This document shows positions 1-64,000 of a stretch of DNA of 64,000 nt, piece after piece (the first letter of the stretch is position 1; each line of letters begins with the position of its first letter). The position numbers and the translations under genes were made by a program. Origin of the DNA: Prorocentrum cordatum (Eukaryota; Sar; Dinophyceae; Prorocentrales; Prorocentraceae); NCBI GenBank assembly GCA_963575745.1, contig CAUYUJ010017791.1, positions 5,001 to 69,000 on the forward strand, in the 5' to 3' direction. The notes beneath the pieces are model-generated. The model was given only the letters and a program-made list of their open reading frames with translations. It searched no databases and was not told where the DNA came from.

Positions 1-470
1 ACCTGGCGCAGCGTTTCGTGGCCCCGTAGGGAGCTCCAGTGGTCCGCCCGCGTCCGACCCCCCCAACGAAGGCCCCAGTGGCACCGCCCGCATCCGTCCC
101 TCCTTCCGTGGCCCCATAGGGAGCTCCACAGAAGGCCCCAGTGGCACCGCCCGCATGCGTCGGCCACCACGCAGTACAGCGTTTCGTGGCCCCGTAGGGA
201 GCTCCACAGAAAGATCCCAGCGGCGCCGCTCGTATGCGTTTCCCCCATCCAGCACCGCGTTTCGTGGCCTTATCGGGAGCTCCAGCGAGGGGCACCGCCC
301 GCATGCGTCAGACACCCAGTACAGCGTTTCGTGGCCCATAGCGAGCCCCACCGAAGACCCCACTGGCACCGCCCGCGTGCGTCCCCCCCACCCATTACGG
401 CACGTCCCCCACGCGTTTCGTGGCCCCATGGGGAGCTCCACCGAAAGCGGCATCCACAACGCGTTATTCA
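1..470 (+). repeat. ~75-85-bp satellite array, copy 1
   Basis: Tandem degenerate units each containing TTTCGTGGCCCCATAGGGAG followed by a CACCGAAGGCCCCAGTGG-like core and a GCCCGCATGCGT block. Unit starts are seen near 20, 107, 180, 259, 328 and 415. The same satellite recurs at 3580-4600 in the same orientation and at 51310-51605 in the opposite orientation. It is open in several frames only because of its composition, so I do not call protein from it. Confidence 0.9.
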
Positions 471-2060
471 CATCTGCATTTGGTTGGATCCTTCGCCAGC
501 AATTGTTGGTAATTGATCCTTTGCATTTGGTTGAATCCTCTGCATTTGGTTGGATCCTCTGCATTCGCATGATATTTGTTTGTTGGTATTTTTTTCACCA
601 GTCGAGATTTCGCCTATTGTCGGGCCCTGGGGCCTCCACAGATCGATCCGGCTCGCACACAAGGCGCAGACATATTGGGTCCAGGGCTCTGGTCGTGCTT
701 CTGCGCGATGTTTCAGTTCTTGCGGTCGCGGCCGCAATTCCCTCCCCCCCATCTACAGTGGAGACCCATGCTGAGAGAAGTACCCTGCTTGCCTCCAGGG
801 TGCCCTGGGTTCCTTGGGCTTCGACGGCTCTGCGGTGGAGAAGTCGCAGCGCTCCCACGCCAGAAGTTCACGGACGTCCTGGGGTCTCAGGGCCGGGCCT
901 CTTCTGTGGGAGGCCTCTTCTGGACGCAGCAGCGTGTGTGTAATGCCTGCCCGTAGCTTTTGGCTCTCGGTTTGGAGGGAGCTCAACAACCAGTCCACAA
1001 TCCCAAGAGGCGGGGGAGCCAGAACAAACTAGCACAGTGCAGATTGACCGCGAGGCCGCAAAAGAGAGGCCACCAATAGTCAACGGATGTCCTGGGGCCT
1101 CAGGGCTGGGTCTCTTCTGTGGGAGGTTTCCTCTGGACTGCCCACCCCCCCCCCCTCCTCCTCCTTCTCCTCCTCCTCCTCCTCCTCCTCCTCCTCCTCC
1201 TCCTCGATTCGATTCGATTCGATTCGATTCGATTCGATTTCGCTTGCTCCCGAGTCCGATTCGATTCGGCTTCGGCTTCCGATTTGGGCCGGCTCCGATT
1301 TCCCAATGGAGGCTTAACATAGCCAGCCGGTGTCTGCCGATTCGATTTTTCCCGACTCGGCTGCCGACGCCCGTCGATCCGATTCATGTCGATCGCCGGT
1401 CCGACTTGTCGATTCGATTCTGGGCTCCCCTGCTTTTCTCAGTCTCCCGTCTCACGAAGCAGAGCGACATTTTATCAGCTTGCATGGCACAGCTTGCACG
1501 GCCGCCGCCGCGACACGCTAAGCAAAAGTCTCCGACCGTACGTATACAATCACCGGCGGGAAAAGGGGGGTACGGCGTGTTCGTGCCGCGTCGACGCGGC
1601 GGCGACCCAAGCGCGGGCGTTCAAGGTTGAACGACGCAAGTGGCCCAGTGTCGGCCGAGGTGGAATGATTTAGCGATCGAAAAGCAGCAGAACCACGCCT
1701 GGAACCATCCACGCGTGGAGCGATCCACGGTCTATCGGAAACCAACGCCCGGGTCGTCACGACACGAATCTGACGTGCAAAGCCGCTGCGTGCAGCTGGT
1801 TTCGGCTACAGCGCCAGGCACTTCCCTCGCTACCTGGCCCGCCTCGAGGCGCCCTCAGGCTGTAAGCAGCCGGTCCACTACGACCCCCTGCGGCACCCCC
1901 CCCTTTCCCTGACCCGCCGGTCTGATTTTTGCAACCCACGGCCCCAGATGCTCCCGAGTGCTTCCCTGGGGCCAGTTTTCCGTCCCGGATCCGTTTTTGA
2001 CGGTCCTTTGGCCCGATAACGGGCCCTGGGGGGCCTGTTCGAGGAAAGATGCATGGAATG
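471..2060. other. Non-genic stretch with dispersed-repeat copies
   Basis: No convincing gene seen. It holds an 18-bp repeat around GCATTTGGTTGGATCC (474-560), a TCC run (about 1150-1204), a GATTC-rich dispersed repeat (1205-1425, family F), and a short copy of family G (about 1485-1540, CGACACGCTAAGC). At about 1985-2045 is a fragment resembling family C (TTTTTGACGGTCC...GGGCCCTGGGGG). Confidence 0.6.
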
Positions 2061-2076
2061 AGCAATTCATATCTTC

Positions 2077-2320
2077 GGAGATCTGGGCTCTGGTTTCTTC
2101 GTCCGCCTCTGTCTAGCGGTTGTGGGCGTCCTCCTTCTCCTCATGGGAGGGCAGGTGCTGCTGGTGAGCGCGAGCGACGTCCTGGTGGACGCCGAGTCTG
2201 TGGACCAGGCCACCGCGCCGGTGATCAAGGCGCAGAAGGCCCCTCCCCGCCCGAGCCCGCCACCGCTGGCTCGCTGCTTCGGCAGGGGCAGCTCGTCCTC
2301 CTTGTCGGTCTCGGCCCTTG
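2077..2320 (+). CDS. Possible exon with N-terminal membrane segment
   Basis: One frame reads FFVRLCLAVVGVLLLLMGG (a hydrophobic stretch of roughly 18 residues), then an acidic stretch (SDVLVDAESVDQ) and a proline-rich tail. This is the pattern of a signal anchor or signal peptide followed by a stalk. Codons are GC3-rich, as in the better supported genes here. No start codon is visible in frame; an upstream exon or a start lost in repeats is possible. It lies 3.5 kb 5' of the glycoside hydrolase exons on the same strand and could be that gene's N-terminus, but no sequence links the two. Both borders are uncertain. Confidence 0.35.
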
Positions 2321-2689
2321 CCACTGCTTCTGTCATCTCGATAGCCTTGATCTCGTCGGGCGTTCCTGGGGAGTCGACCTGCCAAGGCTCTTGCGTGCCC
2401 TCCGCCGTGCTGGGGCGACACAGTTTGAGGCGCCTTCTCTGCCGGCTCGCTGCTTCGACAGTGGCACCCCTCAGGAGGCGCTCGCTGTCATCAGGGCGTG
2501 TCCTGATGGGGCAGGGGCCCGTGCTTTGATGCGCCCTCGGGGCCCTGGCGCCCGTGGCCCTGGCGAAGGCGGATCCCGAGGGGAGAGGGGCTGGAGCCTC
2601 GATCTCGGACGATCTGACTCTTCCCAGCCATCCTGTGGCGTGAGGCCCTCGTTTGGAAGAGACGGCGCCCCCGCGCCCTCTCCTCCCGT

Positions 2690-2915
2690 CTCTCCTCTCC
2701 TCTCCTCCCCTCTCCTCTCAACTCCAACTCCTCTCCTCTCCTCTCCGCCTCCTCTCCTCTCCTCTTCTCTCCTCTCCTCTCCTCTCCTCTCCTCTCCTCT
2801 CCTCTCCTCTCCTCTCCTCTCCTCTCCTCTCCTCTCCTCTCCTCTCCGCCTCCTCCCTCCTCCCTCCTCCCTCCTCCCTCCTCCCTCCTCCTCCCTCCTC
2901 CCTCCTCTTCCCCTT
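2690..2915 (+). repeat. TCTCC pentanucleotide microsatellite
   Basis: Nearly perfect TCTCC repeats at about 2745-2845, degenerating on both sides into TCCCTCC units. Purely pyrimidine on the plus strand. Confidence 0.95.
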
Positions 2916-2921
2916 CCTCCA

Positions 2922-3078
2922 CCACCACCATCATCATCATTATTATTATGATTATCATTTTAATTTCTATTATCATCATCCTCGTCGTCATCATCATCCG
3001 CGTCCTCATCCTCATCCTCATCCTCCTCCTCGTCATCACCATCGCCATGACCATCATCATCATTGTCACCATAACCAC

Positions 3079-3140
<62 letters not shown>

Positions 3141-3420
3141 ATATCAATCATCACCACCACCATCATCATCACCATCATCATTACCATCATCGTCATGATC
3201 ATCATCATCATCATGCTCGTCATCACCATCTTCTTCATCATCATCACCGTCTTCAGCATCAGCGTCATCATCATCAGCATCACCATCATCAGCCTCATCA
3301 CCATCATCATCATCAGCATCATCATCATCATCATGATCATAGCTACCATCATCATCAATAATCACCATCACCATCACCATCACCATCATTAGCATCGTCA
3401 TCATCATCAGCATTGTTAGT

Positions 3421-3469
<49 letters not shown>

Positions 3470-3530
3470 GCATCATCATCATCGTCATCGGCATCAGCAT
3501 TAGCATCAACATCACATCATACTCATCGGC
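2922..3530 (+). repeat. ATC microsatellite, about 600 bp
   Basis: Long interrupted array of ATC/GTC/ACC triplets, with pure ATC runs at about 3085-3140 and 3420-3470. Long open frames across it (poly-His, poly-Ser, poly-Ile) are compositional. Confidence 0.95.
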
Positions 3531-3574
3531 TTCACGCCATCATCACCACCATCGTGATCACGATCGCTGGCGCA

Positions 3575-4605
3575 CCCCTCACATGTTTCGTGGCCCCGTT
3601 GTGAGCTTCACCGAAGGCCCCAGTGTTGTAGCCCGCATGCGTCCCAGCCTCCCACCTCTCACACGTTTCGTGGCCCCATGGGGAGCTCCACCGAAGGCCC
3701 CAATGGCGCAATACGTCCCAGCCACTCATTTCGGCATATCTCTCACACGCTTCGTGGCCCCATCAGGAGCTCCGCCGAAGGCCCCAGTGGCGCAGCCCGC
3801 ATGCGTGCCAGCCGCCCATTTCGGCATATCTCTCACACGCTTCGTGGCCCAATAGGGAGCTCCACCGAAGGCTCCAGAGGCTCAGCCCGCGTCCCAGCCG
3901 CCCATTTCGGCACACCCCATGCACGCTTCGTGGCCCCAGAGGCACCCCTACCGGCGGCCCCAGTGGCGCAGCCCGCGTTCGTCCCAGCCACCCATTTCGG
4001 CATATCTCTCACACGCTTCGCGGCCCCATAGGGAGCGAGCCTGGCCCACAGCTAACAACAGGTCCCGGTGTCACAGCCCGCATGCGCCCCATCCATTTAC
4101 TTCGGCACATGCCTTATACGCTTCGTGGCCACATAGGGAGCTCCACCGAAGGCTCCAGAGGCGCAGCCCTCATGCGTCTCAGCCACCCATTTTGGCATAC
4201 TTCGGGGGTCCGCCGTTTCATTTCGGCACACTCTTCACACGTCTCGTGGCCTCATGGGGAGCTTCACCGAAGGCCCCAGTGGCGCAGCCCGCATGCGTCC
4301 CAGACACTCATTTCGGCATATCTCTCACACGCTTCGTGGCCCAATAGGCTCCAGTGACAGCGCCTGCATGCGGTCGCACCGCCATTTTGGCACACCTCTC
4401 ACACGTTTCGTGGCCCCATAGGGAGCTCCACCGATGGCCCCAGTGGTCCCTGTTGCTGGCCGCCCTCCATTTCAATTTCCCCGCGATGCTCGAAGGCCCC
4501 AGTGGCAGCACCCGCATGGTGGCCCCGCCACCTGTCGGCTCACCCTTCACGCGCTTCCTGGCCCCCATAGGGAGATCCACCGAAGGAGATACTCACGACG
4601 ACGGT
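3575..4605 (+). repeat. ~85-bp satellite array, copy 2
   Basis: About a dozen units with the same TTTCGTGGCCCCATAGGGAG core as the array at the window start, including a conserved CCATTTCGGCATATCTCTCACACG segment split between units. As at 470-620, it is followed by a GGTTGGnTCCTTCGCCAG module and then a TTGTCGGGCCCTGGGGC module (4617-4720). Both arrays therefore belong to one larger duplicated block. Confidence 0.9.
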
Positions 4606-5800
4606 AGTCAGAACTGCATCTGCTGGTTGGCTCCTTCGCCAGGCTAATTTTCAGACCCGGCGTTTTGCTCGATTTCGGCCTCCGAGGGCCCGTCCGTTGT
4701 CGGGCCCTGGGGCAGTCAATACAGGTCCCGGACGAGAGACTGGCCCAGGGAGAGGGTTCGAGACCTCTGCGGCCGTGGGCGTCGAACATCACGCCGTCGG
4801 ATGCCTGCGGGGCTCTCGTTCTCCGCCTGCTCCTCCTCCTCCTCCTCCTCCTCCTCCTCCTCCTCCTCCTCCCAGGTTCTCTCCCAAGCCCTGAGACAGT
4901 CAGAAAACCATTTCAGCCCCAAAGGTTTCCGCGGCCCTGCCCTCCGAAGTCTATGGGCGGAGGGGGGCCGAGGGGGAGGAGGAGGGGCTCCTTTTTTCTC
5001 TCTTCTTCCCCTCAGGGCCCTTGTTTGACCGGCTCATGGGCGTTTGTGCCAGAGTCCGGCATGCTCCTCCTCCTCGTCCTCCGTCGACTGTGCTCTTCTC
5101 AATGATTGGGCGTGCGCCCCGCCGCCTGGCCTGAATGGACTACAAGCATGGATGTGTGCGCGCTGCAGTGAAATTGCTGCTGCTGCTCCTCCTCCTGCAA
5201 TCGCCAGGTTTGGGCTTCCCCCGGTTTTTCCAGTCTTCGAACATATTCCCGAGGCTGGCTAGGGGGAGGTGCTCCGATGGGACCAATCGGGGTGGACCTC
5301 CCGTCGTTCGTCCGAGGGGTCTAGAGGAGCCATGTCCTTGAAAATCAGGCGGGGAGGCTTCCGCTGGAACCGGGTGGGGCATCGCCCTCATCACGACCAC
5401 CACCGTCGACATCGTTCGCAATCCTGGACAGAGGCCCTGGCTTGCTCCCCTATTAAGACAATCGTGCTGATTTTCTGCGTGACCCCCACCAGTCGATCCA
5501 GAAAGGATGCCTGCGCGAGCTCCCTTGGTCAGGGAACTGCAGGAGCATGCGGCGGAGGTTGCAGTGGAACGCGAAGGGGGGCAGGGCCTCAGATCTGCCC
5601 CGGCCCCGCAATTTTCCGATTGAGCTGCGGGCGCTCGCTTGCACGGCCGCAGCGGTGGCGATCGAGCGTTGCAGTGCTGACGACGGGTCTGTCCGTTACC
5701 GAGGGCAGGGCCATTATCGCCACCTCCTTCTTCACTACCGTCATCACCATCATCGCCAGCACCATCATCGTCCTCTGGATCTCCAGCGTTCGCGGCGCCC
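4606..5800. other. Non-genic or unresolved stretch upstream of glycosidase exon 1
   Basis: Contains a TCC run at 4826-4872, a second short TCC/GCT tract near 5180-5205, and a short CATCACC-type tract at 5735-5770. A reading frame at about 5550-5660 is moderately GC3-rich but I recognise nothing in it. Confidence 0.5.
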
Positions 5801-5822
5801 TGGCGCCCCCCACCCCCTTCCC

Positions 5823-5907
5823 GTGGAGACGAACGTGGACGTGCTGATGAGGGACCACCAGAACTGGTGGCACGACTTCTACCCGCGGGGCGCGTTCCTG
5901 AGCCTTG
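5823..5907 (+). CDS. Glycosidase exon 1 (of those seen)
   Basis: Reads VETNVDVLMRDHQNWWHDFY then PRGAFLSL. The H-x2-WWH-x-FYP...FLS pattern is the clearest family signature. The 5' border is unknown, because the frame stays open upstream into low-complexity sequence. The 3' border is placed after the first G of a Gly codon, giving a GCGACC donor. Reading on in frame meets TGA at 5919-5921, so an intron or a disrupted gene is required. Confidence 0.65.
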
Positions 5908-6340
5908 GCGACCCGCCGTGACGAAACCCGCTCACCGTCCCTTCGAATTCTGCTTCGTCGGGAGAAGCACGAGGGATACAGAAGCTCTGCTTCGACAATG
6001 GCCACAGCTTGTCCGTGCCATGTTAGGGCCCTCTGGCCCTGTGGGTCCCGTGACGGGGGCCTGACGGCCAGCTTTTGGTAACACGCGAACTGGGGAATCG
6101 TCGTGGAGCCCTGCACAGGACACCTACGGTTTGATGGATGAGCAGGGTCTCGTTCCCCCAATCTCACCTCCCCCCATCTACTCCTGCTCCTCCCCCTTCT
6201 CATCCGAAGCCAGTCCCAGGTTTCTTAAATCCAGGCTCGCGCTGTGCATTGAGTGCACCCCCCCCTTGAGGGGCGATTGAAATACGGAAGGCATCGAACG
6301 CACAATCGTTTGGAACTGTCGGCAAGCAGGCTTCCTTGAG

Positions 6341-6376
<36 letters not shown>

Positions 6377-9300
6377 TGGGGCAGTTTTGCTTGGTATACA
6401 GTCACAACACCTCGTCACCCACGGCAACACAGATGACGCCGCGCCACCGCGACAGCGCGACACTGCGACACCCGGCACGCCATCTGCAAGCAAGAATAGC
6501 CAAGCTTGTTCGCCGAATCCAGACAAGGCCGTGCGCGCTCTGGCGCACCTCCCGCGCACATCGCGCACAATACGAAGCATGAAACTTCCCTGTCCTGGCG
6601 ATGGCGGCCTCGCCAACAACGTCACACGTGCAATTTGCAACACGCGCAGCGGCACGTAGTTGCCAGTGGGCTGTCAGTGGGCTGTCAGTGGTCCGTCAGT
6701 GAGCTGTCAGCGAGCTAGCAGGTGGCTATCAGTGGGCTGCCAGCGAGCTGTCAGTGGACTGTCAGTGGACTCTGTCAGTGGATTGTCAGTGGTCTGTGAG
6801 CGGTCCGTCAGTGGTGTGTCGACGGTGTGTCGGTGGTGTGTCAGTGGGCTGTCAGTGGGCTGCCGGTGGTCTGTCAGTGGTCTGTCAGTGGCTTGTCAGT
6901 GGTCAGTCAGTAGTCTGCCAGCGGTCTGTCAGTGGTCTGTCAATTGTCTTTCAGTGGCTTGTCAGTGGTCTGTCGGTGGTCTGTCAGTGGTTTGTCAGTG
7001 GTCTGTCAGTGGTCTGCCTTGAGTCTGTCAGTTGTCTGTCAGTGGTCTGTCAGTGGTTTGTCAGTGGTCTGTCAGTGGTGTGTCAGTGGTGTGTCAGTTG
7101 TCTGTCAGTATTCTGCCAGAGGCGCCTTTCAGTGGTCTGTCAGAGGGGGAGGGGCGGCAACGTACGAGGCACGGGTGGGACCACAACGTCTCTCGACCCT
7201 CCCCAGTGACGGACCACTAGCAGACCACTTACAGACCATTGACGGACCGTTGACAGACAATTGACAGACCACTGACAGACCACTGACAGACCACCGACAG
7301 AGCACTGACAGGCTCCTGACAGACCATTGACCCTGACAGGCCACTGACAGACCACTGACAGACCACTGACAGACCACTGACAGACCACTGACAGCTCTTC
7401 CCGACGTCGAGGTCGAGGGGTGACATCGCGTTCGAGCGCGGGTCCCGATGCCTCAACGGTGATTATTCTTGTGCAAGGCCCCATCGAACACAAAGGTGTG
7501 TGTGTGTCATGGGTGGTATGTAATGATGTAGCGGTTGATGTGTTGTTATGGGGTTTGATATGTCCGTCGGCGGCGATGGCGGGGGTACTCTTGGGGCGGT
7601 GGTAGGGAGAGGGCGGGGGGAGGGGGGGGGCGGCTCAGGATGCCTTGGGGACGGGGCCCTGGAGGGCGCCCTGGAGGGTCCCTCGTCCCACTTGTATGGG
7701 GGTGGTTGTAAGTACGTTGTGCCCCCCCACCCCCCGACACCTGGTGCTAAGCTGATAGCCCCCAATCTGCCATTGAAGCTGAGCTGGTAGAGCTGGGGCT
7801 AAAGTTCAGTCACACCGAGCGCTAATGCTGTCCAAGGCCAGCGCCGGAGGCGAATGTGAACCCACATGTAAGTCAGCAGCCGATGCCGAATGCGACAATG
7901 CAGCCCAACATGCTAAACTATAGCTAAAGCTAGCGCCCACGCCAACATTAACGCTGAAGCTAACGTCAAAACTGCAGACGCTGTTGTGATCGAGCTGGCA
8001 GCTAGCACCCACTAGATTTGCATCTGGTACCAAAGTGGCGCTAGAGCTGCGCACCGAGTTAAAACCATCTCTATGCTATACTGAAGCGCATGCTAACATG
8101 ACGTACCATTACACACAGGTGTACGTGTAGGAATAGCTGGAGCAGCGCCAAACCTGCAGTCCAAGTGTACTCTGATGCTGAAATTGCATGCAATGCCAGC
8201 CATGCAGCCACACCATATTATACCAATGTGTTATTGGCAAAGTTAGTCTCAACGCTAGACATAGAGTTGTCACAGCACGATGCTACAGCCACTATCCGCT
8301 AATCGTGGCAAGGTCAACATGTAAATGCTGGAGCCATTGATTTATAGTGTGTTAGTTGCATCGAGTGGTCCCTGCGTTGACCCCAACCAGTCAATCAGTG
8401 CCACGTCTGTAACCCTGAGCAATGCAAAGCAATGCGACCCACTCCACTAGGTATCGTTGCAACGCTACGCAGCACACAACGCTGCAACGCAACTCGACGA
8501 CACGTACTGCACCAGAATTTCATTCAGCGCAACGCAATGTAAACGAGGCACTGCAGCGTACACCAGTATAACGTAATGCAAAGCGACGCGATTCAGCGCA
8601 TGCAAGGGACTGCACTGCAATGCAAAGTACGGCGGCGGCATTGGTTAAGGAACGTCTTCCTGGGGCCCAGACCCTGGCGCATTCCTTAATGTTTCAAGGC
8701 GAGGTGGGTGGCCCACGTTTGGCTGCCCATTGGTGGCAAGACCCTGCGTTCCTTATCGAAGGTCTCCTTTCCTAACCTGCACCGTATCGCAACGCATCTT
8801 ATTGCGCATCCTATGGCGCAATCCCTAGCGCAACCCTTCAACCTGTGGCGCCTGTGGCGCAACTTATGACACTCGAGAGTTCGTGGGGGTGCAATATACC
8901 CTATGGGCGCACACCACGACGTATCCGATGGCGCAGATTAAGGGTCGCAAGAGACCGTATGGGCACATCCCATGGCGCCCAAAAGCTCAATGCAAGCTTT
9001 TTGGTGCAATGCACTGGTCTCATGGCAGGAAGTGCGGAGCCCATGGCGCAAGGTACGGCAACGTACAGCGTGCGAACCCCACGGCAGAACCTACGGTCGC
9101 AATCCATGACGCATTCCATCGGCGCAGCCTATGGCCCCCAATAGCGTACGGCACCCTCATTGCATAGCCGCAACCAGCGGCACAATCGATGGGCATCATC
9201 TATTGCACCCACACGTCTGCCACACCACATGGCCAGTTCGCTACCAGAGCAGTAAGAGACACGTGCAGGCACTGCTTGTAGAGTGCGCTTTTTAACTTGA

Positions 9301-12300
9301 TATGGCAATTGCCTGCTGGGGAGCTCCTGTTGCTCTCTAGGGGGCTTCGTCAAGCTTGAATTGGGTGTTTTTTGGGCCCTCTGGTTCTTTTTGGGTCCAC
9401 CTTGAGTGTCTCGGGGCAGCCTGAGGGTGGTCTTGGCGCTGTCTCGGGGTTGTTTCGGGCCGTCTTCTGGTTGTCTTGGAATTTTCTTGGGCCGTGATTG
9501 AGCCGCCTTGGGGGGACTCATGAACTGTCGTCTTGGAGCCCTCACGGAGCCTCGATCGCTCTTCAGCCGTGCAGATCCTGGGGGTTGTCTGCAGACCACC
9601 TGGTGGCTATCCTGAGATGGTCTGGGGGCTCTGTCCGTGACCGCCTCGGGCTGTCTTTAGGCCGCCTTGGCTTGTCCGGGGTGGAGCCCGGTGGCGCTCG
9701 GATGCGCACCTCGGCCCCCTCGTAGGCCCTCTCGAGTCCCCTCGAGGGGTGCGTTCGAGTCTTCGGCTCTTCCGCGTCGGGGGTGGTGACGTGCGCAATG
9801 GCTCTCTGGCGGAAGGACCTTGACTCCGGTCCGGCGGCCCCCCTCGTCGCAAAGTGCCTACTCGCAAACGTCTGAAGGACACCAGTCTGTTTCGATGTAT
9901 TTCATCGCAAATCCCCCGCGGCGGGTCCAGGCCATTTGCGAGTAGGTACGTTGCGAGTGGTGGAACGCGCTGGTCCACCAGGCGCCGCCGGGCGCGCGGT
10001 TCCATGTTCAGTTCGGCGACGCCGCACCCTGTGGCTGGACCTCCTGCTGCCTTGTTCCTGCTGCGGATTTCCTCGTTGCACACGCACAGTCTTCTCAGTC
10101 ACTACGCCGCGGGTGGTCCTGTCAGCAGCTCTCGCGTATCTGAGCTCTGGCAGTTCGCTTCGTCATTCACCGCGTACTCTCCTGCATGGGTCATTGGCAA
10201 TGCTTTATGCTGTCCCCAAGGTGACCGTACGCTGGACCAGTTCTATTGGGTCGCCAGGGTGGAGGAGCATCAGGAGGACAGGGAGTATAAGGAGGAAGAT
10301 GAGGATGATGAGAAGGGACGGTGACAGGGAGGAGCACGATGACGAGAGACAGAATGAAGAGGCGGCGGAGGAGGAGGAGGAGGAGGAGGAGGAGGAGGAG
10401 GAGGAGGAGGAGGAGGAGGAGGAGGAGGAAGAGAACCAGTATGAAGATGGTGACAGAATTGGGAATAGCCCAGGGTCGGCGGTTCCAAGATGGGGCCCTG
10501 GAGGATGGGGCCCCGAGAACGAGTGGCCTCAGACATGGAAGGCTCAGCTCGAGATCCCTTTCCTGCTCTCAGAGCCGCATCCCCGAGGATACCACCGCTG
10601 AACCGCAGGGTCGGGGCAGGCTCCCTGTTTTGGCACAGGCCCGCCCACTGACCCACTCTGGCCCCGCCAGCTTCCGAGCCTGGCCAAGGTTGTGGCGTGA
10701 CAGCGGGATCCTGGGCTCCTCCCCATCCTCGTCGTCCTCGTCCCTCGCGTCCGCTCTCCGAGCATGGAGGCTTGCAGTTGCAGAGGGTGTGATGCAGCAG
10801 CTCCAGCTGAAATAACATTGGACGTGCCGACCAATACTTCCGCTGCCTTGGCGACCATGGGGTGTGTGGCTCTGTTCCGTCATCCGCAGCGGCTCTCGGG
10901 TTTTCCCCCACCTCCTCGTCCGCCTCCTTCTCCTCTTTCCCTTCCTACTTTCTCCTCCTTCGGGGAATCAGCGATCAGCCTTGGTCGACTTGAGGTCACT
11001 GCCATCTGGGCAGGACGGAAAAGAGGAATGAACATGGGGAGACAGAGGCGGAGAGGGAAAGGGATGGAGAGGGAGGGTGGGAGGGATGGGGAATGGATAG
11101 AAAAATGAGAGAGGGAGGAAGTGATGTTGGGAGAGATGGAGGGGGAAGGAGGAGGAGGAGGGAGGAGGAGGAGGAGGAGGACGCGGAGGCGGAGGCGGAG
11201 GCGGAGGCGGAGGCGGAGGTGAAGGCGGAGGCGGAGGCGGAGGCGGAGGAGGAGGCGGAGGAGGAGGAAGAGGAGGAGGAAGAGGAGGAGGAAGAGGAGG
11301 AGGCGGAGGAGGAGGAGGATGAGGAGGAGGGAGGAGGAGATGGGGAAGGTGGAGGCGGAGGAGAAGGAGGAGGAGGCGGAGGAGGAGGAGGAGGAGGAGG
11401 AGGAGGAGGAGGAGGTAAGTATAGGAACAAAAGTCATGATGGGACGATGTTTCGTGCTCCTGTCACTATTTGGGATTCTTCTTTGGGGCTATTATCTTAT
11501 GCTTCTTTCAAAATCTGCCTGCAGGAGGACATGCCCGACCTGAGTGAAGTGGGAGGGGGGAGTGAGGGAGGGAAACGCGGCCCCCCGGAGGTCAACATGT
11601 ACAAGGCGGCCAGCGCGTCGCGGCCCGGGCGGCCGCTCTACGACCTGCAGGGCCCCTGGCCGGTGGAGGGTGCCCCCCCGGGCCTGCACAGTGCTTCCCT
11701 GGGCAGGGGAGGGGTTGAACGTGCCCAGGGTTCCCAGGGGCCCTGGGCTCCCGGAGCCCGTGGAGAGCTTATGAACCCTTGGAGCGACTTGCACTTGCTG
11801 GGGTGCTCTGGGCACGCCCAGGGCTCCCAGAGGAGAGCGGGGATTTGGGGCTCCCGGGGTGACGACAGCAAGCTCCGAGACGACGGGGCAGGAAGCGAAG
11901 ATGAGCAGATTGCCGATCACGCCTCGAGAGGGGCAGCGAATGCGAACAGACCCCTTTCTGAAGGATGGGACGGTTTACCAGTTTGGAACATATCCCTATC
12001 CCTGTGTTTTGGCATCACCTCACCTCGATGCCGATCTTAAGGATTCCCTCGGTTTCTGAGGGCACATCCCTAAGATTGTCCTCGCTTTTTGCTAGCCCAT
12101 CTTAGGGATAGGGGTAAGTGCGAGGCTGGTTACTGGTGGGACCCTATCCGTTTGGCCCTCTTCCCCGCAACCCGCACTTGCGCTTGTAATACTAAGGGGT
12201 TCCTGGCGAGGGCCCGCCACTGCGAAGTTGTCGGGGGTGGACATACCTCCTACCCCTGACACGTCGATTAGTGAATTGGCCGTTTTCGGTTCGCGAGAGG

Positions 12301-15300
12301 GCGTCGCGGCCGTCATTGTTGCGGGTCCAGGTCCGTCGGTTTCGGTCCCAGGCCGTTTTCGCTAAGGGGAGGTTTACTAAAGCGAGGTTTGTCCACCGCC
12401 GAAGTTGGGCTATCTGGTTCACCGAGCATAGCAATCTTTGTTATGCTGCACAATGCTCCAGGGGCTACCGTATTCGTGTCACGGTTTGGCCTTGAGCCGA
12501 CATTGCTACAATTCCCCGCGGGCCGAAATTGCTAGAATCCCCCCGTCAAGGATCTCCGATGGTCTTGTAGCGTCAGGATCGGCAGTGCGCGTGTTGACGA
12601 CTTGTGTCGCGGTCGTGTCACGTTTTGGCCGCGACCCGAAATTGCTACAGTCCACCGCAGGCCGACATTGCTACAATCCCCCCCTTCAGGGATCTCCGTT
12701 GACTTCGAGGCGTCAGGATCGGCACCATGCTTGCCGACGACTTGTGTCGCGGTCGTGTCACGTTTTGGCCGCGGGCCGAAATTGCCACAATCCCCCGCAG
12801 GCCGAAATAGCTACATCTCCCCTTCAGGGATCTCCAAGGGCCTCGAGGCGACAACGTTGCAGCATGCGTGTCGACGACGTGTGCGGCGACCACTTGGGCT
12901 CAAGCCACTCTCGTCGTACCTCTTCACTTTTCCCTCTCTCCCAAGCCCTGAGGGAGAAACGCATGTGAGCATGTGTGCGGGTGGGCTGCCTTTCGGTATG
13001 GTTGAAGGGGCCCTGGGACACACAAATAAATACACAAATAAAAAGATGCCCAATCTTTTCCCATATTTTCTGGGTTTCTGTCTTCCCCCCCCCCACTTCC
13101 CATATTTTCTCATATTTCCCTGGGGGTCGACGATTAATGGTGTCTGTGTTTTTTTCTCCCTCCTGAATGGTGGGGTTTGGGGGAATTGCCTGGGGGCACC
13201 CCTCGCCTCTCCTCTGTCGTCCACTGCGCGGGGGGGCGAAGAAGGGGGGTGGCGAGGAGGGATGCTTGGCTGGGCGCTCCACCAACCCGTGCTTGCCGAA
13301 GGCGGCCTACCCAAGTCAGAGGCCAGCAACATATGCACACGTACGCGGTTAGCTTCCCCTGGAGTGCGTGTCAACGCGGACGTTCGTGCAGGCAAGACCG
13401 CGGAGGGCGTACATGTACATATGTCGTTGCTCGCCCACCAAGGTAGGTACCTGGTTTTTCCTACTGCGACGACACCCTGGAACAATTGTGCCGAGCCTCG
13501 CACCCTGGCTGCGCAGATCGACTACCAAACGGGATTGCGCGCAATCCCCAAGTCGTGTGCGGTGTGGCTGGGAGCCCCCTCCCAAGCAGGGTCCTGAGTG
13601 CGAATTGCTTCGGAGGAATGACTTGGACGAGGACGGGGATAATAGGCAGGAGGAGGAAGAGGAAGAGGAGCAGGAGGTGGAGGAGGAGGAGGAGGAGGAA
13701 GAGGAGGAGGAGAGGGAGGAGGAGGAAGAGGAGGACCAGGAGGAGCAGGAGGATTAATATAATTGTGATGGTAATGATGCTGGATATGGCGACGAGGGTG
13801 GTGATGACGGTGATTGCGCCGACGACGCTGATTACGAAGCCGTTGCCGATGCCGAGGATGATGGCCGTGAAGGCAATGTGTAGTGGCGATGGTGGTGGTG
13901 GTGGTGATGACGAAGACGACGAGGAGGGCGAGGAGAACGAGGAGGAGCGGCAGGAGTCGTAGGAGGAGTGCTCGGAGGACTCGGGGGGCGAATTGAGGAC
14001 GAGGGAGGGTCGCTTTCGCGGCGCGCGGAGCATCCTGCCAGGCACTCCCTGGCCCGACATCCACTGGGCGCTGGGCTCGGCGGCGCCTGGCCGGTCGTCC
14101 TTCAGCATCGTCGGCCTCGCCGCGCTCGCGCGCCGCCTGCTGCTGCTGCTGCTGCAGCTGCTCCTACTCCCTGTTCGCCTGCTGCGCCTCTCCTTCCTTC
14201 CTTCCTCCTCCTCGCTCCTTCCTCCTCCTCCTCGCTCCTCTCGCTCCTCCTTCTCCTCGCTCTCCTTCTCCTCGCTCCTTCCTCCTCCTCCTCGCTCCTT
14301 CCCCCTCTCCTTCCTCCTCCTCGCTCTGCCCTCGTGGACGCTGCCCCTCTGCCGCCCCCCTTCCCCTCGTTGCCGGTGAGTGGCGGCCACCGGCCGGCAG
14401 CGATGCTCTCGGATTTGTGCGCAGGGGTGGCTTTGCGCTGTGGCGCGTGGATGGAGGTCCCACTGGAAAAATGATGATTTCGGTATTCAAGCTCCCGTGA
14501 TGAGGGGTCAGGGTCTCAGCACAGAAGCACACCTCGTATGACGTTTGGTCGTCCTCCACGCCTCTCTTCCTGCTCCCTACATCTTCCTCCGTTCTCTCAT
14601 CCTCCCTCCCTCCTTCTTCATCTCTCTCCCTTCTCTTCCTGGACTCCTCGCTCCTCCTCCTTTTCCTCCTCCTCCTCCTGCCCCCCCCGTCTGCTCTTCC
14701 TCTTCCTCCTCCCTCTCTGCCCTACGGTCGGGAACTATTGGTTAGCGTGTCGCGCTTCTGGTTTCCGGCCCACCACGCTTCGGCGCGACTCGCCAACCAC
14801 TTCCCTGCCCCCGAGCGTCAACGTCCCGAGCCTTTCCCTTCCTCCCGCCTCGCGGAGGGGAGCGGCACGCCATACACTTGCGGGGTACAGCGTGTCGCCG
14901 AAGCCGCCGCCGCGACATGCTGAACACAAGTTCCTGACCGTAGTCGGTCGCCCTGCTGCTGCTGAGCACCTCCGCCCCGCGGGGTCGGTGCGCCCTCGCG
15001 GCATCCAGCGTGGCTGCGTTCGGGTACGACAAATCCCCCCCCCCCCCCCCCCCTGCCCAGCCCTAGTGGACTCCCGACTTTGGGAAACTCGGGGAGGAGT
15101 GAGAGTGTGCATCGACTTTAACCTCTGGCCAAGACGTTTCGAGGCTTTCGTCAGATTCATGTCCCTGCAATGTGGAAAAATGAGTTGCTCCATATGTTCT
15201 TGAGCTTGAGCTTTCTGTGAATTCGGTGATGTCTAACGACACAGTTTACCTGCAGAGCGATCAAGGGAGTTTATTCATCGGGATTTCCCTCTCGCGCTGG

Positions 15301-15302
15301 CC

Positions 15303-15342
<40 letters not shown>

Positions 15343-16010
15343 CTCCATAGCCTGTCTTCGGCTCCCTCCTTCCCACCCTGGGAAGAGTGAGTGAGTGAGA
15401 GTGTGCATCGACTTTGACGTCTGGCCACGGCGTTTCGAGGCTTTCGTCAGATTCATGTCCTAGCAATGTGATAAAACGAGTTGTTCTGATGATGCTGCTG
15501 CTGATGCTGGTGAGGATGATGATTCGGAGGAAGACGAGGATGAGGAAGAGAAGGAAGCGGCAAAGGAGGAGGAAGAGGAGGAGGCGGAGAAGGGGAAGGA
15601 GCGGGACGAGGTGAAGAAGGAGGAGGTGTAGGAGGACGAGGAGGAAAAGGAGAGGTTTGATGATGAAGATGATGAGAAGGCGGAGGAGGAACTTCCGGAG
15701 GAGGTGGATGAGGAGTAGGAGGAGGAGGAGGGGAGAAGGATATAGGATATGATGAGGATGATGATGACCATGATGATGACGCTGTTAGCAGGATGACGAT
15801 GACGATGCTTATGATGATGACGGTGACGATGATGACGACGATGATGATGGCGATAACGATGATGATGCTGATGGTGATAAGGATGAGGGTCATGCTGCTG
15901 TTGGTGATGATGATGCGGATGAAAGTGATGATGATGATGATGCTGATGATGGTGATGCTTATAAGAAGGATGGTGCCATGATGAAGCTGTTGATGATGGT
16001 GGCGATGCTA

Positions 16011-16068
<58 letters not shown>

Positions 16069-16096
16069 CGATGGTGATGATGATGATGCTGATGCA

Positions 16097-16139
<43 letters not shown>

Positions 16140-18172
16140 GTGATGATGTGATGAGGAGGAGGCGGAACAGGATAATTGGGAGGAGGGCAAGGAGGAGCGA
16201 GAAGGACATAAATAAGGGGTTGAGGGTCGGAAGGGCTAAGCTGCTATTCAATTTCCTGTGTTTCATGCTGCATTTGAGTGCCCACACTTGTTCGGTAGCT
16301 TGGGATTGTACTGGCCTCCTTCCGAACCGGAAGGCTTAACACGACACTCTCCAGGCGCTCTGCTTTCCGTTTGTGTCCGCGACCATGGAGACTGAGCCTC
16401 GCGCCCCCAACTTGGCCAACCAGTCGCGCTAAGGACTTGAACATCCAGCTGACGTACATGCCATTCGCAGCGGCTGGGAGGCTCAACCTTGCAGAGTCTC
16501 TGTGGGAGTTTCTCGAACGCAACAAGGCATTACCGGCACGCGCGATATCACCATCGTCATATCTCACTCTTGACCACCACCCGTATGTTGCCCTTTTACT
16601 TCTTCGCACGAACAGCTGACTGGGTTTCTCTGGTGCAGTTCTCTCATCGTTGGTCAGTGGCAGTGCCAGTGACAGCTGTAGCAGTGCACGGGAGCGATCG
16701 TCGGAGGAGTGCCAGTTGATACAAACGGCGGCTCGCCCGCCTGGCCCACATCCGCTCCTACTCGGTCCCCCGGGCCCCTCCCAGGATCCCTCCTGACCTG
16801 TTCTTGAGGCGGGTCGAGCCGTGTCGAAGGCCCAGCAAGGACCACAACGCCAACGAGCGCCGCCGTGGTTTCGACCACGAAAATCCGACGCCGTGTTTGT
16901 GCTTCCTTTCTCTCAAAAAGAAGACCCCCAGAGGTCTGGACCCCTTCCCCAGGACTGGCTTTTCGTCCTGGGTCGTTCTTTGACGGCCCTGGGGGCCCCG
17001 TAGAGCCCCCCTAGGGCCCGTCCATGGCGACAGCACTCCCGCCGCACCTTTTTCTTTCGGCCACGGCGCGAGGAGGCCACCCAACCCTCCCACAGGCCAT
17101 CGTGGTCACCCGGGCTGGTGAGGGGGTTAGCGTTAAGGCGGGCATGTCCCTCTACAGGACGACTTTTCAAGGATGGTACACGAATATTCAGGGTCGATTT
17201 TCTGTACTGCTCTTATTCTGATTGAGTAAACTTTGGCTATTCCGCACTTTTCTTCGGGAATCCGCCTGTAGAGGAGGACGTGCCCGACCTGAGGTTAGCG
17301 AATCGGCTCACGCAGCTGGCTCCCCCGGCGCACCCTGGCGCCGGGTGGCGGAGGCGCTCCTGGCGCCAGAGGCGCCAGGATGTGCACGCACTGGCGCCTC
17401 CGGCGCCAGAGTGCGCCTTGAGCTCTCGGGCGAAGAGAGCTATGCACACGCACCGATCCTGGCAAGGCCCATCCTTGGCCCCAGGATCGGTGCACATGCC
17501 TTCCTGGCCAAGGTCGGAGGGCGTATGCACCGATCCTGGGCTCAGGATGGGCCTGGCCAGAATCGGTGTATGTGCATAGTTCTTTTCTCCTCTATTGAGT
17601 GCACTCGATGCATGATGCATCGAGGGGAGCGCCCGGTGGCGGGGCCGAAACGAGCTGCCAGGAGCCGTGCCTCGAGCGGCAGCGCGTCCCGAGGGGGGGG
17701 ATCGGCCGGCGCCGCTCCTCCGGGCGGCAGCCAGCAGGCGGCGCGCGTGCCCTGCCGAGCGTTACGGTGAAAATCCATAGTAAGGACGGGTCGGCTTCCC
17801 AGGGGCACCCTTGCGTCCTTAGATTTGTTCGGCAGTGCGCCGCTAGAACAGCATGCATTGGGGCGTCCAAGGACCGTCCAAGGGTCTTGCGTCCTTGCAG
17901 CGCGTCCTTACTACAGATTGTGACTGTAAGTCGGGCATGTCCCTCTCTAGGAGGAATGTTCAAGAAGAGTCGCAACATCGTCCGCGGACGAGTTTTCGTT
18001 CTCTTGTGAATATTTTTTTGTTAAAAAAATGAATAAACAAATATTTTTCACTCTTCTTCCAGAATCCGCCTGTAGGAGGACATGCCCGACCTCGGCCGAG
18101 CGCGCAGGAGAACCTCATCAACAACGTGGCGCCCGAGTGGCGCAACGACTCCGCCGCCGCGCCCTCCCTCGC
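5823..18172 (+). CDS. Six-hairpin (GH95-like) glycoside hydrolase, five exons seen, partial
   Basis: Five short exons, joined in order, read as one conserved block of large (alpha/alpha)6 'six-hairpin' glycoside hydrolases, a family known mainly from Bacteroidetes and related to GH95-type enzymes. The order is: NWWHDFYP...FLSL, GDRTLDQFYW, VNMYKAASASRPGRPLYDLQ with GPWPVE, DLNIQLTYMPF...LAESLWEFLERNK, ENLINNVAPEWRNDSAAAPS. Each segment matches the remembered family block in spacing and order, and all joins preserve frame. Inferred junctions: 5907/10221 (GC-AG), 10249/11591 (GT-AG), 11669/16434 (at least one small exon, expected to carry the tryptophans before LNIQ, is not found), 16526/18108 (GC-AG). 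The N-terminus and the C-terminal catalytic half were not found, so the gene is partial or its remaining exons are hidden among repeats. The family name is from memory; exact GH assignment is uncertain. Confidence 0.65.
6343..6373 (+). repeat. GA dinucleotide microsatellite
   Basis: About 15 uninterrupted GA units. Confidence 0.95.
6660..7395. repeat. Inverted 11-bp minisatellite
   Basis: 6660-7140 is a tandem array of an 11-bp unit, consensus CAGTGGTCTGT with frequent variants (CAGTGGGCTGT, CAGTGGTTTGT). After a ~65-bp unique spacer (7141-7205), 7206-7395 is a tandem array of the exact reverse complement (ACAGACCACTG). The arms can pair over roughly 190 bp. The open frames across it (repeated SVVCQWSVSGL) follow from the unit length and are not taken as protein. 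Confidence 0.95.
7790..9180. repeat. Degenerate short-repeat zone without genes
   Basis: Base composition is closer to 50% G+C than the surroundings. 7790-8100 is built of loosely repeated GCTAATGCTGAA-like words, 8450-8640 of GCAACGCAATGC-like words, and 8790-9160 of CAATGGCGCA-like words. It looks like old, diverged minisatellite. No coding signal. Confidence 0.6.
9300..9670 (+). repeat. CTTGGGG satellite, short copy
   Basis: Loosely repeated CTTGGG(G/C)CnTCTT words of the same type as the large array at 43550-45960 and the copies at 57595-57740 and 63160-63395. Confidence 0.65.
10221..10249 (+). CDS. Glycosidase exon 2 (29 nt)
   Basis: Micro-exon between the CCCCAAG acceptor and a GTCGCC donor. 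With the single G carried from exon 1 it reads GDRTLDQFYW. The D-x2-L-x-QFYW motif directly follows FLS with the spacing expected for the family, which is the main evidence for the junction. Confidence 0.6.
10250..11590 (+). other. Glycosidase intron 2 with GAG microsatellites
   Basis: Inferred GT-AG intron (5' GTCGCCAGG, 3' CCCCCGGAG). Contains GAG runs at 10365-10430 and 11140-11415, and near its end the right terminus of a family A element (11514-11543). An alternative acceptor, CTGCAG at 11519-11524 inside that element, would add about 22 codons to exon 3. Confidence 0.5.
11418..11543. mobile_element. Family A element, left end missing (A1)
   Basis: The right terminal repeat is clear (TCTGCCTGCAGGAGGACATG then CCCGACCTGA, 11514-11543) and is preceded by the family's AT-richer interior (CACTATTTGGGATTCTTC). 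The left terminus is lost in the GAG microsatellite. Confidence 0.75.
11591..11669 (+). CDS. Glycosidase exon 3
   Basis: Reads VNMYKAASASRPGRPLYDLQ then GPWPVEG. The MYK-x-AS-x2-R-x-RP-x5-GPW pattern matches the family block immediately after FYW. The acceptor is CCCCCGGAG; the donor is taken as GTGCCC after GGAGG, but the frame stays open further, so the 3' border is uncertain. Confidence 0.65.
12490..12890 (+). repeat. ~155-bp tandem repeat, about 2.5 units
   Basis: Each unit has CCGAAATTGCTACAATCCCC, AGGGATCTCCG, GACGACTTGTGTCGCGGTCG and TCACGTTTTGGCCGCG. Units begin near 12522, 12637 and 12775, with internal sub-duplication of the GGCCGAAATTGCTACA segment. Confidence 0.85.
13640..13960 (+). 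repeat. GAG then GAT/GGT microsatellite
   Basis: GAG-rich run (13645-13755), followed by a degenerate GATGGTGATGACG tract to about 13960. Confidence 0.9.
14735..14960 (+). repeat. Family G dispersed repeat
   Basis: About 220 bp alignable by eye with 37915-38118, and a short piece near 1490-1540. Shared words are CCACCACnCTTCGGnGCGA, CCCGAGCnTTnCC, GCGCGACACGC-type and CCGCCGCGnCACnCTnA, ending AAAGTTCCTGGCCGTAG. Confidence 0.75.
15092..15488 (+). repeat. Direct duplication flanking a CT microsatellite
   Basis: About 100 bp at 15092-15190 recurs at 15386-15488: GTGAGAGTGTGCATCGACTT, then a TCTGGCCA block, then TTTCGAGGCTTTCGTCAGAT, then a TCATGTCC block. The second copy differs at only a few positions. 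A CT run (15312-15337) and unique sequence separate them. Confidence 0.9.
15540..16150 (+). repeat. GAG and ATG microsatellite block
   Basis: GAG/GAA-rich to about 15745, then interrupted ATG repeats, with pure runs at about 16012-16065 and 16098-16140. Confidence 0.95.
16434..16526 (+). CDS. Glycosidase exon 4
   Basis: Reads DLNIQLTYMPFAAAGRLNLA then ESLWEFLERNK (31 residues, 93 nt, phase 0 at both ends). LN-x-QLTY-x-P and N-x-L-x-ESL-x5-RNK are strong family signatures. The acceptor is GCTAAG and the inferred donor GCATTA, a GC donor. The join to exon 5 gives RNK-ENLINNV, as in the family. Confidence 0.7.
16912..17002 (+). repeat. Family C dispersed repeat
   Basis: CCCCCAGAGGTCTGGACCCC, TTCCCCAGGACTGGCTTTTC, GTCCTGGGTCGTTCTTTGAC, GGCCCTGGGGGCCCC. 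The same module occurs at about 46125-46232 and 60565-60690 in this orientation, and at 23185-23300, 29190-29290, 58848-58955 and 61083-61205 in the reverse orientation. Short, with a GGGCC palindrome near one end. Confidence 0.85.
17133..17292. mobile_element. Family A element A2, 160 bp, 8-bp TSD
   Basis: Left end TTAAGGCGGGCATGTCCCTC and right end GAGGACGTGCCCGACCTGA form terminal inverted repeats of about 25-30 bp. Flanked by perfect 8-bp direct repeats GGTTAGCG (17125-17132 and 17293-17300). An 8-bp duplication is typical of hAT-type transposition; no transposase is encoded. Confidence 0.9.
17434..17583. mobile_element. Family B element B1
   Basis: Terminal inverted repeats AGAGCTATGCACACGCACCG (left) and its near-complement ending GTGTATGTGCATAGTTCT (right), with an internal palindrome around CCGATCCTGG/CCAGGATCGG. 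Highly similar to the element forming an intron at 27630-27788. No clear target duplication is visible here. Confidence 0.85.
17926..18092. mobile_element. Family A element A3 with GTAAGT left end
   Basis: Starts GTAAGTCGGGCATGTCCCTC and ends CGCCTGTAGGAGGACATGCC then CGACCT. The left terminus contains a perfect-looking GTAAGT donor and the right one a CTGTAG acceptor, so the element could be spliced out alone. No target duplication is recognisable. Confidence 0.85.
18108..18172 (+). CDS. Glycosidase exon 5
   Basis: Reads ENLINNVAPEWRNDSAAAPS then LAS. NL-x-NNV-x3-(W/Y)R-x-D(S/A)AA is the family block that follows RNK. The acceptor is GCGCGCAG. The donor is unclear; the frame stays open into a polypyrimidine microsatellite. 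I found no later exon of the gene. Confidence 0.6.
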
Positions 18173-18309
18173 GTCGGGCCCGGGCCTCGGGCGAGCCCGT
18201 GGTCCGCACGCGGGGGGAGCCCCCGAGATCCGGGCGCTGCTCTTCGGTGGCACGCCGGGCGTCCTCGCCCGATCTCGGGCCCCGTGGCCCTCGCACGTCG
18301 ATCTCTTCC

Positions 18310-18560
18310 TCCTTTATCCTCCTCCTCCTCCTCCTCCTCCTCCTCCTCCTCCTCCTCCTCCTCCTCCTCCTCCTCCTCCTCCTCCTCCTCCTCCTCCTCC
18401 TCCTCCTCCTCCTCTTCCCTTTTCCTCCTCCTCCCTCCTCCTCCCTCCTCCCTCCTCCCTTTTCCCCCTCCTCCCTCCTCTCCTCCTCCCCCTCCTCCCC
18501 CTCCTCGCCTCCTCCTCCGCCTCCTCCGCCTCCTCCTCCTCCTCCTCCACATCATCATCA
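18310..18560 (+). repeat. TCC microsatellite
   Basis: Pure TCC at about 18316-18412, then interrupted TCC/TCCC to about 18555. Confidence 0.95.
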
Positions 18561-18720
18561 GCGAGATGAGGTCCAGGGCCCTGGCCGCGATGCTGAACGA
18601 TGGTGCGCTTTGGTCGCCACGTCCGATCTCGGCGAAGAGAGCTCGGGCCGCTCCTCAGACCCGGCTCGGGGAGCTCATCCCGTGGCCGACGCTGGCCGTG
18701 GCCAGAGGAGCCCCTCCCGC
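18561..18720 (+). other. Unique segment between TCC runs, possible exon
   Basis: A GC3-rich frame reads EMRSRALAAMLNDGALW and on through IPWPTLAVARG. It resembles coding sequence in codon use but I recognise no family, and it could equally be chance in G+C-rich DNA. Confidence 0.25.
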
Positions 18721-18833
18721 TCCTCCTCCTCCTCCTCCTCCTCCTCCTCCTCCTCCTCCTCCTCCTCCCCCTCCTCCTCCTCCCCTCCTCCTCCTCCTCC
18801 TCCTCCTCCTCCTCCTCCTCCTCCTCCTCCTAC
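18721..18833 (+). repeat. TCC microsatellite
   Basis: Almost uninterrupted TCC triplets over about 110 bp. Confidence 0.95.
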
Positions 18834-18841
18834 TCCGATTG

Positions 18842-18960
18842 CTGTAGCTTTAGGTCGGGCGTGTCCTTGTACAGGCGGATTCTGAACTAAAAAGTATAAG
18901 ATAGTCGATCAATATTCAAACATAGTCAACAATAATCAAGCATCGTCCCCTCCGCTCCTC
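18842..18960. mobile_element. Duplicated left arm of family A element A4
   Basis: Repeats the 8-bp flank CTGTAGCT, the left terminus TTAGGTCGGGCGTGTCCTTG and the interior up to CATCGTCCCC, closely matching 18990-19095. It lacks a right terminus. This is a tandem duplication of target flank plus left half, not a separate insertion. Confidence 0.85.
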
Positions 18961-18997
18961 ACTCGCCGCCCCTTATGGTAGCACGATGGCTGTAGCT

Positions 18998-19159
18998 TTA
19001 AGTCGGGAGTGTCCTTGTACAGGCGGATTCTGGACTAAAAAATGTAAGATAGGCGAACAATGCTCAAACATAGTCAGCAATCATCAAACATCGTCCCCAG
19101 ACTACTTGTTTATAACTATTTGGGAATCTTCCTCCTGTAGAGGGACATGCCCGACCTAA
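18998..19159. mobile_element. Family A element A4, 162 bp, perfect 8-bp TSD
   Basis: TTAAGTCGGGAGTGTCCTTG at the left and GAGGGACATGCCCGACCTAA at the right. Flanked by identical CTGTAGCT at 18990-18997 and 19160-19167. Confidence 0.92.
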
Positions 19160-19283
19160 CTGTAGCTCTGGAGGTGCCACGAAGCGTCGAGCGTGGCGTC
19201 TGCCGTGCAGGAGGGTCTGTCCGTGCACGTCCCTGGGGTAGCGAGACGGGCTCTTTCAGGGGCAACGTCAGTGGGGGTTAGGC

Positions 19284-19405
19284 TCAAGTCTGGCATGTCC
19301 CTCTGGGGACGATTTTCCCATTATCTTTGACTGTTGCTGGGCATGTCTTGACTATTTTTCGTTTTTCTTCCCAAATCCGCCTGCAGGAGGACATGCCCGA
19401 CCTAA
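19284..19405. mobile_element. Family A element A5, 122 bp, 8-bp TSD (7/8)
   Basis: Left TCAAGTCTGGCATGTCCCTC, right GGAGGACATGCCCGACCTAA. Flanks GGTTAGGC (19276-19283) and GGTTAGAC (19406-19413). Shorter than other copies because of an internal deletion. Confidence 0.88.
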
Positions 19406-19409
19406 GGTT

Positions 19410-19620
19410 AGACTCAGGGGGAACGCATCGACCCTCGATCTCCCATGCATCTCCGTTTGGGGGGGCTCGATACACCACCCCGCGCAGGCCCGCGCGGGTT
19501 CGCCGTCGGGGGTCTGCCGCCGATCCATCGGCGATGCCTCGGGCCGATTCCGGGTCGAGGCTTCCCCTCCCGAGCCCCGGGCCCCCTTTCGTTGCCCCCC
19601 ACTTGTCAAAGGGGGCAACC
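19410..19620 (+). repeat. Family D dispersed repeat
   Basis: Modular repeat with AACGCATCGACC, CGCCGTCGGGGG, CCGATCCATCGGCGATGC and GATTCCGGGTCGA blocks, centred on the palindrome-rich CGATCCATCGGCGATG core. Other copies: 24410-24890 (three, partly overlapping), 38340-38500, 39800-39975, 40955-41095, 51825-52000. Confidence 0.8.
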
Positions 19621-19699
19621 GGGGGGCGTGCGGTGGGAAGGCTCACGCTTCCAGGTAAGAGTGCTGCAGCTTTTTCCTGCTCATTTTTTTGTTGTCTCT

Positions 19700-19716
19700 C
19701 TCTCATTCTCTCTCTC

Positions 19717-19753
<37 letters not shown>

Positions 19754-19985
19754 CCTCTCCCTCTGGTTTATCTTTCCCCAGTGCTGCCATGGACACTACT
19801 AGTCGTCAGGAACGGAGAGTGCGATGATGACGATGATGATGCTGCTGCTGGTGATGCTGATGACGACGGTGACGATGATGATGCTGCTGATGATAATGTT
19901 ACTGCTGACGAAGATGGTAACGACGACGATGCTGCAGCTGATGATGATGAGGCTGCCGATGATGATGATGATGGTGATGATGATT

Positions 19986-20049
<64 letters not shown>

Positions 20050-20170
20050 GGTTGATGCTTCTGCTGATGATGGTGCTGGTGGTTATAGCGATGATGCTGC
20101 TGTTGTTGATGATGATGATGCTGATGATGATGCTGCTGATGATGATGATGCTGCTGATGTTGACGATGCT

Positions 20171-20201
<31 letters not shown>

Positions 20202-20275
20202 ATAATGATGATGCGGAAGAGAAGGATGAGGATTATGTTGAGTATCATTATGATGATGTGGAGGAGGAGGAAGAG
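19700..20275 (+). repeat. CT run followed by GAT microsatellite
   Basis: CT repeats at about 19700-19752, then an interrupted GAT/GCT array at 19823-20260 with pure GAT at about 19985-20035. Confidence 0.95.
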
Positions 20276-21025
20276 GAGGAGGATGTGGATTGCCTCTGCC
20301 GCGCTGCGACGATACAGCTGACTAGATCTCTTCCCTGGACGGGTGTTCACCCCGAGCAGTTTTTGACGGTCTCGGGCTTCAGCGAGGGCCCCCGCTTCCC
20401 GAGGCTGAATATTGAACAAATTCTTTTCGTGCCTGTTTCGCGCCGAGGCGGACACTGTCCTTGAAAGATCCATACGCTTAGGCGGACCCTGTCCTTCAAA
20501 GATCCAGAATGGCAACGGCTGTGTGCCCTGTCGCAGTCGACATCCTCAAGCTGGGTATTGACCGCGTCCTGGCGGACGCCACGCCTCTCCATGTACTTCC
20601 CAGCGCAAGGAGTGCTCCGTCCCGAGGGTACTCCCCTATGTGAGAGTTCAAGTCACCAGTCAGCTTTTCTCTCCCCGTGCTTTATTTTTGAGGAGGTGGG
20701 GGGTGACCGCAACATGTGTGGGTTGGACCACTTTTCCGAGGGTAGTGTTTATCACTGGATCCATTGTTCATGGCCCCAGGCCTCGAAAGTGCGCCTGAGG
20801 GGCCGAAGTGGAGGAAACACGCCCGGATTCTTGCTAATCAGGCTGTCGGAGATCTGTTGGGACCTCCGACCGCAGCCTTGACAGGCCCCCCGAAATCGGC
20901 TACACGTGGGAGTGACCCATCGCCAGCGTGACCCTGGGTGCAGACCCGCAGGCCACGAGGGGCTCCCCCAGCTCGTGCTGGCGCGCTTGAGCTTGGCCTC
21001 CAGCGCCCCCCGAAGGCCGCGCATC
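20276..21025. other. Non-genic stretch
   Basis: Includes a fragment of the family C type (TTTTTGACGGTCTCGGGC, about 20358). A short direct repeat reading GGCGGACACTGTCCTTGAAAGATCCA / GGCGGACCCTGTCCTTCAAAGATCCA (20450-20507) is also present. No gene recognised. Confidence 0.5.
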
Positions 21026-21215
21026 AGAGGCCTCCTCCTCCTCCGCTCCTCCTCCTCCTCCTCCTCCTCCTCACCTCCTCCTCCTCCTCCTCCTCTCCTC
21101 CCTCATCCTCCCCCTCCTCCTCCTCCTCCTCCTCCCCTTCTCCTCCCCCCTCCTCCTCCTCCTCCTCCTCCTCCTCCTCCTTTTTCCTCCTCCTCCTCCT
21201 CCTCCTCCCTTGCCA
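21026..21215 (+). repeat. TCC microsatellite
   Basis: TCC array with CCC and TTT interruptions. Confidence 0.95.
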
Positions 21216-21905
21216 AGGGCCAATCCCCTGAGATTGGACGTTGCGAACACATTGAAACATCGCATGCACCTTACATTTTCCGGTGCCGTTTTCCAGTTGG
21301 ATCGATCTGTCAGGGCTTCGGGGTCCGACCCAGTGCGAACTCCCCCATTGTGAAACAGTGCAGCGCCAGAATCTGACGGTTGAAGGCTGCCTGCGGCTCT
21401 GGTCGGCTCTGGTCGGCTTCGGTTTCGCTGTCGGCCCCGTCGGCGGTCGCCTCGGCCCAGAGGTGGCGCAGGTGCAGTCGCGCTTTGTGCGGGGCCCCCC
21501 CGGGGATCCGCGCGAGTATCCAGACCCCCCCCCCTGGCCAGAGCCTTTATGGACGACGATCCATGGAGAGGAAGCGTGCTGCCAGATGATTCCCAGATGT
21601 CTAACGCATGTTGTAAACACGAAAAAGAACATGTTCCAAACATGTCTAGAACATGCTTCACACATTTTAAAGGCAAATGCTATTCAATGATAGAACGGTT
21701 AGCGTGCCCCGTGGGCTCGGCCGTGGCCGCCCCGCGCGCCCGTCCGCGCGGCGCCTCCGCCCCCGCATGGCGCGGCGGCGCGGCCGCGGCGGCTGCCTCC
21801 GCGGCCGCCCGCGGCCCCGCCCCGGGCGCCGGCGCTGAGGGCCGGCTGCAGAGATCGCTGTACCGTGCAACAGTTGCAGGGCGGCTGCAGTCCACTCGCT
21901 GGGCA
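21216..21905. other. Non-genic stretch with AT-rich island
   Basis: No gene recognised. At about 21595-21690 is an unusually A+T-rich island with ACATGTTCCAAACATGTC and a GAACATGC word, i.e. short palindromic ACATGT motifs, inside otherwise very G+C-rich DNA. Confidence 0.45.
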
Positions 21906-22270
<365 letters not shown>

Positions 22271-22444
22271 CGGTGCGCTCCGATCTTGCCCACCAGCCGC
22301 TCCAGGAGGGGGCCCCGCCCTGCTCTCCCGGCCTGGGAGCAGTGGGGCGGGCCTGCACACGCCACGTGCAGGCGCCTCCAGCGAGGGGGCTGCGGCATCT
22401 CGAAGCTGTTGCAGGTGTCAGGCTCGAGCGGAACGGTGTTCCGA

Positions 22445-22690
22445 GGCTCATTTCGACTCCTCCGATTCGATTCGATTCGATTTCGAAAGATTCTGATGCC
22501 GATTCGATTCGAGTGCGGACTCCGATTTGGATTCCGATTCCTCAGTGGAGGCCTATTCGCCTGCCGATTTCTGTCGCTTCGACTTCTCCCGACGTCGCTG
22601 CCTATATCCGCCGATCCGATTCATTTCGATCGCCGATCCGACATGTCGATTCGATTCGGGGCTCTCCTGGTGTTTTGGCGATCTCGTGGG
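22445..22690 (+). repeat. Family F GATTCGATT dispersed repeat, copy 2
   Basis: About 240 bp alignable with 1205-1430: GATTCGATTCGATTCGATTT, then CTCCGATTTGG, CAGTGGAGGC, CGCCGATCCGATTCAT, TCGATCGCCGATCCGAC, TTGTCGATTCGATTC-type blocks in the same order. Not simply microsatellite, since the unique parts are shared as well. Confidence 0.88.
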
Positions 22691-23184
22691 CCGCTTTCGT
22701 TCTGACTTCGTCTCGCAGCAGAGGCAGAGCGCAGGCAGAGCGAAGGAAAAGGCGAACACAAGCCGCGAGCGCGAACAACACCGTTTCGCTGGAGCCCTGG
22801 CAAGTATTGCAAGCCGAACCGACCACTACAGCGCGGCGGATGCCAGCCGCGGAGGCCCTGGGCGCCGGCGAGCCCGACTCGCCGGCCTCGCCCGCCTCGC
22901 AGGGCTGGTCGACGCCTGGGGCCGTCCGCCGGTGCTCGGGTCGTGAATCGGGCCGGGCGAAAGGGGGGGAATTGGGAAAGGGGGGGTTACCAACGTTGCT
23001 GCATGCAGCCGGTTTCGGCCTCACCGAGAGGCCCATTCCTCGATACATAGCCGCCTCCGGCGCCGGGGGGCGCCAGGAAAATCAGCTACGTGGGCTGATT
23101 AACAAACCCCCCCGTTGCTATCCCCCCCTTTCGCCCGACCCGAGTGAACAGAAACACGACGGACAGGTTTTCACCCTTTTCGAG
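22691..23184. other. Unresolved G+C-rich stretch
   Basis: A frame at about 22846-22945 (MPAAEALGAGEPDSPASPAS) is GC3-rich and may be an exon, but no family is recognised. Confidence 0.3.
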
Positions 23185-23300
23185 GTTTTGGGGCCCTGGT
23201 CAGACCCCAGGGCCGTCAGAAAACGACTCGGGATGAGGAACCGGTCCTGAGGTATGGGTCGAGACCTCCGGGGGTCCACGTTACGAAAAAATGATGACGT
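23185..23300 (-). repeat. Family C dispersed repeat
   Basis: Reverse orientation copy: GGGCCCTGGTCAGACCCCAG, GGCCGTCAGAAAACGACTCG, GGATGAGGAACCGGTCC, GTCGAGACCTCCGGGGGTC, then GATGACGTCGACG. Confidence 0.85.
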
Positions 23301-23449
23301 CGACGACGACGGCGAGGAGTAATTGGGAGAAGGACCGGTGTAAACCCAAGACTCATTAACGATCTTGCAATAATCCCTCCCTCCAAGTTCCCTCTTCATA
23401 GGCTCCTACACGGAGTCATTTTTACTGAAGGGAGTGCCGCGTTAATTGA

Positions 23450-23912
23450 TTGAAAATCTGGAATTGTGCCAGAACGCCATTCCTGGGACATCACCGCCGC
23501 GAATCACCGTTGCTGTTGCGTTTTCGCGATCCTGATAAATGCCAGAAAGCCATTCCTGGGATGCCAACGCCGCGGATCAATGTGACTGTTGCGCCCGGGC
23601 TGTCCCACATCATGCCCAAACACTGTTCTGGGACGTTAACCATGAAAATCCTTGAACCTGTTGCATGAAAAAACGAATGTGCGCGCGCTGAGGCGAGAGC
23701 CACGTTTTGAAAAGGAACCGCCCCCATCAGCGAATCTCTTGCACAACATTGTAATACGAATGGTCGCGGCGCTAAGGTGAGAGCCACATTTTGAAAACGG
23801 GCCGCCCTTCATCCGTGAATCTCTTGAAGCTTTTGAGACGAATGTGCGCGGCGCTAAGGCGAGAGCCACATTTTGAAAGCTGGCCGCCCTCCATCCGTGA
23901 AGCTCTTGCGAA
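23450..23912 (+). repeat. Two adjoining tandem repeats
   Basis: 23460-23620 holds two diverged ~80-bp units around CCATTCCTGGGA and ACTGTTGCG words. 23672-23912 holds three ~90-bp units with CGAATGTGCGCGGCGCTAAG, GCGAGAGCCACATTTTGAAA and CATCCGTGAATCTCTTG. Confidence 0.85.
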
Positions 23913-24014
23913 CTGTAAGCTTCAGGGTCATCAAGGGTGAGGAGGTCTCAGTCGAACCGCCCGGCCCGCCCTTTCGACCGGCCTCGGGGTGCGACAGGAC
24001 GGAGATATCTATAA

Positions 24015-24118
24015 TGAGCAGGGATGGAGGAGGAGAAGGAGGAGAAGGAGGAGAAGGAGGAGGAGGAGGAGCAGGAGGAGGTGGAGAAAAAAAAGGAGGA
24101 GGTTGAGGAGGAGGAGCA
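24015..24118 (+). repeat. GAG microsatellite
   Basis: GAG/GGA run interrupted by a short A stretch. Confidence 0.95.
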
Positions 24119-24289
24119 TGTACCGATATCGGTGCTCGTCCTGGAGAGCTTCCGTCGCCACGGCTGGATCCTTTCCGAAATTCTGGTCGAAACGCGCCCC
24201 AGGAGAGGGCCGGAGAGTAGCGGTGTCGGTTTTGTGTTTGTCCCTCTCAGGCGCAGCTCTCAGCAGCTTTCCGTCGCCTGGGAGGATCC

Positions 24290-24890
24290 GGGGCAGCGTT
24301 GGGGGGCGAGGGAGGGAAGGCTCAAGGGGAAACGTTGGGGCAACGTTGGGAGGATCAGGGGGCAACCTTGGGAGGATCAGGGGGCAACGTTGGGGGAGGC
24401 GCGAGGGAAGGCTCAAGGGGGGACGCATCGACCTGGAATCGCCCATCGATCGCCGATTGGGGCCCGATAGCCCTCCCCCGCCCAGGAGCGTGTGGTTTCG
24501 CTGTCGGGAGCCCATCTGACTGGTTCCCCCCAGTTCGACGACAACCCTTCCAAACCCCTCTGGAAACAGATAGCCCTCCCCCGCCCAGGAGCGTGTGGTT
24601 TCGCTGTCGGGGGCCCATCGCCGATCTACCGTAAGACCGCCAAGGGTTCGCTAGGGGCTAATGACTGGTTCCCCCTAAAACGACGACAACCGCTCCAAAA
24701 CCCTCTGGAAACAGTGCGGCAAGCCTCCCCGAACCCTTCTTGAAGGGTTCTGGCGGGTTTCGGGAGGGCTTCGGCTATTCCGAGGGGAAGCAAACTTTTA
24801 GCGAACCTTGGACTTCTAGGACTTCCAATGTAGGCTATGTATCGCCGATTCCAGGTCGATGTTTTCCCCCTTGGGCCGGTTCCCCTCCTA
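24290..24890 (+). repeat. Clustered family D repeats
   Basis: GGGGCAACGTTGGGAGGATC-type units repeat at 24330-24400, followed by two near-identical copies of the TAGCCCTCCCCCGCCCAGGA / GCGTGTGGTTTCGCTGTCGG block (about 24470 and 24572) and a third partial module at 24820-24890. Confidence 0.85.
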
Positions 24891-25074
24891 CACGCCAGTC
24901 GCTGAAGGTGGGTAGCTTTGGATTTCCAGATGCCAACCTTTTTCATGCAACTTACGACTTAAGAAACGGTATTATTATGTTGTTGTTGTTGTTATTCTTT
25001 GGGCGGCCCTTGAACCCAATCTACTTGATCGAGGTCAGGAGCTCCGCGCGGACCGCCAAAGGATTGCGATGACG

Positions 25075-25500
25075 CTGTTTTTTGCTCCTCTACTTTCTCC
25101 CTACTTTCTCCGCCTCGTGCTTCAGGCCCCTCCGCCGAGGGGTCGACCCCGTCGGAGCGGGGGGGGCCACGACGGCGGCACCTCTCCCGCCCGCCCCCGC
25201 GCCCGCCCGAGCTCCGTCTCCGAGCCTCTGCCCTCGGTGCACCCCAGACCTGCTCTTCGAGGCGCATGCGGCCGCGGCGACGAGATGCCCGCGGGAGGCC
25301 CAGCAAAGACGACGAGGCACGCCTCGACTGGCCCCTTCAGAGGACGAGACGCCTCCGGCCGCTGGGGCGGCGCCGCAAGCGCAGGCCGCGGCGTTCGGCT
25401 CCGGCAGCGTCTTCGACGTCGATGTGCGCGCGGGCGCGCCAGCGCCCTTCGCGCTGCCCTGCGCGCGGTACCTGGAGGAGTCGCTGCCGGGCGTACAAAG
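25075..25500 (+). CDS. Possible exon, function unknown
   Basis: A GC3-rich frame with an Ala/Pro-rich front part and a more complex end (FGSGSVFDVDVRAGAPAPFA then LPCARYLEESLPG). Candidate donor GTACAAAG at about 25493. It lies on the same strand upstream of the FAM227-like gene and could belong to it or to another gene. No domain recognised. Confidence 0.3.
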
Positions 25501-25504
25501 TTCG

Positions 25505-25702
25505 GTGGCGAGCGAGGGGGGGAGAAGAGAAGGAGAAGGCCTTCGCAGAGGGCGGCTGGGCTTCTCAGAAGCCCTCGCGCCTTCCGAGAGGTTGTCCATG
25601 TCTTGGGGGGAAGGCCCAGTTCTCAGAAGGGCCGAGGCCTTCCGAGTCTCCTGAGCAGGCCCGCCCCGTTTCGCTTTCCCCCCCCCCGCGCTCGCCGCCA
25701 AA
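25505..25702. mobile_element. Family E hairpin element, copy 2
   Basis: Begins GGTGGCGAGCGAGGGGGG and ends CCCCCGCGCTCGCCGCC, with internal CTTCTCAGAAG palindromes. It matches the better preserved copy at 42047-42240. Confidence 0.75.
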
Positions 25703-25759
25703 AAGTGGCCTTTCGCTGGAGTGACAGTTTGGTGCGGGGCACACAGGGGTCGGAGGAAG

Positions 25760-25925
25760 GAGGCGGAGGTGGAGGAGGAGGAGGAAGAGGAGGAGGAGGA
25801 GGAGCAGGAGGAGGAGGAGGAGGCGGAGGAGGCGGAGGAGGAGGAGGAGGAGGAGGCGGAGGAGGAGGAGGAGGCGGAGGAGGAGGAGGATGATGATGAT
25901 GAGGAGGAGGAGGAAGAGGAGGAGG
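25760..25925 (+). repeat. GAG microsatellite
   Basis: GAG/GCG run with a short GATGATGATGAT interruption. Confidence 0.95.
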
Positions 25926-26029
25926 ATGGATCCCACCAACACTGGCTTGCGCGCCTGGACTACCTGGATTAGAGGCCTTCCCAGGGGCACCCCCTCGAGC
26001 CGCGCACCAAGGGTCACTCCTGCCTGTGG

Positions 26030-26188
26030 TCGAGTCGGGTAGGTGTCCCTACAGGCGGAATGTTCAAAAGTAGGTCAACATAGTCTGGGGGCGATTTTTC
26101 GTCTAATGTTGAAAGTTTATCAGAGTACTTTTTGACTATTTTCATTTTCCCTCCAAAGTCTGCCTGTAGGAGGACATGCCCGACCTAA
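26030..26188. mobile_element. Family A element A6, 159 bp, 8-bp TSD (7/8)
   Basis: Left end TCGAGTCGGGTAGGTGTCCC, right end GGAGGACATGCCCGACCTAA. Flanks GCCTGTGG (26022-26029) and GCCTATGG (26189-26196). It lies about 400 bp 5' of the FAM227-like exon on the coding strand, so it may be within that gene's upstream intron. Confidence 0.88.
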
Positions 26189-26394
26189 GCCTATGGTCAA
26201 TCTTGCGTGCAGCGGAAGGAGTCGCTGCTGGGCATGCGGGTCGCCCCGAGGTCCGAGGCGGGGATTTCTCCACAGCCACCGCCCAGGGGATCGATCTTCG
26301 GGGACCTCGGCGGGCGTTGGACATGCATCTAACTCTTGGGGCCCTGGGGGGCCAAATCTGTCCATATCCACCGCCTGCCGAGGTCTCCGAAGAT

Positions 26395-26505
26395 CGGCAC
26401 CCGTGGCGGTGGTTACAGTCGGCCCTGATTAGTAGGTCGACCCTGCCAAATCAAGGGTATCTTTTTGTCCTGTGCCTCGCGACCCAAGCCTCCTACATTC
26501 CCATG
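26395..26505 (+). repeat. Dispersed repeat shared with 43250-43365
   Basis: Both copies contain TTACAGTCGG, ATTAGTAGGTCG-CCCTGC, AATCAAGGGT/AGTCAAGGGT and TTGTCCTGTGC in order. Confidence 0.75.
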
Positions 26506-26586
26506 GCAATGGGGCCCTCGGAAGGGCCTTGTGCCCTCCCGCGTGTCCTGCCCATTCACGTCGGACTGCATCGGATAGATCCCCTC

Positions 26587-29115
26587 ATCGCACGAGTAAC
26601 TTGCGTGAGCTGCTGGCGGTCGTCGACGGCGACTCCCAGTCGCCGCGCCGCACTTCCGCCGGCGCCGCGTGGGGCAGCTCGTCCCCGGCCGGCGCCGCCG
26701 CCTCGCTGCAGTGGCGGCGGCTCCGCCAGGTGCTGAGCTCGGCGGCGGCGCACGACGTCTGCACCGCGTTCTTCTGGCTGGCCGTGGCCGTCCTCTTCGG
26801 GAGGGCGCGCGAGGCGGACGTGCGGGAGGCGGAGAGATCGCTGGCGAGGAGCTGGCACCGCCTCAACATCGAGGCTGGCGAGGTCTGCTCGAGCCAGTCC
26901 ACTGCCAGCTCTTACATGGGTGCCAGGGACGAGACGCTGGATGCGCTGCCCACTTTGATAGTCCAGGCGGTCTTCAGGCTGCTCGTGGACGCCTTCGACG
27001 AGGAGCGTGCTGAGGTAGTGAAGCAGGCGGAGCCACTTCTCGACAAGCTGATGCTGATGGTGCACTACGAAGCGTCTGGCTTCCAGATGAATGTCTCCAC
27101 CTGCCGCGAGCTGAGGCGGAAGCTCTTCCGCCAGCACGTGACGGAGCAGCCGGCATTGGATCTGCAGGAGTCCCTGAGGCTGCAGCAGCGGCGCGACCAG
27201 CTGGAGAGGGAGAACACAAAGGGGCAGCACCCGCTGTCCTTTGGGCCCGGCGGAGTCGGCATGGAGGACCTGCAGCTGCAAAGCGTGCTGCAGAACCGCA
27301 GGAAGGAGAAGAAAGAGCGCGACCTCTATCGCCGTGCCACGGGGATCCCCCTGGGCCCAGACCCCGGCAGCCCACCCTTCGAGCTCACCGTGGACCACTA
27401 CGGCAGGGTGCGCCGGGAGGGCCTCGCCAGGCTGGACGCGCTGCGGGGCGCCACGACGGAGCCCACGGCTGGCCTCGGCCCCGGCGGGGGCGACCACGAG
27501 AGCGACGCCTCTGCGTCCGCGCTCGAGGCCGCACCGGCCGCACAGGGCGAGGGCGGCCGCGAGGCCCCCGAGGGCGTCATGACCGTCGCCCTCGGTAAGG
27601 CCCTGGCCAAGAAGGTGCGAAGGAGCGAGGTGAAGAGAGCTATGCACAGACACCGATCCTGGCCCACCCCTGGCCCAGGATCGGTGCAAATGCCTTCCTG
27701 GCCAAGGCGGGAGGGCGTATGACCTGATCCCGTGCTCAGGATGGCCCTGGCCAGAACCGGTATATGCGCATACTCCTCTTCCCCCTAGAGGAGCGAGGTG
27801 AAGGCGGCGGAGCGCAGCCGCCGCAAGGAGCAGCTGCGCCGCCACCTGCTCGGCGAGTCGCTGCCGGAGCCGCTGCGCGCGGGCGCCATCGAGACCTGCG
27901 GGGTGTCGCCCCTCTGCGGGTGGCTGGAGCCGAAGGTCCGGGTGGGGCCTAAGGTGTCCCCCGCCAGCCCCTCCTCCTCCTCCTCCTCCTCCTCCTCCTC
28001 CTCCTTCTTTCCTTCCTTCCTCCCTTCCTTATCCTTCTCCTCCTCCTCCTCCTCCTCCTCCTCTTCCTCCTCCTCCCCCGCCCCTCCCATCCTCGCTGCA
28101 GCTCCCAGTCCTCGTCGTGCCTCCTCCCACCTGCTTCCTCCCTCCTCCCTTCTCCCTGCCTCCCCGATCTCTCTCCCCCCTGGGGTCCTGTGGGGGCGCT
28201 GAGGGCGCAGTCGGGCCCGTAGAGCGCCGCGGAGGCGGCTCGCGGGCGCCCCCGAGGCAGCCGCGGAGCGCCCCGGTGTCCCTGGCCAACGGCGCTCCCC
28301 CCCCCCAGCTTTTCTCACTCCAGCTTGTCGGGGAAACGCAAGGCTCAAGTTCGCCACTCAGGCTTGCCGACGCTGCTTGACGGAGCAGTCCTGGATTCTG
28401 ACGGTCCAGTTTTCGTGGGATGCTTGCAGCGGGACCTCGCGTCAAGTTCTAGACGGGGTCTCGTCATTTTCCTGGCGGCCCCGTGAGGCCAACCCGAGTC
28501 CCCCGAACTCGAATCTTGCGTCTCCCCGATCTTGGAGCTTCTGGAGCCCTCGGGGCCTCCCCGACGAAACCCTGGGGCGTCGCCCCTGTGCGGGTGGCCA
28601 GGGCCGACTTTGCTCTGCGCGCATACTTCTCGGATCGGCTCTGAGCCCCCCGGCGGCGCGCTCTCTCGCGGCAGGGAGGAAGGCCCCGGCGCCGATCCCA
28701 GAAGTCTGCGCGGACCTCCGACAGTCGATGCCCGTGCTCTGTCATGCGGGCGCCTCCCCCCAGGCTTGCCGCCCGCGGGCCCAAGACACCCGCGCGGAGC
28801 TCCGACGGCTCGTGCCCGTGCCACCCCCTCTTCCTCCTCCTGCTCCTCCTCCTCCCCCTCCTCCTCCATCGCTTTCCCTTGCAGAGAACGCCTCCCTGCA
28901 TGGGCCCTCAGGTGGACGGCCGCCGGCTGGTCGAGAAGCGCATGCGGGAGAACTTCCGGCTCGCCATGAAGACGCCGCCGCTGCCGGGGCCCTCGGCCGC
29001 CGCCGCGGAGGCCCAGGCCGCCAGGGACCCGCGCGCCGCGCCGCTGCCGCACGTGCGCAAGGCTCCCACGGCGCGGGCCTGCGCCCGCCCCAGCGTCCTG
29101 GAGTCCGGGGGCGTC
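26587..29115 (+). CDS. FAM227-like protein (FWWh region), partial, three exons
   Basis: Exons 26587-27629, 27789-27941 and 28885-about 29115, all joined in phase 0. The protein has a leading LRELLAVVDGD segment, WRRLRQVLSSAAAHDVCTAF then FWLAVAVLFG (the F-W-hydrophobic-F signature of the FWWh region), a helical stretch with ALPTLIVQAVFRLLVDAFDE, and a linker. It ends with SPLCGWLEPK, RTPPCMGP and RLVEKRMRENFRLAMK, resembling the Ser-Pro-Leu and Arg-Thr segments of FAM227 proteins. FAM227 proteins are poorly characterised and conserved in ciliated eukaryotes; a ciliary or flagellar role is inference. Codons are strongly GC3-rich. The N-terminus, any further 5' exon and the true C-terminus are not resolved. 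Confidence 0.65.
27630..27788. mobile_element. Family B element B2 forming a complete intron
   Basis: 159-bp GT-AG intron (5' GTGAAGAGAGC, 3' CCCCCTAG) in the FAM227-like gene. Nearly all of it is a family B element with termini AGAGCTATGCACAGACACCG and GGTATATGCGCATACTCC. The 15-bp word AGGAGCGAGGTGAAG is repeated at 27621-27635 and 27789-27803. Without splicing the frame meets TGA at about 27720. Splicing retains 9 duplicated nucleotides (RSE repeated) and stays in frame. Confidence 0.85.
27942..28884 (+). other. FAM227-like gene intron 2
   Basis: Inferred GT-AG intron (5' GTGGGG, 3' TTTCCCTTGCAG). Contains polypyrimidine microsatellites at 27968-28085 and 28828-28872 and unique sequence without a recognised exon. 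Confidence 0.6.
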
Positions 29116-29189
29116 CAACCCAGACCCCCTCGCGTGGCGAAGAAGTCGCGACGGGGGGTGTTTCGCTATCTGCGGCCTCTTGGGGGCCC

Positions 29190-29300
29190 TTCCGGGGCCT
29201 CGGGGCCGCCAACAAAGGCGACTCGGGATGACAAGCCGGTCCCCGGGAAGGGGTCCAGACCTCTGAGGGGCACGTCATGAGAGAGTCACAACGTCGGGGG
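29190..29300 (-). repeat. Family C dispersed repeat
   Basis: GGGCCCTTCCGGGGCCTCGG, GCGACTCGGGATGACAAGCC, GGTCCCCGGGAAGGGGTCC, then CTCTGAGGGGCACGTCATGA and ACGTCGGGGG. Confidence 0.85.
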
Positions 29301-29344
29301 TTTGGGAAGAGGGGGGGGGGACTGTATGGGGGGTGGGTGGGGAG

Positions 29345-29592
29345 GTAGTTGTCATGGCCAGGGACACGACATCCCCCCAGCTCTCCTGGCCCGCTTTTCT
29401 TCTCTTAAGGCGTCCCCGGGTCCCCCCCCTGCCCCGTTATCATGGCCAGGGCCACGGCATACCCCAGTTCTCCTGGCCCGTTTTTTCCTGATCTCAGCGC
29501 GTCCCCGGGCCCTCCCCCCCCGTGATCATGGCGAGGGCCACGGCATCCCCCCAGCTCTCCGGGCCCTCTTTTGTCGGTTCTCAGTGCGTCCT

Positions 29593-29633
<41 letters not shown>

Positions 29634-29735
29634 TCTGCTCCTCCTCCTCCTCCTCCTCCTCCTTCTCCTCCTCCTCCTCCTCCTCCTCTTCCCTTTCCTC
29701 CTCCGCCTCCTCCTCCTCCTCCTTTGCTTGAGGGG
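29345..29735 (+). repeat. ~88-bp tandem repeat then CTCCTG/TCC microsatellite
   Basis: Three units with ATCATGGCCAGGGCCACGGC, CCCCAGCTCTCCTGGCCCG and GCGTCCCCGGG (starts near 29352, 29438, 29525), running into CTCCTG hexamers (29598-29640) and TCC triplets (to 29730). Confidence 0.9.
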
Positions 29736-29958
29736 TGAAAAGCACGCCGACCGCACCTCATGTACAATCCTACAGCAGTGACTTTGCGCTCCCCACCCGC
29801 TCGCCTCGGGGGCAGGGGGGACTGGGGAGCACTCATGGCGACGACCGTGTGACCTGGCCTGGGATGAAGATCTGCTACTACAACCCGTTGGAGGCGGGGA
29901 ACGAGCGCCTCGAAGACATAAGTACGGACTACACAGCTGGGACATCGTATTACTATGT

Positions 29959-30152
29959 TTAGGTCGGGCCTGTCCCCCTACAGGGGTATTTTCGACGAGA
30001 AGATATAAAAAACACCAACCATCCCCCAAAAAGGTTTAAACATTTTCAAAACATAGTCCCCATATTATTTTTGGATGTTTTTAATTATTATTTCTGGGGT
30101 ATGTTGTATTTGTTGTCGAACATCTCCCTGTAGGGGGACACGCCCGACTTAA
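29959..30152. mobile_element. Family A element A7 inside the LINE, perfect 8-bp TSD
   Basis: 194 bp. Left TTAGGTCGGGCCTGTCCCCC, right GGGGGACACGCCCGACTTAA. Flanked by identical TACTATGT at 29951-29958 and 30153-30160. Removing the element and one flank copy restores a continuous endonuclease frame (SYYYV-ARAGGQ), showing it inserted into the LINE. Confidence 0.92.
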
Positions 30153-31178
30153 TACTATGTGGCACGTGCAGGTGGGCAGGACCAGATACCGTACAGCGTA
30201 CATACCTACCCTCACACGTTGTACTACAGTTTGGGGCCCGAAGAGGAAACTGGGTCAACAAGAGTTGCGGGACAGCCATACTACTCAGTCACAGGATAGA
30301 CGAATGAGCCATCAGGGAAATATGCACCCCACCAGCATACCTCCACGGACGGGTTTCAGGAGTCCGCATTGCTACCAGGGGTTTGCACTATACTACGTAC
30401 CTGCGCACGTCCCATACTACGCAGCACTGCAGACAGCATCACAGGGTGTCTGGAACAACGCACCGACAAGCTAGGGTGTCGCACTGCAGTGGTATTGGGA
30501 GGAGACGTGAAACGTGACCTAGGGTGCCAGCGCGACTACGACGGTACAACCATATGCAGCAGAGGTCCCATCATAGGTAGGCAGCAGCCCAAGATAGAGA
30601 ACGCCAACGGCACCAGCTACAGAAACCTTTGCCAGACAAACGACCTCAGTGTAGTCACCACTCACTGCAATGTAGGTCCAACCTGCTATGAACATTCGGG
30701 ACAAAGCCATCCCGACTGGTGCACTAGGGCTTGTAAAACAATGCGCGGCACTCCACTTATCAGGCAAGCGGTTCCAGGTGATAAAGCGCGAGGACACAGA
30801 TACCACTTACCCACAGGCAGTACGCTACCAGCTTCGACCGCCACCTCCTTCTTCCCCACTCGGCCCCGTATACAACAAGGTCTGTGCAGAGAAGGACTCA
30901 TGCAGTGCCTCCGCACAGGACACAACCACCCTGGACCAGAAGGTAGAGGCAGTGGGGGGGGGGGGAAGTGAGAGGGGGCGCTTGCGGAACCAACTCCAGA
31001 TACTACTTGGGGCCTACTCGGGGGGTGCAGTGCTTACCACTTTGCTGAAGAACCAGGGACAAGACGAGGTGGACGAGCTAACGAAGAAAGCAACAGCAAC
31101 TCGGCTCCAGCTACGACGTCGAAAAGGAGCCCACGACAACGACTCACCGACGAAGCCACGGCCGAATAATACGACGAA

Positions 31179-31640
31179 GTAGAAGCCGAGCTCCAAGAAA
31201 TCAGCGCAGCACTCGAGCGGACCGGGCGACAGGTGGAGGAGGAGGAGAAGAGGGCCAAGCTAGTAGAACGTATCTGGGAGGCCCACGAGCGCAGGAATCT
31301 TGCTGACATGCACCGGCTCAGAATACGATGCCGGCGAAGCGGCAGAGGCCCGAAGACACGCCCCCACCTTGCCCCCAACACAAGCTGGCCTAACGAATAC
31401 TAGCTGCAAGACCTGGGACGACCAGCGCGCGAGGGAGGACTCGGGGCACAGCCGATCGGCCGAGCCGAAACACGAGCAGAGCACGCACACCACGTTTCGG
31501 ACACCATCGAACGACTACCGGCTGGCACCGAAATACGGGGGCATGTCGAAGACGACAATCAGGCGATGTTGCGATACTGTCAGCGAGCGTGCAACAGAAG
31601 AGCCTGGCCAGAATGGGGGAGACCTACAGAAATGACCTGT
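31179..31640 (+). pseudogene. LINE linker between endonuclease and RT
   Basis: Frame with an acidic/basic coiled coil (EAELQEISAALERTGRQVEE, EEKRAKLVERIWEAHERR), then RGPKTRPHLAPNTSWPNEY, an in-frame TAG (31401-31403), and LQDLGRPAREGGLGAQP. The basic RGPKxR segment followed by a GGL segment is characteristic of dinoflagellate LINE linkers as I remember them. Confidence 0.6.
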
Positions 31641-32764
31641 TTACTCCTCGACCCCTCCCTCCACCTTATGACCCCCGCCGACGAATCCATCCAGCTCGAG
31701 CTCCGCAGGATAGCAGCAGCAGAAAGGAGAGGAGACGAGGAGGACCTGGAGCACTACACTACTCTGGGTAAGTTCAAGAAAGGGAGAGAGCTACTACAGA
31801 AACTCGGGTTCATTATGGGTACAGCATGCGGCAAGGCAGACGGGCCAGTGGACGATGACATCTATGCAGGGATGTGGGTGCAGCGGTCATGCGGCGTGGG
31901 CAGAGGGAACTGCGCGAGACGAGGGACGCCGAGGATGAACGAGCTCCAGCACAAGTACAACCACTACTTCGACCAGTTCATACTGCAGTTTCGCAGCTGC
32001 CAGGTTGCGCCGTTAGATTGGCATCGCTCACAAGCCTTCCCAGGATTGAAACACACAGCTCCAAAGACGACGTTCTGGGCAAGCGGATACTTCGCGCCTG
32101 CGGCTCATTCGGAATGGCATGGCTCGCAGGGGTGCAACAACGAGGCCCCCCCGACCGACCACCCACCATGGATACAGAGAGGCCTACCGTACAGGTGCAG
32201 GGCAAACTCTACCCTCTGCGTCCAAGCTGCCCAGTGGAGGGCGGCGCAAGGAGGGGCCAGCACCGTCGCCGCCAACTACGACGGTGCCAATGCATTTGCA
32301 GCCACAAACTGCGCACGACTAAAAGCGGTAGCGTTTAACCATGTATACGAAAGCGACCACCGTTGCGCACTGACTGCCATTGGTCACTCCACCATGACAC
32401 TCGGGGCAGCAGGTTGCCCAGTAGAAGCTGAAAGCGCAACTGGAGCACGAATGGGTTTTACTTCCGCCCGCGATAATTTAACGACGCGTGCGACATTTAC
32501 GTCAGCAAATGGGGGTCGCAGGACCCAAGCCAGATTATGCATGACACATGCGACCCATTGGGGGGCAACACACACGGCGTAGGCCTACACACACTCATGG
32601 GCGACATCCTTCACGTGCAAACAATCCCAGAAATGGCCACGACAAGACATAGAGACACACATCATGAGACAAGCCACCTATTATGCTCAGTGGGCATGGG
32701 TAACTGCGGTACCGCCAGGGCCTAACGACGCAGCTCCACATTACGAGGGTTCGCCCTCAGAGAA

Positions 32765-33060
32765 ATGAGGGTGCTGGGGCCGTACCTACCAGCGGGCCAG
32801 GGCATCGCGGGCGAAATCGCCAGACGCATTCGTGCGAGAAGACTGGCCTGGCGACAATGCGGTGCCTTCTGGACATCCGATACGCCACGTCAGATCAAAC
32901 GACTCATGTGCGTGGCCTTCGTCAGAGGCGCGGTCCTCATTGGACTGACGGCAATCGTTACAGCCGCAGCTTGCACCAATGCGTTATATAGTGCGTTGGG
33001 CAAATACTTACGTACTTTACCAGGACGGGCTATGTCTTGGGAAAAGGAGGGCGTCACCAT
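32765..33060 (+). pseudogene. LINE reverse transcriptase thumb region
   Basis: Reads EIARRIRARRLAWRQCGAFW, then PRQIKRLMCVAFVRGAVLIG, LTAI, and ALGKYLRTLPGRAM. The spacing A-x2-W-x5-FW, K(R/L)x6-V-x-GA-x-L-x-GL and the R-x-L-x-GRA end are the usual thumb pattern. The frame changes near 33060 and continues as SLTVRRLRWCQ. Confidence 0.7.
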
Positions 33061-33665
33061 GCGCTGCAACAGCCTACGGCACGTATTCAGGTACTGGAGG
33101 ATGGAACGTTCAAGTATCGCTGACGGTGCGACGACTGCGGTGGTGCCAGGCTTGTTCCTGCTACCCCGGGGAGCACGGCGCGGTTTTCGCTGCAGTGTTT
33201 GGCTCTTCCCGACTAGACGTATCACGGGGGGCCGGGGGGCTTGCGGGTGCAAATTGGATCGGACCACATTCTACAGTGTTCCCAACAATTTGCAGCAGGC
33301 ATGCAGTGAAACTTCGGTTGGGACGGGGGGGATGGGCTGATGCACGCAACGGGGTTCTGATCTGGCCATATTCGAGACATGGGGGTACATGACAAACACA
33401 ATGGTTACATGCAGACCCCATAGTACTGTGCAGCAGCGAAAGAAACTGGGATGTACTCGCGAGGGGTGAGGAGGAGGGGGTTAATGGAGGAGAGGAGGAG
33501 GATGACTTACTACGACCTTACTGGTGTAACCACGTTACGGTGGACACTGATGGAGTGGAAACAATATGTGGACAGCGGTGCCAGACCTACGCGGTCTTTG
33601 CAGGGCACCGACGGGACATTCGCAGCATTCGAGCAGTCGTTGCAGCAGTAATAGTTGACACCCAG

Positions 33666-33750
33666 TGTCCACGGTGTAAGAGTGCACTTGCATACAGAAG
33701 AACAACGATCGGCCATGCCGCGAGATCGGTCCACAGACGCGGGCTATGCC
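33666..33750 (+). pseudogene. LINE C-terminal CxxC/H zinc finger
   Basis: CPRCKSALAYRRTTIGHAAR then SVHRRGLC: a CxxC pair, then H, S and G-x-C with the spacing seen in post-RT zinc fingers of dinoflagellate LINEs. A second CPLC-like finger is not intact downstream. Confidence 0.65.
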
Positions 33751-34085
33751 GCCAGGACAGGTCCAAGTGCAATAACCCAGGACACCAACGTGTCGGTTCT
33801 GTGCCCATCAGGCTCAGACGCTAGAAGAGTATCAGGCGCGCATGCGAGAGCACCGCGCGGGCCCAGACCAGATCAGAGCGGCTAAAGGCGGAGATGCGCG
33901 CAGCTTGAAACGCCGAGGTCGAGGCGGTGGAGCGGCAAGTCAAGCGCCCGCTGCCGACGGAACCAGGAGCTGCGACCGCAGAAGCAGGCCGACCTCGGCG
34001 AGGGCAGCGGCAGCCAGGCGCCCCGACCAAGAGCCCGAGGAGGAGGGCGGGGTCGCGGACCCCCAGGGGGGGGTGGCGGCCCGGG

Positions 34086-34660
34086 TGGGGGGGAGGAGAG
34101 GGAGTGCAAGCAGACCTACGAGGCAGCGTGCACTGCAGCGGCTGGCCCTCCAGAACTCAGCCGGGGTCTGCAACCTTTCCCACGTCGCAGGCGAGTTCTG
34201 GCTCGCCCTCCTCGTGGAAGAGTGGATCCAGTCCCCTATGGGGGCGCGCCGCGAGTGCGGTGGGGGGGCGGGGGCCGAGGGCAAGGGCCACTGGCGCGGA
34301 CCTCCTAGCGGCCGCGTCGCGGCGGCCTCCGCGGAGGCGATCGCGGGGGCGCTCATGGCCGAGGCGCGGGGCGACGAGCGGCCGATGCAGTGCGCGGCCA
34401 AGACCCTCGCGGAGTTCATGGAGCAGCTGGGCCAGCCGGGGGGACCAACGTTCGACGCGGAAGTCTCCCTGCAGTGCAAGATCCAGGAGGCGTGCGAGCC
34501 GACGGAGGAGGGGGTGGAGACGGGGCAGCGCGGCGCCGAGCCGAGGCCACGTGCGAGATCAATGCGTCGCTGTGTTTTCAGGGTGGCGCTGTGCGAGCTG
34601 AACCTGGACCGGGCCCAGCGCGAGAGGATCCGTCGCTTCAATGGGGGTCGTGTTCAAGCA
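34086..34660 (+). CDS. GC3-rich frame: LINE C-terminus or separate gene
   Basis: Unlike the LINE body, codons here end mostly in G or C. Segments RLALQNSAGVCNLSHVAGEF, GPPSGRVAAASAEAIAGAL and LAEFMEQLG, then VALCELNLDRAQRERIRRF, fit the tail of dinoflagellate LINE ORFs in order. However, TGTGTTTTCAGG just before VALCEL (34572-34582) looks like a splice acceptor, which would favour a spliced host or domesticated gene. The frame continues open to TAG at 35006-35008. Confidence 0.4.
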
Positions 34661-35008
34661 GGCCTCGGGGCCGGCGCTGGCGTACTATGGCGCCAAGAAG
34701 AGCCGCTCAGGAGGCCCGACGCCGGGCTTGGAGAGGGTCGTCGAGGCCCAGCTCAGCGGGCGCCGCGGACAGAAAGCCAGCCACTAGAGCCACTAGAGAA
34801 GCCCAGCAGCCCTCGGCCGACCGCAGTTGCGGGCCACGCGAGCGCCCCTGCAGGACCCGCGGGGCCAAGGCCATCCAGCGACTGGTCGCCTTCAGCCCCG
34901 CCGCGCCCCAGAGCGGAACAACTCGCGATGCAGATCGACATCGGCCTCGAACGATATGCAACCTTATGGGGAAATTTTCGATTTGAGGGCCACATGGCTA
35001 CCTACTAG

Positions 35009-35775
35009 TGGGAACAACATCCGAGGGAATATTATCAGGCCATGGGGCAACAATGAGGAAAGGTTGGCCAGCGCGATCTGCCATCCTACACTCGCGTTTC
35101 TGCGGTCTAATCCCCCGCCCACCACTACTTTCTTCATCGCTATCGGCGCGCTGGCCTCAGGTGCAGGACTAGGCAGACAGCTACTGGAATCAGGGCCTCG
35201 CGGCTACAGGATATGTGCGAGTGCGCGTGCGAATGTGGACCTACCTGCGCATGGAATCCACCGACGAGAAGACTGCGGACCAACATCGGTGCCCACCTAC
35301 CCCACACACCATAAGGGGGCAACCAAGGGCCTCCACAGGGATCGCCCACTACGGGGCCTCAGGAGTCAGGGAGTCAGGGGGGAAGCTGAGCCGGGACCGA
35401 CGCAGGACATTGAGCGCCAGGAGCTGGACGGACCAGGACGCCTAAGCCTTTGCCAGACCCTTCGCTTTCTCCCACCACATCGACACCATTACGGACCTTG
35501 GCCCGCTCTCTCCCACTTGATGTGTTCCCTCAGCTCAGGAAACAACCGGGCTGGGCCAGGGGTGCAAGGCGACGGCTCCGACTCCAGCGCTGCCTAGGTC
35601 CGTCTCCTACCGCAGCCTTTCGGCTCGATCCGAGCCTTTCAGCATCCTCCCGCGCGCGGGACCTATTGGGGCCGCCGACGCCAGCGCCCAGTCGGCGCGG
35701 CTCAGCGGCGCAGCCTGGCCGCTTGGGCGGTAGCGGCCGCTGCGGCCCAGCCGACAACGCCGGCGTAAGAGGCGG
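35009..35775. other. Non-genic or unresolved stretch
   Basis: No recognisable gene. Composition is intermediate between the LINE and the following GC3-rich frame. Some of it may be LINE 3' region. Confidence 0.4.
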
Positions 35776-35779
35776 CGAC

Positions 35780-36120
35780 GACGATGGGCAGCTGGCGATC
35801 CAGAAGTCTGCTGAGCGCGGCGGCGGCCCAGGCGACCACGTCTTCGGAGCCTTGCAGTGCCCCCTGGGGGCCTGCGGCGAGACGCTGCAGAGCGCCGGCG
35901 AGAAGTGCGACGACACCATCCAGCACAACCAGATGGCGCTCTACGGCTTCTACAAGCAGCAGGAGCGCATCACCGTGAGCTTGACGAGGGTCGCCGCCAG
36001 CAAGAGCCCGAACCAGTATGAGGAGATTGGGCGCACTCATGGGACGGAGCTCTTGAAGCAGCAGCTCGGCGAAAACGGCAGAGCCATTGAGCACTCCCGC
36101 GGCGTCGAGAGCATTTTCTG
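35780..36120 (+). CDS. Unrecognised GC3-rich reading frame
   Basis: Reads DGQLAIQKSAERGGGPGDHV, then CGETLQSAGEKCDDTIQHNQ, MALYGFYKQQERITVSLTRV and YEEIGRTHGTELLKQQLGEN. Third codon positions are more than 90% G or C in 35930-36070, much better than the two other frames or the antisense strand (a Leu-rich frame that looks like a mirror). Mostly helical and charged. No family recognised. The frame continues to TAG at 36638-36640 but loses codon bias after about 36120, so the exon likely ends near there. Confidence 0.4.
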
Positions 36121-36124
36121 CAGC

Positions 36125-37020
36125 CGGAGCAGACCCCGCAAGGGCCCCCACCCGTGGGAGCCAGACTACCCGGTACACGAGTCTCCAGATCGGCTTGAAG
36201 GCCACGGCGCCAAGTGGATGGAAAATGATTGCGGCTGGGACTACGACGAGGTGGCGGCGGTGGATCAGAGCTGTCTCGGCAGCCTGCAGCAGCCGCGCAA
36301 CAGTGGTACGCAGCAGCGCCCGAAGTGCACGAACCCCAGCAAGTCCATCCAGGGGTGGACACCTCACGTGAAAGTGCTGCCGACGCAGCTGCAGCTCCAG
36401 CCAGCCCTCGCCCCCGCCAGGCATTCCAGCGGAGCCTGGTGCGCCGAGCCCGAGCGGGGGCCTTCGCCTCCGCGACCCATCGGTCGCAGAGAAGGCGGGG
36501 TGGGGGCCGGGCTGCACGTCGTGAGCAGTGATTCCAGCCAGCAGCCGGCCCTTATTCTAGCGGGGCCCGACCTGCCAGCGTCAGAAGCTTTCCCGTCCGG
36601 CATTCTCTTGCCACTGAGGCCAACTAGTGACGGAGAGTAGCCAACTCGCGGCAGGCGGCCTCCCATTCAGTTCAGCAGCAGCAGGCCATCGTTTTCTCTC
36701 TTTCGCGTCGTGCCGACAGCAGTGAGAGAGGTGGTCGGAGAGGTGTGGGGCGTGGGGGGGGGAGGGGTGTGGGGCGGGGGGGGGGGGTAAGGCTCTCAGC
36801 GGCCTTGGGCGCGTCCCAGTCGGGGAACACCGAGGGCCGCCTGCGTCCGCCATCCAGCCGCCCAGGGCAGGGTCTCCCTGCTAGGGCGCAGCTGCGAAGG
36901 CAGCGCCCGCAAGGCAGCCCCCGACAGGCAGTCGAGGGGGCCTGCATCCGAATGTTCACCCAGGGGCCGCCCTGCCTTTTTTTTCTAGGCGTCGTGACTT
37001 AGACCCCCAACGGCCTCATC
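36125..37020. other. Non-genic stretch
   Basis: Weak codon bias to about 36600, then G-rich sequence (36740-36790, GTGTGGGGCGGGGGG type) and a T run at 36978. Nothing recognised. Confidence 0.4.
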
Positions 37021-37188
37021 CTTGTCCTCCTCCTCCTCCACTTCCTCCTCCTCCACTTCCTCCTCCTCCACTCCTCCTCCACTTCCTCCTCCTCCTCCTC
37101 CTCCTCCTCCTCCTCCTCCTCCTCCACTTCCTCCTCCTCCTCTTCCTCCTCCTCCTCCTCCTCCTCCTCCTCCTCCTCCTCCTCCTGT
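37021..37188 (+). repeat. TCC microsatellite with CCACTT interruptions
   Basis: TCC array in which CCACTTCCTCCT units recur at 37038-37095 before purer TCC. Confidence 0.95.
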
Positions 37189-37366
37189 CCCCCGAGGAGC
37201 GGGGGCCGCAGAGCGCGGGCGCCGGCAGGCCCGCCGGCCAGGGGCGGCAGGCGCGCGCCCCTCGGAAGGCGAGGAAGGTCGGGGGCGGCGCTGCGGACGG
37301 CACCTTTTGGTGGGCGGCGTGCCGCTCCGCCTGACGAGCGAGCCGCGCGCACCCATGGCCATCGGG

Positions 37367-37527
37367 TTAAGTCGGGCACGTCCCTCTACAGGAGAAATGT
37401 TCAGAAACAGTAAGCAAATCATGCGGGGACGATTGTTCGGTCTTTCTGTTCTTATGTTTTGAGTATCTTCTGACACGGTTTTGTTTTTCGCTCTCAATCG
37501 GCCTGTAGGGGGACATGCCCGACCTAA
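37367..37527. mobile_element. Family A element A8, 161 bp
   Basis: TTAAGTCGGGCACGTCCCTC at the left, GGGGGACATGCCCGACCTAA at the right, with interior ATGTTCAGAAACAGTAAGCA. Flanking 8-mers do not match, so the target duplication has decayed or ends were exchanged. Confidence 0.85.
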
Positions 37528-37539
37528 TTCTAGGCCTTT

Positions 37540-37735
37540 GGATGGGGTCGGAGTAGATGGGGTCGGGGGTATCGCGCCGGCGTCGCCGATGTATCGCTGA
37601 TGCGTTGGCGATGCGTCGGTGATGCGGTTCGATCTGGGGCCCAGTTTTCACCGCGTCGGCGTCGCCGATGCACCGCCGACGTCGCCGATGCGGCGCGATC
37701 CTCCGACCCCATGCGCGCGGACCCCACCGAGGAGG
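37540..37735. mobile_element. Family I inverted-repeat element, copy 1
   Basis: Ends GGGGTCGGAGTAGATGGGGTC (shown to 20: GGGGTCGGAGTAGATGGGGT) and CTCCGACCCCATGCGCGCGG-ACCCC. The interior is made of CGCCGATGTATCG / CGCCGACGTCGCCGATGCGG words. It matches 63588-63795 along its whole length. Confidence 0.75.
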
Positions 37736-37783
37736 CCTCTGGTGTCGCTCAGCCTGACGAGCGAACGGCATAATCACACCAAT

Positions 37784-37911
37784 AGGAGGTCGGAGGGAGG
37801 GGGACTGGCTATGGGTATGGGTGCGGGTTGTCGGGCCTTGGGGGGAGTGCTTCCGTTTGAGCGGGGGCCCCCATCCGACAGCACGCACCCATAGCTCCCT
37901 CCGTCCCACCT
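37784..37911. mobile_element. Family K short inverted-repeat element
   Basis: Left AGGTCGGAGGGAGGGGGACT, GGCTATGGGTATGGGTGCGG, GTTGTCGGG; right CCGACAGCACGCACCCATAG, CTCCCTCCGTCCCACCT. The arms are about 45 bp around a ~40-bp loop. The following GGGTATGGGTGCGTGTTG repeats the left-arm sequence. Confidence 0.65.
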
Positions 37912-37914
37912 ACG

Positions 37915-38118
37915 GGTATGGGTGCGTGTTGTTCGTTCGTCACCGCTGGTTCTGGCCCACCACTCTTCGGAGCGAGCTTTCCCGAGCGTCCACTTCCCGA
38001 TCTTTCCCGAGCTTCCCGCCCCGCGGAGCAGAGCGGCGCGACACGCCATCCGCTCGCAAGGCATGGCGTGCCACCGGGGCCGCCGCGGCGACACGCTTAG
38101 TGAAAGTTCCTGGCCGTA
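37915..38118 (+). repeat. Family G dispersed repeat
   Basis: Second long copy of the repeat at 14735-14960. Interrupted at its right border by the family H element inserted at GTAGG. Confidence 0.75.
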
Positions 38119-38120
38119 GG

Positions 38121-38333
38121 TTTGGACGCCCGAAATGGGCACAGAAAGAATGGGGACTATGCCCAACAGCAGTTCCTGTTCATTTTGAAGAAGATCCGCT
38201 GTCCACGCCGCCGCGGCCTGTGTCCATTCGAGACAGAAGGCCGCCTGTCCAACAGCGGCCGCTGTTGGTTTGGGACAACATTTGTTGTTGGGCATTGTAC
38301 CCATTCTTTCTGTACCCATTTCGGGCGTCCAAA
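38121..38333. mobile_element. Family H element, 213 bp, 5-bp TSD
   Basis: Terminal inverted repeats of about 50 bp: left TTTGGACGCCCGAAATGGGC, ACAGAAAGAATGGGGACTAT, GCCCAACA; right the near-perfect complement ending CCCATTTCGGGCGTCCAAA. Flanked by GTAGG at 38116-38120 and 38334-38338. Interior shows more pairing (ATCCGCTGTCCACGCCGCCG / CCAACAGCGGCC). Non-coding. Confidence 0.88.
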
Positions 38334-38339
38334 GTAGGC

Positions 38340-38500
38340 TCGGGGGGGGACGGGTCGAACCCCAATCGCCCATTGATCGCCGACAGCCCCGCCCCGCGCA
38401 GGACCGCGCAGATCCGCTGCTCGGGGGCCCCTGGCCGACCTACCGGCGACGTACCGCCGTTGGCAAGTCGAGGCTTCCCCCCCTGAGCTGTTTCCCCCCC
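38340..38500 (+). repeat. Family D dispersed repeat
   Basis: GGACGGGTCGAACCCCAATC, GCCCATTGATCGCCGACAG, CCTACCGGCGACGTACCGCC and TTGGCAAGTCGAGGCTTCCC in the order found at 19410-19620. Confidence 0.75.
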
Positions 38501-38734
38501 GTGACGTTGTCCCAAGGGGTCCCTCGGTCACCCCCAGGGGCGAGGGGCGAGGACACAGTCGCGCTTCGCGCGTCGCGGTCTGGACCAGAGCAGCTGCCCT
38601 TTACCATGGGGGGCGGCGCGAGGGCGCGAGGGCGCGAGGACAACCGCACGTCGCGCATTGCGGGGCGCGATGCGCGAAGTTAGGTGACCTGCGGTCTTGT
38701 CGAAGAGCTAACAACGGCCACGCGCAGAGGGGGC

Positions 38735-38872
38735 TGGGGGGAGGGGGCAAGGCTTCTCAGAAGAAGGCGCGGGCGTTTCTCTATGGATGCAAGGCCGGCG
38801 CCTTCAGAGAAGCAGCCTCCTTCCAAGAAGCCTTCCCCCCTCCCCCTGGCCCCCCCCTCGGCGCGCTGCCAA
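38735..38872. mobile_element. Family E hairpin element, diverged copy
   Basis: GGGGCAAGGCTTCTCAGAAG ... CCAAGAAGCCTTCCCCCCTC, ending CCCCCCTCGGCGCGCTGCC. Same architecture as 42047-42240. Confidence 0.6.
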
Positions 38873-39059
38873 AAACAACGGCCTACGCAAACTTCTGGAG
38901 CTCCGCGCGCGTTTCTCGGCTCGGCGCCCGGCGCCCCTCAGGCGGCGCCTCCGGCGCCGCCCCCCGGCGCGCTCCGCGCGGCGGGTAAGGGAGCCCAGGT
39001 CCGATCCAAGGGAAATCCGCGCGGGCCTCTGACAGTTTGTGTCTTTGATGCCTTGTGCT

Positions 39060-39221
39060 GTAAGTCGGGCGCGACCCGCTACAGGAGGAATATGCCAGAA
39101 TACTCAAAAACTAGTATGGGTAAGATTCTTCGATGAGTGTTTGACTATTTTGATTTTTTCGGTTTTTTCGTTGAACAAGTTTTCGGCCCAAATCCGCCTG
39201 TAGGGGGACATGCCCGACCTA
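39060..39221. mobile_element. Family A element A9 with GTAAGT left end
   Basis: Begins GTAAGTCGGGCGCGACCCGC and ends CCGCCTGTAGGGGGACATGC then CCGACCTA. Flanks CTTGTGCT and CTTGTTGT agree at 6 of 8 positions. Like A3 it combines a GTAAGT donor with a CTGTAG acceptor. Confidence 0.85.
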
Positions 39222-39254
39222 CTTGTTGTTCCTCCATCCTGCGTCGAGCGTGTC

Positions 39255-40560
39255 CTGAGTTTTTGTTGTTCGCCCTTTTCGGGCTCCAGGGGCATGTCCA
39301 GGGGCTCCGGGACCGTCAACGTCCGGCTCACGATGAGGAGCTTTTCCCGCGCGGAAGGCCCCGAGGCTCGTCACAAGGGAAAGGGGTCCTGACATCGACT
39401 TGGTGGTGAGTGCGATGGTGGTTGCTGCCGTCTGCTTTCGCAGAATAGAGGCTACCCAGGCAGGCCAAACGACCATTTTGTAATCTACACGGTGGTTGGC
39501 GTTTATGCAGGCGGTCCACGCAAGACCCCCATCCCGCTAATGCTGGTTCGGGACTTCGGTGGTTCGGGACTTCGGTTTCAGATTTTAATGATTCAGGCTG
39601 TTCCTGCACACTGGCGCAACCGCCAACGCCCCATCCACTATCTCGGATTTTCGAACTGAGGGAAGCGGGTCCTGAGGGTTTTCGCCGTTTTCGTGCTCCC
39701 GGGGCCCGTCCACGGCCCCGGCGGCGTCAAACACCCACTCGGGTGGAAGAGCTGGTCCTGCGCGAAGGCCCGGGGGCCTCGGGAGCAGCCTCCGGGGGGG
39801 GCTCCTGAGGCTCGGGGGGAACGCATCCGCCCCCACACCGCCCATGCATCGTCGGTGGGGGCCCGATGGCCCGCCCCGCCTGGCTTCGCCGTCGGGGGCC
39901 CCTCGCCGATCCCTCGGCGACGCCTCGCAGATTCCGAACTCGATGTTCCCCCTGAGCCCGTCGTCCCCCAGCGTTGCCTCCCTTGGTCTTCGGGCCATAA
40001 CTCGGCTCTCCCTCGGCCAGTCCGGACGACCCTGGCCCCCCCTGAAGGCTTTCGGGGAGGTGCAGCTGCCGGAAGGCATCCCGAGGCTGGAACACCGCTG
40101 AGAGCTGGCCCCTGACCTCCGCTCCGCCGGGTCGGGGAGCCGGTCCGCCCTGAGTCGGTTCCCCCCTAACGACTACCGAACTGATTTACTCCAGACTTGA
40201 TTCTTCCGTCGAATCTGCGAACAATGCGTAGAATGCTCCGTAGAATGCTCCACAGATCTACTGAACATTCTGCGCATTCCTCGTATACGTTCGACGGAAA
40301 AAGCAAGTTTGGGGTAACATCAATTCTGCAGTCGATGCCCTGATCGAAGCGTTGCCCCTGATCGGGTTGGTCTTCGGGTCATAAAGCTCGAGTCCGCGAC
40401 CGCCGTGCGGCACGATAGCCGGGCGCCCGCAGAAAACGCTCTCGGCGAGGCGCAGCTGCTGGAGAGCATCCCGAGGCGGAAAAAACCAGAGGGAACCAAC
40501 GGAAACGCCCGAACATCTCGAAGCCCGAACACCTCGAACCCCCCTCGCAGGCGTGGCCCA
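39255..40560. other. Repeat-rich stretch without a recognised gene
   Basis: Contains degenerate family C-like modules (39262-39395; 39665-39745), a family D copy (39800-39975), and two oppositely oriented copies of a TGCAGCTGCcGGAAGGCATC / CCGAGG module (40055-40110 and 40430-40500). Confidence 0.55.
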
Positions 40561-40565
40561 CCGCC

Positions 40566-40795
40566 ATGGGCGCCACCTTCTCGACCGGCTCCAGGGCCAG
40601 CCACAAGGGCGGGCTGTCAACGAGGCGGGGTTCGTTGCTGGCGGTGCGCTCGGCGGTCGCGCTCGCGACCGGCAGCAGGGGCGACGGCGACGACGACGCC
40701 TCCAGCTCCAAGAGTGACGTGGCCGCGCGGATGACTGGCGGGCACGGCAATGACATACTGCCGGTCAAGATCACCACCGACCCGGCGGAGCTGAG
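40566..40795 (+). CDS. Possible first exon of a small gene (MGATFS...)
   Basis: ATG in a fair context (CCGCCATGGG) opens MGATFSTGSRASHKGGLSTR, RGSLLAVRSAVALATGSRGD, then DDDASSSKSDVAARMTGGHG and DILPVKITTDPAE. Gly2 and Ser6 would suit N-myristoylation. Strong GC3. A GTCAGG donor follows GCTGAG at 40795. Next downstream are a repeat module and family D (40796-41095), consistent with an intron. Function unknown. Confidence 0.4.
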
Positions 40796-41099
40796 GTCAG
40801 GGGCCAGTTCTCAGCGGTTTTCCATCCTCGGGATGCCTTCCAGCAGCTGCGCCTCGCCGAGAGCGTGCCGGGGGCGCCAGGAACGTCGAGAACGGCCGCC
40901 AGAGAGTCGACTTACAACCCGAGCACGAAGGGGCAACGTTGGGGGAGGATAGTCTCAGAGGGTGATGCATCGACCGCCCAGGACAATGCGGATGTGCTAT
41001 CAGGGGCCCATCGCCGACCAATCGGCGATCCATCATTCTCTCCGACTGCAGGTCGATGTTCCCCCTCCTTTGCCAGTCCCCCCCCCCTGTCGTTGCCTC

Positions 41100-41254
41100 C
41101 TCATGAGGGCCGCGGAGCTGGCGTACGTCACCTCCGTCCACCAGCTGGTCGGAGCCGCGGGGAATCCCGCGCAGTCCCAGTGGGATTCGCTCAAGTGGAG
41201 GGCGCTGAAGAGAGACTCTCCGAGGCGCTGCATCACGTCGGGGCGCTACGCACC
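41100..41254 (+). CDS. Possible coiled-coil exon
   Basis: GC3-rich. One frame at the 3' part reads AQVEGAEERLSEALHHVGAL then RTE, with heptad spacing, and ends at a GTGAGG donor. The upstream part is better in another frame (MRAAELAYVTSVHQLVGAAG), so either a frameshift or two alternative exons. Might belong with 40566-40795 and 41425-41540. Confidence 0.3.
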
Positions 41255-41424
41255 GAGGTGAGGTCGCGAGGCGTCCGCCTCCCTCTCAGGGAGGGCGGGT
41301 CGGAAGGCCTGTGCAGGCGCTCTCTCTCTCTCTCTCTGTTGCCTTGCATGGCCCTCCCGTGCACCTGCAGGCTCCATGCGCCTCATGCATGCGAGGGTCG
41401 TCCCTCGCACGGGTGCCAATGTGA

Positions 41425-41540
41425 GCAGGAGGTGTTGGCGGTCGAGGCGAGGTCTGCGGTGGACAACCTGGTCCCGCGCGACAGCGCTGCGCTGGCCTCT
41501 TTGTGGCGAGCTCGCCGACCGTGCCTGTCTGTAGCTGCAT
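41425..41540 (+). CDS. Possible coiled-coil exon, continuation
   Basis: GTGAGCAG acceptor followed by EVLAVEARSAVDNLVPRDSA then ALASLWRARR. Joining to RTE of the preceding exon keeps a helical, charged protein. No family recognised. Confidence 0.3.
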
Positions 41541-41751
41541 CTCGTCCATCGGCCGCCAGCCGAATCTGGCAGGCGGAAAAGTGTTGTCTCCTGAGGAGGG
41601 TGATCTGGGGAGGAAGTGGACGGCTGGGGAGAGAGGAGAGAACCGCCATGCAGCACAAGCGCACATGGGCGCAAGGGCGTTGCGTGGCCCCCTCGGGCGC
41701 CGAAAAGGTGAGAAGGCAAACATTACTGGACCACAATCGATCGTCCACTGT

Positions 41752-41760
41752 TTTTTTTGG

Positions 41761-41801
<41 letters not shown>

Positions 41802-41818
41802 GCTGTTGTTTTTTTGGG
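41752..41818 (+). repeat. TTG microsatellite
   Basis: About 17 TTG units with one CTG. Confidence 0.95.
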
Positions 41819-42046
41819 TGTATCTTGCGGAGGCTCCGGGGCCACCTCAGAGCCACCTTGGGGTCTCTTGGGTCCACGGTTGATCGGGGCCAACCTGTTC
41901 CATCCTTGAGGATATCTTGGGTTGCAGTCAGGACGCCGACACAAGGACCACATTGGGCTCATGAGGGGTTCCGGTTGCGGGCCGTTCCTCAGATCTAGGT
42001 CCGGGGCATGTTCGTGGCGCCGCGGCTTTCCGTGGCCATGATCGGC

Positions 42047-42240
42047 GGCGAGCGAGGGGGGGGAAGCGAGAAGGAGAAGGCCTTCTCAGAAGGCTCGGAA
42101 GTCCCCCATGCCTTCTGAGAAGTTTTCCGAGCCTTCCCCGAAGATACGGAAACCTTCTCAGAAGGCGCGAGGGCTTCTGAGAAGTACCGCCGCCTTTGAG
42201 AAGGCCTTCTCCTTCCCACTTCCCCCCCTCGCTCGCCGCC
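42047..42240. mobile_element. Family E hairpin element, best copy (194 bp)
   Basis: Left GGCGGCGAGCGAGGGGGGGG, AAGCGAGAAGGAGAAGGCCT, TCTCAGAAGG; right CCTTTGAGAAGGCCTTCTCC, TTCCCACTTCCCCCCCTCGC, TCGCCGCC. Terminal inverted repeats of about 55 bp, plus repeated internal CTTCTGAGAAG palindromes. Can fold almost end to end. No obvious target duplication. Confidence 0.85.
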
Positions 42241-42409
42241 GAGATTCAGCGCTCCTTCTGGCGGCACGACGGCTGCATCGGGGGCCACATTTGTGTGCAT
42301 CTCGGGCCAACGCGTGCCCTCCGACGTAACGCAGCTCGGGGGTCCAGGCCCCCAGGCAGAGGGCCCGGCGCTGCGCGAGCCCCTCCCCAGTGGAGCTGTT
42401 CGGTCTGTT

Positions 42410-42722
42410 CGCCTCCTCTTCCTCCTCCTCCTCCTCCTCCTCCTCCTCCTCCTCCTCCCCCTCCTCCTCCCCCTTCTCCTCTTTCTCCTCCTTCTCCCCT
42501 TCTCCTCCTCCTCTCCTCCCCTTCTCCTCCTCCTCCTCTCCTCCTCCTCCCTCCTCCTCCTCCTCCTCTCCTCCTCCTTTTTTTCCTCCTCCTCCTCCTC
42601 CCCTCCTCCTCCTCCTCCCCCTTCTCCTCCTTCTCCCCCTCCTCATTCTCCTCGTCCTCCTCCTCGTCCTCCTCCTCCTCCTCCTCCTCCTCCTCCTCCT
42701 CCTCCTCCTCCTCCTCCGGTGG
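42410..42722 (+). repeat. TCC microsatellite, about 310 bp
   Basis: TCC with frequent CCC/TTC interruptions; purest at 42662-42718. Confidence 0.95.
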
Positions 42723-43545
42723 AGCTGTCCCCTCCCCCTGCTCCCCCCCGCCCTGCCCGTGCTTTTTGCGTCGCGGCGCGGCAGGGGCAGTCCGCTCGCG
42801 CGCTCCAAGCTGCCAAGGGAGCTCGGCAAGCTCGTGGGCCGGCTGCCAGAGACGGACCGGGCAGAAGACAGGGCGATTGGGGATCGATGCATCCCCCCTA
42901 TGCCGTATCGCCCCCTATCGTTGCCCCTGAAGTTTTTGGCCTGGCGCCGAACATCCCCGGCGACGCCTCCGGTGGCCGCCCCTGGCGCACCTCGGAGGCG
43001 CCAAGGAGGGGCGCCCGGCGCCGACGTCAAGCGATCCGCGCCGACCCGCCGCCGACCTCCGAGAAGGAACGTTTGTGCAGCGTGACCCTCTGGTGGCACG
43101 GCCGCAGAAGACAGGATGACGAGGGCACTCGCCACGGCAAGGCTTCCAGGACGAGCGCGCCGGAGCGGCCGGCCGAGGTTGAAGAGTGACCGACATCCGA
43201 CGCCGTGTTTTTGTGTGCGCCGTGGCTCCTCAGTGGTGATGGGCATCTGGGGGCCGAGGCATCCCCGCGAGTGCAGTTGCTTACAGTCGGGTTCCATTAG
43301 TAGGTCGGCCCTGCGAAGTCAAGGGTGCTCTTGTGTCCTGTGCATCGCGCGTCGTGTCCTCTGCGGCCGAAGGGCAGGGTACCCTTGCGTCCTGTGGTTC
43401 TGGAGGCCATGTTGCCGTCGGAAGAGTCTTGTGTCCTGTCGCGCGCCCTGTGCGCAATAACCCGCCTGTACCCGCAGATATCAGCTGGCATTCGGCCCAT
43501 TCCGCCACCGTGCCTGGGTCGTGTGTGATAGGCCTCTAGGATGTT
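42723..43545. other. Unresolved stretch, one possible exon
   Basis: A GC3-rich frame at about 42793-42865 reads LARSKLPRELGKLVGRLPET and could be an exon of the gene begun near 40566; this is weak. 43250-43365 is the dispersed repeat shared with 26395-26505. Two TGTCCTGTG-type repeats occur at 43330-43445. Confidence 0.3.
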
Positions 43546-43549
43546 CGCC

Positions 43550-45960
43550 GGGATGTCGCTGGCGGCCTCTCGGGGGCCTCTGGGGAGCCGTTTTGATGCC
43601 TCTTGGGCCTTTTTGGGGCCTCTTGGGGCGTCTTGGGGCCTCTTGGGGGTCTCTTCGGCCTCGTGAGGGCCTCTTGTGGCCTCCTTGACTCTCTTGGGCA
43701 GTCTTGGGCGCCACGTCTTGGGATCTTGGGGCCCTCTTGGGGCCCTCTTGGGGCCCCTTCTGCGGGCCTCTTGGGGCGGCTTTGAGGGCCTCTTGGACCG
43801 TCCTGGAGCGTCGGGAGCTCGAGAAGTCGAGTAACCCCCAAACATTGAAACACCTAAGGGACATCAACGACTCCTCTCGCTTCGCGGGGTGCACGTCCGG
43901 AGCACGTACAGTCCAGTCGTTATTGTGCCTCGTGGCAGCCTTGGGGGCCTCGTGGGAGCCTCTTAGGGTCCTCTTGGGGCCTCTTTGGGGCTTCTTTGGG
44001 GCCTCTTGGGGCTTCCCGCGGACGTTTTGGGCCGTCGTGAGGCGCTCTTACGCCGTCTGGCCCCTTCGGAGGCCATCTTGGAGGCCCCTCGCGGCCGCCT
44101 TGGGGCTCTGTTGGGGTCCTCGTTGGCCGTCTTGGGGGCCTCTTGGACCGTCTTGGGGGCCTCTTTTGGCCGTCTCGGGGGTCGTCTTGGGGCCTTCTTG
44201 GACGCTGCTTGGGCCGTCATGGCCCTCTGAGAGCCGAAAAAGGCGAGAACGCCGAAATCCTACAAAAACAAATTGAAAATTTATGATGTTGGCTTCTGGA
44301 GGCGCTCGTTGGGGTCCTCTTGGGGCCATCTTGGGCCGTCTTTGGGGCCTCATGGGCCGTCTTGGGGCCATCTTGGGCCGTCTTGGGGCCGTCTTGGGCC
44401 GTCTTGGGGCCGTCGAGGGCCGTCTTGGGGCGTCTTGGAGTCCCAAGAGGCCCAAGAGGCAGAATTCGTTGATTTTCCATACGTTTTCGTAGGGTTTGAG
44501 GCCCGGAATGGGGGGGGTCCAGATTTGGTCGACGGTGTGGCGCGGCTGCAGGGGGGGGGTAGGGGGGGAGGTTACCAAGGATACGTTGCATTAAGGCGTT
44601 CGCCGAAAAACGCTGCCACTCAGGCCTCGTGGCAGCCCCTTGGGGGCTTCTTGGAAGCCTCTTGGAAGCCTCTGAGGAGCTTCTTGAGTTTCTTTTGGGC
44701 CTCTTCGGGGCCTCTTGGGGTCACTTGGGGACGTCTTGGGCCGTTGTGGGGCGCTCTTGCACCGTCTGGCCTCCTCGGAGGCCATCTCGGAGGCCTCTCT
44801 TGGGTGCTCCTTTTGGCCGTCTCGGGGCCCTCTCAGGCTGCTCTGGGGCCCCCTTGGGGTCCTCTTGGGCCGCTTTGGGGCCTTCTTGGAGGCTGCTTGG
44901 GCCGTCATGGGCTTGTCAGAGCCGAAAAAGGCGAGAACGCTAAAATCGTTCAAAACCTATTTGAAAATCAATATTTTTGGCCTCTGGAGGCGCTCTTGTG
45001 GGCGTTCTTGGGGCCCTCTTGGGCCGTCTTGGGGGCTTCTTGGGCCATCTTGGGGCCATCTTGGGCCGTCTTGGGGCCGTCTTGGCCCGTCTTGGGGCCA
45101 TCTTGAGCCGTCTTGACGTCGGCGTAGACCCCCAAGATGCCCAAGGGGCCCAAATAATCGGTTTCCCGGAGGTTTATGTAGGTGTTGAAGCCCAGGAGGG
45201 GTCCACCATCTTTGGATCGGTGGATGTGGCGTGGCCTGAAGCGGGGGGTTAGGGGGAGACATAATAATGCAATACAATGCAATACCAAGGAATTATGTAA
45301 TCATTGGATACATAGGATACGTTGCATTAGGGCTTCCGCTCCGCTGCGCGACCTGCCTCCGGCAACACGTCACTTCCGGACGTGGATTCTCTATAGGCTT
45401 ACGCCACATCCGCCGACCCCTCTCGTCTGGACGGGCCTCTTCGAGACAGTTTCGAAGGGTCTTGGGGGCCATTTTGGGGCTTCTTTTGGGCCTCTTGGGG
45501 GCTCCCTTGGGGCCTCTTGGGTGCCTCATGGGGGCCTCTTGGAGCCGCTTGGAGCCTCTTGGGTCCTCCGGAGAGCTTCGTTGGACGAAGCGGTGCTGTC
45601 GTGCAGCTCAAAAGCTAGCCCAGGGAGCCCAGACCGCCCCGGGTGAGTTCAGTCGGGGGCCTCCCCGGGCCGGGGGGGGGGGGGGTCAAAATCCCGGTTT
45701 GGGGTCCCTGGGGGGGATGATGGGGGGGAACAATCTCACACCTAGAGACCCACAAGGTGTCGACGGATTTTTGGCTTCTCGGGGCCCTCTTGGGAAGGTT
45801 CTTGGGGCTCTCTTAGGGCGTCTCGAAACCTCTCTGGCCGTCTTGGGGCCATCTTGGGCGTCTTGGGCCGATCGTGCAATTCGGGGCTTCTTGGACCGTC
45901 TGGGCGGCCTCTTGGGGCCCGCTTGGCTCGTCTTCGGGCGTTCTTGTGCCCGAAGAAGTC
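43550..45960 (+). repeat. CTTGGGGCC satellite with ~690-bp higher-order unit
   Basis: Dense words such as GGGCCTCTTGGGGCCGTCTT throughout. Superimposed is a longer period: GAGCCGAAAAAGGCGAGAAC at 44229 and 44918, and GGATACGTTGCATTA(A/G)GG near 44578 and 45314. Each unit thus has a satellite part, a short AT-rich segment (AATTGAAAATTTATGATG) and a unique G-rich segment. Frames of ~100-280 residues rich in GPSWGxLG arise from the repeat. Confidence 0.9.
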
Positions 45961-46119
45961 ACGCGACAAGCCGCGACGCACGCGAGAAGCCCTGGAAGAT
46001 TTGAGAAATTGGAGTCGGGGCCGTCGAAAGAACCTTCAGGATTGAAAAATGAGGCTTAAGGGATTAGGCAACGGACTTGGGGACATCCGACATCACGCCA
46101 CGGGGGCACGATGGCAGCT

Positions 46120-46232
46120 CCAGCGTCGTGGTTTTTGTCGCGCCATGGGCCCCTATAGGTCTATACCCCTTCCCAGGGACCTGTTCTTCATCCCGAGTGG
46201 TTTTTGACGACCCTGGGACCAGGCAAGGGCCC
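46120..46232 (+). repeat. Family C dispersed repeat
   Basis: CCCTTCCCAGGGACCTGTTC, TTCATCCCGAGTGGTTTTTG, ACGACCCTGGGACC, GGGCCCTTGGAGG. Confidence 0.85.
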
Positions 46233-46329
46233 TTGGAGGCCGAACGCTGCCAGAGCCAGGATGCCCCCTCCTTCCTGCTCCAGGATGCCCCCTCCTTCCT
46301 GCTCCATGGTCCTCTGAGGAGAGGGTAGG

Positions 46330-46428
46330 AGTTGGTGATGATGATGCTGCTGCTGCTAATGATGGTGATCCTGGTGGTGGTGGTGGTGATTCTGTTGGTG
46401 ATGCTGTTGCTGGCGATAAGGATACTGG

Positions 46429-46484
<56 letters not shown>

Positions 46485-47528
46485 CCAATGATGTTGGTGG
46501 TGGTGATGATGATGACGGTGATGCTGCTGATGATGATGATGCGGATGGTGATGATAATGCTTATGCACATGATGCTGATGTTGATGTTTATCATGTTGAT
46601 GATGGTGGTGCTGCTGCTTGGGATGATAACGATGCTGGTGCGATGAGGATAACGACGAGGACGATGCTGTTGGTGATGGTGATGGTGATGCTGCTGCTGA
46701 TGGTGATATACATGATGATGCTGATGATGCTGCTGCTGATGGTGATGCTGATGATTATGTTGATGATGGCGTTGATGTTAATTATGATGCTGACGCTGAT
46801 GTTGATGTTGATGATGCTGATGATTACGACGACGACGAGCACGAAAACGATGCCGATGACGACGACGATGACGATGATGATGATGCTGATGATCATGCTG
46901 TTTCTGCTTATGATGATGCTGACGATGATGATAACGATGATGATGATCATGGTGATGCTGCTGATGATGACGCTGACGATGCTGATGCTGCTTACGAGGA
47001 TGACGATGCTCTTGAGGGTGATGATGATGCTGCTGATGATGATGACGATTATGATGATGCTGCTGATGATGATGCTGATGATGCTGCTGACGATGATGTT
47101 GGTGGTCGTCGTAATCATGATGATGCTGATGCTGCCGATGATCATGCTTATGATGATACGGAAGCTGAGGCTGATGATGTTGATGATGCTGAGGAGGAGG
47201 AGGAGGAGCAGGGAGAGGATGAGGATGAAGATGATACTGCTTATCCTGGTGATTATTACTATGATGGTGATGGTGGTAATGATGATTAGGATGCTGATGA
47301 TGATGCTGATGATGATGATGACGATGATGATGACGATGATGCTGACGATGCTTATGATGCTGATGTCGATGATGCTGATGATGATGCTGATGATGTTGAT
47401 GCTGATGATGATGATGCTGATGATGGTAATGCTGATGACGATGATGCTGATGATGCTAATTCTGATGATGGTACTGATGATGATGACGACGATGATGATG
47501 ATGATGTTGATTTTGATGATGATGAATC

Positions 47529-47572
<44 letters not shown>

Positions 47573-47585
47573 GCGGTGGCTGATT

Positions 47586-47624
<39 letters not shown>

Positions 47625-47760
47625 CTGATGCTGTTGCTGCTGATGATGTTGATGAGGATGAGGATGAGGATGAGGATTAGGATGAGGATGATGATGAGGA
47701 TGAGGATGAGGATGAGGATGATGATGACGATGATGATGATGATGATGCTGATGCTGATGC

Positions 47761-47822
<62 letters not shown>

Positions 47823-47880
47823 ATATCTTGTGATGGCGGTGATGATTACGATGCTGATGATGCTGATGACGATAAGGAGG
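46330..47880 (+). repeat. ATG/GCT microsatellite, ~1.5 kb
   Basis: Interrupted GATGATGCTGATGATG array, the longest simple repeat here; purest runs at 46430-46480, 47530-47570, 47585-47620 and 47765-47820. Open in several frames on both strands (poly-Met, poly-Asp, poly-His, poly-Ile), which is compositional. Confidence 0.95.
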
Positions 47881-48224
47881 AGGAGGATGAGGAGGAGAAG
47901 CGGAGGCGGAGTAGAGGACGGATAGGAGGGAGTGGGGGAGGAGGATATTCGCAGATTTCTTTGTCTCACGCAAACCCGCGTTCCCAGAGATCCTCATCGT
48001 TTGCCCGGGGTAAGGTGTTTTGTGTTTTTTGCCCCACCTCCAGTTCGGTGGTCCCGGGGCCTGGTGACGGCTCTCGGAGGCCGAGCTGGAGGGAGCACGT
48101 CCGCTTTGAGACAACGAGATCGAGATTCGGTCTCCCTTCGTCCTGCTCCATGATCCGCCTCCCTCCACGGTGGCGGGGCGAACGCGTGCCCATTCACGGT
48201 CCATCCTCGCTCTTGGAGCCTCGA

Positions 48225-48560
48225 ACTCATACCTTCGATCCCGGGTCCTACATCTCTGGCCCTCGAGCTCAGATCCGCGGCCCTCGATCCTCGAGCGCAG
48301 ACCCTCGACCCTCGCTTTCGGACCCTCGATCCGCGATCCTCGATCCTCGATCTCAGATCCTCGATCCTCGACCCGCGATCCTCGATCCCCGATCTCAGAT
48401 CCTCGATCCTCGCTCTCGGACCCTCGACCCCGGATCCTCGAGGCTCGACCTCAGATCCTCGATCCTCGATCCTCGATCTCGATCCTCGATCCTCGATCTC
48501 AGATTTTCGATCCTCGCTCTCGGACCCTCGACCCCGGATCCTCGAGGCTCGACCTCGGCC
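48225..48560 (+). repeat. GATCCTC minisatellite
   Basis: Short units GATCCTCGATC and CGGACCCTCGACCC interleaved; two ~90-bp higher-order copies include TCGCTCTCGGACCCTCGACC, CCGGATCCTCGAGGCTCGAC (48409-48450 and 48510-48555). Confidence 0.9.
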
Positions 48561-48649
48561 CCTGCTCCCTCCGGGGGCGGAGGCCCCCAAACGGGGCGGT
48601 GGCCACGCCGTGCGGTGAGTCGGTGGGGATTCGGGGTCACCGCACGGTT

Positions 48650-49275
48650 TTTGGGAGGAGGAGGAGGGGGAGGAGGAGGAGGAGGGGGAGGAGGAGAAAG
48701 AGGAGGGAGGAGGAGGAGGAGGAGGAGGAGGGGGAGGAGCACCCCCCTCCCCCCCTTCAACTCCCGGTGGTGGTGGCGGAAAGCAGGCCCCGCGGGCGCC
48801 TGCGGCCCGACCCAGCGCGGCCGGCTCGCGCCGCCCTCGCGCCGCCCTCGCGCCCGTCTCTCAGGACGTCTCGGGCGACAGGGGCCTCCAGGATCCCGAC
48901 ACCGTGCGGGGGGATCTCGAGGTCACCGCACGTTGTGTCACCGCACCGCTTCGGGACATCACATCCCTCCATGGGGCGGAGGCCCCGAGCCCCTGGGCAT
49001 TGGGGGGGCTCCGAGGCCCCGACGCCCGCGCCTCGTGCAACGCGAAGCAGTGGGGCGGCTCCATCCAGCGGCAGGCCGCCGCGGCGGCCCGCGGGAGGGC
49101 GTCGGGCGCGGGGCGGCAGGAACCTCGGCTCGGCGTGAGGAGTAGGAGGAGGAGGAGGAGGAGGAGGAGGAGGAGGAGGAGGAGGAGGAGGAGGAGGAGG
49201 GGGAGGAGGGGGAGGAGGGGGAGGAGGAGGATCGTGGAGGAGGAGGAGGAGGAGGAGGATCGTGGAGGAGGATCC
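48650..49275 (+). repeat. Two GAG runs flanking a unique G+C-rich segment
   Basis: GAG at 48655-48740 and 49139-49270. The intervening 48770-49135 is unique; a short GGGGATCTCGAGGTCACCGC-type word recurs at 48620-48645 and 48905-48935. A second GAG sub-duplication (AGGATCGTGGAGGAGGAGG) is present at 49226-49272. Confidence 0.85.
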
Positions 49276-49474
49276 CGCGCCGCCGCTTCTGGCCCACGTT
49301 GTCCACGTGGGAGTCCCCGTCCCAGGCATGATCGCGCCGTGAAAGTATCGGAGGTTGGGGGGTGAGATCGAAGTGGAACGGAGAGCCCCCCACCGGGAAA
49401 TCGGTTTCGGTTTCGTGTTCGTGTCGTGCGTGCGGGCGGGGCGAAGCTGCGTGCGCGGGCGAAAGGAATTCATT

Positions 49475-50050
49475 TTGCTGTCGCTAGTGGTTTGCCAACA
49501 CAAATGTTTCCCCCGCCCTCGCGTGTCAAGCGGTGGCCCGCATTGTCCCGTCGGTTGCCCGCCGTTGTCCTGTCTGTCGCTGGTGGTTCGCCAAAATAAA
49601 AGTTCCCCCCGCCGGCGCTTATCAAGCGGTGGCCCGCATTGTCCCGTCGGTTCCCCGCCGTTGTCCTGTCTGTCGCTAGTGGTTCGCCAACATAAATGTT
49701 TCCCCCGCCAGCGCGTGTCAAGCGGTGGCCCGCATTGTCCCGTTGGTTGCCCGCCGTTGTCCTGTCTTTCGCTAGTGGTTCGCCAACATAAATGTTTCCC
49801 CCGCTGGCGCGTGTCAAGCGGTGGCCCGCATTGTCCCGTCGGTTGCCCGCCGTTGTCCTGTCTGTCGCTGGTGGTTCGCCAACATAAATGTTTCCCCCGC
49901 CGGCGCGTGTCAAGTGGTATCCCGCATTGTCCCGTCGGTCGCCCGCCGTTGTCCTGTCTGTCGCTAGTGGTTCGCCAATATAAATGTTTCCCCCGCCGGC
50001 GCGTGTCAAGCGGTAGCCCGCATTGTCCCGTCGGTCGCCCGCCGTTGTCC
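49475..50050 (+). repeat. 97-bp satellite, six units
   Basis: Near-identical units of about 97 bp: CGCTAGTGGTTCGCCAACAT, AAATGTTTCCCCCGCCGGCG, CGTGTCAAGCGGTGGCCCGC, ATTGTCCCGTCGGTTGCCCG, CCGTTGTCCTGTCTGT. Recent homogenised array; the last half-unit reappears at 50367-50403 and 50728-50752 inside the next array. Confidence 0.95.
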
Positions 50051-50052
50051 TG

Positions 50053-50730
50053 TCGTGAGATCGATAGTGAGATCGATAGTGAGATCGATCGTGAAATTGA
50101 TAGTGACACCGAAAGTGAGATCGATAGTGAGACCGAATGTGAGACCGAATGTTGGATCGATAGTGAGATCGATAGTGAGATCGATAGCGAGATCGATCGT
50201 GGAATTGATAGTGGCACCGGAAGTGAGATCGATTGTGAGATCGAATGTGAGATCGATAGTGGGATCGATAGTGAGATCGGTTGTGAGAGCGATTGTGAGA
50301 TCGATAGTTAGATCGACTGTGAGATCGATAGTGAGACCGATTATGAGACGGATTGAAAGATCGAGCCCGCATTGTCCCGTCGGTGGCCCGTCGGTGTCCT
50401 GTCGTGAGATCGATAGTGAGATCGATCGTGAGATCGATAGTGAGATCGATGGTGACATCGATAATGAGATCGATAGTGAGACCGATAGTGAGATCGATTG
50501 TGACATCGATTGTGATATCGATTGAGATCAATAGTGAGACCGAATGTGAGATCGATCGTGAGATCGATAGTGAGATATATTGTGAGATCCATAGTCTGAT
50601 AGTGGGATCGATAGTGACATCGATGGTGAGATCGATGGTGACATCGATTGTGAGACCGAATGTGAGACCGAATGTTGGATCGATAGTGAGATCGATACTG
50701 AGATCGATAGTGAGATCGATCGTGAAATCA
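50053..50730 (+). repeat. 12-bp GAGATCGATAGT minisatellite
   Basis: About 50 units of GAGATCGATAGT with variants (GAGATCGATCGT, GAGACCGAATGT). Interrupted once by a half-unit of the 97-bp satellite. Each unit contains the palindrome ATCGAT. Confidence 0.95.
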
Positions 50731-51300
50731 CCATTGTCCCGCCGGTTGCCCATCATGTTTTTTTTGCATCACGGTTGCTCATCATTGTCCCGCAGGTTGC
50801 TCATCATGGTTGCTCATCATGGCTGCTCATCATGGGACACCATCATGGTTGCTCATCATGTGACACCTTCTCTTGCTTCTCCTCCTCGTATCCTTAATTT
50901 TAAACTCTAACCTAATTCTTTAGATCTTTAGTTCGGCTCAAGGGCTCAGCCCATGCGACGCAAGTCGGTCAGCTCGTCGCCTTTTTGCTAGAACGGAGGC
51001 TCGATTGCCATTCATCGCCTCCCTCCTCCTCTCCTCCCTCCTCTGAGGATGGCGGCCACTTTCATTTGGTATCATGCGCCGGGGGGTGCCGTTCTTGGGC
51101 CACTTAGTCGTCAGAGGACAAATAAATGCCGTCATTTATTGCCCATGCCGTCCTTCCAGTCCCCCCGCCACGTCATCCACACCATCATCGGCCGTCAGCA
51201 CCACATTCACCACAGTTGTCGTCATGAGCCCCCCCCCTCCCCCCCCCCCACAACCTCCTTATCACCCGCAGGGTGGTAGTATAGGTATGCAATTGTGAGT
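50731..51300. other. Non-genic stretch
   Basis: CATCATGGTTGCTCATCATG repeats at 50765-50860, then unique sequence without a recognised gene. Confidence 0.5.
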
Positions 51301-51309
51301 GCGCAGTTG

Positions 51310-51605
51310 CGAGCATCGTGTTCGGTGGAGCTCCCCATGGGGCCACGAGACGTGTGAGCGTTGTGCCGAAATGGGTGGCGGGGACGCCTGCGAACGGTGC
51401 CACTGGGACCTTGGGTGGAGTTCCCTACGGGGCCACGAAGCATGTGAAGGGTGTGCCGAAATGAATGGCGGCGGGGACGCATGCGAACTGCGCCAGTTGG
51501 ACCTTCGGTGGAGCTCTCCACGGGGCTGGGCCACGAAGCGCGTGAGGGGTGTGCCGAAACGGGTGGCGGGGACGCCTGCGAACGGTGCCACTCGGCGGTG
51601 AGGAC
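51310..51605 (-). repeat. ~85-bp satellite array, copy 3, inverted
   Basis: Reverse complement of the satellite at 3575-4605: GGAGCTCCCCATGGGGCCAC, GAGACGTGTGAG, GTGCCGAAATGGGTGGCGGG. Three to four units. Confidence 0.9.
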
Positions 51606-53020
51606 CTCCACCTCACTTCGCTGTGAAGCAGGAAGCCATGACGGACGGTTTTTTCTGTTTTTTCGGCCTCTGGGGGTCCTCGCTGGGCTCCGACGGGGTC
51701 CCAGACTTGTGGGGGCCCATGCTGCGACGCCAATCGCGGCGTCCGATGTGTGGGGGGACGCGTAACTGCATTCAGCCAGTGTTGTCAGGATGAGTCCCTC
51801 TCAGGGGCATCGTTAGGGGGGGGACCTGCCCAGGGGGGGATGCATCGGCCCCCAGTCGCCCATTCATCGCCGATGGGGGCCCGATGGCCTACCCCGCTGG
51901 GGACAGTGCGGATTCGCCATCGGGGGCCTAAGTACCGCTGATCAATGGGCGATGTATCCGCGATAGCAGCTCGATGTTCCCCTCTGGAGCTGGTCCCCCA
52001 AACCTTCCCCGTCAGAGGAGCAGCATCTGCTCTCCAGGGGGCCATGAGGAGGTGCAACTTTCCAAGGGTGCCCTGGCATCCTTTCAGAGGAAGCTGTGTG
52101 GTCCCGCAGACAGGTTGTTCTTCCAGACCTGCTGGTCTGTGTGTCGGGGAGTCACCGCTACCACAGTTTTCCTTCTAGTTTTTTTCGCAACCGTCAGCAG
52201 GTGTACTACCAGGGCCTACCCGTGACTCTGAGAAGGTTTGACCCCTCTCGCTTGCTCCCTCGGCGCGCCAGTGAGCTTGCGAGCACGGCCGGGACTCGGA
52301 TGGCTCTGTTGGCTCGGGGGCCTTGAGCTGAGACGGGGGTCAATGCAAACGGGGATCAGCCAGAGCGCCCGATCTTGCAGGAGCCTGCAGGGCCAGGGTC
52401 GCATTGACCCGGGTTTGGGTGCAGGATCCTGCAGGATCTTGCGGGATCCTTCGCATTGACCCGGGTTTGGGTGCAGGACCTTGCAGGATTCTGCAAGGGT
52501 TGGCCGACCTGGGTCTGGACTGATCCGGGTCAGGAGATCCCCGATTGGCAGCGGGCCGAGCGCTGGAGGCGCAGCAGACTGGGGCGGCTCTCGTGGCTCC
52601 AGGAGGCACATCTGTGGTGCCATCCGGCAGAGTCCAACGTACCCTGCTCCAGTACGGGGCGCTCCAGAAGGAGCTCTTCGCCCGCCAGAGATCGAGGCGT
52701 TGCCGTCGATTCCTCTGCCAGGGGCGGCGGAAGGCTGGCGTCCGGCTGCGGAAGTCAAACGAGGCCGCCTCCGCCAGCGGAAGCAGGGGGAAGGGTGGCG
52801 GAAGGCGGCGGAAGCCCCACCCAAGAAATGACACCTTTTGGGGGGGGTCAGGCTTTCATGCTGGTCCTGCTTGCCAGGCAGGCGCCCTGAGGCGGTTCTC
52901 ATATTTTTCGGGTGCTTCCTGTTACCCATGGAGCTTGCCACTAAGCGTAGATCAACGTTTGCTCAACCTCCCCTACTCTTCTCTCTCCGCCGCCACCCCC
53001 CCTTGGGTATATGACTATTT
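51606..53020. other. Non-genic stretch with repeats
   Basis: Family D copy (51825-52000) and a ~65-bp tandem repeat (CGCATTGACCCGGGTTTGGG then TGCAGGATCCTGCAGGATC, 52375-52530). A GC3-rich frame at about 52590-52830 has a CPC-free basic composition and no recognised family. Confidence 0.5.
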
Positions 53021-53024
53021 TACC

Positions 53025-54270
53025 GTGCCCGGGCGCGTGCCCGGGTGCCCAGGTGCGTGCCCGGGCGCGTGTCCGGGTGTCCGGGTGTCCGGGTGCCCGG
53101 GCGTCCGGGCGTCCGGGCGTCCGGGTGTCCGGGCGTCCGGGTGTCCGGGTGTCCGGGTTGTCCGGGTGTCCGGGTGTCCGGGTGTCTGGGTGTCCGGGTG
53201 TCCTGGTGCCCGGGTGTCTGGGTGTCCGGGTGCCCGGGTGCCCGGGTGCCCGGGTGTCCGGGTGACCCGCGGGTGTCCGGGTGTCTGGGTGGCCGGGTGT
53301 CCGGCGGGTGTCCGGGTGTCCAGGTGTCCGGGTGTCCAGGTGTCCAGGCGTCCGGGTGCCCGGGTGTCCGGGTGTCCGGGTGCCCGGGTGTCCGGGCGTC
53401 CGGGTGTCCGGGTGTCCGGGCGTCCGGGCGTCCGGGTGTCCGGGTGTCCGGGCGTCCGGGTGTCCGGGTGTCCGGGTGTCCGGTGTCCGGGTGTCCGGGT
53501 AGGTGTCCAGGCGTTCGGGCGTGCGGGTGTCCGGGTGTCCCCCGGGTACCCTGGTGTCCGTCCGGGTGGTGGGTGCCGGGGTGCCCGGGTGCTCGGGTGT
53601 GTCCGGGTGGGGTGGCCGGGTGTCCGGCCGGGTGTGTCCGGGTGTCCGGGTGTCCCGGGGTATCCCGGTGTCTGGGTGCCCGGGTGGGTGCCCGGGTGTC
53701 CGGGTGTCCAGGTGTCCGGGTGTCCGGGTGCCCGGGTGTCCGGGTGCCCGGGTGCCCGGGTGCCCGGGTGTCCGGGTGTCCGGGTGTCCGGGTGTGCGGG
53801 TGTCCGGGTGTCCGGGCGCCCGGGTGTCCGGGTGCCCGGGTGTCCGGGTGCCCGGGTGTCCGGGTGTCCGGGTGCCCGCAGGTGTCCGGGTGTCCGGGCG
53901 TCCGTCCGGGCGGGCGTCCGGGTGTCCGGGTGCCCGGGTGTCCGGGTGTCCGGGTGCCCGGGTGTCCGGGCGCCCGGGTGCCCGGGTGCCTGGGTGTCCG
54001 GGTGCCCGGGTGTCCGGGTGCCCGGGTGTCCGGGTGTCCGGGTGTCCGGGTGTCCGGGTGTCCGGGTGCCCGGGTGCCTGGGTGTCCGGGTGTCCGGGTG
54101 TCCCGGTGTTCGGGTGTCCATGTGTCCGGGTGTCCGGGTGTCCGGGTGCCCGGGTGTCCGGGTGCCCGGGTCTCGGGGTGCCTGGGTGTCCAGGCGTTCG
54201 GGTGTCCGGGTGTCCGGGTGTCCGGGTGTCCGGACGTCTGGGTGTCCAGGTGTCCGGGCGCCCTGTTGCG
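53025..54270 (+). repeat. 8-bp GGGTGTCC minisatellite, array 1
   Basis: About 155 units of GGGTGTCC, GGGTGCCC and GGGCGTCC. As 8 is not a multiple of 3 and no stop arises, all frames stay open on both strands (repeats of GCPGVRVS and HPDTRTPG); this produces a 581-codon frame that I do not accept as a gene. Confidence 0.97.
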
Positions 54271-54369
54271 ACAGCGTTCAGGCTCCCTGATGCCCCAATG
54301 CGAAAGTGTATGTAGGCCCGGTTACAAAAATGAGTATAGAACACCAGAGAAAAGAAACAATCATATTTG

Positions 54370-55265
54370 TTGTTGTCATGGGGCTATAAGGCCATTGAGC
54401 TATGGGGCTGTATCGCAACATGGAAGCATGGCAAATTATAGGGATATAGGGCTATTGGGCCATCGGGCTATAGGGATATTTGGCTATAGGGCTATAAGGT
54501 ATATAAAGCTATAGGGCTGTAGGGCCATAGGGCTAACGGGCTGTAGGTCTATGGGGGTATAGGGCCATAGGGCTATATGGCTAAATGGCTATAGCGTTAT
54601 TTGCCTATGGGGCTAGAGGACTCTAGCGCTATATGGCTAGAATGTTATAGGGCTATCGAGCTATAGGGTTATGGGGCTGTAGGGCTAGGGCTATAGGGCT
54701 ATAGGGCTGTAGGACTATGGGGCTATGGGGCTATAGGGCTATATGGTATAGGGCTATAGGGCTATACGGCTATAGGGCTATGGAATTATAGGGCTAATTG
54801 GCTGTAGGGCTGTAGGGCTATAGGGCTGTAGAGGTATAGGGCTATGGGGTTCTAGGGATATAGGGCTATGGGGCAACAGGGCTGGCGGGCTATAGGGCTA
54901 TAGGGCTGCATAACTATAGGGCTATAGGGCTATAGGGCTATAGGGCTACAGGGCTATAGGGCTATACGGGCAAAGGGCTATAGGGCTATAGGGCTACAGG
55001 GCTATCGGGCTATAGGGCTATAAGTCTATATGGGCTATTGTGCTATATGGCTATAGGGATATCGTGCCATATGGCTATAGGGCTATAAGGCTATAGGGCT
55101 ATAAGGCTTGAGGGCTTTTGGACTATAGGGCGATAGGGCTATAGGGCTAGAGGGCTATAGGGCTGATTGGCTATTTGGCTATTGGGTTTATGGGCAAATT
55201 GGCCTAATGGGACCACTTGGGCTAATTGGATTGATGGAGTTATATGGCTATGGGGCTATAGGGCA
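54370..55265 (+). repeat. 8-bp ATAGGGCT minisatellite
   Basis: About 110 units of ATAGGGCT (GGGCTATA in another phase), with variants CTATGGGG and CTGTAGGG. Much lower G+C than the arrays at each side, yet the same 8-bp period. Confidence 0.95.
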
Positions 55266-55489
55266 CCCCCGGGCATCTGGGCCCGGCCACCGAAATCGGC
55301 GGCCCGGTTCACCTAACCATGGGAATCCGCTAGGACCCCAGCGGAGGCAAGCTCTGATTGCGGAATATGTATACACGTATGAACGTAAAAAAGTGTATGT
55401 ATGTATATATGTACACGTAGAGATACAGTGCAAGCCAAGACCGGGACGCTATGCTAGGCCACGACCGGGACAAATTCTGGAAAGATTGA

Positions 55490-56595
55490 GAGGATGTCGT
55501 CTCAGGCGAATGTGGCTGGGCCACCAGGGGGCAGGACATCATCGAGGTCAGAGTTGTGAGGATGTCTCTGGCGAACATGGTTAAACCACCTCAGCTCAGG
55601 GCGTCTTGGAACCCAGAGTTGCGAGGATGTCTCATGAAGGAGTGGCCCGACCACCTGCTGAGGGCTTCTCGGAACCCAGAGTTGCGAGGGTTTCAAGCGA
55701 GAGAGGCCGAACCACCATGGAGCAGGGCATACCTGAGATCAGAGTTGCAAGGATGTCTCAGGCGACAGTGGACGGACCACCTAAACTCAGGGCATCTCGG
55801 AACCGAGACTTGCGAGGATGTCTCAGGCGAAAGTGGCCGGACCTCCATGGGGCAGGACATCATCGAGGTCAGTGTTGTGAGGATGTCTCTGGCGAAAACA
55901 GTTAAACCAGCTCAGCGAAAGGCGTCTCAAAACCCAAAGTTGCGAGGATGTTTCAAGCGAAAGTGGCCAGGCCACCATGGGGCAGGGCGTCTTCAAGGTC
56001 AGAGTTGCAACGATGTCTGAGGCGACAGTGGCCTGACCACCTGCTCAGGGCATCTCGGAATCCAGAGTTGCGAGGATCTCAGGCTAGACAGGCCGAGCCA
56101 CCATGGGGGAGAGCATATCCGAGATCAGAGTTGCGAGAATGTCTCTGGCGACAGTGGCCTGACCACCTGAGCCCAAAGCATATCGGAATCGAGACTTGCG
56201 AGGATGTCTCAGGCGACAGTGGCCGGACCACCATGGGGCAGGAGATCTCTGAGGTCAGAGTTGCGAGGATGTCTCTGGCGGAAATGGTCTGACCACTTCA
56301 GCTCAGGGCGTCTCGGAACCCAGAGTTGCGAGGATGTCTCCGGCGAAAGTGGCCGAAACACCATGGGGCAGGGCATCTCCGAGGTCAGAATTGCGACGAT
56401 GTCTCAGGCGACATTGGCCAGATCACCTCATGTCAAAGCATATCGGACTCCAGAGCGCCGACGATGTCTCACGCGGAGCCAGCCGAAACACTTCGAGACC
56501 CGCATTTGCGAACCCAGAGTGGTGAGGATGTCCAAGGCGAGGGTGCCCAGATCACCTCAAGTCGCGACATCTCTGAACCCAGACTTCCGAGGATG
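55490..56595 (+). repeat. ~64-bp satellite, about 17 units
   Basis: Units with CAGAGTTGCGAGGATGTCTC, AGGCGACAGTGGCCGGACCA and CC(A/T)...GGGCAT. Spacing between GAGGATGTCTC words is about 64 bp (55556, 55620, 55747, 55811). Two unit types alternate, giving a ~128- or ~320-bp higher-order pattern. Confidence 0.9.
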
Positions 56596-56609
56596 TCTCA
56601 CGCGAAACG

Positions 56610-56851
56610 GGCCTCCTCCTCCTCATCCTCCTCCTCCTCCTGCTCCTCGCCCTCGCCTTCTCCCTGGATGCTGTTCGCCGGCATGCAGCCCGAGATGCGG
56701 GTTGCGAACGCCTGCTGCTCCCCGTCCTCCTCCATGTCCTCCTCCCACTCCTCCTTCTCCCCCGCCGCCCTCCCCTTGCGTCAAATTCCACCCCCGGCTC
56801 CTCGCTCTCCTCCTCCTCCTCCTCCTCCTCCTCCTTCTCCTCATCATCATG

Positions 56852-56910
<59 letters not shown>
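56610..56910 (+). repeat. TCC and ATC microsatellites
   Basis: TCC at 56610-56645 and 56808-56838, then pure ATC at about 56845-56910. Confidence 0.95.
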
Positions 56911-56913
<3 letters not shown>

Positions 56914-56964
56914 TCGCAAGCCGAGCCGAGGCGAGCCGAGGCGGCCGGCGGGCCGGCCGAGCGG

Positions 56965-57465
<501 letters not shown>

Positions 57466-57594
57466 GTTGTTTTCGCGGCGGGAGTGCTGCTCCACTGCCC
57501 GGACTACTACGAGTGGTGTTTAAAGTGGTACTACTCGTGCTGATACCATTGCTATACTCAATGACGGGATCGAAACCGACAGTATTTCTCTCGA

Positions 57595-57745
57595 GGAGAG
57601 CGCCCCTAAAGCTCCCAAGAGCGCTCCAAGAGGACCCCAAGAGGCGCCCAAGAAGCCTCCAAGAGGCTCCCAAGACACCTCCAAGAGGCCCCCAAGAGGC
57701 GTCAGGAGGATCCCCGAAGCACCCAAGATGCCCCCCAGACGCTCC
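57595..57745 (-). repeat. CTTGGGGCC satellite, inverted short copy
   Basis: CCAAGAGGCGCCCAAGAAGC and related words, the reverse complement of the array at 43550-45960. Confidence 0.85.
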
Positions 57746-57779
57746 AGACATCCGCGGAGGCTATTATGTCTGTCCGTTT

Positions 57780-58682
57780 TCCTCCTCCTCCTTCTCTTCC
57801 TCCTCCTCCTCCTCCTCCTCCTCCTCCTCCTTCACCCACATCTTCGTCTGGATCTTCCCCGTGCCCGGCCGGGTGCCTGGGTGCCCGGGTGCCAGGGTGT
57901 AGGTCTGGGTGTCGGGGTGTCCGGGTGCCCGGGTGCCCGGACGCCTGGGTGTTGGGGCGTCCGGGTGCCCGGGTGCCCAGGTGCCCGGGTGCCGCCTGGG
58001 TGTCCAGGCGTCCGGGCGTCCGGGTGCCCGGGTGTCCAGGTGCCCGGGTGCCCGGGTGCCCGGGTGCGTGGGTGTCCGGGCGTCCGGGTGTCTGGGCGTC
58101 CGGGCGTCCGCGCGTCCGGGCGTCCGGGTGCCCGGGCGTCTGGGCGTCCGGGCGTCCGGGCGTCTGGGTGCCCCGGTGTCCTGGTGTCCGGGTGTCCGGG
58201 TGTCCAGGTGTCCGGGTGTCCGGGTGTCTGGGTGTCCGGGCGTCCGGGCGTCCGGGCGTCCGGGCGTCCGGTTGCCCGGGTGTCCGTGTGTCCGGGTGTC
58301 CGGGTGTCCGGGCGTCCGGGCGTCCGGATGTCCGGGTGCCCAGGTGTCCGGGTGTCCGGGTGTCCGGGTGCCCGGGTGTCCGGGCGTCCGGGTGCCCGGG
58401 TGCCCGGGTGTCCGGGTGTCCGGGTGTCCGGGTGTCCGGGTGCCCGGGTGTCCGGGTGTCCGGGTGTCCGGGTGTGCGGGTGCCCGGGTGTCCGGGTGTC
58501 TGGGTGTCCGGGTGCCCGGGTGCCCGGGTGTCCGGGCGTCCGGGCGTCCGGGTGCCCGGGTGTCCGGGTGTCCGGCCGGGTGTCCGGGTGTCCGGGTGTC
58601 CGGGTGCCCGGGTGCCCGGGTGTCCGGGTGTCCAGGCCGGCGCCCGGGTGTCCGGGCGCCCGGGCGGACGCCCGGGCGGAGG
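57780..58682 (+). repeat. TCC run then 8-bp GGGTGTCC minisatellite, array 2
   Basis: 57780-57830 TCC; 57865-58682 about 100 units of GGGTGTCC/GGGTGCCC/GGGCGTCC, the same unit as 53025-54270. Both arrays begin with GTGCCCGGGCGCGTGCC-like or GTGCCCGGCCGGGTGCC-like sequence. Confidence 0.95.
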
Positions 58683-58689
58683 AATAGTC

Positions 58690-59580
58690 AGATTGTGCCC
58701 CCCCTTGTCGACAGAGGGCGCCAGTGTGGCCGAATAGGTCAATGTCCGTAGTGAGTGGGAATTACTAAAAGATACATTTTGTCATCCCGTGGCGAAAGCA
58801 AGCGTCCCAGACATGACCGCGTGTGAAAAGATTCAGACAGAGGTTCCTGGCCATTTTCGGCTCCAGGGGCCCTCGCCGGGCCCCGGGACCTTCAAATCAG
58901 GATTTAGGATGACAAGCCTCCTTAGGGGAAAGGGCCGGGTTTTCCGGGGGGTGGGGACGGGGGGCAGTAACGTCACGATTCGCGCCCGCACAGTCTGAGA
59001 ATGTTTCCGAGTGCCTACTTGACTCGTCAAACATGAGTTGACGGTTTCAATTTCAATGCTGGTATGAGGTGGTGCTTGTGTGGTGGGCGCTATTCCGATG
59101 CTGGCATGAGGTATTCGGCCCCAGACACAGGGGTGTCCGAAATCCGGCCGTACCCTCACAGCATTGAAGAACGCGCTTTCTGACAGGTGCCCGAACTATC
59201 GAGCGCTTCGATCTCGAACAACGTTTCAGTTTACTTCTGACGAGGCTGGTGCGAGCGTTTCGTGAGTGCCCAGACGGCGCTGGAACGAATCGTGATGTCA
59301 TCAGGTGGGGGGATGGGGGGGGCGCGGGCAACAGGCACTAATGCGAACAACGATGATGGGTCTGTTTCCCACCACCACCACCACCATAAGTTGGAGGGGG
59401 GAAGGAGGAGGAGGCTGAGGAAGAGGAGGACGAAGAGGAGGAGAAGGAAGGAGGAGGAGGAGGAGGAGGAGGAGAGGAGGACCCCCTCCTCCTCCAACTT
59501 ATGGTGGTGGCGGTGGAAAACAAGCCCATCAAACGAGACCATGAGCTCCAGCGTAGCTCCAGGGGTGGCGCGCGTGTCGA
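58690..59580. other. Non-genic stretch with inverted GAG/hairpin
   Basis: Family C copy in reverse at 58848-58955. At 59368-59515, CACCACCACCATAAGTTGGA and TCCAACTTATGGTGGTGG form perfect ~25-bp arms around a GAG tract. Confidence 0.6.
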
Positions 59581-59755
59581 GAGCTGCCGCCCCGCCCCCC
59601 CCTTTCCCCTCCCCCCCCCCCTCCTCCCTCCCACTTCCCGCCCCTCCCCCCCCCCCCCCCCCCCCCCCTCCTCCCCCCCCCTCCCCTTCCCCCCCTTGCC
59701 CCTCCCCCCCCCCCCCCCCCCCCGTGTTCCCCCCCCCACCCCCTTTCTCTCCCAC
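59581..59755 (+). repeat. C-rich low-complexity tract
   Basis: Long C runs (up to about 20) with single T or TT interruptions; possible assembly-fragile region. Confidence 0.9.
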
Positions 59756-60560
59756 CGCCCCTTCCTCTCGATCGACAGAGCGTCGACTGTCTCTCGAGAC
59801 GTCTTAGGTTGTCTCTTGCGGGCGTATCGGTCCGCACTGGAGGCGGCTTGGGGATGTTTTGGAGGCCAAATTGGGCTGTGTTGCGGTCGTCTCAGGCTGT
59901 CTTGCAAGTATCTTGCATTATCTTGAAAGCGTGGTGTTTTGCACCTGCCCCATACCGCGGTGGATGTCGTTCCAACATGGGTGCTGCATGCAGAGGCCGT
60001 GCATGATTTGTACTCAGCTCTTGTTGTTTTGCCAACCTCGCACTATGCTAGTTCACCCTGCGGTTGCCACGCCCCATCTCCCATCCGCGCTTCGCAAGTC
60101 CACGTAGGCCTGAGTTCCACTTGTGTGAACAGGTGGCGGACAACCCAGGATGTAGGTGGGCAGCGCATCAACAACATGACCTCTAAGACTTCCCCGACTT
60201 GGGCACAGCTTGATGCGCAGGCCCACACCCAGGCCGTCTTGCAGTAACGGATGCACTGGGTCGGCCACAGCAACACATTGCAGGCCACATGGACAGGAAC
60301 AGCCGGTTGCTCCGCAGTGACCCAAGGGGGGCTGCAGTAGCATCCAACCCCTGCTCCTTCACCTTTGGCTCGTCCGAAGCCAGTGAAGCCAGTGAAAGTG
60401 AAGCGAGCCGTCTCTCAGTCTCTGGGTGTGGGTGAAGCCAGTGAGGCCCCCACCACATTCTGGAGGCGGCGCGCATCAGCGTGACTGAGCATTTCGGCGG
60501 CGTGTCTCGAGTCTCATCTTCTTCCGCCCGTTGCTTCCCTCGCCGGGACTCGGCCACCAG
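59756..60560. other. Non-genic stretch
   Basis: GTCTTGCA-type diverged satellite words at 59790-59930, then unique sequence. No gene recognised. Confidence 0.45.
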
Positions 60561-60564
60561 ACTT

Positions 60565-60690
60565 CCCATACCCCCGATGACGTGATTTCTTCACAACGTC
60601 GACCCCCAGAGGTTTCGACCTATTCCCAGGGACCGGTATTTCATCCTGAGTCGTTTTTTGACGGCCCCGAGGCCCAGGAAGGGCTCCTGG
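60565..60690 (+). repeat. Family C dispersed repeat
   Basis: CCCCCGATGACGTGATTTC, ACGTCGACCCCCAGAGGTTT, CGACCTATTCCCAGGGACCG, GTATTTCATCCTGAGTCG, TTTTTTGACGGCCCCGAGGC. Forms an inverted pair with 61083-61205. Confidence 0.9.
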
Positions 60691-60769
60691 AGGCAGAAAA
60701 TAGCGAAGAACCTCCCGTCGTGTTTTTCCACAGCGCCAGGGGGTCCCTGGGTTTTGGACTCAGAGAGGA

Positions 60770-60791
60770 CTCGCAGCCATTTTGGCTCAGG
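60770..60791 (+). other. Relict dinoflagellate spliced-leader sequence
   Basis: CTCGCAGCCATTTTGGCTCAGG matches the 22-nt dinoflagellate spliced leader at 18 of 22 positions, with 15 consecutive identical bases (AGCCATTTTGGCTCA). It lies about 100 bp 5' of the proposed ATG of the Sfi1-like gene, on the same strand. Relict leaders upstream of genes are the known mark of an mRNA that was reverse-transcribed and reinserted. A chance match cannot be excluded. Confidence 0.65.
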
Positions 60792-60893
60792 AGCCAGGCG
60801 CGGGATGCGGCGCACCCGCGCGAGGCGCGGCCATGCGCTGCCGCGGCGCCCCGCCGCTCCTGCCGCCGCGGCCGCCGGCGCGCCGTGCCCCGC

Positions 60894-62634
60894 ATGCTCG
60901 GGCCTCCGAGGCGCTCGCAGCAGGCCCCGGGCGCGGCCCCCGGGGCCCGCGCCTCGCTGGCCAAGGCCTCGGGGCCCGTCGCGGCCCGGTCCTCCGCGCC
61001 GAAGGCCCGGGCGTCCGCCACGTCCCTCTACGGCCGGCGCTCCGAGGTCTTGCTCAGCCCGGGCCCAGACCCCCTGGCGCTGTGACGCCTTCCTGGGCCT
61101 CGGGGCCGTCCAAGAGCGGTTCAAGAGGAAATGCCGGTCCCCGGGGATAGGGAGAAACCTCGGGGGGTCGACGTCATGAACAAAATCATGACGTCGGGGG
61201 TCTGGGAAAGGGGGTCCAGCTGAAAGGGGGTGGTGCAACAAACTTGGTGCAATCGATTGGTGGGGTTGCAGTAGCTTCGGGGCGTGCGGTACACTCAGGT
61301 GCGCAAAGGTATTGCTGAACTTTCGCGCGCAACGCATGAGTCAGATACCAGACGGTGCACCACCTGTCTCCGGCGCAGGGCATGTGCAAGACCATTGCCC
61401 CAAACCTGCTGCACCACCCCCTTTCGGCTGGACCCCCTCCTCTGAGTCGACCCACGAGGTGGCGGCCGCGTCCGTCTACGCCCGGCGCTCGGACGCCGCC
61501 AGGGCCCAGGGAGCAGCGGCCGCGGCCGCCGCGTCGGCCGGCAGGGCGAGGACGCCCGGGCGGGCGGAGGCGCAGGCGGGCCCCGCGGCGGGCTCGCGGC
61601 CGCCGCCCTCCGCGCCGCCGGCGGAGGGGCACGCGCTCGCGCGGGCACTGCCCGCGGAGCGCCTCCAGGCGGATCGCGGGGGCGCCGCGGTGGTGCTGCG
61701 GCAGCAGCAGCGCGGGAGCGGCGAGGCCATCATGGAGAGCATGGCGGCGATGTTCCACCGCAGGGTCTGCCAGCGCCTGCTCCGCCGCTGCCTCGGTGGC
61801 TGGCGCGACTGCGGCGGCGCCGGCGGCACCGACGCGGCGGCGGCAGCCGCAGGCGGCGGGGCGTTCAGGCGGCTGTGCGGTCGCCTGGCGGAGAGGTTGC
61901 ACGTGCAGCGGTGTCTGCTGTGGTCCTTTTCCGACTGGCGCGGCGTCGCCTGCGGCCCTCGGCACGCGGGCGTTGCCTACAGGAGGAGCCCGCGCCGCGG
62001 AGGCCAGCAGGAGCAGGGGCTGGAGAGGGCGTCCAGGAGGACGGCCGAGCAGGCTGCCGAGCAGCTCCGCAGGAAGCGCCAGGCCTTCAACGTGAGGACT
62101 TGCTTGTCTGCGTGGCAGCGAGGGGTGATGTTCGAGGCCATGCTGCGGCAGCAGGAGGAAGCGGCGAGGGAGCACCGTGAGGCCAGCGCGCAGCTGAAGA
62201 AGCAGCGGCTGGAGATTGCGACCAGGACGGCCGAGCAGACTGCCGAGCAGCTCCGGAAGAAGCGGCAGGTCTCCAACGTTAGGATCTGCTGGTGTGCGTG
62301 GCAGCGAGAGGCTATGTTCCTGATCATGCTTCGCCAGCAGAAGGAGGCGGAACGAGAGCACCGAGACCAGAATGCGCAGCTGAAGCAGCATACGCAGGAG
62401 CGCATGCATGCTGCCGGAGAGCTCGCGTCGAGGCGCAGCGAGAGGCTGGTCGTGACGGGGCTGCTGCGTACCTGCCTGGCGAAGTGGCAGCAGTTCGCTA
62501 ACCTCCAGCGCTTCGCGGACGAGGTCAAGGCGAAACGTGCCGAGGCCGAACACATTCGAAAGGCTGACGTCATATTCGCAGATCCATGGGTATTCTTGAG
62601 ACTTAGGTTGACGTCTGTAGGCTTCCATCGATGA
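60894..62634 (+). CDS. Coiled-coil protein with Sfi1-like Leu/Trp repeats
   Basis: Two exons, 60894-61046 and 61447-62634 (intron GTCTTG...CCTCTGAG, phase 0), about 446 residues. Exon 1 is Ala/Pro/Ser-rich and ends SATSLYGRRSE; exon 2 opens STHEVAAASVYARRSDAARA, repeating the SxYxRRS motif. The C-terminal half is helical with five L-x(3-4)-W motifs: LLRRCLGGWRDC, LLWSFSDWRG, VRTCLSAWQRGVMF, VRICWCAWQREAMF, LLRTCLAKWQQFA. Two tandem 62-residue repeats (RTAEQ(A/T)AEQLR(R/K)KRQ...) cover 62037-62408. Such Leu-Trp helical repeats bind centrin in Sfi1; a centrosomal or basal-body role is inference. Strong GC3. A spliced-leader relic lies upstream. Start and 3' end are tentative; TGA at 62632-62634. 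Confidence 0.6.
61083..61205 (-). repeat. Family C dispersed repeat
   Basis: Reverse of 60565-60690 over about 120 bp: GCCTTCCTGGGCCTCGGGGC, CCGGTCCCCGGGGATAGGGA, GAAACCTCGGGGGGTCGACG, TCATGACGTCGGGGG. Confidence 0.9.
61209..61437. mobile_element. Family J inverted-repeat element, 229 bp
   Basis: Left AAGGGGGTCCAGCTGAAAGG, GGGTGGTGCAACAAACTTGG, TGCAAT; right ATTGCCCCAAACCTGCTGCA, CCACCCCCTTTCGGCTGGAC, CCCCT. Arms about 45 bp, roughly 80-85% complementary. Ends 9 bp before the inferred splice acceptor. Non-coding. Confidence 0.8.
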
Positions 62635-62639
62635 ATGGT

Positions 62640-63155
62640 AAAGAGCAGGAGGGCGCGATACAGAACCGCATAGCGAGTGAGAGAGAGAGAGAGAGAGACA
62701 GAGATGGAAAGAGAGAGAGAGAGAGAAAGAGAAACATCAACCGAAACATCCACATACATGTGTACGGATGCGTTTGCATATGTTCATACATGTACAAGTA
62801 CAAATAACTATAGACTTGTTTATATCGCATGCTCACGCGCGAAGCGGCCAGCTAGCTTGGCGCGACCAGCGCGGCCGTGGCGGCGCTGACCGCTGGGCAT
62901 TTCCCAGCGGGCACTTCGGTGCGAGTCGCCGACTTGGGCGGGCGCGGTATCATGGCAACGGCAACGGTAGATGCTAGTAGCGATGCTGGTGGCGATGATG
63001 ACAACGACCACGGCAAGGCCAGTGACGGCGCCGATGCTGATCACGCCGACGACGATAACAGCGTTCCCGCGTTAGTGATGACGGTTTCGGAAGGAGTTCG
63101 ACATGCGCGAGCCGCCGACGCGCGAGAGTAACCCGCATGGTGTTCTTTGGCACGG
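62640..63155. other. Non-genic stretch with GA microsatellite
   Basis: GA repeats at 62678-62735, an A+T-richer segment (62740-62830) with TACATG words, and a short GATGCTGGTGGCGATGATGA tract at 62975-63060. No gene recognised. Confidence 0.55.
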
Positions 63156-63159
63156 ATCG

Positions 63160-63395
63160 TAACCCGTCTTGGGGCGGTCTTGGGGTGTCTTTGGGGCCCT
63201 CTCGGAGTGTCGGAATCTTCAAACGGCGATCACGTAAAACATGCGCATCGATGATGTTTGCTTCTTTGGGTTCTCATGGGGTCCTTCTTGTAGCGCTTTT
63301 GGGGCTTGTTCGGTGCCCCTTGGGCAGTCTAGGGGCCATCCTGGGCGTCTTGGAGCGACCTTGGGCTGTCTTGGAGATCTCTTGGAGGCCTGGGC
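63160..63395 (+). repeat. CTTGGGGCC satellite, short copy
   Basis: GTCTTGGGGCGGTCTTGGGG and GGTGTCTTTGGGGCCCTCTC words, the same type as 43550-45960. Confidence 0.85.
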
Positions 63396-63587
63396 GGGAT
63401 TCCTGTCCTCGGGAGTGGGGGTGGTGCCGTCGCATGTCTGCTGAGCGAAGAGTTGGTGGCCCCTTAGAAGACTACGGAAGTCTGCCAGGCAGCCCTTGGC
63501 ATCCTTCCACGCCTCAACCAGCTGCAGGCACAGTGACGGATGTGGTGCACTCCTTGATGCGGCGACGAGGCTCTGGGCCTCCCAGAT

Positions 63588-63795
63588 GGGGTCCGAGCAG
63601 ATGGGGTCCGAGGATCGCTCCGCATCGCCAATGCATCGCCGATGCGGCTCGATGTGGAGCCCGATTTGCTCCACGTCGACACCGCCGATGCACCGCCGAC
63701 GTCGCCGATGCATCGCCGATGTATCGCCGATGTATCGCCGATGCATCGCCGATGCGGCGCGATCCTCCGACCCCATCTACTCGGACCCCAGCCAA
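63588..63795. mobile_element. Family I inverted-repeat element, copy 2
   Basis: Left TGGGGTCCGAGCAGATGGGG, TCCGAGGATCGC; right GCGATCCTCCGACCCCATCT, ACTCGGACCCCA: 30 of 32 bases complementary. The interior is a CGCCGATGTATCGCCGATGC tandem repeat, tripled relative to 37540-37735. Confidence 0.85.
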
Positions 63796-64000
63796 GAGGA
63801 CCTCAAGAGGCAGCGGTGGGGCGACGACGGCGAGCACATAGCCGCCAGACCGGCAGCCAGGCCCAGACGACGGGCGGCGACGAGGCGGCGACGGCGAGCA
63901 CGGAGCCGCCAGACCGACAGCCAGGCCCAGTTCTCTAGAAGAGACGTAAGAACCCTACGTGCCAACGTTGCTTGGGGAATACGAGACTGAGAAAAAGAGA
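63796..64000. other. Window end, unresolved
   Basis: A direct repeat (GGCGACGACGGCGAGCACAT and GGCGGCGACGGCGAGCACGG, each followed by a AGCCGCCAGACCG-type block, about 63820-63930). No gene recognised. Confidence 0.5.

What the first reader, a model, noticed from the sequence alone, without database searches (positions are those of the whole stretch)
27621..27803. A family B element is an entire 159-bp intron in a FAM227-like gene
The coding frame is broken by a 159-bp segment bounded by GT and AG, flanked by the 15-bp direct repeat AGGAGCGAGGTGAAG. Almost the whole segment matches a second inverted-repeat element at 17434-17583 located inside another gene's intron. Splicing restores the frame with a 3-residue duplication. 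This looks like direct evidence of intron gain by a transposon.
Basis: partly seen in the sequence, partly recalled or inferred. Interest (0 to 1): 0.88.

Follow-up and report, generated by a model that had tools for sequence, protein, structure and literature searches.

The report
Mobile element acting as intron
In a dinoflagellate genome, a short mobile DNA element that sits inside a gene is apparently cut out of the messenger RNA as an intron, and close relatives of the element elsewhere in the genome show how such introns arise; the general phenomenon is already known.

Summary
A 162-bp member of a repeat family fills an intron of a Prorocentrum cordatum gene, flanked by an exact 15-bp direct repeat. 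The family is a 167-bp palindromic MITE-like element; 49 of 73 sampled copies show a 5-bp target duplication. It is an introner family. Copy L117 has intron-less paralogous DNA sites, one with a single CCAGG. Copy L113 has a 100%-identical, spliced, cDNA-like product. In both, AG comes from the target duplication and GT from its last G plus the element's first T, so the frame is restored exactly. The deposited protein implies a 168-bp intron (27630-27797) without a 3-residue duplication. No Pfam match supports FAM227. 'Inside another gene's intron' was not tested for the second copy. The window copy is an old (84.6%), atypical member: its repeat is 15 bp, not 5, and its left 10 bp read as target sequence. 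How that arose is unresolved (long target duplication, staggered-break capture or template switch). Introners in dinoflagellates, including P. cordatum, are published, so this is a new member of a known kind. No empty site or RNA read was available for the window intron itself.

The parts
27621..27635 (+). Upstream copy of the 15-bp direct repeat AGGAGCGAGGTGAAG; exon ends after ..GAG (27629), donor GT at 27630-27631
27630..27797 (+).
27626..27787 (+). MITE/introner family member (84.6% to the majority sequence of 39 other copies, 25 substitutions, 5 gap positions); the first 10 bp (27626-27635) read CGAGGTGAAG, as in the target, instead of the family's TCGGGCGAAG; right end CCCCTA complete, followed by one extra G
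27789..27803 (+). Downstream copy of the 15-bp direct repeat; acceptor AG at 27796-27797, exon resumes at 27798 (GTGAAG)
17426..17594 (+). Second family member in the window (94.0% to the family majority), with canonical ends TCGGGCG...CTCTA; TTGAG present on both sides (17418-17422 and 17595-17599) with 3 extra bases on the left
26595..27629 (+). Coding exon upstream of the intron (P0001 from residue 98)
27798..27938 (+). Coding exon downstream of the intron (exact 3' end ambiguous within a boundary repeat; GT-AG placement ends it at 27935)
22840..41258 (+). Whole gene of P0001 (701 aa, unnamed protein of Prorocentrum cordatum); four other introns were resolved, with boundary repeats of 4-7 bp, one reading GA-AG and one GC-AG; four 5' introns were not resolved

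Best explanation
The insert is an old copy of a 167-bp palindromic MITE-like element family of Prorocentrum cordatum that has become a spliceosomal intron, i.e. an introner. Shown for the family: it inserts with a 5-bp target duplication at many places with unrelated flanks. When an insertion falls sense-wise in an exon at NNAG^G, the duplicated target supplies the 3' AG and the G of the 5' GT, while the element supplies the T and a pyrimidine-rich right end, so removal of the element plus one duplicate restores the frame exactly (L117 at DNA level, L113 with a spliced product). Inferred for the window copy: the same principle works through a 15-bp repeat that contains GAG|GTGAAG, with donor and acceptor at the same offset in the two repeat copies, giving a 168-bp intron with no net change of the protein.
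For: Window copy: exact 15-bp repeats and 83-84.6% match to the family. The deposited protein fits exact 168-bp excision and keeps a stretch shared with two cDNA-like relatives. Family: 55 of 73 unique copies have a 5-6 bp repeat in strict register, as do 43 of 59 further copies chosen for AGGT at the left end. L117: paralog protein P0004 aligns 249 residues with 0 gaps across the excised junction. Four genome places cover P0004 residue 203 without interruption; the three that I fetched align without internal gaps to the excised L117, and C18955 has a single CCAGG. L113: P0005 is 100% identical over 186 of 186 residues across the junction and maps to the locus in separate exons, from a contig too short to be genomic. 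At the thresholds, 7 loci have a stop-free coding signal on both sides; 7 of 7 are in frame after exact excision.
Against: No empty orthologous or paralogous site was found for the window intron: the three other P0001 matches in the genome (33-41% identity, L027, L029, L030) do not reach residue 442. The 15-bp repeat and the altered left end do not match the family's usual insertion. P0001 is a deposited gene model, not an RNA read. The coding score was trained on P0001's own exons, so the L001 row is not independent; L055, also among the 7, is not an exact intron. 55 of 59 AGGT-type copies show no two-sided coding signal. One later C9147 match of the L117 gene holds a TGA.
Confidence: 0.85

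Rival explanations
1. Break-repair capture: a staggered double-strand break in the exon was filled in (15-bp duplication) and repaired by capturing a MITE fragment whose left end was lost, joined through the shared GAAG; the intron is then a repair product and not a transposition product.
For: 15-bp repeat instead of 5; the element's first 6-10 bp are missing while its right end is complete; GAAG is shared by element and target. Intron gain with 4-12 bp repeats at staggered breaks is published for Daphnia (PMC4202315, passages read).
Against: L055 has intact ends and a 17-bp repeat, and its 163-base joined site with a single copy has 40 equal-length or near-full matches in the genome, so long duplications also occur with complete elements. 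The right end of the window copy is intact.
Confidence: 0.3
2. Ordinary insertion with a 5-bp duplication (AGGAG), later modified: a template switch between the two AGGAG copies replaced the element's first 10 bp with the downstream exon sequence CGAGGTGAAG, extending the repeat to 15 bp and importing a GTGAAG donor.
For: AGGAG sits 5 bp in register with the family's left end, and GAAG at the far end is shared by element and target.
Against: Needs an extra rare event, and the right side needs one extra G. No second copy with a comparable pattern was found among 131 unique copies; L085 (10 bp) and L157 (9 bp) show shorter overlaps that chance could give.
Confidence: 0.25
3. One reading: donor 27630, acceptor 27788, 159-bp intron, with RSE duplicated in the protein.
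For: CTAG at 27785-27788 is the first AG after a pyrimidine-rich stretch (scanning rule recalled).
Against: The deposited protein P0001 lacks the duplication, and so do P0002 and P0003, although those species may lack the intron.
Confidence: 0.12
4. A pre-existing intron at this site was invaded and largely replaced by the element, so no new intron was gained.
For: Other introns of the gene also have short boundary repeats.
Against: Apart from one extra G, only element sequence lies between the two 15-bp repeats; the four other resolved introns have boundary repeats of only 4-7 bp and are 312 bp or longer.
Confidence: 0.08

Closest known systems
Introner elements of dinoflagellates (Roy et al. 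2023, Curr Biol, not held; seen only as summarised in PMC11453091, passage) and of Prorocentrum cordatum (PMC10666404, passages)
   Same: Short repeated elements with inverted repeats that make up introns; active transposition inferred; same species in PMC10666404.
   Different: The passages read describe P. cordatum introners by a pattern (inverted repeats of 8-20 nt, direct repeats of 3-5 nt) and do not name this family; the window copy's 15-bp repeat is longer than that pattern.
Introners with splice sites recruited from the target duplication (Gozashti et al. 2022, PMC9860276, passages)
   Same: Whole or partial recruitment of both splice sites from the TSD and exact restoration of mRNA length are described there.
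   Different: The TSD examples in the figure legend have 4 or 8 bp (3-9 bp is given as the general range); here 5 bp, with a GT split between TSD and element.
Amoebophrya introners (Farhat et al. 2021, PMC7789003, passages)
   Same: Inverted repeats forming a hairpin, 3-5 nt direct repeats over exon borders.
   Different: Many of those introns are non-canonical; the introns studied here read as GT-AG.
Daphnia introns from staggered double-strand breaks (PMC4202315, passages)
   Same: Direct repeats of adjacent exon sequence at opposite ends of a new intron (4-12 bp there).
   Different: The filler here is an identifiable member of a MITE family.

Membership tests
Introner (transposon-type) | Members of one repeat family constitute whole introns in unrelated genes | tested here: met
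   Window gene (gene model), L117 gene and L113 gene; L128 and L111 by reading frame only
Introner (transposon-type) | Insertion causes a target duplication and an intron-less site exists | tested here: met
   Met for L117 (CCAGG); for the window copy no intron-less site was found
Introner (transposon-type) | Splicing restores the coding sequence | tested here: met
   L113 through P0005; window copy through the deposited protein P0001
Introner (transposon-type) | Window copy has the family's own duplication length and ends | tested here: not met
   15-bp repeat, left 10 bp altered
MITE (non-autonomous DNA transposon) | Short, terminal inverted repeats, high copy number, fixed short target duplication | tested here: met
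   167 bp, near-palindromic fold with 75 pairs; first-look candidates 575 and 1550, mostly unscored; 5-6 bp repeat in 55 of 73 copies
MITE (non-autonomous DNA transposon) | Autonomous partner transposase with the same ends | not tested
   No search was made for it
FAM227 protein family (host gene) | Match to a Pfam family of that name | tested here: not met
   No such match in the Pfam scans (E up to 10 asked for in 24)

The most novel reading that the evidence does not exclude
The window intron was not made by an ordinary 5-bp insertion alone. Its splice donor was acquired when repair copied the neighbouring exon (AGGAG...GAAG) over the element's end, so that donor and acceptor came to lie at the same offset of a 15-bp repeat. 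Repair-assisted 'fitting' would then turn otherwise unspliceable insertions into exact introns.
Probability: 0.2. Interest if true: 0.6.

Novelty: new member of a known kind. Interest (0 to 1): 0.45.

Why it matters
How spliceosomal introns originate is a long-standing question. This family gives, in one genome, a filled site with intron-less paralogs at DNA level, a spliced cDNA-like product, and many copies without two-sided coding signal for comparison. It makes a simple rule testable: insertions show no excess of AGG at their left edge (54 AGG against 68 GGA), and those that read NNAG^G in the sense direction within an exon can survive as exact introns. The window copy suggests that an introner can persist to about 15% divergence.

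Tried and rejected
Rejected: (1) FAM227 identity. (2) 'The family is an ordinary MITE that only once became an intron', my view after (1 of 49 five-bp TSDs ended AGG; note); overturned. (3) Selection for the hairpin in the window copy: 15 pairs broken against 15.4 expected, 0 compensatory changes against 0.7 expected, although the intron folds better than its shuffles (z -3.86). (4) Open frame across the junction as evidence: uninformative, many copies pass. (5) L055 as an intron: its coding signal is on the strand opposite to the element, in an RNase H/endonuclease-like multicopy gene (motifs recalled), and by my reading its 17-bp repeat allows no exact GT-, GC- or GA-AG excision.

Full report
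Setting. The window is G000:C16942:5001-69000 of a 4.13-Gb, 21,875-contig genome. A deposited protein named 'unnamed protein product [Prorocentrum cordatum]' lies on a contig of 224,505 bp, the length of C16942, and maps exon by exon to the window. I therefore take the genome to be P. cordatum (assembly of 4.15 Gbp in 22,724 scaffolds in PMC10666404, passages read).

Observation. The 15-bp repeat AGGAGCGAGGTGAAG is exact and occurs only at 27621 and 27789 on the + strand of the window. Between the copies lies a segment 83% identical to 17435-17590. The read-through frame contains two stops. The deposited protein P0001, however, reads KKVRRSEVKAAERS. All 17 placements that reproduce it are 168 bp long; one is GT-AG, 27630-27797, and one is GA-AG, 27623-27790. 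With the GT-AG placement, donor and acceptor lie at the same offset (9) of the two repeat copies, so nothing is duplicated in the protein. The relatives P0002 and P0003 (74 and 76% identical; longest contigs of 2,108 and 1,895 bp for proteins of 648 and 509 aa, so cDNA-like) show no duplication either, but their genomic structure is unknown. The gene model contains an exon of about 54 nt between introns of 8.1 and 3.3 kb that read as GA-AG and GC-AG; I infer that transcripts informed it. The four other introns resolved show boundary repeats of 4-7 bp; four further introns near the 5' end were not resolved.

The family. Two DNA searches gave 40 places each (first-look candidates 575 and 1550, of which 40 each were scored). 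After removal of duplicates there were 73 copies, the two window copies included. Their majority form, from 39 copies without the finding's copy, is 167 bp, TCGGGCGAAGAGA...TTCTCTTTCCTCTA, and folds almost end to end as a palindrome (75 pairs). In strict register 49 of 73 have a 5-bp and 6 of 73 a 6-bp direct repeat, 1 has 17 bp, 4 have 3 bp (the finding's copy among them, since its left end is displaced) and 13 none, the second window copy among them. Identity to the majority form is 94-100% for 39 of the first 40 copies and 84.6% for the finding's copy. That copy is thus an old member; no closer sibling appeared among the 40 places scored. Other old copies keep a 5-bp repeat, for example L158 at 84.9%.

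The family makes introns. Pattern AGGTN{0,6}GAAGAGARCTATGCA has 76 matches in the genome and 0 in the reversed control; the finding's copy is the only one with no base between AGGT and GAAG. I fetched 59 of the 76 (two of them, L144 and L147, share the same sequence around the element). 43 of the 59 have a 5-6 bp repeat, 3 have 3 bp, 13 none. A codon-usage score trained on P0001's exons was applied to 132 copies (rows with N or short flanks were skipped; the script did not print their number). At its thresholds 7 loci have a stop-free coding signal on both sides: L001 (the finding's copy), L117, L113, L128, L111, L003 and L055. All 7 are in frame after exact excision of element plus repeat; L001 is not independent of the training set, and L055 is in frame but not an exact intron. 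Four of the 59 AGGT copies (L117, L113, L128, L111) are in this set, all with the element in sense orientation, giving AG|GTCGGGCG...NNAG|G; 55 of 59 are not.

Two of these are verified further. L117 (C9147): the paralog protein P0004 aligns 192/249 identical with 0 gaps across the junction. In the genome, P0004 matches cover residue 203 without interruption at four places, C7847, C14367 (contig length as for P0004's own contig), C18955 and C18528, and break at 203/201 in C9147, where the element sits. I fetched the first three. In DNA, C18955 reads GGGCAACTCCCAGG|GGGGGCTGGAC with one CCAGG, against CCAGG-element-CCAGG in C9147. A later match of the C9147 gene holds a TGA, so whether that gene is intact is open. 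It maps to the locus in pieces separated by introns, and residues 1-259 alone span 1.5 kb there, so the contig is too short to be genomic and derives from spliced RNA. L128 and L111 rest on reading frame alone. L003 could be a GC-AG intron (G|GCCATCGGG...CTCTAG|GCCA), an idea not tested further.

Target choice. Genome-wide, 54 of the 76 matches read exactly AGGTCGGGCGAAGAGARCTATGCA (my count), against 68 for GGA in place of AGG. There is no excess of AGG against this one control, so intron-forming insertions look like a filtered minority and not a targeting preference. The antisense arrangement AGGTAGAGGRAARAGAACTATGCA has 37 matches; these were not examined as introns.

The finding's copy is odd. 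Its left 10 bp are CGAGGTGAAG, as in the target, where the family has TCGGGCGAAG; its right end is complete plus one G. Among 131 unique copies only L055 (17 bp) and this copy (15 bp) have long repeats; the next has 10. For L055 the joined site, holding the 17 bp once, matched at 40 of 40 scored places (54 candidates), 37 of them over all 163 bases and 3 over 162, so a 17-bp duplication with intact ends really accompanies that insertion. Three routes remain for the finding's copy: a long target duplication with loss of the element's tip, capture at a staggered break, or a 5-bp duplication followed by a template switch. I cannot decide between them.

Known work. Introners are known from dinoflagellates and from P. 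cordatum (passages of PMC10666404, PMC11453091, PMC7789003), and recruitment of splice sites from target duplications is described in PMC9860276 (passages). Papers holding introner and dinoflagellate: 13; with Prorocentrum as well: 4; introner with MITE, intron gain and target site duplication: 0. In the passages that I read, this family is not named. I did not read supplements, and Roy et al. 2023 is not held, so I do not claim that the family is undescribed.

Noticed in passing
about 17130-17290, 17930-18090, 26040-26190 and from 29960: A second kind of inverted-repeat element with ends like GGTCGGGCATGTCC...GGACATGCCCGACC and an AT-rich middle; one copy lies between the P0001 exon pieces at 25340-25486 and 26219-26248. 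Its tips share TCGGGC with the family studied here.
   Followed up: no
L055 (C16485): Family member with intact ends and a 17-bp direct repeat inside a multicopy RNase H/endonuclease-like gene (motifs recalled), antisense to it; the joined site has 40 scored matches in the genome.
   Followed up: partly
L003 (C20336): Copy with duplication GGCCA whose exact excision would be a GC-AG intron in frame; a possible second mode of splice-site recruitment.
   Followed up: no
29101-37196 and 37251-40550: Introns of the same gene that read as GA-AG and GC-AG, with 5 and 8 equivalent placements.
   Followed up: no
about 53000-55100: Long arrays of repeats with 8-bp period (TAGGGCTA-like in part) noted in the repeat scan.
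   Followed up: no
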